A DNA stretch of 47,807 nucleotides from Methylotenera sp. RIFCSPLOWO2_02_FULL_45_14. Lineage in GTDB: Bacteria; Pseudomonadota; Gammaproteobacteria; Burkholderiales; Methylophilaceae. The notes beneath the pieces were generated by a model. It searched no databases. It had not been told where the DNA came from and was given only the letters and a program-made list of their open reading frames with translations. The position numbers and the translations under genes are program-made. Position 1 is the stretch's first letter; every line of letters begins with the position of its first letter. The stretch covers positions 3,003 to 50,809 of the forward strand of contig MHBU01000021.1 of the NCBI GenBank assembly GCA_001803395.1, in the 5' to 3' direction. Below, one piece after another: positions 1-47,807 of this stretch.

Positions 1-325
1 TCAGCTCATCCAGATCAAAAGGTTTGATTAAGTAATCATCAGCGCCTGCGTTCAACCCAGTCACGCGGTCTGCCACGGTGTCGCGTGCGGTAAGAATCAA
101 CACTGGCAGCTTTAAATGACGCTCGCGCAACCATTTAAGCAAGTCCAAGCCACACAACTTAGGCAAACCAAGATCCAACACCATTACGGCATACGCTTCA
201 GCTTCTAGCGTCAGTTTCGCTGCTAGACCATCTTGCACCCAATCAACGGCAAACCCTGCTTGCTTCAGGCCGACTCGCACGCCATCGCCCAGCAGGGTGT
301 CATCTTCTACTAATAAAATTCGCAT
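1..325 (-). CDS. OmpR/PhoB-family response regulator, receiver domain (partial)
   Basis: Only the first 108 codons are inside the window; the gene runs off the left edge. The translation begins MRILLVEDD and continues as a receiver domain: acidic pair Asp8/Asp9, phospho-acceptor Asp51 (VMVLDLGLP), switch Thr in LPVLILTARD and Lys in DDYLIKPFDLDEL. These make it a QseB/PmrA-like transcription regulator, whose winged-helix output domain would lie outside. It starts 11 bases after the dihaem cytochrome gene and is therefore probably the end of the same operon. Known SHP haem-protein operons often carry a two-component pair; a sensor kinase would be expected just outside the window. Family call is firm, target unknown. 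Confidence 0.9.
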   Translation of the reverse strand, partial: MRILLVEDDTLLGDGVRVGLKQAGFAVDWVQDGLAAKLTLEAEAYAVMVLDLGLPKLCGLDLLKWLRERHLKLPVLILTARDTVADRVTGLNAGADDYLIKPFDLDEL

Positions 326-335
326 ACGTTGAATA

Positions 336-848
336 TTAACGTGGAATCTTCACTTGCGACTCAGAAAAGTTACCTTTTTCTGCACCTTGATGACAAGCAA
401 TACAATTAGCCGCACTGCCTATGCTTTTCCGTTTAAAGGTTGCAGGGGATATTTCGTCATGCTTGCTGGTAAAGTAACGCGTTTCGCTAATGCGCAGCGG
501 TGCGGCATTGGCCGGAATCGACTGCTTGATGCGGCTAGAGCGTCGGTTATCTGATTTATCAGCGCTATTTAGCACAAGAAAGCGTGTGATTTCATCACGT
601 GTCATTGGATCAAGACTGGCATTCTCGCCAAAGTGCTTATCAAGCCCTGCCATCATTTTATTCCAAGATCTCTCAGGCAATAAACCTGGATGATAAAGCA
701 TGTGGCAACTACTGCACTCCGCCTTCCATTTCGCATTATTTACAGACGGCATTTGGCTGCCACCACGTTCTGTTCCACCACTTGCCAGCAAAGCACTTGC
801 TGAGGTAATGCTAGCAATAAGCACCATAAACTGCATCCAGTTTTTCAT
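336..848 (-). CDS. Dihaem cytochrome c (DHC family)
   Basis: A 170-residue exported protein with an N-terminal signal peptide (about residues 1-23) and two c-type haem motifs, CSSCH at 45-49 and CIACH at 149-153. The start at 848 is chosen over the longer frame because it is followed by a normal signal peptide and preceded by AGGAGA. The spacing of the two haems and the partner genes match the DHC family, which is known to donate electrons to SHP-type haem proteins in Rhodobacter. It lies in an operon downstream of a cytochrome b and an SHP-like protein and upstream of a response regulator. Role: periplasmic electron carrier (inferred from family). Confidence 0.85.
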   Translation of the reverse strand: MKNWMQFMVLIASITSASALLASGGTERGGSQMPSVNNAKWKAECSSCHMLYHPGLLPERSWNKMMAGLDKHFGENASLDPMTRDEITRFLVLNSADKSDNRRSSRIKQSIPANAAPLRISETRYFTSKHDEISPATFKRKSIGSAANCIACHQGAEKGNFSESQVKIPR

Positions 849-964
849 GATCTTTCTCCTTATTTTATTTTGCATTAAAACCGAGACGCGAAGACTAGAC
901 GCAGACAGTACAATGATACGGCAAGGCGAAGTCGACAAAGTATCGGGTTTAATGCAAATTTAAA

Positions 965-1372
965 TTATTTCACATTCACTAAGTACTGTATGTAATCGCC
1001 TTTTTCCTGCGCATTACATGCACGCTCCAGCACATCTTTACAGTTACGGCCAAACCATTTTTCAACTTTGGCGGCATCAGTAAAGCGCTGAGGGTTAATA
1101 ATTGACGCCATCGGTTCAATTACCTTGTTGGCGCGTGTTTTGCCTTGGTGGCGCGGGTCGGCCGTATGACAAGTGGCACAACTCACTTTTTGACCATTAC
1201 TATGATTGCGTTCAGTTTTATAAAAACTTGCACCGCGCTCTGCCGAAAACCCGGAGAATGCAGGATTATCTTGTTTAGCCTGCCCCTCATATTGCTTAAG
1301 TAATTCCTGCGGCGTAGCGGCTAGTGCGTTAATGCTAAACAGCAACGCCAATAACATAGTTTGATTACGCAT
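965..1372 (-). CDS. SHP/cytochrome c''-type monohaem protein (DUF1924)
   Basis: A 135-residue periplasmic protein: signal peptide ending near ALAA (residue 19), one haem motif CATCH at 65-69, and two later Cys (GRNC and ERAC) that could form the disulfide known in cytochrome c'' and SHP. These proteins have a labile distal haem ligand (Asn in Rhodobacter SHP, His in Methylophilus cytochrome c''), so the reduced haem can bind O2 or NO. Here the region before the first late Cys reads WFGRNCKD, with Asn but no His, suggesting an Asn-ligated SHP type. Start chosen at 1372 because AAGGAGATC precedes it; its first codons overlap the cytochrome b stop. In vivo role of the family is unresolved. Confidence 0.87.
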   Translation of the reverse strand: MRNQTMLLALLFSINALAATPQELLKQYEGQAKQDNPAFSGFSAERGASFYKTERNHSNGQKVSCATCHTADPRHQGKTRANKVIEPMASIINPQRFTDAAKVEKWFGRNCKDVLERACNAQEKGDYIQYLVNVK

Positions 1373-1997
1373 GATGATCTCCTTCTGTTGGTTCAATTTC
1401 ATATTGATAACCAGTCACCATAGACTGTGCTAACGGTGTTTTGTCTTTATGTTCATGCCAAATCAGCGCCGCGATATGGATGACAACAAAGCCCATCAAC
1501 AGAGAATAAATAAACTCATGCGGCTCTTCAAAAGTATCTTTTAACCAAGCCATATCACCAAACCAGACATTGAAAGGCCCCATGCTATGCTCAATGGCTG
1601 CAAGACCTAAGCCCGTAATCGCCATGGTGATGAGTAATAAGTAAACGAGAATATAAGCGCCGCTTGCCAACGCGTGATGCCCAAAACGCGGTTTAGCTCG
1701 TAAGTTAAAATGGCGAACTGCATTCCACCATGCGGTTGGGTGCCACATGTCGGTAAATCTTGCATGACGTGATCCTACCAAACCCCATGCCAACCGCGCC
1801 ACAATGCCAACGATAAGCGCGTAACCAATATAGATATGCAACTGCCATAGCGTATCTTCACCTGCCCCTTTTTCAAACAAGTCTGATAGCCAAATAGTCA
1901 TCATGAGGAACAGAATGGCTAAGCCATTCCAAAGGTGAATTAAACGCAGTACTGGGTCATACACCTTTTGCCTGCGATAAGTAATTGTTTCCATCAT
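1365..1997 (-). CDS. Cytochrome b561-type membrane protein
   Basis: A 210-residue membrane protein resembling the bacterial b561/Ni-Fe-hydrogenase cytochrome b family: an early YDPVLRLIHLWNG segment with a haem-ligand His, four hydrophobic helices, and His residues in HHALASG and the last helix (FVVIHIAALIWHEH). It would take electrons from quinol and pass them to the dihaem cytochrome and the SHP-like protein. First gene of a minus-strand operon; its end overlaps the next start by 8 bases. Two Met codons lie side by side (1997 and 1994); AGGAGG is better spaced for 1994, so the true start may be one codon later. Confidence 0.85.
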   Translation of the reverse strand: MMETITYRRQKVYDPVLRLIHLWNGLAILFLMMTIWLSDLFEKGAGEDTLWQLHIYIGYALIVGIVARLAWGLVGSRHARFTDMWHPTAWWNAVRHFNLRAKPRFGHHALASGAYILVYLLLITMAITGLGLAAIEHSMGPFNVWFGDMAWLKDTFEEPHEFIYSLLMGFVVIHIAALIWHEHKDKTPLAQSMVTGYQYEIEPTEGDHHA

Positions 1998-2151
1998 TTG
2001 CCTCCTTTTAAAGTACGTGAGGCAGACTATAAATTTAAATTCTTAACGCAATCTTAAGGAAAATATAATGTAAATTTTTGAGGTGTCGCTAATGATTTAG
2101 GCTAAATTTTGAACTAAACCGGAACTTATAGAGGTGAAATTTTCATTGCAT
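1998..2151. other. Intergenic region upstream of the SHP operon
   Basis: An AT-rich stretch that should carry the promoter of the cytochrome b-SHP-DHC-regulator operon and the end of the CDF transporter transcript. I see no convincing terminator hairpin and no clear operator. Confidence 0.4.
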
Positions 2152-3324
2152 TTACTTGGGCATCACTACACAGTTCAGCGACACTGAACTGAAGTACAGA
2201 TGATCGATCAAGCGCTCGGCAATCTTTGCCTCAGCTTCAGCCAACGCCATTCCGTGCTCAAAAAATTCATGCGGCAAGTAAACTTCAGCCTCGACTTTTC
2301 CTGCAATGTAATGAAATATCACGCGTTGCGGTTCTGGTAAGTCATTGAGTAGCGGCGCCAAATGCATTAACAAGCCTTCACGCCCGGGCATTTTCAGTGC
2401 GTTACTGTCGTGCTCAAGATCATCTTCCGGATCAACATGTACTAACACATCAGACACAGCGGGATGGCTTTTTAGCACACGTCCACGTGCACGTTCGGCA
2501 ATGCTGTGTCCTTCTGACACGCTGATACGCGGGTCAACCAAAATATGCGCATCAACTAAGGCACGATGCGCCATGCGTCGAGTACGCAGTTCATGCAGAC
2601 TGACTACGCCCGACGTGTCTATTAGTGTCTGACGGATACTGTCCACTTCCTCAATGGATAGGCCTGCATCAATCAATTCCTGAAAGGCATCCCAGGCAAA
2701 TACCACGCCCATGCGCACAATCATGAAGCCGACCACAATCGCAGCCACAGCGTCGGCATAGATAAAACCCATCAAATTAGCACCAATGCCTACCGCCACC
2801 ACTAGCGACGAGGCCGCGTCCGAACGTGCATGCCAAGCATTGGCAATCAGCATGGGCGAACGCAAGCGCTCGCCGACGCGTAACATGTAGCGGAACAGCC
2901 CTTCTTTGGCAACGAGCGCGGTTAACGCCACCCACAGTGCCAACGGCGCAACAGGAGGTAAATTTTCAATGTTTTGCAACTTCATCGCAGCGGCCACCAT
3001 AATGGCGCCGCCAGTCACCACAAGAATGGCGCCTAATGCAAATGAAGCCGCGGTTTCTACCCGACCATGTCCATAAGGATGACCTTCATCAGCAGGATTT
3101 TTACTGTGATGGCTTGCAACCAGTACCAAAAAGTCGCAAACCAAGTCGGATAGCGAGTGCAAGCCATCGGCAATTAAACTCTGAGAATGCGCAAAAAATC
3201 CAACGACAATCTGCAAAAATGTCAGCAAAATATTAACAGCAACACTGACCCAAGTAGATTTATTGGCTAAAGTATGGCGCTGCGGATCGTCGTAGGAAAT
3301 GCCTGCGTGGTCTTGGTTACTCAT
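2152..3324 (-). CDS. Cation diffusion facilitator (CDF) metal transporter
   Basis: A 390-residue inner-membrane metal/proton antiporter. Six hydrophobic helices occupy roughly residues 25-230. The metal site is visible as IADGLHSLSD (Asp53, His56, Asp60) in helix 2 and HARSDAAS in helix 5. A cytoplasmic ferredoxin-like domain follows (about 230-310, with HVDPEDD), and about 75 further residues form a second cytoplasmic part beyond the usual 300-residue CDF length. Metal specificity cannot be read from the sequence; FieF/MamB-like Fe, Zn or Mn export is possible. It is a single gene, divergent from the BON lipoprotein gene. Confidence 0.88.
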   Translation of the reverse strand: MSNQDHAGISYDDPQRHTLANKSTWVSVAVNILLTFLQIVVGFFAHSQSLIADGLHSLSDLVCDFLVLVASHHSKNPADEGHPYGHGRVETAASFALGAILVVTGGAIMVAAAMKLQNIENLPPVAPLALWVALTALVAKEGLFRYMLRVGERLRSPMLIANAWHARSDAASSLVVAVGIGANLMGFIYADAVAAIVVGFMIVRMGVVFAWDAFQELIDAGLSIEEVDSIRQTLIDTSGVVSLHELRTRRMAHRALVDAHILVDPRISVSEGHSIAERARGRVLKSHPAVSDVLVHVDPEDDLEHDSNALKMPGREGLLMHLAPLLNDLPEPQRVIFHYIAGKVEAEVYLPHEFFEHGMALAEAEAKIAERLIDHLYFSSVSLNCVVMPK

Positions 3325-3529
3325 CGGGTGTATTTTATTGGTTATATTTTCAGATTATACGGTTATTTTCATCCACAAAAACAGCTAACACAACCTGTTT
3401 GATCGTCATTTTCATGCGTTAACTTGACCCGCCAACTTTATTGAACGAATTAAGAAAACCTTAAGCTCACTTAGCAATAATGCTAACATCATCAATGCTG
3501 ATGACAATTCATTAAGGAGCATCTTTCAA

Positions 3530-3874
3530 ATGAAAACGCGCGCTAAATTATTTATTCTGAGTACCGTATTTATTAGTATAAGCATGCTTACTGGATGCAA
3601 TAAACCTCAAGAAACAACAAGCACGCTAGCATCTGCGAGTATGATAAAAGCTGAAGTTAGTGACGATCAAGTCACAGAAAATGTCAAAACGGCATTGCTA
3701 CTCGATGAAAAAATTAAAGATTTTGACATTGCGGCAGTCACCCTTAAAGGTGACGTGCGACTCACCGGGTTTGTTGATACCCAAAGTCGAATTGACTATG
3801 TGACTAAATTAGTCCGTAATGCCGATGGTATTCATAGTATTCACGATGAACTAAGTATCAATAAAGTAAACTAA
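3530..3874 (+). CDS. BON-domain lipoprotein (OsmY-like)
   Basis: A 114-residue secreted lipoprotein: signal sequence with lipobox MLTGC (lipidated Cys23), a short linker, then one BON domain at about 48-112 with the family's KTALLLDEKIKDFDI and GDVRLTGFV strands. BON proteins act at the envelope, often under osmotic or other stress. AAGGAGC lies a suitable distance before the ATG. It heads a plus-strand group (DUF302, CbpA, CbpM) that reads as a stress cluster. Confidence 0.85.
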   Translation: MKTRAKLFILSTVFISISMLTGCNKPQETTSTLASASMIKAEVSDDQVTENVKTALLLDEKIKDFDIAAVTLKGDVRLTGFVDTQSRIDYVTKLVRNADGIHSIHDELSINKVN

Positions 3875-3909
3875 AGTGCAATATACTTAAAATCCAGAAA
3901 AGAGACGTT

Positions 3910-4293
3910 ATGTATTACATCATTGAAACCAACAAATCATTTACTCAAGCAGTCACCGACCTCGAATCAGCTGTTATTCGCAATGGATTTGGATTACTCC
4001 ATGTGCACGATTTAGCAACGACACTTCGCACTAAAGGCTTTGCTTTTAATGACGAGTGCAAAGTCTTTGAAATCTGCAATCCTGCTCAAGCTGCCAAGGT
4101 TTTGGCTATCGATATGCGCCTCAATATGGCGTTACCATGTCGTATCTCCGTGTTTACAGAGAATGGTAAAACTAAAATTGGTCTGATTAAGCCAGTACAA
4201 ATGCTTTCGGCACTTTCGCAAGATGCAACTTTAGCCCAAGTAGCCAAAGAGGTTGAAGAAAAAACCATCAAAATGGTTGATGAAGCGAAGTAA
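3910..4293 (+). CDS. DUF302-domain protein
   Basis: A 127-residue soluble protein matching the DUF302 fold over most of its length (hallmark stretches FTQAVTDLESAVIRNGFGLL and LNMALPCRISVF). There is no signal peptide. The biochemical function of DUF302 is not known; members often sit beside stress or redox genes. It follows the BON lipoprotein by 35 bases and is probably co-transcribed. Confidence 0.8.
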   Translation: MYYIIETNKSFTQAVTDLESAVIRNGFGLLHVHDLATTLRTKGFAFNDECKVFEICNPAQAAKVLAIDMRLNMALPCRISVFTENGKTKIGLIKPVQMLSALSQDATLAQVAKEVEEKTIKMVDEAK

Positions 4294-4344
4294 ATAATCC
4301 GCTTCCTTCGCAAATTCAAACGATGATTATCTGACTTTTATGAT

Positions 4345-4357
4345 TGTGATAATCACA
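4345..4357. promoter_or_regulatory. Perfect short palindrome before cbpA
   Basis: TGTGATAATCACA is a perfect dyad about 50 bases upstream of the cbpA start. Its half-site resembles CRP/FNR-type sites but the spacer is too short for canonical CRP. It may be an operator or a small hairpin; nothing in the sequence decides. Confidence 0.3.
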
Positions 4358-4409
4358 GGTAGCCGTATCTATTAAAACCAGATTTTCATGAGTATGGGCG
4401 AAGCGGTAT

Positions 4410-5354
4410 ATGAAATTTAAAGACTACTACGAAGTGCTTAGCGTTGCTCGAACGGCAACAGACGATGAAATAAAAGCTGCTTATCGTAAGCTCGCTCGCA
4501 AATATCATCCTGATGTTAGCAAACTAGCCGATGCTGAGGATCGCTTTAAAGAAATTGGTGAGGCCTACGCAGTATTAAAGGACCCAGAAAAGCGTGCGGC
4601 TTATGATCAAGTAAGCAGCCAGGCCAAACATGGTCAAGATTTCACACCGCCACCTAACTGGGACTCTGGCTTTGAATTCAGCGGCAATGGATTCGACCCC
4701 AACTCTGCTACTAACCAAAGTGAATTTTTTGAAGCACTTTTTGGTCGCCATGCAAGAAGCAGGCAAAATCAGAATATGAATGCAAAAGGCCAAGATCATC
4801 ACGCCAAAGTGATGATAGACCTGAGTGATGCCTATCACGGTGCAAAAAGAAGCATCTCACTACAAATGCCAAGTCATGATGCGCAAGGCCGTGTGGTGAT
4901 GCAAGAGCGAAAACTAGATATTGCCATTCCAATGGGCATTCATGCCGGCCAACACCTTAGATTACGCGGGCAAGGTGCCCCTGGAATTGGTACTGGCCCT
5001 GCTGGTGATCTTTATCTTGAAATATCGTTTCAACCTAACGCACTTTTCCGCGTTGAAGACCGAGATGTTTATATGGATTTACCTATCACCCCTTGGGAAG
5101 CCGCATTAGGTGCAACGGTTAATGTGCCAACTCCCAGTGGTTCAGTTGAACTTAAAATTCCACAAGGTTCAAACTCAGGCCGAAAATTACGCTTAAAAGG
5201 GCGCGGTATACCAGGATCAACGCCTGGTGATTTATATGTCGTGACCACAATAATCATCCCTCCCGCTGAAAGCGAAGAAGAAAAAGAGGCCTATCGTGCA
5301 ATGGCTAAGGCTTTTGATTTCAACCCTAGAGTGAATATGAAGGGATCATCATGA
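4410..5354 (+). CDS. cbpA: Curved-DNA-binding protein / DnaJ-like co-chaperone CbpA
   Basis: A 314-residue class II J-domain protein: J domain at 4-69 with the HPD triad at residues 33-35, a Gly/Phe/Asn-rich linker (about 75-130), and two C-terminal beta-sandwich domains without the DnaJ zinc finger. It stimulates DnaK and also binds curved DNA in Escherichia coli. The stop codon overlaps the start of the CbpM-like gene (ATGA), the usual pairing of CbpA with its inhibitor. Length is typical of the family. Confidence 0.93.
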   Translation: MKFKDYYEVLSVARTATDDEIKAAYRKLARKYHPDVSKLADAEDRFKEIGEAYAVLKDPEKRAAYDQVSSQAKHGQDFTPPPNWDSGFEFSGNGFDPNSATNQSEFFEALFGRHARSRQNQNMNAKGQDHHAKVMIDLSDAYHGAKRSISLQMPSHDAQGRVVMQERKLDIAIPMGIHAGQHLRLRGQGAPGIGTGPAGDLYLEISFQPNALFRVEDRDVYMDLPITPWEAALGATVNVPTPSGSVELKIPQGSNSGRKLRLKGRGIPGSTPGDLYVVTTIIIPPAESEEEKEAYRAMAKAFDFNPRVNMKGSS

Positions 5355-5644
5355 GTACCAATAATATACAGATCATAGAGAGTGCTATTGTTGAAAACGA
5401 AATTCACATGACCATCACAGAGCTTTGTCATGCCACTAATGCAGAAGAAGAACATGTGATTGCCTGGGTTCATGAAGGGATACTAAATCCTGCAGGTAAT
5501 TCGCCTGATGATTGGCGCTTTAGTGAAGACTCTCTCCGACGCGCTGGGCAGGCCTTGAGATTATCTCGAGACCTTGAAATCAATACGCCAGGTGTTGCAA
5601 TGGTGCTTGAACTACTTGATGAAATAACAAGACTTCAAAAGTAA
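5351..5644 (+). CDS. cbpM: Chaperone modulatory protein CbpM (MerR-like fold)
   Basis: A 97-residue protein with the CbpM/MerR_2 pattern: ITELCHATNAEEEHVIAWVH, then DWRFSEDSLRRAGQALRLSRDLEIN and a C-terminal helix GVAMVLELLDEITRLQ. CbpM binds the J domain of CbpA and blocks its co-chaperone and DNA-binding activities. The overlapping start with cbpA supports translational coupling. Confidence 0.88.
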   Translation: MSTNNIQIIESAIVENEIHMTITELCHATNAEEEHVIAWVHEGILNPAGNSPDDWRFSEDSLRRAGQALRLSRDLEINTPGVAMVLELLDEITRLQK

Positions 5645-5780
5645 CCTGAAAAAGGTGCTGGCAAATATCAAGTCGATCTGGATAGTGTAGAATCTAGACA
5701 TCTGAGTTAGACTCGATTTAGTAACAGGGCAAGTACGACGACTATGCTGCATTTTTATGTTGTTGTGTCTGCCAAGTTTG

Positions 5781-5822
5781 AGCGAATTGTGCTGGTATTT
5801 AAGCGAATTGTGCTAGTATTTA
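5781..5822 (+). repeat. 21-bp tandem duplication
   Basis: The unit AGCGAATTGTGCTGGTATTTA occurs twice in direct succession (5781-5801 and 5802-5822) with one mismatch (G to A). It abuts the terminal repeat of the IS fragment and may be a footprint of insertion or slippage. Confidence 0.8.
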
Positions 5823-5823
5823 A

Positions 5824-6045
5824 GGGGGTGTCAGAAATTTTGTGTAAATAGTCATTTTGCAGGAAACTGCTATTTTCAGAAATGGATAAAAAATGACTTT
5901 ACCGAAAGCCTTACCCAACGATTTAATTGATAGCCTGCTTTTCGATTACAAAAAGCCAGAAGACCTGATCGGTGAGAACGGTCTTCTCAAACAACTCACC
6001 AAAGCACTAGTTGAACGTGCACTACAAGCTGAAATGGCTGATTAA
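5824..6045 (+). mobile_element. Remnant of an IS256-family insertion sequence (left end only)
   Basis: The GGGGGTGTCAGAAATTTTGTG stretch at 5824 resembles the terminal inverted repeat of IS256-family elements, and a truncated transposase frame follows 69 bases downstream. No right end or remaining transposase is present: the PLP-enzyme gene ends 16 bases after the fragment. The element is dead. Confidence 0.7.
5893..6045 (+). pseudogene. Truncated IS256-family transposase N-terminus
   Basis: The 50-codon frame translates to a peptide ending LTKALVERALQAEMAD, the characteristic N-terminal segment of IS256/mutator-type transposases, which continue for about 350 more residues. Here a TAA follows directly after EMAD and the rest is missing, including the catalytic DDE residues, so no active transposase can be made. 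Confidence 0.75.
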
Positions 6046-6060
6046 GACTTTTCAAGCGAC

Positions 6061-7236
6061 TCATATCTGCATTAATGCCTGCAGCAAATCATTTCCAATA
6101 TCATCAGGATCTTCCAGACCAATAGACAGTCTTATTAAATTGTCACTAATGCCGCGTTCGGCTCTAAGTGTCGCAGTGAGATCACGGTGAGAAGTTAAAG
6201 ATGGCTGAGACACAAGACTCTCGACACCACCGAGACTTGGCGCTATTGCGAACAGTTTCAGTGCATCTACCATTTTCACTGCTGCACCAGCACCACCTCG
6301 AATCGTAATAGAAAGCATACCTCCAAAACCAGACATCTGGCGCTTGGCAATTCCATATCCTGTAAAATTTTCAAGGCCTGGATAATAGACTTGCTCAATC
6401 GCAGGATGATTTTGGAGTAATTGAGCCATTCTCAACGCCGATGTATTTTGCTGTTTTACTCTTACTTCAAGCGTGCTTAAGCTTCTAGCAAGCAAATGTG
6501 CTGTTTCTGGCGCCATACACTGACCTAGATTTTTCCTCCATATTTTTATTGGAGCTAACATAGTTTTGCTACCCGCCACCATACCGCCAGTTAGGTCGCT
6601 GTGACCTCCTAGATATTTAGTTGCACTGTGAATAACAATGTCCGCCCCAAGATTAATTGCTTGCTGATTGACCGGCGTTGCAAAGGTGCTATCTACAGCG
6701 ACAATTGCATCATGCTGGTGCGCTAGTTTGCATACCTCGGCAATATCAATAATATGTAACAGTGGATTCGATGGTGTTTCAAAATAAACTAGGCTTAAGC
6801 CTTGCGAAAGATGGTGATTGAGACCTTGCCAATCTTCAGCGTCTAAAAACTCAACCTTACGACCGAGTGCTTTAAGCTGCTGGAACATTAATTCCCAACT
6901 ACCTCCATACACTTCTCCGACACATATCACGCCACGCTCACCATGTGCTAATAACGTGGATGAAATTGCTGCCATACCTGAAGAAAATACAAGAGCATCC
7001 TCCGCTTGCTCAATGCTAGCAAGCTTAAGCTCCACATTGGTAATGCTTGGGTTTGATCCATAGCGCGTATAAAGAAAACCTAACTTGCGGCCTTCAATGA
7101 CATCCAGCATTTTCTCTGTCGAGCTAAAACTAAAAGTGCTCGTGTCATACAAAGGTGTATGCACAGAACCGAACTGATCATTCATTTCACCAGCATGAAT
7201 ACAACGAGTTGAAAAACCAGCATTCCTTTTACCCAT
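6061..7236 (-). CDS. Cys/Met-metabolism PLP-dependent enzyme (cystathionine gamma-lyase/synthase-like)
   Basis: A 391-residue fold-type I PLP enzyme spanning the whole Cys_Met_Meta_PP domain. Visible residues: YTRYGSNPS (phosphate-binding Tyr58), FSSGMAA (PLP phosphate loop), Asp182 in AVDSTFATP, and the PLP lysine Lys207 in HSATKYLGGHSD. The C-terminal Arg is in NLIRLSIGLEDP. The family splits poorly by sequence: cystathionine gamma-lyase, gamma-synthase, O-acyl-homoserine sulfhydrylase and methionine gamma-lyase are all possible. It is monocistronic, between the IS remnant and the NarL-like regulator. Confidence 0.85.
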   Translation of the reverse strand: MGKRNAGFSTRCIHAGEMNDQFGSVHTPLYDTSTFSFSSTEKMLDVIEGRKLGFLYTRYGSNPSITNVELKLASIEQAEDALVFSSGMAAISSTLLAHGERGVICVGEVYGGSWELMFQQLKALGRKVEFLDAEDWQGLNHHLSQGLSLVYFETPSNPLLHIIDIAEVCKLAHQHDAIVAVDSTFATPVNQQAINLGADIVIHSATKYLGGHSDLTGGMVAGSKTMLAPIKIWRKNLGQCMAPETAHLLARSLSTLEVRVKQQNTSALRMAQLLQNHPAIEQVYYPGLENFTGYGIAKRQMSGFGGMLSITIRGGAGAAVKMVDALKLFAIAPSLGGVESLVSQPSLTSHRDLTATLRAERGISDNLIRLSIGLEDPDDIGNDLLQALMQI

Positions 7237-7316
7237 ACAAAGCCCTCTTTAAGCTGGTTCTAAATTTCAAAAAAATCATAACAAAAATGTAATTTGTAAA
7301 CTGAGCGCTAATACCA

Positions 7317-7955
7317 CTATTTCTTTCTATGCGCCCAAACCGCAGCCTCAAGCCGACTTGTTAATTTCAGCTTACTTAGCAGATGTTTAATATGCACTTT
7401 TACAGTGGTATCGCTAATTCCCAAAGATCGGGCTATTGTTTTGTTGTTAAGGCCATTAGCTAGACATTGAAGTATCTCTCTCTCTCGTTCAGTGAGTGAT
7501 ATCTCTTCCTCACTTCTGCTGAGAGTTGGATGGATAAGGGCATTTTTAAGAATTTCCGTCAGACTTTCATGTAACACCGTGACGCCAGACATAGCTTTTT
7601 TTAAGTTTTCGCAAAGATCTTCAGGCTCCATGTCTTTCAGTAAATAGCCGTCAGCCCCTGCACGTAGCGCTTCAAGCAAGTCTACTTCAGCATCAGAAAC
7701 TGTTAAAACAATGCAGCGTGAATCTAACTTCGCTTCTTTTATATGCGTAAGAGTTTCTATACCATTCATACCTTTCATATTCAAATCAATCAAAACTAGA
7801 TCCGGAGTCATCTGCTCCACAAGCAACAGGCCCTCAGCCCCCGAAGCCGCTTCACCAATCACTAAAAATTCAGGATCAGCCGATATCATTTGGCTGACCC
7901 CTCTGCGAAATAATGCATGATCATCTATAATTATTATTGTAGTAGGCTTTTGCAT
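7317..7955 (-). CDS. NarL/FixJ-family response regulator
   Basis: A 212-residue regulator: receiver domain 1-125 with Asp10/Asp11 and phospho-acceptor Asp56 (LVLIDLNMKGMNG), and a LuxR-type helix-turn-helix at about 148-205 (LTEREREILQCLANGLNNKT). The start at 7955 is preferred because TTGGAGAAC precedes it; a longer frame from 7976 lacks this. It follows the histidine kinase gene on the same strand by 54 bases, giving a NarX/NarL-like pair. The signal and regulon are not evident from neighbouring genes. Confidence 0.9.
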   Translation of the reverse strand: MQKPTTIIIIDDHALFRRGVSQMISADPEFLVIGEAASGAEGLLLVEQMTPDLVLIDLNMKGMNGIETLTHIKEAKLDSRCIVLTVSDAEVDLLEALRAGADGYLLKDMEPEDLCENLKKAMSGVTVLHESLTEILKNALIHPTLSRSEEEISLTEREREILQCLANGLNNKTIARSLGISDTTVKVHIKHLLSKLKLTSRLEAAVWAHRKK

Positions 7956-8009
7956 GATGTTCTCCAACATTCTCATTTATTTACTTTACACTTAACTTGG
8001 ACGAAATAT

Positions 8010-9839
8010 TCACTTTGGATGAAATAATAGCCTGATGCGCGTTCCACCACGACGTCTCGGAAGAATCTCAATAGTGCCTCCCAAGCAGCAGGCACGCTCT
8101 GTCATGATAGCAAGTCCATAATGGTGTGGTTTACTTTGATCAAAAACAACCCCCTTTCCGTCATCATCTACCGTCACTATTACGTCACCTGTCGACTGCA
8201 AGACAAGTGCAATAGTCACTTTTTTAGCACCTGAATGGCGCACAATATTTGACAAAGCTTCACGCACGACGTGTAAAAGATGAAACTCTTCATTGACACT
8301 AAGCCTACATTCTTGCAGCCGATTATCCAGCATGATGTTTAAACTAGACCGCTGCGAAAACTCTGCAATGGCTTCTTCAAGTACATGATCAAGCCCACGC
8401 ACATCCATCTGAACCCTAAATGTGGTGAGCAATTCTCGTAATTCACGATAAGCGTTATCTAGGCCATCACGCATATCAGTAACAATCGCGTCAGCGCCAG
8501 ACTCAATTAACTGCGAGCCAAAGTTTGTTTGCAAACGTGCGAGCTGAAACTTCATATAAGAAAGAGACTGTGCTAATGAATCATGCAACTCCCTTGCAAT
8601 AACGGCTCTCTCCTCAAGCAATGCCACTCGCCGACCTTCCTGTTCTTTTGCCTGAAATCCCATCGAAAGTGCTAGCATTTGGGCGGTGACCTCAAATAAT
8701 TGCAATTCAGTATCTTCAAAATAATGATTGGCTTCAGTTTCCAACAGCAAAATGCCAAGCCAGCCGTTAGGGCTCTGCAATGGCACCGTGACACATTGCA
8801 CGCACTCCCCCTTAATCAGCTTGGTGGCATGACTCACTGAAAGCGAATTTGTGCTTTCATCAAACATACCCTCATCGAAAGACAGAGGCCAATAGCTTGA
8901 AAATAGCGCGCGTTGTGCTGATATGCGTGATCCATTTTCACTGAAAATCAGCGCCACATTGCTTACACCCAAGGTTTTCTCAAGAGAATAAAGAGATTTC
9001 TTGATCGTCAGTTCGCTTAGACCTGAACTACCAATTAATTTAGCTAACTTAAACAGAAAATCTTGTGAAAGAATCATCTTTCTCACTTTTTCTGCACTAG
9101 CCTTGTTGATCCATTTTGTTTCCACCTGAATACCCTCAAGCCTTACGGACATTTCAGAGGTTAATTTTTCCAGCATCTCAAACTCATCATCATATTGGTT
9201 GTTCCTGCTACCTGAAATCAAATCATTTGGCATAATAGTGATGATTTTCCCAAGCCGGTTAATCAAGATACTCCATGATGTCAGCATGATGCATGCACCA
9301 ATACAAAATACAAGGAACAGACACACAAACTGGAGTAATGACACTATAGATTGCTTGATAATGACATCGTCTTTCGCCGCCGAAACAAAACCGTCATAGG
9401 CCTTGATCACGCGTTGGCCCTTCTCTAACATGACCTCCTTAGAATACCCTTGCACCCTAGCATTAGCAAAGTCATGATGCGCGGTCTCTAAATTCTTATA
9501 GGCCTTAGCCAGTCCAGTATCTTTTTGATTCCGGGCCCAATAATAAACGGGGCCATCAACCTCGCTCAGACTATCGTTCAATCGATTAAAAACCACACTC
9601 TTATCATTAAGATTATTCTCTAGTTTGTAAATCTCAAATTTCCAGACTGATTGGTCCTGATAAGCCCGCTGGATTACGGAAAGGTGGTCAGGAATATAGT
9701 CAAAAAGAAAAAGTGAGCCTGTTTGCATTAATATGACGGACAGCACCATTGAAACCACTAGTGCATGCAGATTTGCATAAAGTTTGTGTTTTTTAATAAA
9801 AACTTGTAATAACTTAGGAATATTCAAAATATTCTGCAT
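8010..9839 (-). CDS. NarX-like membrane sensor histidine kinase
   Basis: A 609-residue kinase. Order: TM helix at about 23-48, periplasmic domain about 50-160, TM helix 163-192, coiled HAMP-like linker, a GAF-like domain about 270-395, a HisKA_3 dimerisation domain with phospho-acceptor His419 in ARELHDSLAQSLSYMK, and a HATPase domain (REALSNIVRHSG, VTVDDDGKG, YGLAIMTERA). The periplasmic part lacks an obvious nitrate P-box signature, so the stimulus need not be nitrate. It pairs with the downstream NarL-type regulator and is divergent from a PAS protein gene only 53 bases away. Confidence 0.9.
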   Translation of the reverse strand: MQNILNIPKLLQVFIKKHKLYANLHALVVSMVLSVILMQTGSLFLFDYIPDHLSVIQRAYQDQSVWKFEIYKLENNLNDKSVVFNRLNDSLSEVDGPVYYWARNQKDTGLAKAYKNLETAHHDFANARVQGYSKEVMLEKGQRVIKAYDGFVSAAKDDVIIKQSIVSLLQFVCLFLVFCIGACIMLTSWSILINRLGKIITIMPNDLISGSRNNQYDDEFEMLEKLTSEMSVRLEGIQVETKWINKASAEKVRKMILSQDFLFKLAKLIGSSGLSELTIKKSLYSLEKTLGVSNVALIFSENGSRISAQRALFSSYWPLSFDEGMFDESTNSLSVSHATKLIKGECVQCVTVPLQSPNGWLGILLLETEANHYFEDTELQLFEVTAQMLALSMGFQAKEQEGRRVALLEERAVIARELHDSLAQSLSYMKFQLARLQTNFGSQLIESGADAIVTDMRDGLDNAYRELRELLTTFRVQMDVRGLDHVLEEAIAEFSQRSSLNIMLDNRLQECRLSVNEEFHLLHVVREALSNIVRHSGAKKVTIALVLQSTGDVIVTVDDDGKGVVFDQSKPHHYGLAIMTERACCLGGTIEILPRRRGGTRIRLLFHPK

Positions 9840-9892
9840 ATTTTCTCTAGTTCTTTTTATACTCTAATATCATCATATTCAGGTCTACGTTA

Positions 9893-11257
9893 ATGAGTTT
9901 ATTCATTTTTTCAACGCTAGTCATTAGTATAATTTTTTTGTTGATACTTGGTTCATGGTACAGCATTCAAGGACCTTTTTTATTACATGTTGTCATGCTG
10001 GTTTCAGTTGCAGTCGCTATATTTTCTGCAGCGGTTATTATTGCTATCCAACCTTTATATTTCTCAAGGTCATCTCGTTCACGTAGAGAGCTACCTCAAG
10101 ACGCTTCATGGGGCAAGGAAGTTTCTAGCGTCTTGTCTTCCCCTGCTGCCGTGCTTGACGGTTATGTAGTGAGATTCGTTAATACGCCATTTCTCCAGAC
10201 ACTTGGCATGGTAGGAATGGCAGACCAAATTGTTGGCATGCCATTCACAAATCTGATACATCCTGCTGATCATCAAAACTTAGCAGAACTCACCGCTGAA
10301 GCGACAATAGGTAAAACCAAAAACGATCCTACTAAAATTCGCTTGGTATGTGCAGATGGAACTACCCTGCCATCCAATGCTAGCCTCACCCGTATGCGCG
10401 AAGACAGCCAGAGTCATCTAATGCTGTTTCAGTTCACGCCAATCTCTGCGGTCAATCCATTAAGCAATGATTACGAGCCACAATTCAACTATCACTCCAT
10501 TATTGACAGACTCGAAGAAATCGTATTTCAGCTCAATGCTGAAGGAAAAATCATTTTTCTTAATCCAGCATGGGCACGTATGCTAGAGCACAAAGTTCAA
10601 GATTGCCTTGATAAATTACTGATAGACTTTTTCCACCCTGAAGACAAACCAATGCTTGAGGCTAGGCTAGACTCTCTCACACAAGGTAAAAGAACACATT
10701 GCACAATTGAAGCTCGCCTGCTGTCAGTGCAAGGAGATCCAAACTGGATAGTCATGCGTGCTAAAACTACTTCCACCTCGGCTGGAGAAAGAACCAGCGT
10801 CATCGGCACCATGACCGATATCCAGCGCAACAAGGAAGCCGAAGCAAGTCAACTTGCAAATCGGCGCGCACTTAACTCACTCTTGAGCAATATTCCAGGG
10901 ATGGTCTATCGTGGTAGAAATGATCGTTCCTGGACGTTTGAATTTGTCAGTGATGGCTGCTTTGATGTCACTGGTTATGATCCTCTGGAATTGATTAACG
11001 ACCCAAATCTGTCCTTTAACATGATTATTCATCCTGAAGATAGAGCAGCTGTATGGGAATCTGTAAAACAGCAAATTAGCAGCAGTGAAGAGTTCAAGCT
11101 TATTTACCGGATCATCACCCGTAAAGGTATAACCAAATTAGTGCAAGAACATGGTCGAGGTATTTTTTCTAGTACTGGTGAACTACTAGCACTGGAAGGA
11201 TTTATTACTGAAATTCCTGACCAGCGCTATAACGTTACCTCGCCTTATAATCACTAA
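9893..11257 (+). CDS. Membrane-anchored PAS-repeat protein without output domain
   Basis: A 454-residue protein: two N-terminal hydrophobic helices (about 2-22 and 27-52), then three PAS domains (about 80-190, 200-320 and 330-445). The second PAS is followed by a PAC-type strand GTMTDIQRNKEAEA. The third resembles PAS_3 folds (YDPLELINDP, MIIHPEDRAAVWE). No kinase, GGDEF, EAL or methyl-accepting domain follows; the frame ends in a normal stop before a hairpin. It may feed its signal to the divergent NarX-like kinase. I see no frameshift that would connect it to a lost output domain in the short 3' region. Confidence 0.75.
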   Translation: MSLFIFSTLVISIIFLLILGSWYSIQGPFLLHVVMLVSVAVAIFSAAVIIAIQPLYFSRSSRSRRELPQDASWGKEVSSVLSSPAAVLDGYVVRFVNTPFLQTLGMVGMADQIVGMPFTNLIHPADHQNLAELTAEATIGKTKNDPTKIRLVCADGTTLPSNASLTRMREDSQSHLMLFQFTPISAVNPLSNDYEPQFNYHSIIDRLEEIVFQLNAEGKIIFLNPAWARMLEHKVQDCLDKLLIDFFHPEDKPMLEARLDSLTQGKRTHCTIEARLLSVQGDPNWIVMRAKTTSTSAGERTSVIGTMTDIQRNKEAEASQLANRRALNSLLSNIPGMVYRGRNDRSWTFEFVSDGCFDVTGYDPLELINDPNLSFNMIIHPEDRAAVWESVKQQISSSEEFKLIYRIITRKGITKLVQEHGRGIFSSTGELLALEGFITEIPDQRYNVTSPYNH

Positions 11258-11305
11258 GAAATGCCCACTAATAGATTACTTATTAAGTATCAGCCACCAT
11301 AAAAC

Positions 11306-11332
11306 AGATAGGACGTGTAAAACGTCCTATCT
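11306..11332. terminator. Hairpin between convergent genes
   Basis: AGATAGGACGT pairs perfectly with ACGTCCTATCT around a 5-base loop (11-bp stem). It lies between the ends of the PAS gene and the outer-membrane protein gene. The flanking T/A runs are short, so it could terminate either transcript, moderately well. Confidence 0.7.
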
Positions 11333-11384
11333 ACATTTAACAACTTTCTAAATACGACTTTAAACGTATGGCTTTAAAGCAAGG

Positions 11385-12236
11385 TTAGAACGTGCGTTTG
11401 ATGTAACCAATCACGCGATCATCGCCTGTTTTCCAACCACTTGCATCATAATACCAAGCATCATCAGCATCGGTTGTAGTGTAGTTCACGCCTGCGTTCC
11501 AACCGGTACTACCCGCGATTGAAAAGTCTTTATTTACACCTACTAACCAATCCGTGTAATTTGCAATCGAGTAATTATGTACAGTTTGATGGCCCACATG
11601 TAAGGCTAAATTAAGGGCAGCCACTGGTAGCTTGTAGTTGAAATTTAATTCAGTATAACCAGACCCGCGGGAATTACCATTGCCAGCATAAGCATTGTTA
11701 ATCCCAAAGAAGTTAGTAACTGCAACTGAATGTTTTAACGTGAAGTATTTATAGGTTAAAGCCGCATTTAACTCTGTTGTATTAGGTGAACCACCTGTAC
11801 CACCTTCACCTCGAACAGCACCGGCTCTATCGGCATCAGGATAGAAAAACTGCAAGAAGCCAACGTTATAGCCTATGCCAGTATCACCAAAAGAACTGGC
11901 ATAGCCACCATAAACATCTAACTCTACAGTATTGCCATATAAGGCATCTTTATGCACATTACTGGCCCAAACCCCTGCGTAAAGACCACTGCTGTGTGCG
12001 TAGTCAAAACCACCTTGCACTGCACCACGTTCTTTTGTGTACGAAATGCCGCGGAACGTATAGTCGGTAAAAAAACCAACATTTGACGAAAAGGTATGCG
12101 GGGAAGCTGGCTCAGCCGCGGCAACAGCAGGTGCTGCGGCCGGGGTAGCTTCATCAGCCGCATGAGCCGTGGACAAAATACCAAAAGCAGAAACCAATAT
12201 GCTTGCCAGCAGAACTGGCTTTGTTGTAATTTTCAT
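11385..12236 (-). CDS. TorF-family putative outer-membrane porin (Gcw_chp)
   Basis: A 283-residue outer-membrane beta-barrel precursor. The signal peptide ends at STAHA (residue 26), followed by an Ala/Pro-rich linker, then strands typical of the TIGR02001/Gcw_chp family, including SSNVGFFTDYTFRGISYT and a C-terminal aromatic residue (KRTF), as in many porins. The family's substrate is unknown. It is expressed alone; about 470 bases of noncoding DNA separate it from the ETF operon terminator and genes upstream. Confidence 0.82.
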   Translation of the reverse strand: MKITTKPVLLASILVSAFGILSTAHAADEATPAAAPAVAAAEPASPHTFSSNVGFFTDYTFRGISYTKERGAVQGGFDYAHSSGLYAGVWASNVHKDALYGNTVELDVYGGYASSFGDTGIGYNVGFLQFFYPDADRAGAVRGEGGTGGSPNTTELNAALTYKYFTLKHSVAVTNFFGINNAYAGNGNSRGSGYTELNFNYKLPVAALNLALHVGHQTVHNYSIANYTDWLVGVNKDFSIAGSTGWNAGVNYTTTDADDAWYYDASGWKTGDDRVIGYIKRTF

Positions 12237-12643
12237 GAAAATCCCTAGGTTAATTAAAAGTTAATAAAATTTACTTCTGTTAAACAACAACATCATATAT
12301 AACATATTCATTACATTCAACAATATTTAATATAAAGAACATCTATTCTCATCGAATTTTTACTCTGACTAAGTACCCACTTCCAAAATTGCGCGATCAT
12401 CAAAGTGCAGACCATAATCATAGCGACAAGAGACAAGCATATCATTCCAATTGTCACCGTTTTGCCTCGAAAAAAGTGCAATATGTTTGCTATTAAAAAC
12501 AGAATTTCGCAACATTTTCCTATTCCAATAAAACGTAATTTATGAACTATTTCAATCACATTATCGGAATAGAAAAATGTCGGAAATTCTCTTGAAGTGG
12601 TACTACCAAAGGGGTAGCGAGAATAGCTTGCACACAAACTACA
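12237..12643. other. Noncoding region between porin gene and ETF operon
   Basis: Contains the likely promoter and leader of the porin gene. A weak interrupted dyad (ATTCTC at 12586-12591 with GAGAAT at 12619-12624, enclosing CTACC/GGTAG) is present. The only long frame here (minus strand, 12317-12661) starts inside the terminator and has no ribosome-binding site, so I do not call it. Confidence 0.5.
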
Positions 12644-12681
12644 AAAAAATACAGAGCACACATCGGTGCTCTGTATTTTTT
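12644..12681 (-). terminator. Rho-independent terminator of the tmd-etf region
   Basis: The inverted repeat ACAGAGCAC/GTGCTCTGT is extended by A/T runs to a 16-bp stem with a 6-base loop (12660-12665). On the minus strand the T run follows the stem, 31 bases after the etfA stop. It is nearly symmetrical and could also act on plus-strand transcription. Confidence 0.88.
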
Positions 12682-12711
12682 GTGCTTATTTAAAGTTTAA
12701 ATGCAGTACTT

Positions 12712-13677
12712 TTAGGCAGCAAGTTGGTTGCTCAACGCTTCCTCAATATCAAAAATATCTGCAACGATGCCGTACTTCGCAATAGTAAAAATCGATGCGC
12801 CAGGATCGGTATTGACGGCGACAATGGTCGGTACATGCTTCATACCTGCCATATGCTGAATAGAACCAGAGACGCCCAAGGCAACATAGAGCTTGCACGA
12901 ACCTACAACCTTGCCAGATTGCCCCACTTGTCTGGATTTTGGTAGCCAGCCGGCATCAGCAATTGGGCGCGAGCAACATAAGGTTGCACCTGCAGTTTCT
13001 GCCAGCTCGCGGAACTGCTCGACATTAGTCTCTTCGCCAATACCACGACCGATAGACATAATGAATTCAACCGTTGTAATATCGATATCATTGCCGCCAC
13101 CAAGTTCAATGAATTCTTTGTTTTGACTGCGCGAATGTACTGACGGCAACTCGAAGCTAGTGATTGCAGGATTGCTCGTGCCTTCCAGCGGCTTAAATAC
13201 GCTGGCGCGTATCGTCATCACCACAATGGCTTTTCCTGGGAAATCTACTTCAACATTCACTTTTTGGTTATAGCCGCCACGCGTAGCCACTAGCTCATCA
13301 CCCTGATATTCCGCAATGAATACATCGGTAGCAAAACCATAGCCAGCCTTGCTGGCAAGCGTTGCTGCATAACCAAGAGAATCTACCGTATGTGGCAACA
13401 GCACCACTGCTGGATTTTTTGATTCGATTAATGCAGAAACCGCTGCTTCAAAAATGTCTGGGTCAAAATCCGAGACCGGCGCCTTAACCACGACAACTTC
13501 ATCCACACCACTCACTGACAACGCCGGAACAAAGCTATCTGCCTGACTACCGATTACTGCAACAACGACTTTGTCGTCCGCTGATTTTTTCAGTCCTTGC
13601 GCGGCAGAAATCAGTTCTAAGGTGACAGGACGCAACTCATTGCGGCGATGCTCCGCAATTACTAAAATTGTTTTCAT
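12712..13677 (-). CDS. etfA: Electron transfer flavoprotein alpha subunit
   Basis: A 321-residue ETF alpha subunit. It carries an N-terminal Rossmann-like domain and the C-terminal FAD-binding domain with GRGIGEETNVEQFRELAE, CCSRPIADAGW (the Arg that tunes the flavin), SRQVGQSGKVV and GVSGSIQHMAGM. It reads as very close to the Methylophilus W3A1 protein I remember, the physiological electron acceptor of trimethylamine dehydrogenase. I place the start at 13677: it gives the W3A1 N-terminus and good spacing from GGGAG; an in-frame ATG at 13683 overlaps the etfB stop. Last gene before a strong terminator. Confidence 0.95.
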   Translation of the reverse strand: MKTILVIAEHRRNELRPVTLELISAAQGLKKSADDKVVVAVIGSQADSFVPALSVSGVDEVVVVKAPVSDFDPDIFEAAVSALIESKNPAVVLLPHTVDSLGYAATLASKAGYGFATDVFIAEYQGDELVATRGGYNQKVNVEVDFPGKAIVVMTIRASVFKPLEGTSNPAITSFELPSVHSRSQNKEFIELGGGNDIDITTVEFIMSIGRGIGEETNVEQFRELAETAGATLCCSRPIADAGWLPKSRQVGQSGKVVGSCKLYVALGVSGSIQHMAGMKHVPTIVAVNTDPGASIFTIAKYGIVADIFDIEEALSNQLAA

Positions 13678-13679
13678 CT

Positions 13680-14474
13680 TCATGCTCCCTTAAATTCATT
13701 AATAATTTGAATCAACCTGGCTGCTTGCTCAGCAATAGTGCCTTCAATCATCTGAGCGCGACCCTTGGCTGGTATATACATACGGCGTACGCGCGACATT
13801 GAACTATCAGCGCCTACATCAGCACCAGTTAAGCCAACATCAGCTAACGAAACCTCTTCAATCGGCTTCGCGGCAGCTTGCTTGATGCCGCGCAGAGATG
13901 CATAACGTGGCTTGTTGATACCGAGTTGGATGGTCAGGACGGCTGGACAATTGATTTCAACTTCTTGCAACATGCCGCCTTCGAGCTCGCGACGAATCAC
14001 GGCACTGCCACTGCCTGGCTTATATTGCAGATCAGCAACTACCGCCGCATGCGGCCAGTCAAGATAGGCTGCTGTAGAAATTCCTGTTGAAGCATAAGCC
14101 TGATCTGATGACTGGACCCCTGCAAACACCATATCAGGGGCTTCTTTTTGCGCAACAGCAGCTAGAATACGACCTATAGCAATAGCGTCAGAACCTTCAA
14201 TGGCATCATCCCAAACTCTTATTGCACGGTCAGCACCTTTGGCCAAGCATTTGCGCAGGCTTTCATCAACGCGATCTGGGCCGATCGAAACAACGACCAC
14301 CTCAATTTCAACATCGCTAGATTCTTTAATCTTCATCGCTTCTTCGAGCGAAAAATCATCCCACTCGTTAAGGTCATACAGCAAAAAATCCTCTTCAACA
14401 TCTGATCCATTAGCACGGATTTCAAAGTCCTCATCTAATGTTGCCACTTGTTTTACTGCAACCAATATCTTCAT
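13680..14474 (-). CDS. etfB: Electron transfer flavoprotein beta subunit
   Basis: A 264-residue ETF beta subunit that binds AMP and forms the heterodimer with EtfA. Recognisable parts are MKILVAVKQV, YDLNEWDDFSLEEAMKIKE, and the recognition-loop region NCPAVLTIQLGINKPRYASL, which in W3A1 ETF docks on trimethylamine dehydrogenase. AGGAGAAGGA precedes the ATG. etfA follows within two bases. The operon also includes the LRV and EtfD-like genes upstream. Confidence 0.95.
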   Translation of the reverse strand: MKILVAVKQVATLDEDFEIRANGSDVEEDFLLYDLNEWDDFSLEEAMKIKESSDVEIEVVVVSIGPDRVDESLRKCLAKGADRAIRVWDDAIEGSDAIAIGRILAAVAQKEAPDMVFAGVQSSDQAYASTGISTAAYLDWPHAAVVADLQYKPGSGSAVIRRELEGGMLQEVEINCPAVLTIQLGINKPRYASLRGIKQAAAKPIEEVSLADVGLTGADVGADSSMSRVRRMYIPAKGRAQMIEGTIAEQAARLIQIINEFKGA

Positions 14475-14509
14475 TTTTTCCTTCTCCTAATGACTTCATT
14501 ACCTACTAA

Positions 14510-15916
14510 TTACTGCACAATTACTTTGTTCAATCTGTTAACAAACCATTTAAAAACAACAAACCTGACCTGAAAATCAGGATCGTTACGTAAATGCCAC
14601 TTATCTTTCTCTTTCAATTTCGAACTATCTACCAGCATCAATCGATGAAGGTAGTAAGGATCTTCTAGTAACGGCAGCAAAGTGTTGCGTCTCGCCTTGT
14701 TGTTCAAAATCACACCTCGTCGTATATCTGCTTCTGGCGAAGTAGTTAGTTTTTGTAAAATTCGCTGTGGTGTATGCGGATTATTAGCCACCCCACTCAA
14801 CACATCAACATCTGTATCTTCAGCAAGCCCTAACATCAATCTCTTTGGCGATTTATGCTGATAAGCTACTGCAGACCGCACCCAAGAGTTTTCATCTTTC
14901 GCCAGAATTTTCAGCAATCCAATTGGGCAGCGTGGATTTCTAGCTACCGCACGCCTTACGTCGGCGTGCTGGTCTAACGAAAGTCTTTCCAGAACTTTGC
15001 GTGGCACTATCGGATTACGCGCCAACCACATTCTTACCCAATGATCACTGTCACTCATTAGGCACTTGATGTTAGCGGCCGTTAAATCAGCTCTTGCCGC
15101 AATTTCGCGCCTAACTGCATTACTATCGTCACGTACCAACTGTTTAATCAACATTTTAGTTAATGCCAAATTAGAAGCCACGCTACATCTCACTGCTTTA
15201 TCTTTACTTAAAACCAACCTAGCCAGTACATCTTTAGTTAATCGTTTATCTACTACCAATTGCCGCATTACCACTACATCATCATCGTTAACAGCATGTT
15301 CTATCAAAGACCGCGGGCAATTAGCATGGCTTATCACTGCCGCTCGCGTATATGCATCACTTTCAGAATAAATCTCTTCAAGTAAATCACTTGTAGTAGA
15401 TGGATTCGCTGCCACATTTTTTTTAAATAATTCGAATTTGTGGCTAGTAGCCATACGACCCATCAACACTCTTAATACATCTGCATTAACTGTTGGGTTT
15501 CTGCTAACTGCTATCAGACTTTCAATATCGTTATCAAACTTTGCAATACATTCCAAAATACTTATTGGAGTGTGTTGATGCTGTGCAATCAACATGGTCA
15601 AACTTAAACTTCTTTTGAAGCCATCTTCCTCTTCAGCATAAAGATTAGACATAGCCTGAGAAGGGGTGTTAGGATTTTTGTCCAACCTTAACACTACGGC
15701 TCTATCAGTGCTATTTGAGAGCGCCTGCAACACAGATGCCGGCGTGTGCTCCCACCTTGCTAGCATCAATGCATTACGCCGCTTACCAAACATCAACGAT
15801 TCCAGCTGCTTCCTATCGCTTCCTATCGCAACTTTATGAACTGCTGCTGCAATGTAGACATCTCCAGTCTTTATCGCCAATTTAACTAGATCGTCAGCAT
15901 TGTCTGGAATCCCCAT
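14510..15916 (-). CDS. Leucine-rich-repeat-variant (LRV)/HEAT-like repeat protein
   Basis: A 468-residue soluble protein built almost entirely of helical repeats of about 24 residues, for example VRRAVARNPRCPIGLLKILA and VRSAVAYQHKSPKRLMLGLA, with a recurring D-x-x-VR-x-x-VA-x-NP-x-x-P pattern. This is the LRV/HEAT-like superhelix. The Azotobacter LRV protein has an N-terminal 4Fe-4S segment; no comparable Cys cluster is visible here. Its start is one base after the EtfD-like stop, with no good ribosome site, so it is probably translationally coupled. Between an EtfD-like reductase and etfBA it may act as scaffold or assembly factor; this role is inference. Confidence 0.78.
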   Translation of the reverse strand: MGIPDNADDLVKLAIKTGDVYIAAAVHKVAIGSDRKQLESLMFGKRRNALMLARWEHTPASVLQALSNSTDRAVVLRLDKNPNTPSQAMSNLYAEEEDGFKRSLSLTMLIAQHQHTPISILECIAKFDNDIESLIAVSRNPTVNADVLRVLMGRMATSHKFELFKKNVAANPSTTSDLLEEIYSESDAYTRAAVISHANCPRSLIEHAVNDDDVVVMRQLVVDKRLTKDVLARLVLSKDKAVRCSVASNLALTKMLIKQLVRDDSNAVRREIAARADLTAANIKCLMSDSDHWVRMWLARNPIVPRKVLERLSLDQHADVRRAVARNPRCPIGLLKILAKDENSWVRSAVAYQHKSPKRLMLGLAEDTDVDVLSGVANNPHTPQRILQKLTTSPEADIRRGVILNNKARRNTLLPLLEDPYYLHRLMLVDSSKLKEKDKWHLRNDPDFQVRFVVFKWFVNRLNKVIVQ

Positions 15917-15917
15917 A

Positions 15918-18044
15918 TCAAACCGTTAGTGGGATGTCTTCCCAAACTTCGTATTCGATACATTCATCAATGAGCTCGATAAGCTCGCGTACAATAAACT
16001 TACCTTCAAATCCAGAAGTTTTTAGTGCATCCTCAAACATCGTCAGATCTTTAGGACAGGAAACCACAAACACCTGTAGCCCTTCAATTACCCCTGCTTC
16101 TTTCATACGGTTTGCTGATGGCTTCTCGGTACCTACTGGATCTGGTATCCATATGCGGCCTCCACCTGCACCGCAGCAAAACGAATTGTCACGATTGCGT
16201 CCCATTTCGACTAATTCACAACCGAGTAACTTCAGCACATCGCGTGGTGCGTCATAACCCTTGTTATACCGGCCTAAATGACAGGGATCGTGAAAAGTCA
16301 CGCGATAATCCAATTTCTTTTTGAGCTTAATCTGACCACCCTCGATTAACTGCTTGACCATGGTGGTATAGTGCTCAATCTCAAATTTTCCACCAAAATC
16401 CGGGTATTCGTTGCGTATCGTGTTGAATGAATGCGGATCCGTCGTCACGATAGAATTAAATTCACAAGCTTGAATCGTACCGATATTGGACGAAGCCAGC
16501 AGCTCGTAAAGACCTTCCTCACCGACTCGGCGTACATCGTTACCGGCATTAAGTTCAGATTCAAATAACAGACCAAAATTCACACCTGCTTTATGCAACA
16601 AGCGTGCAAAGGACTGGGTTACCTTCTGGTTTCGTGGGTCAAACGATGCATAGTCTCCAACAAACCACAGTACATCCACTGGTTCTGTACGTGCATCCTT
16701 GATTTCGAATGGTAGCTCTTTAGTCCAAGCTGCTCGTTTACGTTTTGACTCACCAAATGAGTTACCAGTTTTATGAATGGTTTGCAGCGTTTTTTCCAAT
16801 AGAGGCTCCATTTCACCTGCCTCAACTAGATTACGACGCATTTGTACAATAATAGGTACATGTTCAACAGCTACCGGGCAAATCTCAACGCAAGCCAAGC
16901 AAGTACGGCAAGACCATAATGTTTCCATGAATACTTGACCAATATCTTTACCATGAATATCCAATTCAGCTTCCTTAGGCAGCTCTTTAGCGCTCAATGC
17001 ATGATTAGCAAATTCGCGTAGTGAAAGAATCACATCTCTGGGCGACAATGGAGCACCGACTGCGTTTGCTGGGCAGGCTTCTTGGCAGCGACCACACTTG
17101 GTACATGCATCAAGATGAAGCAGGTTCTTCCAGGTTAAATCGGTGATGGTCTTGTAACCTGCAGTTTTTTGCTCATCAGGTATTCTAGGTAACCTTTTGC
17201 CAGCAAGCGGATCCTTAAACATCAAAGAGGCAGCCGCTGTGAATATATGTTTAATTTTAGTGTATGGAATAAAGGCGATAAATGTAAGTGAGATTAAGCC
17301 ATGAAACCACCACAGACCTGAGCGAAGCGAGCCAGCTCCTTCTGCGGTCAATCCAACGGCCTGCATGACATGAGCCAGCAAAGCGCCAACTGGAGACCAC
17401 ATGCGGTAATCCCATACTGTTGGGCGACCGCTAAGCCATACAAGACGAGTAGCTTCTAAAATAAAACCGGTCACACCTATGAGTATGAACGACCATAGAA
17501 AAGCCCAGTCTTCACGGCGATATTGGCTACGGTCAAAATCAGGATCACCCTCTTGCCTATCTACCCTTTTATAATCAAGCTTGGGAAGGTTAAGCCATTT
17601 GCGACGGTACATCATGTATATTAGACCAACGATTAAGCCCAAACCGGCCAAATCCAACACAAGCGAAAATAGTAGATAAAAATTACCGTACCAAAACTGA
17701 ACACCAAACAATGGTTGCAAAATGTCGTATTCTAATGTAATGACGGACGTGCCAATGAACAAAAGCACGAACCCTAAGAAAATAAGGCCATGCGCACGCC
17801 CAGCACTTTTATCACGACGAACCAGCGTACGGTGCGTAGCCATCGTTTTAACCATATCAATAAAACGATGCAGCAACTCGCCCCACGAACCATCAGGCTT
17901 ACCTCGACGGTACTTACGTATTTGAACATAAACACCGTAGATAAAAATCGCAATCGCCGCATAACCAATTGCATAGAATAAATGTATCGCCTGCGGCTGA
18001 AAGTTCTCAAAAAGGACTCTGGTGATTTCTCTAGGATTATTCAT
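15918..18044 (-). CDS. EtfD-like membrane (Fe-S)-binding oxidoreductase, probable ETF:quinone oxidoreductase
   Basis: A 708-residue fusion. The N-terminal half has about six membrane helices resembling the nitrate-reductase gamma/cytochrome b domain. Two ferredoxin motifs follow, CTKCGRCQEACP and CRTCLACVEICP, then two HdrD-like cysteine-rich (CCG) regions: the first degenerate (ACEFNSIVTTDPHSF), the second intact (FHDPCHLGRYN ... NSFCCGAGGG). Such proteins (EtfD of mycobacteria, EMO in syntrophs) oxidise ETF and reduce quinone. The location with etfBA and trimethylamine dehydrogenase supports that function here. No classical ETF-QO gene is present in the window. Biochemical proof for this subgroup is lacking as far as I know. 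Confidence 0.85.
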   Translation of the reverse strand: MNNPREITRVLFENFQPQAIHLFYAIGYAAIAIFIYGVYVQIRKYRRGKPDGSWGELLHRFIDMVKTMATHRTLVRRDKSAGRAHGLIFLGFVLLFIGTSVITLEYDILQPLFGVQFWYGNFYLLFSLVLDLAGLGLIVGLIYMMYRRKWLNLPKLDYKRVDRQEGDPDFDRSQYRREDWAFLWSFILIGVTGFILEATRLVWLSGRPTVWDYRMWSPVGALLAHVMQAVGLTAEGAGSLRSGLWWFHGLISLTFIAFIPYTKIKHIFTAAASLMFKDPLAGKRLPRIPDEQKTAGYKTITDLTWKNLLHLDACTKCGRCQEACPANAVGAPLSPRDVILSLREFANHALSAKELPKEAELDIHGKDIGQVFMETLWSCRTCLACVEICPVAVEHVPIIVQMRRNLVEAGEMEPLLEKTLQTIHKTGNSFGESKRKRAAWTKELPFEIKDARTEPVDVLWFVGDYASFDPRNQKVTQSFARLLHKAGVNFGLLFESELNAGNDVRRVGEEGLYELLASSNIGTIQACEFNSIVTTDPHSFNTIRNEYPDFGGKFEIEHYTTMVKQLIEGGQIKLKKKLDYRVTFHDPCHLGRYNKGYDAPRDVLKLLGCELVEMGRNRDNSFCCGAGGGRIWIPDPVGTEKPSANRMKEAGVIEGLQVFVVSCPKDLTMFEDALKTSGFEGKFIVRELIELIDECIEYEVWEDIPLTV

Positions 18045-18141
18045 TTAGCATCGCTCATTGATTATATTTAGTTATAATAAAATTTTTAAGTACTGACTTG
18101 TCGCGTAAATAGCTATCATTTTTTGTATCGATTTAGCTAAA

Positions 18142-18570
18142 TTAGTCTGTAAACCCATAAGTAACTTTTTCTGTTACTGCATCTTTCATTACGCCAACCA
18201 GCAAGTCATAGGCTTGAATCCAGTCGCTACGTACATTTACAGTAAATGTCTCACCCAAACGTTGTTCAAGTGTTGAGACCAAAGTATTTCGCACTGCATT
18301 GCTATCCACTTTCATACCACATTGAACATATTTGTTGCCTATCTCTTGTAACATAGGCATAACTTCCTCCAACTGACCTAAGTTTAATATTGCAAGGTCA
18401 ATCATAAACATGATCTTTTTTACGCAGTCATGCATATCGCCTTTAAATACCATGCTCAACTCAGGCTCAATCTCAAACAATCGCTTGTAAAATAAGCAAG
18501 CTATATCCTCTCGGAATGGCATAACTTTTTGCCATGTAGACTGCACTACATCAATCTGCATAGGCGTCAT
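18142..18570 (-). CDS. Globin-fold protein lacking the proximal histidine
   Basis: A 142-residue single-domain bacterial globin by pattern: MTPMQIDVVQSTWQKV (helix A), FYKRLFEIEPELSMVFKGDM (helices B-C and the CD Phe), the E helix, and RLGETFTVNVRSDWIQAYDLL (G). At the F helix, where relatives read G-R-R-H-V, this protein reads GNKYVQCG: Tyr81 (codon TAT) takes the place of the haem-ligating His. It may be haem-free, Tyr-ligated or Cys84-ligated. Start at 18570 follows AGGAGA; the longer frame starts inside the tmd terminator. It sits between trimethylamine dehydrogenase and the EtfD-like gene. Confidence 0.8.
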   Translation of the reverse strand: MTPMQIDVVQSTWQKVMPFREDIACLFYKRLFEIEPELSMVFKGDMHDCVKKIMFMIDLAILNLGQLEEVMPMLQEIGNKYVQCGMKVDSNAVRNTLVSTLEQRLGETFTVNVRSDWIQAYDLLVGVMKDAVTEKVTYGFTD

Positions 18571-18589
18571 GAATAATTTTCTCCTATAC

Positions 18590-18625
18590 AAAATGATCGT
18601 CACATAGTTATGTGACGATCATTTT
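18590..18625 (-). terminator. Near-perfect 36-bp palindrome: terminator/attenuator after tmd
   Basis: AAAATGATCGTCACATA and its exact complement flank a GT centre (17-bp arms), nine bases after the tmd stop codon. On the minus strand the stem ends in a short T run. It lies just upstream of the ribosome site of the globin-fold gene, so it can lower expression of the downstream electron-transfer genes relative to tmd. Confidence 0.8.
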
Positions 18626-18633
18626 CAAACACA

Positions 18634-20895
<2,262 letters not shown>

Positions 20896-20950
20896 TTACT
20901 CTCATGGCTTACTACTAAAGTGTTACTTACCAAATACATAAAAAAGATAC

Positions 20951-20989
20951 AAAAAAGCGGGAAAGGATTAAATACCTCTCCCGCTTTTA
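20951..20989 (-). terminator. Terminator between permease and tmd
   Basis: AAAAAAGCGGGAAAGG and CCTCTCCCGCTTTT form a GC-rich stem with one mismatch. On the minus strand it ends in a T run, 47 bases after the permease stop. It should insulate tmd, whose promoter must then lie in 20827-20950. Confidence 0.85.
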
Positions 20990-21035
20990 TTTAGGCCAAT
21001 TAGCCTGTAGATATTTCACAGGCGTTGACTGTTAC

Positions 21036-22733
21036 TTATAAACTATGTAAATACCAAACTAGTACTACAGCCGCAATTAGTGTGATATATGGTAGAACAC
21101 CCGCTCGATTAGTTACGCCATCCTCATGTGTGTCAATATGCATATCTTCCAGCATTTGTGAGGGAAATTTACCTTTATCTTGAATATAGTGACGATATAC
21201 AAACACCGGGAGAATCAACGACGCAAAAATTAATCCTGTTTTTAGTGTACCCTCGCCCCAAATATCTGCACCTAAAGCCATGATGCCTATGTTTACAAAA
21301 GCTAGAATACCACCCAAAGCCAACAGTAATGTCGGTGCTTTATATGGTCGATCCCAGTTAGGTCTGTCCATGCGGTGTATCCAACCAGCGTTTAAGTTGA
21401 GGAAGTTGAAAATGATATAGCCGATATTTGAAGCTGCAAGAATGAATACATAATCTGACATCATCAGCAGAATCAAGTTAAAGCAAAGATCTGTCCACAT
21501 AGCACTTGTAGGTGCGCCGTGATCATTCACCTTAGACAAATACTTCGGTAACCAGCCATCAACTGAAGCTTGGTAAAGTGTTCTTGATGAACCAGCCATT
21601 GAAGTCATGATAGCCAACATTAATGCAAGCACCATCATTATGACCATCACGTTGGCAATAAATGCTCCGCCACCAATAATGTCAGAAAATGCTGCTGCTA
21701 CGCCCATGCCGCTATAAATTGAAGCTTCTAACATGCCATCATAAACTGCTGGTGAAGTAACAACACCTGCAGCATCCACTACAGCCGGAGTTACCAAGTG
21801 ACCCAGACCTAAATGACTTTGAAAAGCAATAGGAACCAATGTAAATACCGCTATACATAGTAAACCAGAATAAAAAATGGCTTTAAAAGTATCTGATTTA
21901 GGATTCTTAAATTCACGCGTATAACAAACTGCAGTCTCAAAACCATAGGTTGACCAAGCAGCAATAAAGAGGCCGCCTGCCATCAATTTCCAAGCCTCTA
22001 TACCCCACACACCATCAATCACATTGCCTGCAGCATCGTGAGCAAGAGGTGCCAGTGGGAAAAAATTCGCTTGCGAGATATCTCCTGTTAACAAAGGGAC
22101 TAAACCAATCAACATCAGTGGAATAAGTGCAATGACACCGAGAATCATCGTGGTTTTAGCAGAGCGCAAGATACCGCCATGCTGAATCGTAAACACCGAG
22201 AGCAGGACTGCGGCACCTACTATAAAGGTAGCATTGATTCTAAGCACTAAACCATCTTTAATGGCACCTAAATCCAATAGCGTAATTTGCCATGTATTAA
22301 TCACTGCATCAGGAGCAAATAAGGCACTCAGCATATATCCTGCCGCCAAACCCGACCCAATAGCCAGCACAGGTGACCATGCAAACCAGTTACACCATAC
22401 TGATACAGGGGCAATAAACTTACTGTATTTTACCCATGCTACCGCTCCATAAATTGATGCCCCACCTGATTTGTGAGGGAATAAACCTGCAATTTCCGCA
22501 TAAGTAAACGCTTGTATAAAGCCAAATGTAATAGAGATAGCCCAAATCATCCAAGCTGGTTTACCTACGGTTGCTGCAATCGCACCGATTGAAAACAAGA
22601 CAAGCGCAGGAACACCACTTGCCACCCAAAATGCACCTTGCCAACCAATCTTTCTGTGTAACGTTGCGTTTTGCGCCAGTACGTTCTCAGAGAGATCAGC
22701 TGAAATAGCATCAACTGAAGAATTTACGCTCAA
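21036..22733 (-). CDS. APC-superfamily amino-acid/amine permease
   Basis: A 565-residue inner-membrane transporter with 12 or more hydrophobic helices. The first helix segment (GWQGAFWVASGVPALVLFS) and the GFETAVCYTREFKNP loop fit the APC fold. The start is TTG at 22733, preceded by AAGGGGAC; it begins LSVNSSVDAI. Being immediately upstream of trimethylamine dehydrogenase makes uptake of tri- or dimethylamine a reasonable guess, but APC members usually carry amino acids and the substrate cannot be read from the sequence. Confidence 0.82.
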   Translation of the reverse strand: MSVNSSVDAISADLSENVLAQNATLHRKIGWQGAFWVASGVPALVLFSIGAIAATVGKPAWMIWAISITFGFIQAFTYAEIAGLFPHKSGGASIYGAVAWVKYSKFIAPVSVWCNWFAWSPVLAIGSGLAAGYMLSALFAPDAVINTWQITLLDLGAIKDGLVLRINATFIVGAAVLLSVFTIQHGGILRSAKTTMILGVIALIPLMLIGLVPLLTGDISQANFFPLAPLAHDAAGNVIDGVWGIEAWKLMAGGLFIAAWSTYGFETAVCYTREFKNPKSDTFKAIFYSGLLCIAVFTLVPIAFQSHLGLGHLVTPAVVDAAGVVTSPAVYDGMLEASIYSGMGVAAAFSDIIGGGAFIANVMVIMMVLALMLAIMTSMAGSSRTLYQASVDGWLPKYLSKVNDHGAPTSAMWTDLCFNLILLMMSDYVFILAASNIGYIIFNFLNLNAGWIHRMDRPNWDRPYKAPTLLLALGGILAFVNIGIMALGADIWGEGTLKTGLIFASLILPVFVYRHYIQDKGKFPSQMLEDMHIDTHEDGVTNRAGVLPYITLIAAVVLVWYLHSL

Positions 22734-22987
22734 TTTAAGTCCCCTTTTTTAAATTTCCCAATACAACTTCAATTATCTGAATTGAAATTGCCCACCTGGG
22801 TGAAGCAAAAGAATAAGATTTTGCCGCCTAGTTAATAAAACTTACATACGGACCAGCGATAAAGTTTCCGTATTTATTGCCATTTGATGACAATGCTTAA
22901 TTGATTACAATTCTCACTATGGATTACTCTATAAGTGGTAGTAAACGGTTTATTCTCTTCATGTGATTTTGCAGTAAACATTCAAAA

Positions 22988-23005
22988 ACCAAATACTTAT
23001 TTGGT
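22988..23005. promoter_or_regulatory. 18-bp perfect palindrome, candidate operator
   Basis: ACCAAATA-CT-TATTTGGT is a perfect inverted repeat in the divergent promoter region of the two permeases, about 255 bases from one start and 385 from the other. A dimeric regulator could bind it; no regulator is identified, though the winged-helix gene at 24460 is nearby. Confidence 0.4.
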
Positions 23006-23101
23006 ATTACACCTTATAGACGATAGATCATCATCGCTTCACTGTTTACAATTTTTATAAATCTGAAATTAAAGTCTAAATATCTTTAATGAAGGAAATA
23101 A

Positions 23102-23167
23102 ATGACAATTCATCAATTCTTAAATCCTGTCGATTCACTTCTTAGTTTTAGTAGGGCTAAGACCTAG
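23102..23167 (+). CDS. Possible small ORF / leader peptide
   Basis: A 21-residue frame (MTIHQFLNPVDSLLSFSRAK then T) with AAGGA five bases before the ATG. It lies about 220 bases upstream of the EamA-type permease. It may be a leader peptide, a decayed gene start or chance; no homologue is recognised. Confidence 0.2.
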   Translation: MTIHQFLNPVDSLLSFSRAKT

Positions 23168-23389
23168 ATCGAGAAGTATGCACACTTTGAATGATAGAGC
23201 TATGCATGAGAATGTAGAAATAAACAATGAAACAAAGTTATTGAGCCTAGCTTTGTAACCTCTTGGTGGTTAGCGACATTAAACTTGAAATCACCAATAC
23301 AGATTAACCCATAAATAACATTGCAGTAATTGCTGAACAGCTTGTAAATCGCTGTGAGTAATACTCGTTAAATATACAAACTAAGGAAT

Positions 23390-24463
23390 ATGAATGTGAG
23401 TAACTCTATTCTAAAGCAAGCATTACACAAGCACTATGCACGCAATCAACGCTGGGGGTTTATGTGGGCGCTTTGGACTGCAGTCCTATGGGGGGCTTGG
23501 TATGTACCAGGTACAGCGCTATGGTATGAGCATCCTTATATAGATATTTCTGTAGACAACCAATCTTTAAGGTTAGCAGCCACAGCTGTAATGACTTGGA
23601 TACATGCAATTACAGTTTTTTTCTTTTTACTTATTTGGAACTTGGTGCTTGGCAAGCTAAAAGATTATGGCCGTACGATAGTGCGTTTCCGCAAGATATC
23701 TAAATGGTATGCACTTGCTTCTTTATGTGGCGGGCCTTTGGCAATTTTTGGATCATACATGGCGATGGGGTTTATTGGTCCAGTATTCGCAGCGATCTCA
23801 TCTCTATTTTACCCAGTAATAGGTGCTGTCATTGCAAGGCTTTGGTACAAAGAAAAAATCTCTCAACGAGCTGCAATAGGTATGTGCATCATCATTTTTG
23901 GAGGCATGGTTATTTATGGGCCGAGCTTATTCGGCGAGATGGATGCTTCTAACCCCAATGCATGGTTAGGTTACCTAGGTGGCATTATGTCTGCAATTGG
24001 TTGGGGTTCTGAAGGCGCAGTGGCCGGGAGGGCAATGGATGTTTCTGACCCTGATGTTGGCATTCATTGTCGATTTTCTTTTGAAATATTATTCTGGGGT
24101 TTATTAATTTTACCTTTTATTGCCATGTTCAGTGATCTACCTATTAAAAACCTAATTATTGACACACTTACCCATGGCAAGGCGATGTTGTGGATCGTAT
24201 TAGCCGCTGCCTGCCATGCTTATTGCTATACAGCTTTTTATAAGAGTTTTAGCCTAATAGGGGTTGGCCGAGGTGAAGCTATTGGCAATTTATATGCAGT
24301 ATTTGCACTGATCTTTATTGCAGCTTTTACGCTACAGCTTCCTCAGTGGTATTTTATTTTAGGTTTAATTATCACTGTTGCAGGCAGCTTTGTAATGTTT
24401 AGTGAATCTGCTGAATCTGTAGCCGAATTACGTGAAAATAACGATATTAAGGTATATCCATGA
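23390..24463 (+). CDS. EamA/DMT-type permease
   Basis: A 357-residue protein with about ten membrane helices in two EamA-like halves (for example ALWTAVLWGAWYVPG, FGSYMAMGFIGPVFAAISSLF, IMSAIGWGSEGAVAGRAM). Drug/metabolite-transporter members export or import small metabolites. AAGGA stands only two bases before the ATG; GTG at 23396 has better spacing and could be the real start. The stop overlaps the next start by 4 bases (ATGA). Context between trimethylamine and dimethylamine dehydrogenases suggests transport of methylated amines or a product, by inference. Confidence 0.8.
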   Translation: MNVSNSILKQALHKHYARNQRWGFMWALWTAVLWGAWYVPGTALWYEHPYIDISVDNQSLRLAATAVMTWIHAITVFFFLLIWNLVLGKLKDYGRTIVRFRKISKWYALASLCGGPLAIFGSYMAMGFIGPVFAAISSLFYPVIGAVIARLWYKEKISQRAAIGMCIIIFGGMVIYGPSLFGEMDASNPNAWLGYLGGIMSAIGWGSEGAVAGRAMDVSDPDVGIHCRFSFEILFWGLLILPFIAMFSDLPIKNLIIDTLTHGKAMLWIVLAAACHAYCYTAFYKSFSLIGVGRGEAIGNLYAVFALIFIAAFTLQLPQWYFILGLIITVAGSFVMFSESAESVAELRENNDIKVYP

Positions 24464-24744
24464 AGTTACATCATAAAGGATTTCTATTAATCACACTCAG
24501 CAAAACAGGAAGTATGTGGGATTATCAACTGATCAAAAAAGTATTTGATGAATATGGTGAGTCTGGTGATTTCAGAGAAAAAACACTGCGAATAGCCCTA
24601 GATGAATTATCAGCAGCTGGGTTGATTAAACGTATTGAAAATAAAATAGAAACAAACAAAGATAAAGAAAAGTTACTCTTTAAATATCAACTTTCAGATT
24701 TTGGAATATCCAGAATGGTTGATACTGGGCTACTACTACCTTAA
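24460..24744 (+). CDS. Small winged-helix (PadR-like) protein
   Basis: A 94-residue protein with one winged-helix domain: helix WDYQLIKKVFDEYGES, recognition region KTLRIALDELSAAGLIKRIE, and wing KLLFKYQLSDFGISRM, the pattern of PadR-type regulators without the C-terminal dimerisation helix. It overlaps the permease stop by 4 bases, so it is probably translated together with it. It could regulate the permease genes or act as a cytoplasmic partner; no effector site is visible. Confidence 0.65.
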   Translation: MKLHHKGFLLITLSKTGSMWDYQLIKKVFDEYGESGDFREKTLRIALDELSAAGLIKRIENKIETNKDKEKLLFKYQLSDFGISRMVDTGLLLP

Positions 24745-24762
24745 CAATAAAAGGAGCAATCA

Positions 24763-24879
24763 ATGAGTCATTTTTGGGGTTATGCCGGAGCGGATATACT
24801 CGCCATACTTGTCATCGGTGGGGTAAGTTTTATCTGCCTAATATGTGCAAGAATATTTGTTAATAACTATGGTGCGTAA
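24763..24879 (+). CDS. 38-aa single-helix membrane protein
   Basis: Translation MSHFWGYAGADILAILVIGG followed by VSFICLICARIFVNNYGA: one membrane helix with a short N-terminus. AAAGGAGC lies six bases before the ATG, and it is 18 bases after the winged-helix gene, so a real small gene in the same operon is likely. Tiny helices like this often bind and modulate transporters; a link to the EamA-type permease two genes upstream is inference. Confidence 0.6.
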   Translation: MSHFWGYAGADILAILVIGGVSFICLICARIFVNNYGA

Positions 24880-24899
24880 AAAAATTTTGAAAAAATGTG

Positions 24900-25025
24900 C
24901 TGAGCGGTAACAATAAACTCTATCACTTCAAACTTCCCACTCCTGTATTTTGCATACCCCAAGCATAAGGCACATTTTTCACGCCCCAACCGCGTAATAT
25001 CTGAACACAAATTCCCGTCAAAAAC
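24900..25025 (-). pseudogene. Decayed 3' fragment of a ribBA-like gene
   Basis: The plus-strand stretch 24950-25015 aligns with the 3' end of the intact ribB/ribA-like gene at about 29270-29335. In particular CACATTTTT, then a 2-base deletion, then CACGCC and CGTAATATCTG match, with 4 mismatches in 33 aligned bases. On the minus strand one frame reads GICVQILRGWGV, compared with GIGAQILRDLGV in the intact protein, and then shifts frame. It is a truncated, frameshifted relic. Confidence 0.65.
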
Positions 25026-25201
25026 GATCTGACACAGATAATAGCGCCCAACCTCTAAAACTAACACATAAGGACTAACCCTTAGTGGGTATTTACTGAT
25101 ATTAAGAATAAGGTAAATTGCTGTTTGTTAGTAAATAAACCTTCTTATTTAAGTTGATTTATCAAAAACCTTTTTTACCAAGTAACCTCAGGAGATATTA
25201 A

Positions 25202-25585
25202 ATGAAAATAGTTTCGTTTGGAAAGTTTGACGCCCCCAACACAGCACCTATTACTGCCGACCTTGGCGGCTGGATACCAATCGAAGGTTCACCAACCATG
25301 AAAACTTGGATTGAGCACGCGCCAGCTGACGGTAAGTTTCTCACTGGTTTCTGGGAAGCTATGCCAGGCACTTATAAAGTTACTTACAATGCAGATGAAA
25401 TGGTGCATATGTTCAAGGGCAAAGCCACGCTCACTGAAGATGGTGGTGAGTCTAGAACATTTATAGGTGGCGACAGCTTTTTTGTTGAAGCCGGATTCAA
25501 GGGTACTTGGAAAACGATAGAAAAAGTCCAAAAGATTTTCGCTATCAGAATAGGTCAAGATGTAGCAGCTCCGTTCGGAGATTAA
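25202..25585 (+). CDS. Cupin-domain protein (DUF861/EutQ-like)
   Basis: A 127-residue single cupin. It shows FLTGFWEAMPGTYKVTYNAD, EMVHMFKGKATLTEDGGE and GGDSFFVEAGFKGTWKTIE, the Cupin_3 pattern found in (S)-ureidoglycine aminohydrolase relatives and EutQ. His/Glu metal ligands typical of active cupins are partly present (Glu and His in EMVHMF). AGGAG precedes the ATG and a terminator follows, so it is a single-gene unit just upstream of dimethylamine dehydrogenase. Function unknown; binding of a small C1 or amine compound is possible. Confidence 0.78.
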   Translation: MKIVSFGKFDAPNTAPITADLGGWIPIEGSPTMKTWIEHAPADGKFLTGFWEAMPGTYKVTYNADEMVHMFKGKATLTEDGGESRTFIGGDSFFVEAGFKGTWKTIEKVQKIFAIRIGQDVAAPFGD

Positions 25586-25604
25586 GCCATCCCACACTTC
25601 ACAC

Positions 25605-25633
25605 AAAAAGCCATGTTTTAACGTGGCTTTTTT
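25605..25633 (+). terminator. Rho-independent terminator after cupin gene
   Basis: AAAAAGCCATG, a 6-base loop and CGTGGCTTTTTT form an 11-bp stem (one G-T pair) followed by T residues, 19 bases after the cupin stop. Confidence 0.9.
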
Positions 25634-28208
<2,575 letters not shown>

Positions 28209-28241
28209 GTTTCTAAGCAAACCTTAGAATCTTGAAACAAT

Positions 28242-28278
28242 AACGGGGGCGACAGAAATGTCGTCCCCGTTGTTTTTT
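28242..28278 (+). terminator. Rho-independent terminator after dmd
   Basis: AACGGGGGCGACA, a GAAA tetraloop and TGTCGTCCCCGTT form a 13-bp GC-rich stem with one G-T pair, followed by GTTTTTT, 33 bases after the stop. Confidence 0.95.
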
Positions 28279-28620
28279 CTGAAGCCAGCGGTGCCGATGC
28301 GCTCAAAGATAAGAAGCAGATTAGCTAACCTTCATTGCTATGACAGACAGTCATTCCGGATAAAAGATGTACAGTTAAATCAAAAAAATGCAATTAAGAA
28401 TGGTAGAAGCACGGTTTAAGGCTGTATTTGTGAACGGTGACACAAAGCACCAGACCTAATTCAAGCCTTTGGTATCGTTATTTTCAACTAGCCACTCAAC
28501 TTTTGGATATTGCTAGTTTTCTTGAGTGAAAAATTCATTAGTAACTAGTAGATATACACAATAATTGCGTAGAGATTTCTAATCTTTTCAAAAAAACCAA
28601 ATGCATTCTAGTCAGCAAAG
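28279..28620. other. Noncoding region after dmd
   Basis: About 340 bases with no convincing gene, repeat or hairpin. The first 50 bases stay GC-rich like dmd; the remainder is AT-rich like the rest of the window. Confidence 0.4.
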
Positions 28621-29079
28621 TTAATTTAGGCGAAGCGTCCGTCGTTTCAGCCAGGATAGATAGATTTCGAGTTTCTCAACTTTATCAATGTCAAATTTTT
28701 CAATAAGTGCATATTCAGCCTCCTCTACGTGCCCCAGTAGACACTCCGCGCGTAGAAGATAGTCCAGCGCTTCACGATAGCTCGTGATATACATATCGTA
28801 GGCCAATTGGTCATCTTTGGCTGTCCATGCCGCAGTATTTCGAGCAGGCTCCAAGATATTCAAAACGGCTTTAAATTTGGCTGCTTGAGCCTGATGAAAA
28901 AGACTTCCTTCACTTTGAAGCAAAAACTGGATTTTCCCCCAGTCCTCAACTTTTAAGGGCGGCAATTGCTCAATTTGGCTAATTATTTCTGCTTCTAGTT
29001 TCTGGTAGTATTCTTGTTCTTTAGATCGAATGATCTCAGGTTGAATATTGATGACACGTTTAACTTTTTCTTCGTGCAT
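28621..29079 (-). CDS. Conserved-looking hypothetical protein, helical
   Basis: A 152-residue protein I do not recognise. It is predicted mostly helical and charged, without signal peptide or membrane helix; features include EIIRSKEQEYYQKLEAEI near the N-terminus and an aromatic-rich core (AAWTAKDDQLAYDMYITSY). It starts about 100 bases after the ribB gene on the same strand and could be the third gene of the folE2-ribB unit. Its lack of Cys/His clusters argues against metal binding. Confidence 0.6.
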   Translation of the reverse strand: MHEEKVKRVINIQPEIIRSKEQEYYQKLEAEIISQIEQLPPLKVEDWGKIQFLLQSEGSLFHQAQAAKFKAVLNILEPARNTAAWTAKDDQLAYDMYITSYREALDYLLRAECLLGHVEEAEYALIEKFDIDKVEKLEIYLSWLKRRTLRLN

Positions 29080-29184
29080 GATTATCCTAAAATAAAATGT
29101 AATAAAAACAACTTGCAGCTCTTAGAAAATAAGAGGTTTTTAAATCACATTTACTGTTTAAGTCTATCCTACCAGCAGGCTTCA

Positions 29185-30384
29185 CTAGTAAGCAAACATT
29201 CCGTTTACGAATGAATCGGACGGAGACTCTATAAAATTCGTAACCTCCAACCCGAATCCCGCCATACTTGGTATTTTGCGCGATTCACCCATGAGACACA
29301 TTTTTACCACGCCTAAATCACGTAATATCTGTGCCCCAATGCCATAATCCTTAAGAGTATGTTTATTACTAACTGGCTGATCTGCCGATTTAATTGCATG
29401 AATAATATCCTGACTTTTTTCATCACGCCTTAGCATCACGATAATGCCAGATTTTGCTTCATATATCGTCTGCATGGCATGTGGCAAGCTCCAACTGTGA
29501 CTCTTACTACTAGCATCAAGTAAATCAAATACCGACAAAGGTTCATGCACACGAACTAAAACACTTTTATTTGCAGCAACGTCACCTTTTACTAGAGCAA
29601 GATGAGTTTCCTTGGAAGTTGAATCATGAAATGCAATCAAATTAAATTGACCAAAAGCAGTTTCAATCACTCGCTCGGCAACGCGCACTACTAGGTGCTC
29701 AGTCTGGCTACGATGTTTAATCAAATCAGCAATGGTGCCGACTTTGAGTTCATGTTCTGCAGCAAACTCGAGTAAATCTGGCAAGCGCGCCATTTCACCA
29801 TTATCTTTGAGAATTTCACAAATCACAGCTGCAGGTTCGAGGCCTGCCAGTTTGGCAATATCGCAACCTGCTTCGGTATGACCTGCCCTTACCAATACAC
29901 CACCTTTTTGTGCAATTAGCGGAAACACATGTCCAGGGCTGACAATATCGACAGGCCTTGCATTGACATTGACTGCAGTCTGAATAGTATGGGCCCTGTC
30001 TGCAGCAGAAATACCAGTGGTAACGCCATCTGCAGCCTCAATAGATACTGTGAAATTAGTACCCATTTTAGTACCATTTTTCATCACCATTGGCTCTAGG
30101 TTAAGTTGTTTTCCACGCTCTTCGATAAGAGTCAGACAGATGAGGCCACGGCCATGCTTAGCCATAAAGTTGATATCTGCTGGCGTAACAAATTGTGCGG
30201 CCATGACTAAATCACCTTCGTTTTCGCGATCTTCGTCATCTAACAACACCACCATACGGCCCTGCTGTAGTTCATCAATTATTTCTACAATCGGGCTAAT
30301 TGATACCGAACTGTTTAATAACAAGTCCAGTGTTGAAGTTAGTTTGGGTTGTTCTAAAAATTTTAAACTGACGATATTATTCAT
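29185..30384 (-). CDS. ribB: 3,4-dihydroxy-2-butanone-4-phosphate synthase with degenerate GTP cyclohydrolase II domain
   Basis: A 399-residue RibBA-type protein. The RibB domain (about 30-230) has LLDDEDRENEGDLV and RAGHTEAGCDIAKLAG, the Mg and substrate site, and should make the four-carbon unit of riboflavin. The C-terminal RibA-like domain (about 235-399) lacks the zinc-binding C-x2-GD...C-x-C signature of active GTP cyclohydrolase II; its only Cys is in KMCLMG. It is thus a RibBX-like fusion. It begins 3 bases after folE2 and probably shares its transcript. FMN demand from Tmd, Dmd and MgsC gives a rationale for its position. Confidence 0.9.
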   Translation of the reverse strand: MNNIVSLKFLEQPKLTSTLDLLLNSSVSISPIVEIIDELQQGRMVVLLDDEDRENEGDLVMAAQFVTPADINFMAKHGRGLICLTLIEERGKQLNLEPMVMKNGTKMGTNFTVSIEAADGVTTGISAADRAHTIQTAVNVNARPVDIVSPGHVFPLIAQKGGVLVRAGHTEAGCDIAKLAGLEPAAVICEILKDNGEMARLPDLLEFAAEHELKVGTIADLIKHRSQTEHLVVRVAERVIETAFGQFNLIAFHDSTSKETHLALVKGDVAANKSVLVRVHEPLSVFDLLDASSKSHSWSLPHAMQTIYEAKSGIIVMLRRDEKSQDIIHAIKSADQPVSNKHTLKDYGIGAQILRDLGVVKMCLMGESRKIPSMAGFGLEVTNFIESPSDSFVNGMFAY

Positions 30385-30387
30385 GAT

Positions 30388-31179
30388 TTATTCACTAGAA
30401 ATGCAAGCGTAGGCAGAGTGATTATGGATGGATTCAAAATTCTCACATTCCACGATGTAATTTTTAATTCGTGGTTCATTATTAAATGTAGTTGCAATAT
30501 CCCGAACCATATCTTCAACAAATTTTGGATTATCATAGGCACGCTCAGTGACGTATTTTTCGTCAGGTCGCTTCAGCAATCCATAGAGTTCTGATGATGC
30601 TTGCGCTTCTACCATAGCGATCATGTCTTCTATCCACATAAACTTTCTGAGCCCGATAGTAACTGTAACGTGGGAGCGCTGGTTATGAGCTCCATAGGCT
30701 GAAATTTTCTTTGAACATGGGCAAAGACTAGTGACAGGAATTAAAACCTTAACTTTAATGTCATGCTTGCCATTTTTTATTTCGCCAATAAATGTGACCT
30801 CGTAATCAAGCAGACTTTTCACACCAGAAACTGGCGCGGATTTATTAATAAAATAAGGAAAAGTCATTTCAATATGACCAGATTGAGCTTCTAATCGGCT
30901 TGCCATTTCTTTCAATATGATTTGAAAACTCTCGACTGAAATTTCTCGCTCATTACTATTAAGTATCTCAACAAATCGAGACATATGAGTGCCTTTGAAG
31001 TGTTGCGGTAAATGCACATACATATTAAATATTGCGACCGTGTGTTGAGCACCACCAGTTTTATCTTTGACTTTTACTGGATGACGTATTGCTTTAATAC
31101 CCACCTTATCAATTGCAAGTTGGCGTATGTCAGCTAAGTTTTGTACATCTTCTATCGAAAAATCTACTGGTAAATTCAT
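30388..31179 (-). CDS. folE2: GTP cyclohydrolase IB (FolE2)
   Basis: A 263-residue type IB GTP cyclohydrolase, which makes dihydroneopterin triphosphate for folate and other pterins with less strict metal demand than FolE. Visible are [20 protein letters not shown], the catalytic CPCSKKIS segment, [11 protein letters not shown] and the C-terminal [13 protein letters not shown]. Usual length. It heads a unit with ribB. Next to methylotrophy genes, extra pterin supply for tetrahydrofolate (methylene carrier of NMG dehydrogenase) or methanopterin is plausible. Confidence 0.93.
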
Positions 31180-31211
31180 ATTGACTAGCTTTCTTAAATT
31201 ATTATATTTTT

Positions 31212-31251
31212 TACCTATAAGGTAGAATTTTGAATCAAACCACGCTGGTTT
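31212..31251. promoter_or_regulatory. Two short dyads upstream of folE2
   Basis: TACCTATAAGGTA (31212-31224) and AAACCACGCTGGTTT (31237-31251) are perfect small inverted repeats 30-70 bases before the folE2 start. Neither resembles the Zur box known for some folE2 genes. They may be operators or leader hairpins. Confidence 0.3.
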
Positions 31252-31299
31252 CGAAACGACTTAAAAATATTCAAAACTGCATAATAATAAGCACTACCT

Positions 31300-31354
31300 A
31301 AAAAAAGAAGGGAGGCAAGTACAAATGTTGTTCATGAGATTGCTTACCTCCCTT
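31300..31354 (-). terminator. Terminator of the small-membrane-protein/permease operon
   Basis: On the minus strand AAGGGAGGTAAG pairs with CTTGCCTCCCTT (one mismatch) around a 23-base loop and is followed by CTTTTTTT. It lies about 150 bases after the last gene of the cluster and before folE2. Confidence 0.8.
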
Positions 31355-31506
31355 AAAGTTGCTACTCAACGTAAGGTTAGGAGATGACTAATCGTCAAAC
31401 TTACGTAACATATTTTCAATCTTGCCACGTATCTTAACAATTACCTTAAAGTACTACTCCATTTGGATAAGTACTTTTTACCAGATGATTACATTTAATT
31501 TAATGA
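31355..31506. other. 3' untranslated region of the permease operon
   Basis: An AT-rich spacer between the end of the 94-aa membrane protein gene and the terminator. I see no gene. Confidence 0.4.
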
Positions 31507-31791
31507 TTATTTAGTAAATATTTCCATGCGATATTTGGCCCAGTAATATGCATCCAACACAGAGATTGCATAGATAAAAAATCCACCAGAAAGCTTACCC
31601 AACATGGAAATGTGATGTTGTGCAAGATTAAAGGTAATGAGGCCAAGAATAATCATGAAACATGCCATAAAAAAACCTCGCTTAGGCGCATTGTTGAATA
31701 CTTGGCCCATTCCCGGTAGTAAGATGGCAATGAGTAAAACCCACTTTGGATCTACTGGTCGTTGTACTGCATTGTTTTCGATAGTTGTCAT
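31507..31791 (-). CDS. Small membrane protein, 94 aa
   Basis: Two to three hydrophobic helices (PKWVLLIAILLPGMGQVFNN, GFFMACFMIILGLITFNLA, FFIYAISVLDAYYWA). The PGMGQ-x-F-N motif followed by a basic turn resembles TM2-type small membrane proteins. AAGGTTACTT precedes the ATG. It is the last gene of the cluster running from 34853 to 31507. Function unknown. Confidence 0.65.
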   Translation of the reverse strand: MTTIENNAVQRPVDPKWVLLIAILLPGMGQVFNNAPKRGFFMACFMIILGLITFNLAQHHISMLGKLSGGFFIYAISVLDAYYWAKYRMEIFTK

Positions 31792-31814
31792 AAGTAACCT
31801 TATAATCTGATTAA

Positions 31815-32483
31815 TTAATTTTTGGATATTTCAGAAACTTCCATACTTTTTCGTATTGCTACAGCTTGTTCTAGAAGTGTCTCTACCACGTCTTGACCGA
31901 TAGGCGTGCTTTCATATACGGCATTACGCATAATTAGATACTCACCACGTTCAGCCTGCTTTATCATATAAGTTAACCTCACCATGCTTGGCGTGACTAA
32001 TAACTCCTTCATCCTCGTGTCAACAAATAATCTAGGTATATATGGTTCTAGTAGAGCTAAATCTACAACTTGATTCTGGTACTTAATAATTGCATGTTGC
32101 GGCCAACTTGGCGGGATTGCTAAGTTACCGTCCCATTGCCATGAAGGACTATAGAACTCGTTATTTGATGGTCTAACAATCAAATCTAGCGTGCCATTAC
32201 TCAGCTTGTTAGCCTCGACTTTAATTAACAGCCACAATGGCGGTACTTTTCGCCAACCTAATGTATCTTCAACAATGCTGAATGAAACCTTATAACCTGC
32301 ATAATGACCTTGCAGTAAGGGTAGATTAGCCTTATCTAGACTTTGCTGCGGTTGTTGCAATAAAAGTACACATTCGTCAAATAAATGACTTCGTGCCTGT
32401 ACTTTATAACTAGCATGATTATTATATTTACGATACATAATCACTACCATCACCACTAATAAAACTAAAACGGCAATATTCAT
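31815..32483 (-). CDS. Membrane-anchored protein of unknown function, 222 aa
   Basis: One N-terminal membrane helix (IAVLVLLVVMVVIMYRKY) anchors a soluble domain of about 195 residues, which has mixed strands and helices and a Trp-rich part (WRKVPPLWLLIKVEA, PSWQWDGNLAIPPSW). I do not recognise the family. It follows the ethanolamine-permease-like gene by 65 bases and precedes the 94-aa membrane protein. The anchor orientation would place the domain either in the cytoplasm or the periplasm; the basic residues after the helix favour the cytoplasm. Confidence 0.65.
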   Translation of the reverse strand: MNIAVLVLLVVMVVIMYRKYNNHASYKVQARSHLFDECVLLLQQPQQSLDKANLPLLQGHYAGYKVSFSIVEDTLGWRKVPPLWLLIKVEANKLSNGTLDLIVRPSNNEFYSPSWQWDGNLAIPPSWPQHAIIKYQNQVVDLALLEPYIPRLFVDTRMKELLVTPSMVRLTYMIKQAERGEYLIMRNAVYESTPIGQDVVETLLEQAVAIRKSMEVSEISKN

Positions 32484-32548
32484 TTTAACCTTTATGTGGC
32501 AACGGCTTTAAAGCCGTTGCCAATCTGTCTTACATAAACACCATAAGG

Positions 32549-33943
32549 TTAATAGCCCTTTGGACGTGGCCATGGCATTGTGAATTGATCCGCACGTTTT
32601 ACGTATTTGTAACGACGTAATACGAACCAGATAGATGCCAAAATATAGAATGCCATAATAGATAACAGCGAAGCACCGTAACCCAAGAATGTCGCAAAGT
32701 AAGTAGCACAACACAAGGTTAGCAATGTAATCGCAGGTATTGGATGGAAAGGATGGATGTAGCCACGATGTATCGTACCTAATGGCCACATTTTCCTGAA
32801 CTTGATCATGTTAAAGGTCATGAATGTGTAGCCAAGTAAGCCAGACAAGATAGAAAACGTAATGACTTGATCTAACAATCCAGTAAATGCAAATGATATA
32901 GCAATTGGCACTAAAAATAGCACTGAGCGATAGGGCGTCCGGTATTTTGGGTGAATCGCACCAAAGAACACAGGCATATAACGATCACGTCCAAGCGAGA
33001 ACCAAGCCCGTGATGCGTCATTGATACAACCATTCGCTGAAGCAATTGCAGCAAAAGCTGTCGCCACAAATAACATTAGCTGAAGTTGACTACTACCAAG
33101 CAACGTAGCAGCATCGTACATCGGTGTCACTGCCTGCCCCAGATATTGCCAAGGCATTAAACCAGTTGCAACAAACCAAGTTATGGTTGCAGCGACTAGC
33201 AAAGTCATCATGCCACCCATTGTTCCGAGTGGAATAGATCGACCTGCAGAGCGCACTTCTTCAGCCGCCTGACAAGTACCTTCAATACCAAGGTAATACC
33301 ACATACCAAATTGTAGTGAAGCAACCACCCCTATCCAACCGTAAGGCAGATCTGTAAGTAACGCTTGATGCTGAAGCACAACACCTTGACTCAATGGATC
33401 GACAGATAAGAACAACACTATCAAAGATGCAAAGGCGAGAAAGGTAATGACTAAATTGAGAGTAAGAGTCGCGAACACACCTCGATAGTTAAGCCATGCC
33501 AAAAAAGCCACAGTCAACACCACGAACGGCTTGGTATCAAGATTCGTATATCCCATGACCTCAGCACCAGACTTCATGAGGTCACCAACCACAAGCGCAT
33601 CAGCTGCACAAAGCATGGTATAAGCCATGACTAAATACAATCCCACATTAAATGCCATCAGCGGACCTATGATGTGTTTTGCCTGCGTATACTGCCCACC
33701 TGCTGCTGCAACTGTAGAAGTGACTTCAGAATCGATCATCGCCACACAGGTATAAAGTAAGCCAATCACCCAACAGGCAATAAGCGAGGCATAAGCACCA
33801 CCCTTACCTACTGTAAAGTTCCAGCCCATAAACTCACCTACCAACACAATACCTACACCCAAAGCCCATATGTGAAATGGGTTGAGTACTTTAAGCATGG
33901 CGATGGGCTTACTACTGCTGCTCGTTATTTTTTCGCTAGCCAT
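32549..33943 (-). CDS. APC-family permease, ethanolamine-permease-like
   Basis: A 464-residue transporter of 12 helices resembling the EAT ethanolamine permease group: FHIWALGVGIVLVGEFMGWN (helix 1), AAAGGQYTQAKHIIGPLMAF, YLGIEGTCQAAEEVRSAGRS and SANGCINDASRAWFSLGRDR. Ethanolamine is a small primary amine, so methylamine is a sensible substrate given the NMG operon just upstream; this is inference. The start codon overlaps the stop of the 60-aa gene by one base (TAATG), implying coupled translation with that small protein. Confidence 0.85.
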   Translation of the reverse strand: MASEKITSSSSKPIAMLKVLNPFHIWALGVGIVLVGEFMGWNFTVGKGGAYASLIACWVIGLLYTCVAMIDSEVTSTVAAAGGQYTQAKHIIGPLMAFNVGLYLVMAYTMLCAADALVVGDLMKSGAEVMGYTNLDTKPFVVLTVAFLAWLNYRGVFATLTLNLVITFLAFASLIVLFLSVDPLSQGVVLQHQALLTDLPYGWIGVVASLQFGMWYYLGIEGTCQAAEEVRSAGRSIPLGTMGGMMTLLVAATITWFVATGLMPWQYLGQAVTPMYDAATLLGSSQLQLMLFVATAFAAIASANGCINDASRAWFSLGRDRYMPVFFGAIHPKYRTPYRSVLFLVPIAISFAFTGLLDQVITFSILSGLLGYTFMTFNMIKFRKMWPLGTIHRGYIHPFHPIPAITLLTLCCATYFATFLGYGASLLSIMAFYILASIWFVLRRYKYVKRADQFTMPWPRPKGY

Positions 33944-34125
33944 TATTCTTTCCCCTCTTCTAGATGAATGCCGTGAACGACATCATCTTCACCACCTTCA
34001 CGTGAGCTCATCAAATATTCTTCGTCATATTGCGAAGAAATCATAAATGCATCTACCACCATCCAAACCAACATAACCGCTGATATGCTCCATGCTGTAT
34101 ACACCAGAATATCCCAAAATTTCAT
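33943..34125 (-). CDS. 60-aa single-helix membrane protein
   Basis: One membrane helix (ILVYTAWSISAVMLVWMVVD) followed by an acidic tail (YDEEYLMSSREGGEDDVVHG). GGGAGAG precedes the ATG. The stop is fused to the permease start (TAATG), the arrangement expected for a small subunit made together with its transporter. No family recognised. Confidence 0.7.
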   Translation of the reverse strand: MKFWDILVYTAWSISAVMLVWMVVDAFMISSQYDEEYLMSSREGGEDDVVHGIHLEEGKE

Positions 34126-34154
34126 GATATCTCTCCCTTTAAGTGAGTAACTGC

Positions 34155-34547
34155 TTATTTATTATCGAATTTTTCTCTAATGACTTCGCGATATTCTTTA
34201 TCTGACACTTTCAGCATGAAGATAAAATAACCAGCTACCACTAGGATAGTAATGATTAACATCATAGGATCAATTGAATAATCAAACCGGCTGTTAATTA
34301 ATACTGCAGCTTTCTCTGGGTCGTAACCTAGCTTGATCCATTGCTCCTGTTGTATTGCATTCTGGCCTAAAGATTCCCAGCTTACATTTACAGCTGCTGC
34401 AACTATCGCTGCTGTTGCATCGGCCTTAGCTTCGGCTTTAAACAGCAACGGCACCATCAGACTAGCGTAAACCAATATAAGTACTAAAATAGTGTCAAAT
34501 ATCTGACCAAACATGCCCTGTTTAGGCGGGATATAGTTTTTCTTCAT
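34155..34547 (-). CDS. 130-aa membrane protein of unknown function
   Basis: Two membrane helices (about 16-36, FDTILVLILVYASLMVPLLF; and about 93-113, DPMMLIITILVVAGYFIFML) enclose an Ala-rich domain of about 55 residues, ending in the charged tail KVSDKEYREVIREKFDNK. AGGAGAATTAC precedes the ATG. It sits between two other small membrane proteins upstream of the permease. No family recognised. Confidence 0.68.
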   Translation of the reverse strand: MKKNYIPPKQGMFGQIFDTILVLILVYASLMVPLLFKAEAKADATAAIVAAAVNVSWESLGQNAIQQEQWIKLGYDPEKAAVLINSRFDYSIDPMMLIITILVVAGYFIFMLKVSDKEYREVIREKFDNK

Positions 34548-34556
34548 GTAATTCTC

Positions 34557-34853
34557 CTATCGATTATTTTTAGCTGCACGATTAGCATCTAAATGCTTAA
34601 TGTCTAAGCCATAGATGAATTCTTTGTCTTCTTTAAAGTGCCTTGTCATCGCAAACACTGACGCTGTGTTAAAAAGCATCAACATAAAGCTAGCTACGTA
34701 AAGTACAAGACGAATATTTGAGTCCTGAACAATGCCAAGGATGGCTATTAGCACAAATATAACAACAGCCCATAAAAACACGACATCGAACCAAGCCATA
34801 AAGCAATCGCGTAGATACATTTCGTTCATTCTTTTTTTAATATCTTCTCTCAT
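34557..34853 (-). CDS. 98-aa membrane protein of unknown function
   Basis: Two adjacent membrane helices (about 20-42 and 48-69) with a charged N-terminus (REDIKKRMNEMYLRDC) and basic C-terminus. AGGAGAGAGG precedes the ATG. First gene of the small-membrane-protein/permease cluster. The architecture (two helices, cytoplasmic tails) recalls small accessory subunits of symporters, but no sequence family is recognised. Confidence 0.68.
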   Translation of the reverse strand: MREDIKKRMNEMYLRDCFMAWFDVVFLWAVVIFVLIAILGIVQDSNIRLVLYVASFMLMLFNTASVFAMTRHFKEDKEFIYGLDIKHLDANRAAKNNR

Positions 34854-35176
34854 AACCCTCTCTCCTTTTTATTTACTTTTTATAATTAGTAAACCAGTGA
34901 AATAAGAATTAGAGTAGTCAGCCAAAAGGAGGGCACAATAGATAACGACGTAGAAGTGGCACATATGAGTGCCTTGAAAGACCGAGTGTGGAATGTATAG
35001 TTATAAGATAGCTACACAAGTAAAAAGTGAGAGTACGCGCATTTAATATGAATATTTTTTTTACCTTATTCCGGTAGTTGGAGGTCGAACCCGCCTTCAA
35101 GTAAAAAAAACTATTCATTACGCATACCCTCATAAAACCCAAATTAATGGGGGGAGTGAAAATGTTTAGAAAAAAA
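34854..35176. other. Spacer between mgsC and the permease cluster
   Basis: About 320 AT-rich bases. GGCAC at 34958 and GTGCC at 34969 form a small dyad; there is no T-run terminator after mgsC that I can see. Either the NMG transcript reads through into the permease cluster or the cluster has its own promoter near its start. Confidence 0.4.
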
Positions 35177-36529
35177 TCAGAATTTTGTTACTCCTGGAAT
35201 CCAACTAGTACCAGCAAGTGGGACTTGTGCCATTGCTGAAGCTTCTATTGTTAACGCAACTAGATCTTCTGGCTCAAGATTATGCAAATGCGACTTACCG
35301 CAGGCACGTGCAACTATTTGTGCCTCCATGGTCATCACTGTTATGTAATTAGCCAAACGGTGACCAGCTTTAATAGGGTCTACCCGCTTCATGAGCTCAG
35401 GATCTTGCGTGGTGATACCAGCAGGATCTTTGCCTTCATGCCAATCATCGTAAGCACCTGCTGTTGTACCTAGCTTCCGGTACTCTTTTTCCAGATGTGG
35501 ATCATTGTCACCGAGTGCAATTAAAGCGGCAGTTCCGATCGCTACAGCATCAGCACCCAGCGCCAAGGCTTTGGCAACATCTGCTCCATTGCGTATACCC
35601 CCCGACACGATTAGCTGAACTTTGCGGTGCATACCCAAATCTTGAAGCGCCTGCACTGCGGGACGAATAGCTGCAAGAATAGGTAAACCTACATGCTCAA
35701 TGAACACTTCTTGCGTTGCGGCAGTACCGCCTTGCATACCATCCAGCACCACAACATCCGCACCGGCCTTTACCGCAAGAGCCACATCAAAATAAGGGCG
35801 CGTAGCACCAATCTTCACATAAATTGGTTTTTCCCAATCTGTGATTTCGCGGATTTCAGCAATCTTGATTTCAAGATCATCCGGGCCAGTCCAGTCCGGA
35901 TGACGACAGGCGGAACGTTGATCGATACCTTCTGGCAAACAGCGCATCTTCGCTACGCGCTTGGTGATTTTCTGGCCTAGCAACATGCCTCCGCCGCCTG
36001 GTTTTGCGCCCTGCCCGATCACCACTTCAATGGCATCAGCCTTGCGCAGGTCATCAGGGTTCATGCCATAACGTGATGGCAGGTACTGATACACTAAAGT
36101 TGTCGAATGACCACGTTCCTCCGGCGTCATACCACCATCACCCGTAGTCGTACTGGTACCTACTGCGCTGGCACCGCGACCCAATGCTTCCTTGGTTGGG
36201 CCAGATAAAGAGCCAAAACTCATCCCAGCAATCGTTACTGGTGTTTTAAGGTAGATAGGTTTCTTGGCAAAGCGTGTTCCCAGCACTACATCGGTACCGC
36301 ATTTTTCACGGTAGCCTTCTAGTGGATAACGGCTGACTGATGCTCCTAAGAATAATAGGTCATCAAAATGTGGCAGCTTGCGCTTGGAACCTCCACCACG
36401 GATATCATAAATACCAGTAGCAGCAGCACGTCTAATTTCAGAGTTCGTATACTCATCAAACGTTGCAGACTGACGCGGTGAGGTTTGCGGAGTTTTATGT
36501 ATTGTATCTGTTGATTTTTCATCGCTCAT
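35177..36529 (-). CDS. mgsC: N-methylglutamate synthase subunit C (glutamate-synthase FMN domain)
   Basis: A 450-residue protein corresponding to the FMN-binding synthase domain of glutamate synthase. Marks: GMSFGSLSGPTKEALGRGA, GQGAKPGGGGMLLGQKI, KIGATRPYFDVALAVKAGAD and VSGGIRNGADVAKALALGAD. With MgsA and MgsB it makes N-methylglutamate from gamma-glutamylmethylamide or methylamine and glutamate-derived carbon. The start at 36529 lies one base after the mgsB stop and is preceded by AGGAGC; longer frames overlap mgsB. Confidence 0.93.
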   Translation of the reverse strand: MSDEKSTDTIHKTPQTSPRQSATFDEYTNSEIRRAAATGIYDIRGGGSKRKLPHFDDLLFLGASVSRYPLEGYREKCGTDVVLGTRFAKKPIYLKTPVTIAGMSFGSLSGPTKEALGRGASAVGTSTTTGDGGMTPEERGHSTTLVYQYLPSRYGMNPDDLRKADAIEVVIGQGAKPGGGGMLLGQKITKRVAKMRCLPEGIDQRSACRHPDWTGPDDLEIKIAEIREITDWEKPIYVKIGATRPYFDVALAVKAGADVVVLDGMQGGTAATQEVFIEHVGLPILAAIRPAVQALQDLGMHRKVQLIVSGGIRNGADVAKALALGADAVAIGTAALIALGDNDPHLEKEYRKLGTTAGAYDDWHEGKDPAGITTQDPELMKRVDPIKAGHRLANYITVMTMEAQIVARACGKSHLHNLEPEDLVALTIEASAMAQVPLAGTSWIPGVTKF

Positions 36530-36530
36530 T

Positions 36531-37223
36531 TTAGTATGCTCCTGCATTATCGACATGGAAATGGTAAAGGGTGCGAGCAGAACCATATTGTTTGAAACTA
36601 TCAGGGCTCACATCTGCATAGCCAGATTTTTTTAAGAGGTCTGCCAGAATTTGTCTATCTTCTGCATTCATTGTTTTTTCTTCACAATCTGCGCCAAGAC
36701 TCTTAACTTTACCCCGTACAAAAACTTTAGCTTCGTAGATTGAATCACCTAAACCTTCACCTGCATCACCCAAAATCACAAAGTTACCGGCCTGTGCCAT
36801 AAAGGCTGAAAAACTGCCAACTGACCCACCAACAACAATATCAGCACCTTTTAAGGCAATAGCGCAGCGCAACCCAGCATCACCATCAATTACCAGCAAT
36901 CCGCCATTTGCTGTAGCGCCAGCAGCATTTGATGCGAAGCCTTTAACATGCACATGGCCAGACATCATATTTTCTGCGACGCCGCTACCAGCACTTCCTT
37001 CAATCGTTACTTTAGCAATTTGATTCATGCCAGCGGCGTAATAACCAGCGTGGCCTTTGATTGTTACGTCAAGTTCAGCTTTTAAACCAACTGCAATATT
37101 ATGGGCGCCATTTGGATTTTCAATGACGATCGATTTTCCATTTAGGCCACTTGCATCACCATGAAGGAATTGATTCACTTCACGCAATGACTTAGTGTCT
37201 AAGTCAAATTTTAGAGTTTCCAT
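36531..37223 (-). CDS. mgsB: N-methylglutamate synthase subunit B (GXGXG domain)
   Basis: A 230-residue protein homologous to the C-terminal GXGXG beta-helix domain of glutamate synthase (repeating Gly motifs, for example GHAGYYAAGMNQIAKVTIEG and GSAGSGVAENMMSGHVHVKG). It has a structural and coupling role in the MgsABC complex. AAGGAGATG precedes the ATG; its start lies inside the 3' end of mgsA (13-base overlap). Confidence 0.92.
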   Translation of the reverse strand: METLKFDLDTKSLREVNQFLHGDASGLNGKSIVIENPNGAHNIAVGLKAELDVTIKGHAGYYAAGMNQIAKVTIEGSAGSGVAENMMSGHVHVKGFASNAAGATANGGLLVIDGDAGLRCAIALKGADIVVGGSVGSFSAFMAQAGNFVILGDAGEGLGDSIYEAKVFVRGKVKSLGADCEEKTMNAEDRQILADLLKKSGYADVSPDSFKQYGSARTLYHFHVDNAGAY

Positions 37224-38107
37224 ACGTACATCTCCTTAGGTGAAGGTTCGAAAACCTTTGCGTTTTTAATATCTGGCAGATGCGCCAATGAGCGAAACTC
37301 GGAAGCAATCGCAACATAATCATCATGCTCCGCAATAATTGCTGGTTTACAGCCATATGGGTCGCGTACTAATGCAAGTTCAGTACTTGTACCCATTAGT
37401 AATGTATAAAAACCATCAAGCTCTTCAAAACCATGATTTAGTGCGGTTTCAAGATCATCACCTTCACGCATACGCCATTGCAGAAAACGACAAGCCGCTT
37501 CAGTATCATTATCTGTTTCAAACTCAATGCCTTCATACTGCAATTTACGGCGCAGGCTGTTAGCATTTGACAATGAACCGTTATGCACTAAACACCAATC
37601 TTCACCAGCGGTAAATGGATGTGCATGCGCTGGAGTAACTGCTGACTCTGTTGCCATACGAGTATGCCCAACCAAATGAGTGCCCTTAAAGTTCTTGAAA
37701 TCGTAGCGTTCAGCAACTTGAGCTGGTGTGCCGATATCCTTATAGATATCCATCAATTGTCCTACTGATAGCAGATGTAATTGAGGATAATGTTCTTTCA
37801 GCCAAATTTTTACTGTTGCTGGCTCTAAGGTCGTTGTCAACACAGCATGATTAGCTTTTGGCTCAATCTTCGCTTTGATGCTTAAGTGCTTTTCAAAATC
37901 GTGGCCTAATTTCGTCCAATTAAAGTCTGCCACGCCTGAATAAAGGCTGAATTTTCTTGCATCAGCCGAAACAGGTGCACCAAATATGGCCATCCCAGCA
38001 GAGTCTGGGCCACGCTCAGTCATGCCAATTAACATTGGCAGCATGAGCTCGCCAATTGAGTCTCGCATCTTGGGGTTTCTAACCAATAATCCTACAATTC
38101 CACACAT
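37211..38107 (-). CDS. mgsA: N-methylglutamate synthase subunit A (class II glutamine amidotransferase)
   Basis: A 298-residue Ntn-type amidotransferase: MCGIVGLLV puts the catalytic Cys at position 2, and GTHLVGHTRMATES plus HPFTAGEDWCLVHNGSLSN form the glutaminase site. In this pathway the domain handles gamma-glutamylmethylamide, releasing methylamine for the synthase. AAGGAGAA precedes the ATG. First gene of mgsABC, 50 bases after gmaS. Confidence 0.93.
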   Translation of the reverse strand: MCGIVGLLVRNPKMRDSIGELMLPMLIGMTERGPDSAGMAIFGAPVSADARKFSLYSGVADFNWTKLGHDFEKHLSIKAKIEPKANHAVLTTTLEPATVKIWLKEHYPQLHLLSVGQLMDIYKDIGTPAQVAERYDFKNFKGTHLVGHTRMATESAVTPAHAHPFTAGEDWCLVHNGSLSNANSLRRKLQYEGIEFETDNDTEAACRFLQWRMREGDDLETALNHGFEELDGFYTLLMGTSTELALVRDPYGCKPAIIAEHDDYVAIASEFRSLAHLPDIKNAKVFEPSPKEMYVWKL

Positions 38108-38157
38108 ACTTTTCTCCTTACAGATTTAGTTAAATAGTGCTTATTAAAAATAAAAAA

Positions 38158-39492
38158 CTAGAAAAACTCTACGTACCGATTAATTTCCCAATCAGAAACA
38201 TGGCGTTGGTATTCCATCGACTCTGCACGTTTAATTTTGATAAATTCTTCTGATAGTGAATCGCCTAAGGCGTCGCGAATGACCTTATCACCTTCAAATT
38301 CATCTATCGCTTCACTCAAGCTTTGTGGCAATATACCAATTCCTTGTTCACGCATTTGCGCAGCTGATAAGTCATATAAATTAATAGCATGCCCATCACC
38401 TGGGTGTAGTTCTCGTTTAACACCATCAAGACCTGCGGCAATCACTGCTGCTGTCGTCAAGTAAGGATTGCAACTACCATCTGGTAAACGCAACTCTAAA
38501 CGACCATATGGAATGCGTACCATCGTTGAGCGATTGTTATTACCATACGAGATATATGCTGGGGCCCAAGTTGAACCTGTGAGCGACTGGCTTACCACTA
38601 AACGTTTATAAGAGTTCACTGTTGGGCAAGCTAATGCTGTAATTGCTGGCGCATGTGCAAGAATACCGCCCATAAAGTGATACGCTAGTTTTGATAAACC
38701 ATGGCCTGTTTTATCGCCATCATCTTGAAACAAACTTTTTTTGCCGTCACCAATTGACATATGCATATGCATACCATTTCCTGGACGGTTACCAAAAGGT
38801 TTAGGCATGAATGAACAAATCATACCCAGCTCATTTGCGATATGGCTGGCTGCCATTTTGAACATTAGGTAATCATCTGCACTTTTCATGCAATCAGCAT
38901 AGGTGTAATTAATCTCAAACTGACCATTTGCATCTTCGTGGTCAATCTGATAAATATCTAAACCCGCTGCAATTAAAGTCTCTGTTAATCGCTCTAGAAA
39001 TGCAGATTGCTTTGACATACTTTTATAGTCATAGCATGGTTTTACTAAGGTATCTGTAGCGTCGTGTGGATGAATTCCGCCTTTTTCATCTTTACGTAGT
39101 AAAGAAAATTCTGGCTCTAGGCCTGTATAAAGAATCCAACCATTTTTAGCTAGGCGATCAGTTTGTGCTTTGAGCGCCACACGTGAATCGTGGCAATATG
39201 GCTTTCCTTCTACATGACCATCACAAATAATACGTGCATATCCTGGCTGCCATGGCATTAATGTCAAGGTTGATAAGTCACCTACCGCCATGTAGTCTGG
39301 GCCATTTGGCGCAATACCCATGCCCCAAATAGCACCGCCAGCAAACCCAGCACCACCTTTAAGTATGCTACCAATGTGCGCAGCAGGAACTGATTTTACT
39401 TTAGCAACACCATGAATATCGACAAACTGAGCTAATATGTATTTAACATCATTTTCTTTTAGAAACTTTTTTGCTTCATCTAACGTTTTCAT
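38158..39492 (-). CDS. gmaS: Gamma-glutamylmethylamide synthetase
   Basis: A 444-residue glutamine-synthetase-type ligase (type III group) that joins methylamine to glutamate using ATP. Visible are the beta-grasp domain ([19 protein letters not shown]), the metal ligands in [31 protein letters not shown], and the late NSYKRL and [10 protein letters not shown] stretches. Context inside the mgd/mgs operon identifies it as GmaS rather than glutamine synthetase. AGGGAGAAG precedes the ATG. Confidence 0.95.
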
Positions 39493-39564
39493 TTACTTCT
39501 CCCTGAAAATCCTATGTATCCACATTCTTAAATTAAGTTATCTCCAACGATTTCTCAGCTCTAG

Positions 39565-39621
39565 CTTTAGTTTTGATCGTAAGCTTTTGTTCTGACGCCT
39601 AGCTTTAGTTCTGATACCTAG
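39565..39621 (-). repeat. Three 19-bp tandem repeats across the mgdD stop codon
   Basis: On the plus strand CTTTAGTTTTGATCGTAAG (39565-39583), CTTTTGTTCTGACGCCTAG (39584-39602) and CTTTAGTTCTGATACCTAG (39603-39621) follow head to tail. The last copy contains the mgdD stop and its final codons (RYQN), so the two others look like degenerate duplications of the gene end. Confidence 0.7.
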
Positions 39622-40282
39622 CAAGCCCTACTGCTCCACCACCCAACTCCACAGCAATTTCCAATAAAACATCCCACATGTATGGTCCATAAGTGCCATC
39701 ACACCAAACACGATAAACCTGCTCACCACCTATAGTCTGACGAAGAACAGTGGCTGATATGCCAGCAACTTGCGTCATGATTACATCTTTAGCAGAGAGT
39801 GATTTTTCACGTAAATCGAGAGAACATAATTCAGAAAATAAATTAAGCACTTCACTACCACTCAAAATAAATGCAGCATCAGCACGTGGTACCTTATAAA
39901 CACCAGCTACTCGCATAGTGTCGCCAGCTAGTTTTTTGCATGCTAAACCACCCAATTGATCCTCAATCAAAAACTCACTTGAGCCTAATCGTAATACCAA
40001 TGTTTTTTGATCACATAAGGTCCAAGCATTTGGATTAGCAGGAATCGCTATTTCACGATCAGCAAGATATTGAGAAGCTTGAGGCCCTTTTACACCATAA
40101 CGCTCGAAACAACTTACGTCAGTTACTCCTAACACTTTTTTTCTTGCCTGCTCAATATCAGCACTCGCAAATTCAACGGCTATTTTCATTCCATTCACCA
40201 CGTCCCATTTGACAGTGCCATTAGATTGGGCATGTGCAATAGGTGAAATCGGAGCTATTTTTTTAATATCAAACTGTTGCAT
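39605..40282 (-). CDS. mgdD: N-methylglutamate dehydrogenase subunit D (sarcosine oxidase gamma-like)
   Basis: A 225-residue protein related to the gamma subunit of heterotetrameric sarcosine oxidase (GcvT-like fold): GVTDVSCFERYGVKGPQASQ, LRLGSSEFLIEDQLGG and QTIGGEQVYRVWCDGTYGPY. It starts one base after the mgdC stop, in the order A-B-C-D known for mgd operons. It probably caps the complex structurally. Confidence 0.9.
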   Translation of the reverse strand: MQQFDIKKIAPISPIAHAQSNGTVKWDVVNGMKIAVEFASADIEQARKKVLGVTDVSCFERYGVKGPQASQYLADREIAIPANPNAWTLCDQKTLVLRLGSSEFLIEDQLGGLACKKLAGDTMRVAGVYKVPRADAAFILSGSEVLNLFSELCSLDLREKSLSAKDVIMTQVAGISATVLRQTIGGEQVYRVWCDGTYGPYMWDVLLEIAVELGGGAVGLARYQN

Positions 40283-40283
40283 A

Positions 40284-43181
40284 TCAAGCTCCCTTTTGAT
40301 TCTTTAAAAATGGAGTTTTCACTACGGTAGCAGTTACCAGTGAACCGTTATCGGTACGTATTTGAAATTCAGAGCCTACTTCATTTTTGTCTGGCGTTAC
40401 ATAAGCAAAGCCTATACAACGGTCTATGAATTTGCTGTAACTTATACTAGTAACACGCCCAAGGATGTCTCTGCCGTCAACCACAAGATTACAATCCATA
40501 GGCATTTCACCTTTGAAATTCTGAGCTAATACGAAGGGTACTAACCGCTTTCTTAATGATCGTTTAGCTAAAATAGTCAGGCTACGTTGACCAATAAAAT
40601 AAGATTTACTCATTTCTATCGCCCAATCAGCGCCAATCTCGAAGGGATTTGTTAGACCATCTGTATCAACACCTGGCATATGATTTCCCATTTCCAAACG
40701 TAATAAACGTTGTGTATCACTGCCAAATGGACGTAAACCATGTTTCTGGCCTGCTTCCATCAGCGCATTCCAGATATGCGGGACTTGTACCATGGGAGCA
40801 TGTAACTCGTATCCCATATCAGACACGAAAGCCACTCGGATTAGTCTGACTTCAACCCCTGCCACTTGACTTTCGCGCACACTACTGATGGGGAATGACT
40901 CATAAGAAAGATCAAGATCTGTAAGAGTAGCTAAAATTTCACGGGCAGATGGCCCCGCAATATTAATGGCCCCTAAAGCCCCAGTTACGTTAACTAAACC
41001 TAAATTTAGCTGCCACATTTGTTGCGAGCGTTGCATTTCACGATAAACTGCCGCCGCATTTGAAGTACCAATAGAAAGGTAAAACAAGTCATCTGCCAAA
41101 CGGCTTGCAATACCATCATCCACAACAACACCTGACTCATCCAGCAACATTACGTACCTACAGCCACCAACTTTTTGAGTTTTGTAAGTGCCTGTAAAGA
41201 AGCGTTCAAGAAACTCCGCTCCATCTGGTCCATGAATCTCAATTTTACCGAAAGAGCTACCGTCAATGATTCCAGCGGATTTACGCACAACCATCGCTTC
41301 TGCCTGAATCGCCTCTTCTTTAGTTTGGCCAGTGGCTGGGTAATAAGCCGCTCTTTTCCATGCGCCAATATCGGTAAACACAGCACCATTTGTTTGATGC
41401 CAATCATGTAGTGAAGTCAGGCGATGAGAATGAAAGCCACGACCACCTAAATGACCGATGGGAGTAGGATGAAAAAATGGTCTTGAAGTCGTCGTACCAA
41501 TTTTTTCTACAGGTAATTCTCGTATTTTCGCCAATATACGAATGGCATTCATATTTGAATGCTTGCCTTGGCTAGGACCCATTCCGACCGTGGTAAAGCG
41601 CTTCATTAGCTCAATATTATCGAAACCTTCTTTAGCCGCATTAACAAAGTCTTTGATTTGAATATCTTCGTCGAAATCTACAAAGTTTTTGCCTTTATCG
41701 TGTGGCACCATTGGGTAAGGGTGACTTGGTGAAATGCCAACATGCTTTTCAATATTGTTTTGTGGTGCCTGTAAACCTAAGTATCGTAAGGCCTCATTCG
41801 CAGCACGCGTGCCATCTTTAATACGCTGATCAAGTTCAAAAATACCATTAACTTTACCTGCTGCAAAAATTCCATCTGGCAATCGGCTTGGGACAAACTG
41901 TTGCACCTCATAATCAAACTGCATCCCAGTACCAGCCTGATACAGTAAAGCGCCAGCTGGTGCCCAGCCTGCGCTCATGGCAATACCATCGCACTCAAGG
42001 GTGAGTTTATTATCAGTAAGTGCTACATTTTCCTTATCATCGTAAGCACAAATCACGGCACCGCGTACACTAGATTTGTCTGATGATGCCAAGGCTTCAT
42101 ATACACAATGCCCTGCGTAAATCTTAACACCACGACGCATAAGGTCTTTAGCACATATACCGCCATTTACACCTGCACGCAAATCAACTAGTGCCACCAC
42201 TTTTGTCCCCGCTTCTAACAAATCAAATGCTACGCGATAACCATAATCATTGGCAGTTACCACAACACCATTGTTAAATGGTTTAACACCGTAGCGATAA
42301 ATTAAACGTTGGGCTGCAGAACCTAACATAACACCTGGCAAATCGTTGTATCTGAACACTGGAGGCTGCTCAAATGCACCACTTGCCACAATTACAGTTT
42401 TAGCACGCACTTTAGTAATACCGCTTGCTGAAACAATAGGAATTAAATGATCCGGGTAGTACCCAGCGGCATAAGTACTCGTGTGCATAGTGATATTTGG
42501 TTGGCTTGCAACTTTACTTAGCAAGTCATTCAGTTCTGTTAAGTTCGAGTGAACCCCACCACGGTTGTAGCTCAAGCTACCCCCTGCTTGGCTATTTTCA
42601 TCCACTATCGTCACTTCTAAACCAGCTTGCGCAGCCACATAAGCTGCAGTTAGACCAGTTGGACCTGCGCCAACCACGAGCAAATCACAATGCGAATGTT
42701 GTTTACGTTTAAGTATGCGTGGATAGTTAAAGTTAACAACACCCAAGCCAGCAGCTTTACGAATTACGTTTTCCCAAAATGGAAAGAAACGGCGTGGCGT
42801 ATGAAAAGCTTTGTAATAGAAGCCTACAGGCAACAAGGGTGAAATAGAATCAATATAACTATTCTTATCTTTTTTAACACCGCCACTGGTATTTACCGCA
42901 GTCAGCACCATGCCATCTTTCACTTCAACAACATCGGCACGAATATTCGTATCAATACCATCAGTCACCAGTACATTCACATCATGATTCGCTAAGCTCA
43001 ACACGCCACGTGGACGATGATATTTAAAGCTACGGCCTAATACTTTTTGGCCAGCCGCCCACAATGCGCTGCTGATGGTATCGCCTTCATAGGCTGGGAA
43101 TGCTTCACCTTCAAACGTGAAATTGATTTTTTTATTACGGTCTACCCATTCACCAGCCCGCTTAGGTGTACGTAAAATCAT
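40284..43181 (-). CDS. mgdC: N-methylglutamate dehydrogenase subunit C (sarcosine oxidase alpha-like)
   Basis: A 965-residue multi-domain subunit: a 2Fe-2S-like N-terminal fold (about 20-95, SFKYHRPRGVLSL), a NAD/FAD Rossmann region with VGAGPTGLTAA at 170-180, and a C-terminal aminomethyltransferase (GcvT) half (about 590-955) that binds tetrahydrofolate in sarcosine oxidase and takes the methyl carbon. The reaction oxidises N-methylglutamate to glutamate and methylene-tetrahydrofolate or formaldehyde. The start overlaps the mgdB stop (ATGA) and follows AGGAGG. Confidence 0.94.
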   Translation of the reverse strand: MILRTPKRAGEWVDRNKKINFTFEGEAFPAYEGDTISSALWAAGQKVLGRSFKYHRPRGVLSLANHDVNVLVTDGIDTNIRADVVEVKDGMVLTAVNTSGGVKKDKNSYIDSISPLLPVGFYYKAFHTPRRFFPFWENVIRKAAGLGVVNFNYPRILKRKQHSHCDLLVVGAGPTGLTAAYVAAQAGLEVTIVDENSQAGGSLSYNRGGVHSNLTELNDLLSKVASQPNITMHTSTYAAGYYPDHLIPIVSASGITKVRAKTVIVASGAFEQPPVFRYNDLPGVMLGSAAQRLIYRYGVKPFNNGVVVTANDYGYRVAFDLLEAGTKVVALVDLRAGVNGGICAKDLMRRGVKIYAGHCVYEALASSDKSSVRGAVICAYDDKENVALTDNKLTLECDGIAMSAGWAPAGALLYQAGTGMQFDYEVQQFVPSRLPDGIFAAGKVNGIFELDQRIKDGTRAANEALRYLGLQAPQNNIEKHVGISPSHPYPMVPHDKGKNFVDFDEDIQIKDFVNAAKEGFDNIELMKRFTTVGMGPSQGKHSNMNAIRILAKIRELPVEKIGTTTSRPFFHPTPIGHLGGRGFHSHRLTSLHDWHQTNGAVFTDIGAWKRAAYYPATGQTKEEAIQAEAMVVRKSAGIIDGSSFGKIEIHGPDGAEFLERFFTGTYKTQKVGGCRYVMLLDESGVVVDDGIASRLADDLFYLSIGTSNAAAVYREMQRSQQMWQLNLGLVNVTGALGAINIAGPSAREILATLTDLDLSYESFPISSVRESQVAGVEVRLIRVAFVSDMGYELHAPMVQVPHIWNALMEAGQKHGLRPFGSDTQRLLRLEMGNHMPGVDTDGLTNPFEIGADWAIEMSKSYFIGQRSLTILAKRSLRKRLVPFVLAQNFKGEMPMDCNLVVDGRDILGRVTSISYSKFIDRCIGFAYVTPDKNEVGSEFQIRTDNGSLVTATVVKTPFLKNQKGA

Positions 43182-43477
43182 TTGCTTGCCTCCTGGACTG
43201 GATTTATATCAATATTCGCCGTGTTATTAGGGCCTAGCAAATAAGTACGAGATACTTTGTCTGTGAGCGTATTGCGTTCAGCAATAAACCATGTACCGCT
43301 TGGTGAGTGGTACCACCATTCTTTTTTATCGCCAGGTGCACCACTGCGGTTATGCACGTAGGCGGCCCATTCTGCATCAGTACAACTGTCTTGATTAGGC
43401 GCTTCACGATACTCACCGCCGAAAATAAATTCACTCAGTGGTCTTGTACCATTTATGGGGCAGGTGAGAAGTTTCAT
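43178..43477 (-). CDS. mgdB: N-methylglutamate dehydrogenase subunit B (sarcosine oxidase delta-like)
   Basis: A 99-residue delta-type subunit. In sarcosine oxidase this subunit holds zinc with three Cys and one His. Here Cys6 (LTCPINGTRPLSEF) and His57 (WWYHSPSGTWF) remain, but the second Cys of C-x2-C is Asn9 and the Cys four residues after His is Gly61, so the zinc site looks lost. AAGGAAT precedes the ATG. Confidence 0.9.
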   Translation of the reverse strand: MKLLTCPINGTRPLSEFIFGGEYREAPNQDSCTDAEWAAYVHNRSGAPGDKKEWWYHSPSGTWFIAERNTLTDKVSRTYLLGPNNTANIDINPVQEASK

Positions 43478-43506
43478 TTCATATTCCTTTGATTATTCAG
43501 CTAGCG

Positions 43507-44748
43507 TTAATGGCCAACAGACGCAGCGCCTTTTTCACCGGTCAGTTCGTAATCTTCAAAACGTGACAAGCGGAATGAGTGAATTAAATCTGGAGCACTG
43601 TCGTTAGCAATCGTTTGCGCCATGGTTTTACCGCTAATTGGTGTGGCTTTAAAGCCCCAAGTACCCCAACCGGCATCCAGATAAAATCCTTCAATCGGCG
43701 TTTTACCCATAATCGGCGCAAAGTCAGGCGTCATATCCGCCATACCTGCCCATTGCCGCACCACTTTTACATTCGATAAAAACGGAAACATGTCCAACAT
43801 GTGTGAAGTTAGCCCTTCCACAAAATCAAGCGTAGAACGAGTAGAATGAACTTCATAGGGATCAAGCGACGAACCCATGACCAACTCACCACGAGAAGAC
43901 TGACTCACATACACATGTAAGCTGCCAGACACTAATATAGTATCTAACCAAGGCTTCATAGGCTCAGTCACACAAGCTTGTAATGGGTGAATAACGATAG
44001 GCGTTTCAAGATCGACCATTTCTGTGATACGTGGCGTAAACCCAGCAACGGCAGATAACACTTGCTTAGTTTCTATGTAGCCTTTATTGGTTTTAACACC
44101 ACGAACTTTGCCATTTATAACATCTATACCCAGCACTTCCGTATTTTGGAAAATCTCAGCGCCTAAACGATCAGCACCTCGTGCATATCCCCAAGCCACA
44201 CCATCATGACGGGCAACAGAACCAGGTGCGTGAAACAAAGCGCCTAAAATTGGCGCTTGCCCGCTACAACTTAAATCTAGCTGCGGGCAAGCTTTAGCGA
44301 TTTCATCAGGGCCTACCACACGGCTTTCAACACCTACATGTTTATTCACTTCTGCGCGCCAACGCATGGTGCGCATTGCAGATTCAGTATGTGCAAGTGT
44401 GAAGTGACCACGCGTTGAGTAAAATAAATTTAAATCAAGTTCTTCTGAAAGACCTTCATAAATCTTAACGCTGGCGTCATAGAAATTAACACCTTCTGGA
44501 GTTAGGTAATTTGAGCGAACGATAGTGGTATTACGACCTGTATTACCACCACCAATATAGCCTTTTTCAAGCACTGCAACATTAGTAATACCATGATCTT
44601 TGGCCAAGTAATATGCAGCTGCAAGACCATGCCCACCACCACCGATAATGACTACGTCATAGGATTTTTTTGGTGTCTCGTGAGACTTAAAAAAACGTGG
44701 TGCGGGATGCTCTTTTGTCAGCGCATACTTAAGTAATCTAAATGGCAT
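43507..44748 (-). CDS. mgdA: N-methylglutamate dehydrogenase subunit A (sarcosine oxidase beta-like, FAD/FMN)
   Basis: A 413-residue DAO-type flavoprotein with the dinucleotide-binding VVIIGGGGHGLAAAYYLA at about 32-49, the NTGRNTTIVRSNY stretch that holds flavin near the active site, and C-terminal GWGTWGFKATPISG. It carries the amine-oxidising flavin of the MgdABCD complex. GGAG precedes the ATG. First gene of the mgd-gmaS-mgs operon; a divergent promoter region with repeated TGAAACTT boxes lies upstream. Confidence 0.93.
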   Translation of the reverse strand: MPFRLLKYALTKEHPAPRFFKSHETPKKSYDVVIIGGGGHGLAAAYYLAKDHGITNVAVLEKGYIGGGNTGRNTTIVRSNYLTPEGVNFYDASVKIYEGLSEELDLNLFYSTRGHFTLAHTESAMRTMRWRAEVNKHVGVESRVVGPDEIAKACPQLDLSCSGQAPILGALFHAPGSVARHDGVAWGYARGADRLGAEIFQNTEVLGIDVINGKVRGVKTNKGYIETKQVLSAVAGFTPRITEMVDLETPIVIHPLQACVTEPMKPWLDTILVSGSLHVYVSQSSRGELVMGSSLDPYEVHSTRSTLDFVEGLTSHMLDMFPFLSNVKVVRQWAGMADMTPDFAPIMGKTPIEGFYLDAGWGTWGFKATPISGKTMAQTIANDSAPDLIHSFRLSRFEDYELTGEKGAASVGH

Positions 44749-44829
44749 TTCTTAACTCCATGAACCCTAATTTTCACTTTAAAAATTACATGACCACAGA
44801 TTAAAATGTATAAACTTTTTTAATCTGTA

Positions 44830-44913
44830 TGAAACTTTGTAGGCATATTAAGCCATATCAGAATATTGCATGTCAATACATTAATGAAACTTTTTTTATT
44901 ATAGTGAAACTTA
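44830..44913 (-). promoter_or_regulatory. mgdA promoter region with three TGAAACTT boxes
   Basis: TGAAACTTT occurs at 44830-44838 and 44885-44893 and TGAAACTTA at 44905-44913, the last two exactly 20 bases apart (two helical turns). On the minus strand TTGACA (44876-44871) is a good -35 element, with an AT-rich -10 candidate near 44850, so the boxes flank the promoter of mgdA. The same box recurs before the fae-like gene. Confidence 0.5.
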
Positions 44914-45022
44914 TGATAAAGTAATATCACTCTTACTATAAATATTAATAACTTAGGTAATTTAGAAATTAAGTGGTACTACTAAAGTGGTATTCGACTA
45001 ACATTATTCAGGCACATTAATC

Positions 45023-45862
45023 ATGAAAGAAACATATAATTTTTGCGTCGGAAATTCGCCTATTTTAATTTCTATGCCTCATGTAGGAATTAAAATACCT
45101 GATGAGATTGCTAGCAATTTGACGCCAGAGGCTATGCAGATGCCTGACGTTGACTGGCACTTACCTCTTCTTTATGACATGGCAAAATATCATGAGGCTT
45201 CAGTAATATCATCTGAATATCTTCGTTATGTAATTGACCTCAACAGGTCACCAGATAACGCTTCACTCTATCCTGGTCAAGATACGACGGGCTTATGTCC
45301 TGTAGATACATTTGATACACAACCAATTTACCGTGAAGGAAATCAGCCCAATGAAATAGAAATACAAAATCGAATTAAAAAATATTGGTATCCTTACCAC
45401 GAAAAAATAAATTCCGAACTTCATAGAATTCTTTCGATTCATGGCATTGCCATATTATGGGATGCCCATTCAATTGCTTCACACGTACCGAGATTTTTTG
45501 CTGGACAACTACCAGACTTAAATTTTGGAACTGCAGATAGTTTGTCGTGCGATGTGTCTTTACAAAAAGCACTTGCAGAAACGATGCATAATTCTATACA
45601 TGCTAAAAGATATAGCCATATTTTTAATGGACGCTTTAAAGGCGGTTACATCACTCGTCATTATGGAAAGCCAAATATGAATATACATGCAGTGCAACTA
45701 GAAATGAGTCAGTGCATTTATATGCAAGAAAGCCATCCATATCAATATGACAGTGAACTTGCGAAAGGAGTTAAACCTTTATTAGACGACTTACTTGAAA
45801 CATGCCTGTTATGGGCAAATCGCCATAAACAAAATTATAGTTTTCCCTCTAACCCCATTTGA
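45023..45862 (+). CDS. N-formylglutamate amidohydrolase family protein
   Basis: A 279-residue FGase-family enzyme, expected to cleave N-formylglutamate to formate and glutamate. Visible are ILISMPHVGIKIPDEI, YVIDLNRSPDNASLYPGQD, GLCPVDTFDTQPIY, ILWDAHSIASHVPRFFAG and IHAVQLEMSQCIYM, matching HutG. No histidine-utilisation genes are nearby; it is divergent from mgdA, which points to N-formylglutamate formed from N-methyl- or N-methylene-glutamate. Its last 28 bases overlap the 3' end of the fae-like gene on the other strand. Confidence 0.88.
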   Translation: MKETYNFCVGNSPILISMPHVGIKIPDEIASNLTPEAMQMPDVDWHLPLLYDMAKYHEASVISSEYLRYVIDLNRSPDNASLYPGQDTTGLCPVDTFDTQPIYREGNQPNEIEIQNRIKKYWYPYHEKINSELHRILSIHGIAILWDAHSIASHVPRFFAGQLPDLNFGTADSLSCDVSLQKALAETMHNSIHAKRYSHIFNGRFKGGYITRHYGKPNMNIHAVQLEMSQCIYMQESHPYQYDSELAKGVKPLLDDLLETCLLWANRHKQNYSFPSNPI

Positions 45863-46383
45863 TAATACTTATGGGTAACTTTATCTTGGTTATCAAGCAG
45901 CCAGTCAATGTCGGGTTTATTGGTCATGGCTTTATGAATCGCTAAAGCAGTAGCTTTCCGATGAATATCAAATAGAATCTTATGATCAAGCTTTTCGTCT
46001 TTGGTTACCATTGGGTTAAGCCAAACCGAAACAATTATTCCCAAATCATTCGCACGCTCCTTAGGAATATCTCCAGCGCGCACAGCATCTAACACCCCAT
46101 TGGCAATCGCAGCCTGCACAGTACCCATTAAAATATTGGTATATTTACTATCTTTAACTGTGACTTTACTTACCATTAAAGTTACAGGCCTAACTTGAAT
46201 ATCTGTATTCAACAATGCAAAAACACGGGTATGACCAGCCACTTGGTCGCCAGTCAAAGTGGCAATTGCAGTTCCAACTGGCCCATCTAACTCACCAATA
46301 ATCACCTCTGGCTCAGCTGCTGTTCCTGGAGGTCCACCAGCCACTAAAGCTTCACCTGTGCGCATTACAATTCTTTCACTCAA
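45835..46383 (-). CDS. Formaldehyde-activating-enzyme (Fae) homologue, non-canonical
   Basis: A 182-residue Fae-family protein: GEALVAGGPPGT, EVIIGELDGPVGTAIA, PVTLMVSKVTVKDSKY and ANDLGIIVSVWLNPMV follow the Fae pattern. Canonical Fae has a conserved His in A-H-I-D-L-I-I-G that serves as acid catalyst (His22, from memory). Here the aligned stretch is AEPEVIIG, with Glu24 at that place, so activity with methanopterin is doubtful. It resembles divergent Fae paralogues (Fae2/Fae3). The start is TTG at 46383 after AGGAGAG; an ATG at 46365 would remove the conserved N-terminus. Confidence 0.82.
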   Translation of the reverse strand: MSERIVMRTGEALVAGGPPGTAAEPEVIIGELDGPVGTAIATLTGDQVAGHTRVFALLNTDIQVRPVTLMVSKVTVKDSKYTNILMGTVQAAIANGVLDAVRAGDIPKERANDLGIIVSVWLNPMVTKDEKLDHKILFDIHRKATALAIHKAMTNKPDIDWLLDNQDKVTHKYYQMGLEGKL

Positions 46384-46642
46384 AATACTCTCCTAAAAAT
46401 ATAATTAGATTGTTTTAATCAAAAAATTACCATAAGCAAGTTAACTTTAGACAAAAATACAATCTACCAAATAAAATATAGATTTTATTTTACATTAACT
46501 ATTATTACCTAAGTGAAACTTTTATAGCTAAAATTCATAAATTTAGTGTATTATTTTCCGCATTAGTTAATGAAATTAACTTTTCTACAAGAATTGCTTA
46601 CACTCTTGTAATATTTAATTAAATATTATTGATAGGACTAGC
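46384..46642. other. Divergent promoter region of fae-like and XRE-cupin genes
   Basis: AT-rich. It contains one TGAAACTTT box (46514-46522), the same motif as before mgdA, and promoter-like TTGCTT (46597) followed at about 16 bases by an AT-rich -10 for the plus-strand regulator. Confidence 0.45.
46514..46522 (+). promoter_or_regulatory. TGAAACTTT box
   Basis: The fourth intergenic copy of the motif seen three times upstream of mgdA. It lies in the divergent region between the fae-like gene and the XRE-cupin regulator, a position suited to autoregulation. Confidence 0.45.
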
Positions 46643-47281
46643 GTGGCAATACGAAATGAAAATGAAAGCGTAAAAACCGATATTCAACCAAAATCACTTG
46701 GGCGGCACTTAGGCGCCACAATTCGTCAACTTCGCTTAGATCACAATCTGACAATTGCTGCAGTATCTGAACGGGCAGGTATAAGTCGTGGAATGTTAAG
46801 TAAAATTGAAAATAGTCTTGCTGCAACCAGTCTAGAAACCCTCGAACAGCTTGCGAATGCCTTAGGCGTGACTTTATCCAAACTATTCCAAAACTATAAT
46901 CTACCTCGTGGTGCTGCTCAATTAGTTAAAAAAGGTGAGGGTATGGAAGTGGTGAGAAGAGGCACCCGTGTGGGCCATACATACCAACTACTTGCCTACG
47001 ACCAAGGTCCACATAAAACGTTTGAACCATTTTTGATCTCTCTTGAAGATTCTGGCGAGGAATTTCCTGCGTTTGAACATCCAGGCACGGAGTTTATTCA
47101 TATGCTAGAAGGCATACTTGAATATCGCGTAGGGGAAGAAACTTTTGTTCTTAATAGTGGAGATTCACTTACATTTCAGGGAGAAATTCCACATCGTCCT
47201 GAAGCACTTATAAAAACACCCATCAAATTTCTTGCCATCATCCATTACGATTCTCCCAACCAAGAGTATTCTGAAGAATGA
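46643..47281 (+). CDS. XRE-family regulator with C-terminal cupin domain
   Basis: A 212-residue regulator: an XRE helix-turn-helix at about 15-75 (LGATIRQLRLDHNLTIAAVS, GMLSKIEN) and a cupin at about 130-205 (EFPAFEHPGTEFIHMLEGIL, FQGEIPHRPE). This is the PuuR-like layout, in which the cupin senses a small amine or amino-acid derivative. The start is GTG at 46643 after AGGA. It overlaps the GNAT gene by 4 bases. It is the best candidate for binding the TGAAACTT boxes and controlling the NMG genes; this is inference. Confidence 0.88.
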   Translation: MAIRNENESVKTDIQPKSLGRHLGATIRQLRLDHNLTIAAVSERAGISRGMLSKIENSLAATSLETLEQLANALGVTLSKLFQNYNLPRGAAQLVKKGEGMEVVRRGTRVGHTYQLLAYDQGPHKTFEPFLISLEDSGEEFPAFEHPGTEFIHMLEGILEYRVGEETFVLNSGDSLTFQGEIPHRPEALIKTPIKFLAIIHYDSPNQEYSEE

Positions 47282-47733
47282 TGGAAAATATAACTTATGG
47301 CGAGGCAAAAGAGACTGATATTCCTTGTTTGGTAAGCCTATTGTCTATTTTATTTAATATAGAAAAAGATTTTAATCCAGATTTAACTAAACAGAAAAAT
47401 GGCCTTGAATTACTTCTTAATAACACAGTAGCAACTATACAAGTTGCTAGAAACTCAAATGGAACTGTTATCGGAATGGTAACAGCCCAGTTAGTCATCT
47501 CTACCGCTCAAGGTTCTGCTTCAGCATGGATTGAAGACATGGTGGTAGACTCACTATATAGAGGGCATGGTGTTGGCAAGCAACTTCTACTAAAAGCTCT
47601 AGAATGGGCTAAAATCAGTGGTGCTACACGGGCTCAACTGCTAGTGGATATGACGAATACAGATGCAATAGGTTATTACGAACATCTAAAGTGGGAATCT
47701 ACACAACTGCAAGCGCGTAGAGTTTTTTTATAA
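47278..47733 (+). CDS. GNAT-family N-acetyltransferase
   Basis: A 151-residue acetyltransferase of the GNAT fold: MVVDSLYRGHGVGKQLL holds the acetyl-CoA binding R-x2-G-x-G loop and ARRVFL ends the domain. The substrate is unknown; small amines or amino acids fit the neighbourhood. The start overlaps the regulator stop (ATGA), so the two are translated together. Confidence 0.87.
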   Translation: MMENITYGEAKETDIPCLVSLLSILFNIEKDFNPDLTKQKNGLELLLNNTVATIQVARNSNGTVIGMVTAQLVISTAQGSASAWIEDMVVDSLYRGHGVGKQLLLKALEWAKISGATRAQLLVDMTNTDAIGYYEHLKWESTQLQARRVFL

Positions 47734-47807
47734 GCTTGATTCAACAAAACACTATACATCTGCAATGGGGTTTACGACCATCACAGATGTTAAATTAACT
47801 TAATAAC
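47734..47807. other. 3' flank of the GNAT gene
   Basis: Only 74 bases remain to the window edge. No terminator hairpin or gene is visible. Confidence 0.4.

Follow-up and report, generated by a model that had tools for sequence, protein, structure and literature searches.

To our knowledge, known APC carriers act alone or with one partner. In the SLC7 transporters, which pair with 4F2hc or rBAT, and in GkApcT, which pairs with MgtS, the partner gives a single TM helix; the SLC3 heavy chain that joins SLC7 also has an extracellular glucosidase-like domain. GkApcT was solved together with its single-TM partner MgtS, according to the available part of that paper (PMC5803215). TtfA, a partner of an RND lipid transporter in mycobacteria, has an N-terminal TM and a C-terminus judged to be cytoplasmic, and is required by MmpL3 (PMC6593404, available excerpts). 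The enzymes of the N-methylglutamate (NMG) pathway are well known; in the available portions of the literature, how methylamine enters the cell is either not mentioned or, for a single operon, attributed to an Amt. That operon is gmas-mgsABC-amt of Pseudomonas C5pp, in which amt is termed an inner membrane methylamine transporter (PMC8292978, in the excerpts available).

Here we analyse a module of six genes that lies next to an NMG gene cluster and encodes an APC permease (PERM), a membrane-anchored protein (M222) and four small membrane proteins (S98, S130, S60 and S94). Unlike GkApcT-MgtS and the SLC7 pairs, it has five partner genes in a fixed order. Pfam scans of the module proteins revealed no MgtS-type or heavy-chain-type family and no glucosidase-like heavy-chain domain. 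No description of the six-gene module was found in the accessible text of open-licence papers. Bacteria of the NMG pathway often carry it, which points to a multi-part uptake system that is new to the literature and probably serves methylamine. For the locus as a whole, the best explanation, which we consider reasonably probable, is that the six genes form one multi-component methylammonium importer that feeds the NMG pathway.

Layout of the module

All coordinates are positions in the window, the whole 47,807-nt stretch that was analysed (Methylotenera sp. RIFCSPLOWO2_02_FULL_45_14, MHBU01000021.1, 3,003-50,809 of the forward strand). The six reading frames called by the first-pass annotation exist as placed, all on the minus strand: S98 (98 aa, 34557..34853), S130 (130 aa, 34155..34547), S60 (60 aa, 33943..34125), PERM (464 aa, 32549..33943), M222 (222 aa, 31815..32483) and S94 (94 aa, 31507..31791). 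All six are taken from the ORF list, and the assignment of PERM to the APC superfamily comes from PF13520. Other details of that annotation are legible in the sequence, including the stop of S60 fused to the start of PERM (TAATG at 33943), strong GA-rich ribosome sites, and a shared terminator-like element, a stem with a T run behind it, that ends the module. This terminator-like hairpin, AAGGGAGGTAAG ... CTTGCCTCCCTT and then the T run, is read at about 31300-31356 on the minus strand (31300..31356), and the 221-nt fold of the closing region has a z-score of -3.68.

The NMG genes precede the module on the same strand. The NMG synthase gene mgsC (35177-36586) adjoins it, followed outwards by mgsB (36531-37223) and mgsA (37211-38107), also NMG synthase genes, and then by gmaS (38158-39492), mgdD (39605-40282), mgdC (40284-43181) and mgdA (43507-44748), all on the minus strand. 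The mgs names are taken from the first-pass annotation and from analogy with annotated orthologues. Gene comparison also finds the gmaS-mgdD-mgdC-mgdA order in many relatives. A gene for a TMAO permease, tmoP (21036-22733), lies elsewhere in the window and scores 837 bits against NF053774 (cut-off 690).

The six genes are conserved together

We collected 128 stored loci with a permease score of at least 400 bits, same-genome duplicates included. All six genes are present in 117 of them, which argues that the module is not a chance arrangement; in many of the remaining 11, the contig or the stored stretch stops within the module. Once permeases sharing 93% identity or more had been removed, 43 distinct representatives from Alpha-, Beta- and Gammaproteobacteria were left, and these have the six genes in the same order. 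One of the 43 (and of the 117), from Sinorhizobium meliloti (L034), has 130- and 60-aa frames that run over and thus appear frameshifted there. The stored stretches, of about 4.3 kb, around five homologues of PERM that are about 30% identical (L026-L030) showed none of the five partner genes.

A seventh gene, encoding a Usp-family protein, lies between PERM and M222 in 30/117 loci (duplicates included). Two such Methylophaga proteins score 117.6 and 118.1 bits against PF00582 (cut-off 24). The PERM-M222 gap in the window is 65 bases, too short for a Usp gene. An apparent permease-Usp fusion in two Methyloceanibacter loci (L107 and L110) was given little weight, since the junctions differ near the permease end and may reflect errors or recent indels.

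Co-occurrence with the NMG pathway

In a set of 398 Pseudomonadota genomes, PERM and the profiles of S130 and M222 each match 14, and these 14 are identical for all three; as only the best 10 (S130) or best 7 (M222) first-look candidates per genome were scored, weak distant relatives elsewhere may escape. MgsA is found in 14/14 PERM genomes vs 44/398 overall (Fisher p 5e-15, a value that ignores shared ancestry, with 8 of the 14 genomes from one genus). Within the window's family, MgsA is present in 24/25 genomes with PERM vs 53/187 overall. The pathway also occurs without PERM, as 30/44 MgsA genomes in the phylum sample and 29/53 in the family have no PERM match.

Among 93 module loci, 69 have an NMG gene, counted at 200 bits or more within the stored stretch. 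Judged by the nearest such gene, the module lies after mgsC in 42, before mgdA in 11, before mgsA in 8 and by gmaS in 8, while the stored stretch of the other 24 shows none at that score.

In 65/93 loci the module and its nearest NMG gene share a strand, a pattern that would also fit a different role, in which the small proteins and M222 anchor NMG enzymes or electron transfer to the membrane and the permease is a co-inherited neighbour. N-methylglutamate dehydrogenase needs an electron carrier as acceptor, which also speaks for this role. However, the S130 and M222 profiles match PERM's 14 genomes and 0/30 of the other MgsA genomes, and the permease lies about 19 kb from MgsA in one genome (G383) and on a separate contig in another (G380). 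We regard anchoring as improbable.

The first-pass annotation tied the small frames to the permease and the NMG genes, and this mostly holds, with three exceptions. Two MAGs with the module (L053/G583 and L059/G584) were searched for MgsA and GmaS and neither was matched; PF02975 (MADH) had no match in them either, but its control matched nowhere. In a third, 84%-complete MAG (G167), MgsA was not found and a GmaS-like match has 46% identity. A Pseudohalocynthiibacter plasmid record of 62 kb has the module in the vicinity of hmgA; a search confined to this record found no MgsA. In FAM5, eight listed NMG genes were up 6.6-12.8-fold with q-values of 0.65-0.75, in a table where no module gene appears by name (PMC5023235).

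A gene for the ammonium transporter Amt is commoner in mgs loci that lack the module. It lies in the stored stretch of 13/46 such loci vs 1/62 with the module, and in 12 of these 13 the distance to an NMG gene is no more than 1.3 kb; in the other 33 of the 46, Amt was not found in the stored stretch. Amt belongs to a protein family other than PERM's. This pattern points to an ammonium-like substrate for the module.

PERM and its substrate

By its family scores, PERM is an APC-fold, ethanolamine-permease-like protein of the ethanolamine-permease branch. It exceeds the gathering cut-off of PF13520 (89.9 bits, cut-off 27), a fold family shared with the ethanolamine permease, and its only Pfam matches at E 1 are two AA_permease families, with Amt PF00909 unmatched. 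It differs from the ethanolamine permease in its TIGR00908 equivalog score (170.2 bits, far under the cut-off of 381.75) and in a C-terminus of its own. This C-terminus, QFTMPWPRPKGY, is strongly conserved; mean column identity across the alignment (A6, 33 rows) is 77%. TmoP is likewise an APC permease linked to methylated-amine use, but PERM has no match to NF053774 at E 1 (cut-off 690 bits).

The low ethanolamine-permease score leaves room for a multi-component permease for another compound from this metabolism, such as one for glutamate, N-methylglutamate or gamma-glutamylmethylamide exchange, for another small amine, or for export of surplus ammonium or amine. The nearest solved relatives of PERM, of which GkApcT is the closest in the PDB by sequence, transport amino acids. 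The S. meliloti module also lies near genes whose annotation resembles a DMA monooxygenase set, and the SMR-like frame next to some Methyloversatilis modules (described below) fits this reading too. Against this, the first TM of PERM carries GEFMGWNF, an instance of the GE[FY]xGW motif common to PERM and its ~30%-identical homologues in Methylophilaceae, where GkApcT has GTGIF. A Glu at this position would suit a small amine without a carboxylate, and the Amt pattern favours an ammonium-like compound. We consider another substrate or direction fairly unlikely, and infer that PERM takes up methylammonium.

M222 and the small membrane proteins

As first annotated, the partner proteins belong to no recognised family: none of the five exceeds a curated cut-off in Pfam or NCBIfam. 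S98, for which both scans found no family over cut-off, has two TM segments predicted by eye and a conserved C-terminal IYGLDIxHLD, with 7 invariant columns (alignment A3, 35 rows). In S130, a conserved WESLGQ..QWEKLGY segment joins two long hydrophobic helices (A2, 43 rows); its AF2 model is weak (pLDDT 79, pTM 0.43). S60 is a single-TM protein with a conserved tail, YDEDxLMSSREG (A4, 34 rows). S94 is a multi-TM protein with motifs LPGMGQV and FIYAxSxxDAY (A5, 35 rows); it scores 21.0 bits against DUF5683, under the cut-off of 26.7, and 20/35 S94 members match that family at E 0.01 or better.

M222 is modelled with high confidence (AF2 pLDDT 93.2, pTM 0.88) as one N-terminal TM helix and a soluble beta-rich domain that is probably cytoplasmic. 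Its best Foldseek match is TtfA (6t84, E 5.1e-4), the sole match at or under 0.001, with probability 1.00, TM-scores of 0.40/0.48 and an rmsd of 5.6, so that the likeness rests on one Foldseek match. The model of M222 shares with TtfA an N-terminal TM and a probably cytoplasm-facing domain, but its profile (A1) has no sequence match among PDB chains at E 1.

The first-pass annotation also proposed a membrane sensor complex for methylamine. In our version of this reading, the complex would be a transceptor controlling the NMG genes, with uptake secondary. The cytoplasmic domain of M222, together with the Usp protein of some relatives, could signal. However, the Pfam scans place no signalling family over cut-off, and many NMG clusters, with or without the module, have an xre-type regulator gene nearby. 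The proposal finds no direct support, and we consider a sensor highly improbable. The alternative offered alongside it, an amine transporter with dedicated small subunits, fares better when tied to the NMG pathway: the conserved order, the shared 14/398 genomes and the NMG linkage support it well, while methylamine as substrate and the formation of a complex are our inference.

A hairpin separates mgsC from the module

The module was first described as following mgsABC directly with no clear terminator. Six same-strand genes do follow mgsC, but between it and them lies a long hairpin that covaries and ends in a U-rich tail. This intercistronic hairpin (35019..35138, minus strand), placed by RNA model R1, covariation and folding, has a 14-pair outer stem and a 77-nt, conserved C-rich loop with CCTCCAACTACC, followed by CTTTTTA, and reads as a terminator-like element. 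R1 matches it at 136 bits, with the same sequence included in the model. Compensatory double changes occur at 10/19 pairs in alignment A11 and 12/25 in the Methylophaga form (A12), counts that are favoured because the sequences were picked for having the stem and a U-rich tail; an earlier ten-row alignment (A10) has double changes at 4/28 pairs only (covariation term +0.47). The fold of the 323-nt mgsC-S98 gap has a z-score of -4.05. A simple terminator scan (loops of 3-8) does not list the hairpin.

Other contents of the gap were considered. Rfam 15 gave no family or riboswitch match, either across the window at the gathering threshold or, for 31250-35300, at E 1. A frame of 68-116 aa is open in all 12 Methylotenera-type sequences compared (window included); its mismatches are spread almost evenly over the three codon positions (1519:1507:1686; the S98 values are 1099:643:3093), so it does not look to us like a protein kept by purifying selection. 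In 3/4 Methyloversatilis loci, the space between mgsC and S98 contains a 109-aa frame that, judged by eye, is SMR-like.

A proposed model for methylammonium uptake

In the proposed mechanism, PERM would import methylammonium for the NMG pathway, and S98, S130, S60 and S94 would be membrane partners that it cannot do without, stabilising or gating it, for which the single-helix partner of another APC transporter may serve as a model. M222 would act as a membrane-anchored accessory subunit with a TtfA-like fold facing the cytoplasm, and the Usp-family protein may add cytoplasmic regulation in some relatives. The mgsC-module hairpin could let the cell make more of the enzymes than of the transporter.

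A more specific version is put forward tentatively, as one that we consider less likely than not. It holds that the module is an obligate multi-subunit methylammonium APC transporter (PERM, four small membrane subunits, a TtfA-like cytoplasmic subunit and an optional Usp regulator) that replaces Amt in some NMG methylotrophs, and that a new covarying hairpin, which may also yield a small RNA, keeps its level lower than that of the enzymes.

A transporter locus kept across three proteobacterial classes, with five partner genes that exceed no curated cut-off, makes the uptake step testable. If the importer reading is true, the module would provide a case in which an APC carrier has many small subunits, and might extend the role of TtfA-like accessory proteins in transport beyond mycobacteria.

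Conservation of the permease module

After mgsC, the minus strand carries six consecutive genes: S98, S130, S60, PERM, M222 and S94 (numbers give length in aa; PERM is a 464-aa APC permease). The ribosome sites of the module and the TAATG overlap of S60 and PERM are as the first-pass annotation gave them or can be read in the window sequence, as is its shared terminator, a terminator-like hairpin closing the module near 31300-31356. The small proteins had been called members of no recognised family, and all four, with M222, fall below every curated cut-off. A Pfam scan of the relative sets of S94, M222, S130 and S98 gave weak, scattered matches only, the most regular being DUF5683 (20 of 35 S94 members).

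PERM used as the query against genome contigs yielded 344 relatives, and the best 80 of these were taken; with loci from whole-genome and plasmid searches added, 128 stored loci have a PERM match of at least 400 bits. Gene order and small frames are conserved, with six genes on one strand in one order at 117 of these loci, a count that includes duplicated genomes and L034, where the reading frames of S130 and S60 run over. There are 43 distinct representatives below 93% permease identity, including, by record title, Methylophilaceae, Methylophaga, Oxalobacteraceae, Paraburkholderia, Methyloversatilis, Rhodocyclaceae, Rhizobiales and Roseobacters. Relatives of PERM are 64-98% identical to the window's protein (33-row alignment A6), and those of M222 19-69% (44-row A1). 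Judged by its nearest named relatives (98% permease identity), the window genome is Methylotenera-like. Neighbouring genes overlap or lie within 30 bases for S98-S130 (97/117), S130-S60 (98/117), S60-PERM (92/117) and M222-S94 (105/117). PERM-M222 spacing is looser (28/117), and a universal stress (Usp) gene lies between these two genes at 30 of 117 loci, duplicates counted: 27 in the gap and three with a stop-to-stop frame beginning inside PERM. PF00582 was confirmed for two of the Usp proteins. At L107 and L110 (Methyloceanibacter), PERM and Usp frames are joined in frame at differing junctions, possibly through recent indels or sequencing errors.

Genes 3' of the module (29185-31179), which we take to be folE2-like and ribBA-like, recur at L035, L054, L058, L102 and others; the pair follows the module at many Methylophilaceae and Methylophaga loci, which suggests pterin and flavin supply linked to NMG metabolism. 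Elsewhere in the window, a TMAO permease gene (21036-22733) is flanked on both sides by related amine-dehydrogenase-like genes of 753 and 746 aa (18634-20895 and 25968-28208), presumably of the TMA/DMA dehydrogenase type.

Linkage to the N-methylglutamate pathway

Among 398 Pseudomonadota genomes, PERM (E 1e-100) and the S130 and M222 profiles (E 1e-4; best 10 and best 7 first-look candidates scored per genome, respectively) each matched 14, and these are the same 14 genomes. All are among the 44 with the NMG marker MgsA (E 1e-50). They span six families and seven genera, and are not independent because eight share genus g139. Of the 187 genomes in the window's family, 25 carry the permease (at least 81% identity), 53 carry MgsA (E 1e-40) and 24 carry both. 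One MAG of 84% completeness, G167, has the permease and a GmaS match (46% identical), with no MgsA found.

We placed the module relative to the closest NMG gene scoring 200 bits or more at 93 loci (L064 and L114 being the same genome twice). The module follows mgsC at 42, precedes mgdA at 11, precedes mgsA at eight and lies beside gmaS at eight; the stored stretch, often short, holds no such gene at 24. Persistence of the linkage across differing arrangements argues for a functional tie over one frozen inheritance. MgsA was searched in 17 whole genomes or records, drawn from 16 of the 24 loci plus L099 and L110, and matched in 14; it was not found in G583, G584 or a 62-kb plasmid record searched alone. 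G583 and G584 (loci L053 and L059) are MAGs with the full module in which GmaS was not found at E 1e-60 either; unless their assemblies are incomplete, both count as counter-examples. On an Aminobacter plasmid the module lies ~21 kb from MgsA. At L031 and L032 (Aminobacter and Pseudohalocynthiibacter plasmids), hppD or hmgA, not NMG genes, lies 0.6-6 kb from the module. At three Methyloversatilis loci (L079, L081, L104), a 109-aa frame, SMR/EmrE-like by eye, sits between mgsC and S98.

For Methyloversatilis universalis FAM5 on methylamine, the text of PMC5023235 gives a 6-10-fold rise for the NMG genes and for "co-clustered conserved proteins"; its table lists eight NMG genes (q-values 0.65-0.75) and leaves module genes unnamed. 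In the related EHg5 genome (L079), the module sits immediately after mgsC, so it may be among those co-clustered proteins.

Nature of the permease and M222

PERM belongs to the APC family (PF13520, 89.9 bits). It resembles the ethanolamine permease model TIGR00908, but its 170.2 bits are far below the cut-off of 381.75. The solved structures that match it best by sequence are two entries of GkApcT, as named in PMC5803215, where this transporter was crystallised with MgtS, a single-TM protein packed on TM5. After the PERM clade, the next permeases in the window's family are ~30% identical, and the first TM of five such homologues reads GEYFGWSY, compared to GEFMGWNF in PERM and GTGIF in GkApcT. 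The glutamate in this PERM helix would suit an amine without a carboxylate.

The M222 structure was predicted confidently (pLDDT 93), and its sole Foldseek match at E <= 0.001 is TtfA (6t84; E 5.1e-4, TM 0.40/0.48). The TtfA report describes an MmpL3 accessory with an N-terminal TM and a C-terminus judged cytoplasmic (PMC6593404). Since basic residues follow the M222 helix, its domain is likewise predicted to lie in the cytoplasm.

A hairpin between mgsC and S98

A long-loop hairpin occupies 35019-35138 on the minus strand (14-pair stem, 77-nt loop, U-rich tail). Searching for stem and tail found it at 52 of 130 mgsC loci (35 distinct sequences including the window; L013, L018, L057 and L062 are among the other examples). 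These are Methylophilaceae and Methylophaga loci with the module, plus three without it (L129, L135 and L137, the last a poor likeness); none was found in loci of Oxalobacteraceae, Methyloversatilis, Paraburkholderia or alphaproteobacteria. Pairs with double compensatory changes number 10 of 19 in A11 (16 rows) and 12 of 25 in A12 (10 rows), alignments with rows preselected for pairing; the earlier A10 has 4 of 28. Of six genomes searched with the RNA model R1, four, the window's included, gave a single copy (150 first-look candidates scored per genome). R1 also matched four of 33 sources; two of the four, L046 and L048, are outside its alignment. C-rich loops are conserved by clade (CYTCC in A11, GATCYYTACCCCGTC in A12), and the hairpin has no Rfam match. 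We read it as a putative leaky terminator or differential-expression hairpin, and possibly also a 3' UTR small RNA.

Amt and the predicted substrate

Of the mgs-bearing loci 9 kb or longer, 13 of 46 without the module carry an Amt gene, compared to 1 of 62 with it (p 5e-5, the loci not being independent). Twelve of the 13 have an NMG gene within 1.3 kb of Amt, and 33 of the 46 module-less loci have no Amt either. At module-less Methylophilaceae loci L130, L131, L133 and L141, amt lies just past an xre gene upstream of mgdA. A review terms the amt of the Pseudomonas C5pp gmas-mgsABC-amt operon an inner membrane methylamine transporter (PMC8292978), and a Rhodobacteraceae study shows amt as one of the recurrent genes of these clusters (PMC7574528). 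Besides linkage, the Amt pattern and this literature are the main evidence for methylammonium as the substrate.

The first-pass observation is real, and stronger than claimed. Its proposal of an amine transporter with small subunits, or a sensor complex, stands in part: a transporter with partner proteins is well supported by the comparative evidence, with methylammonium as its predicted substrate and a putative complex among the products.
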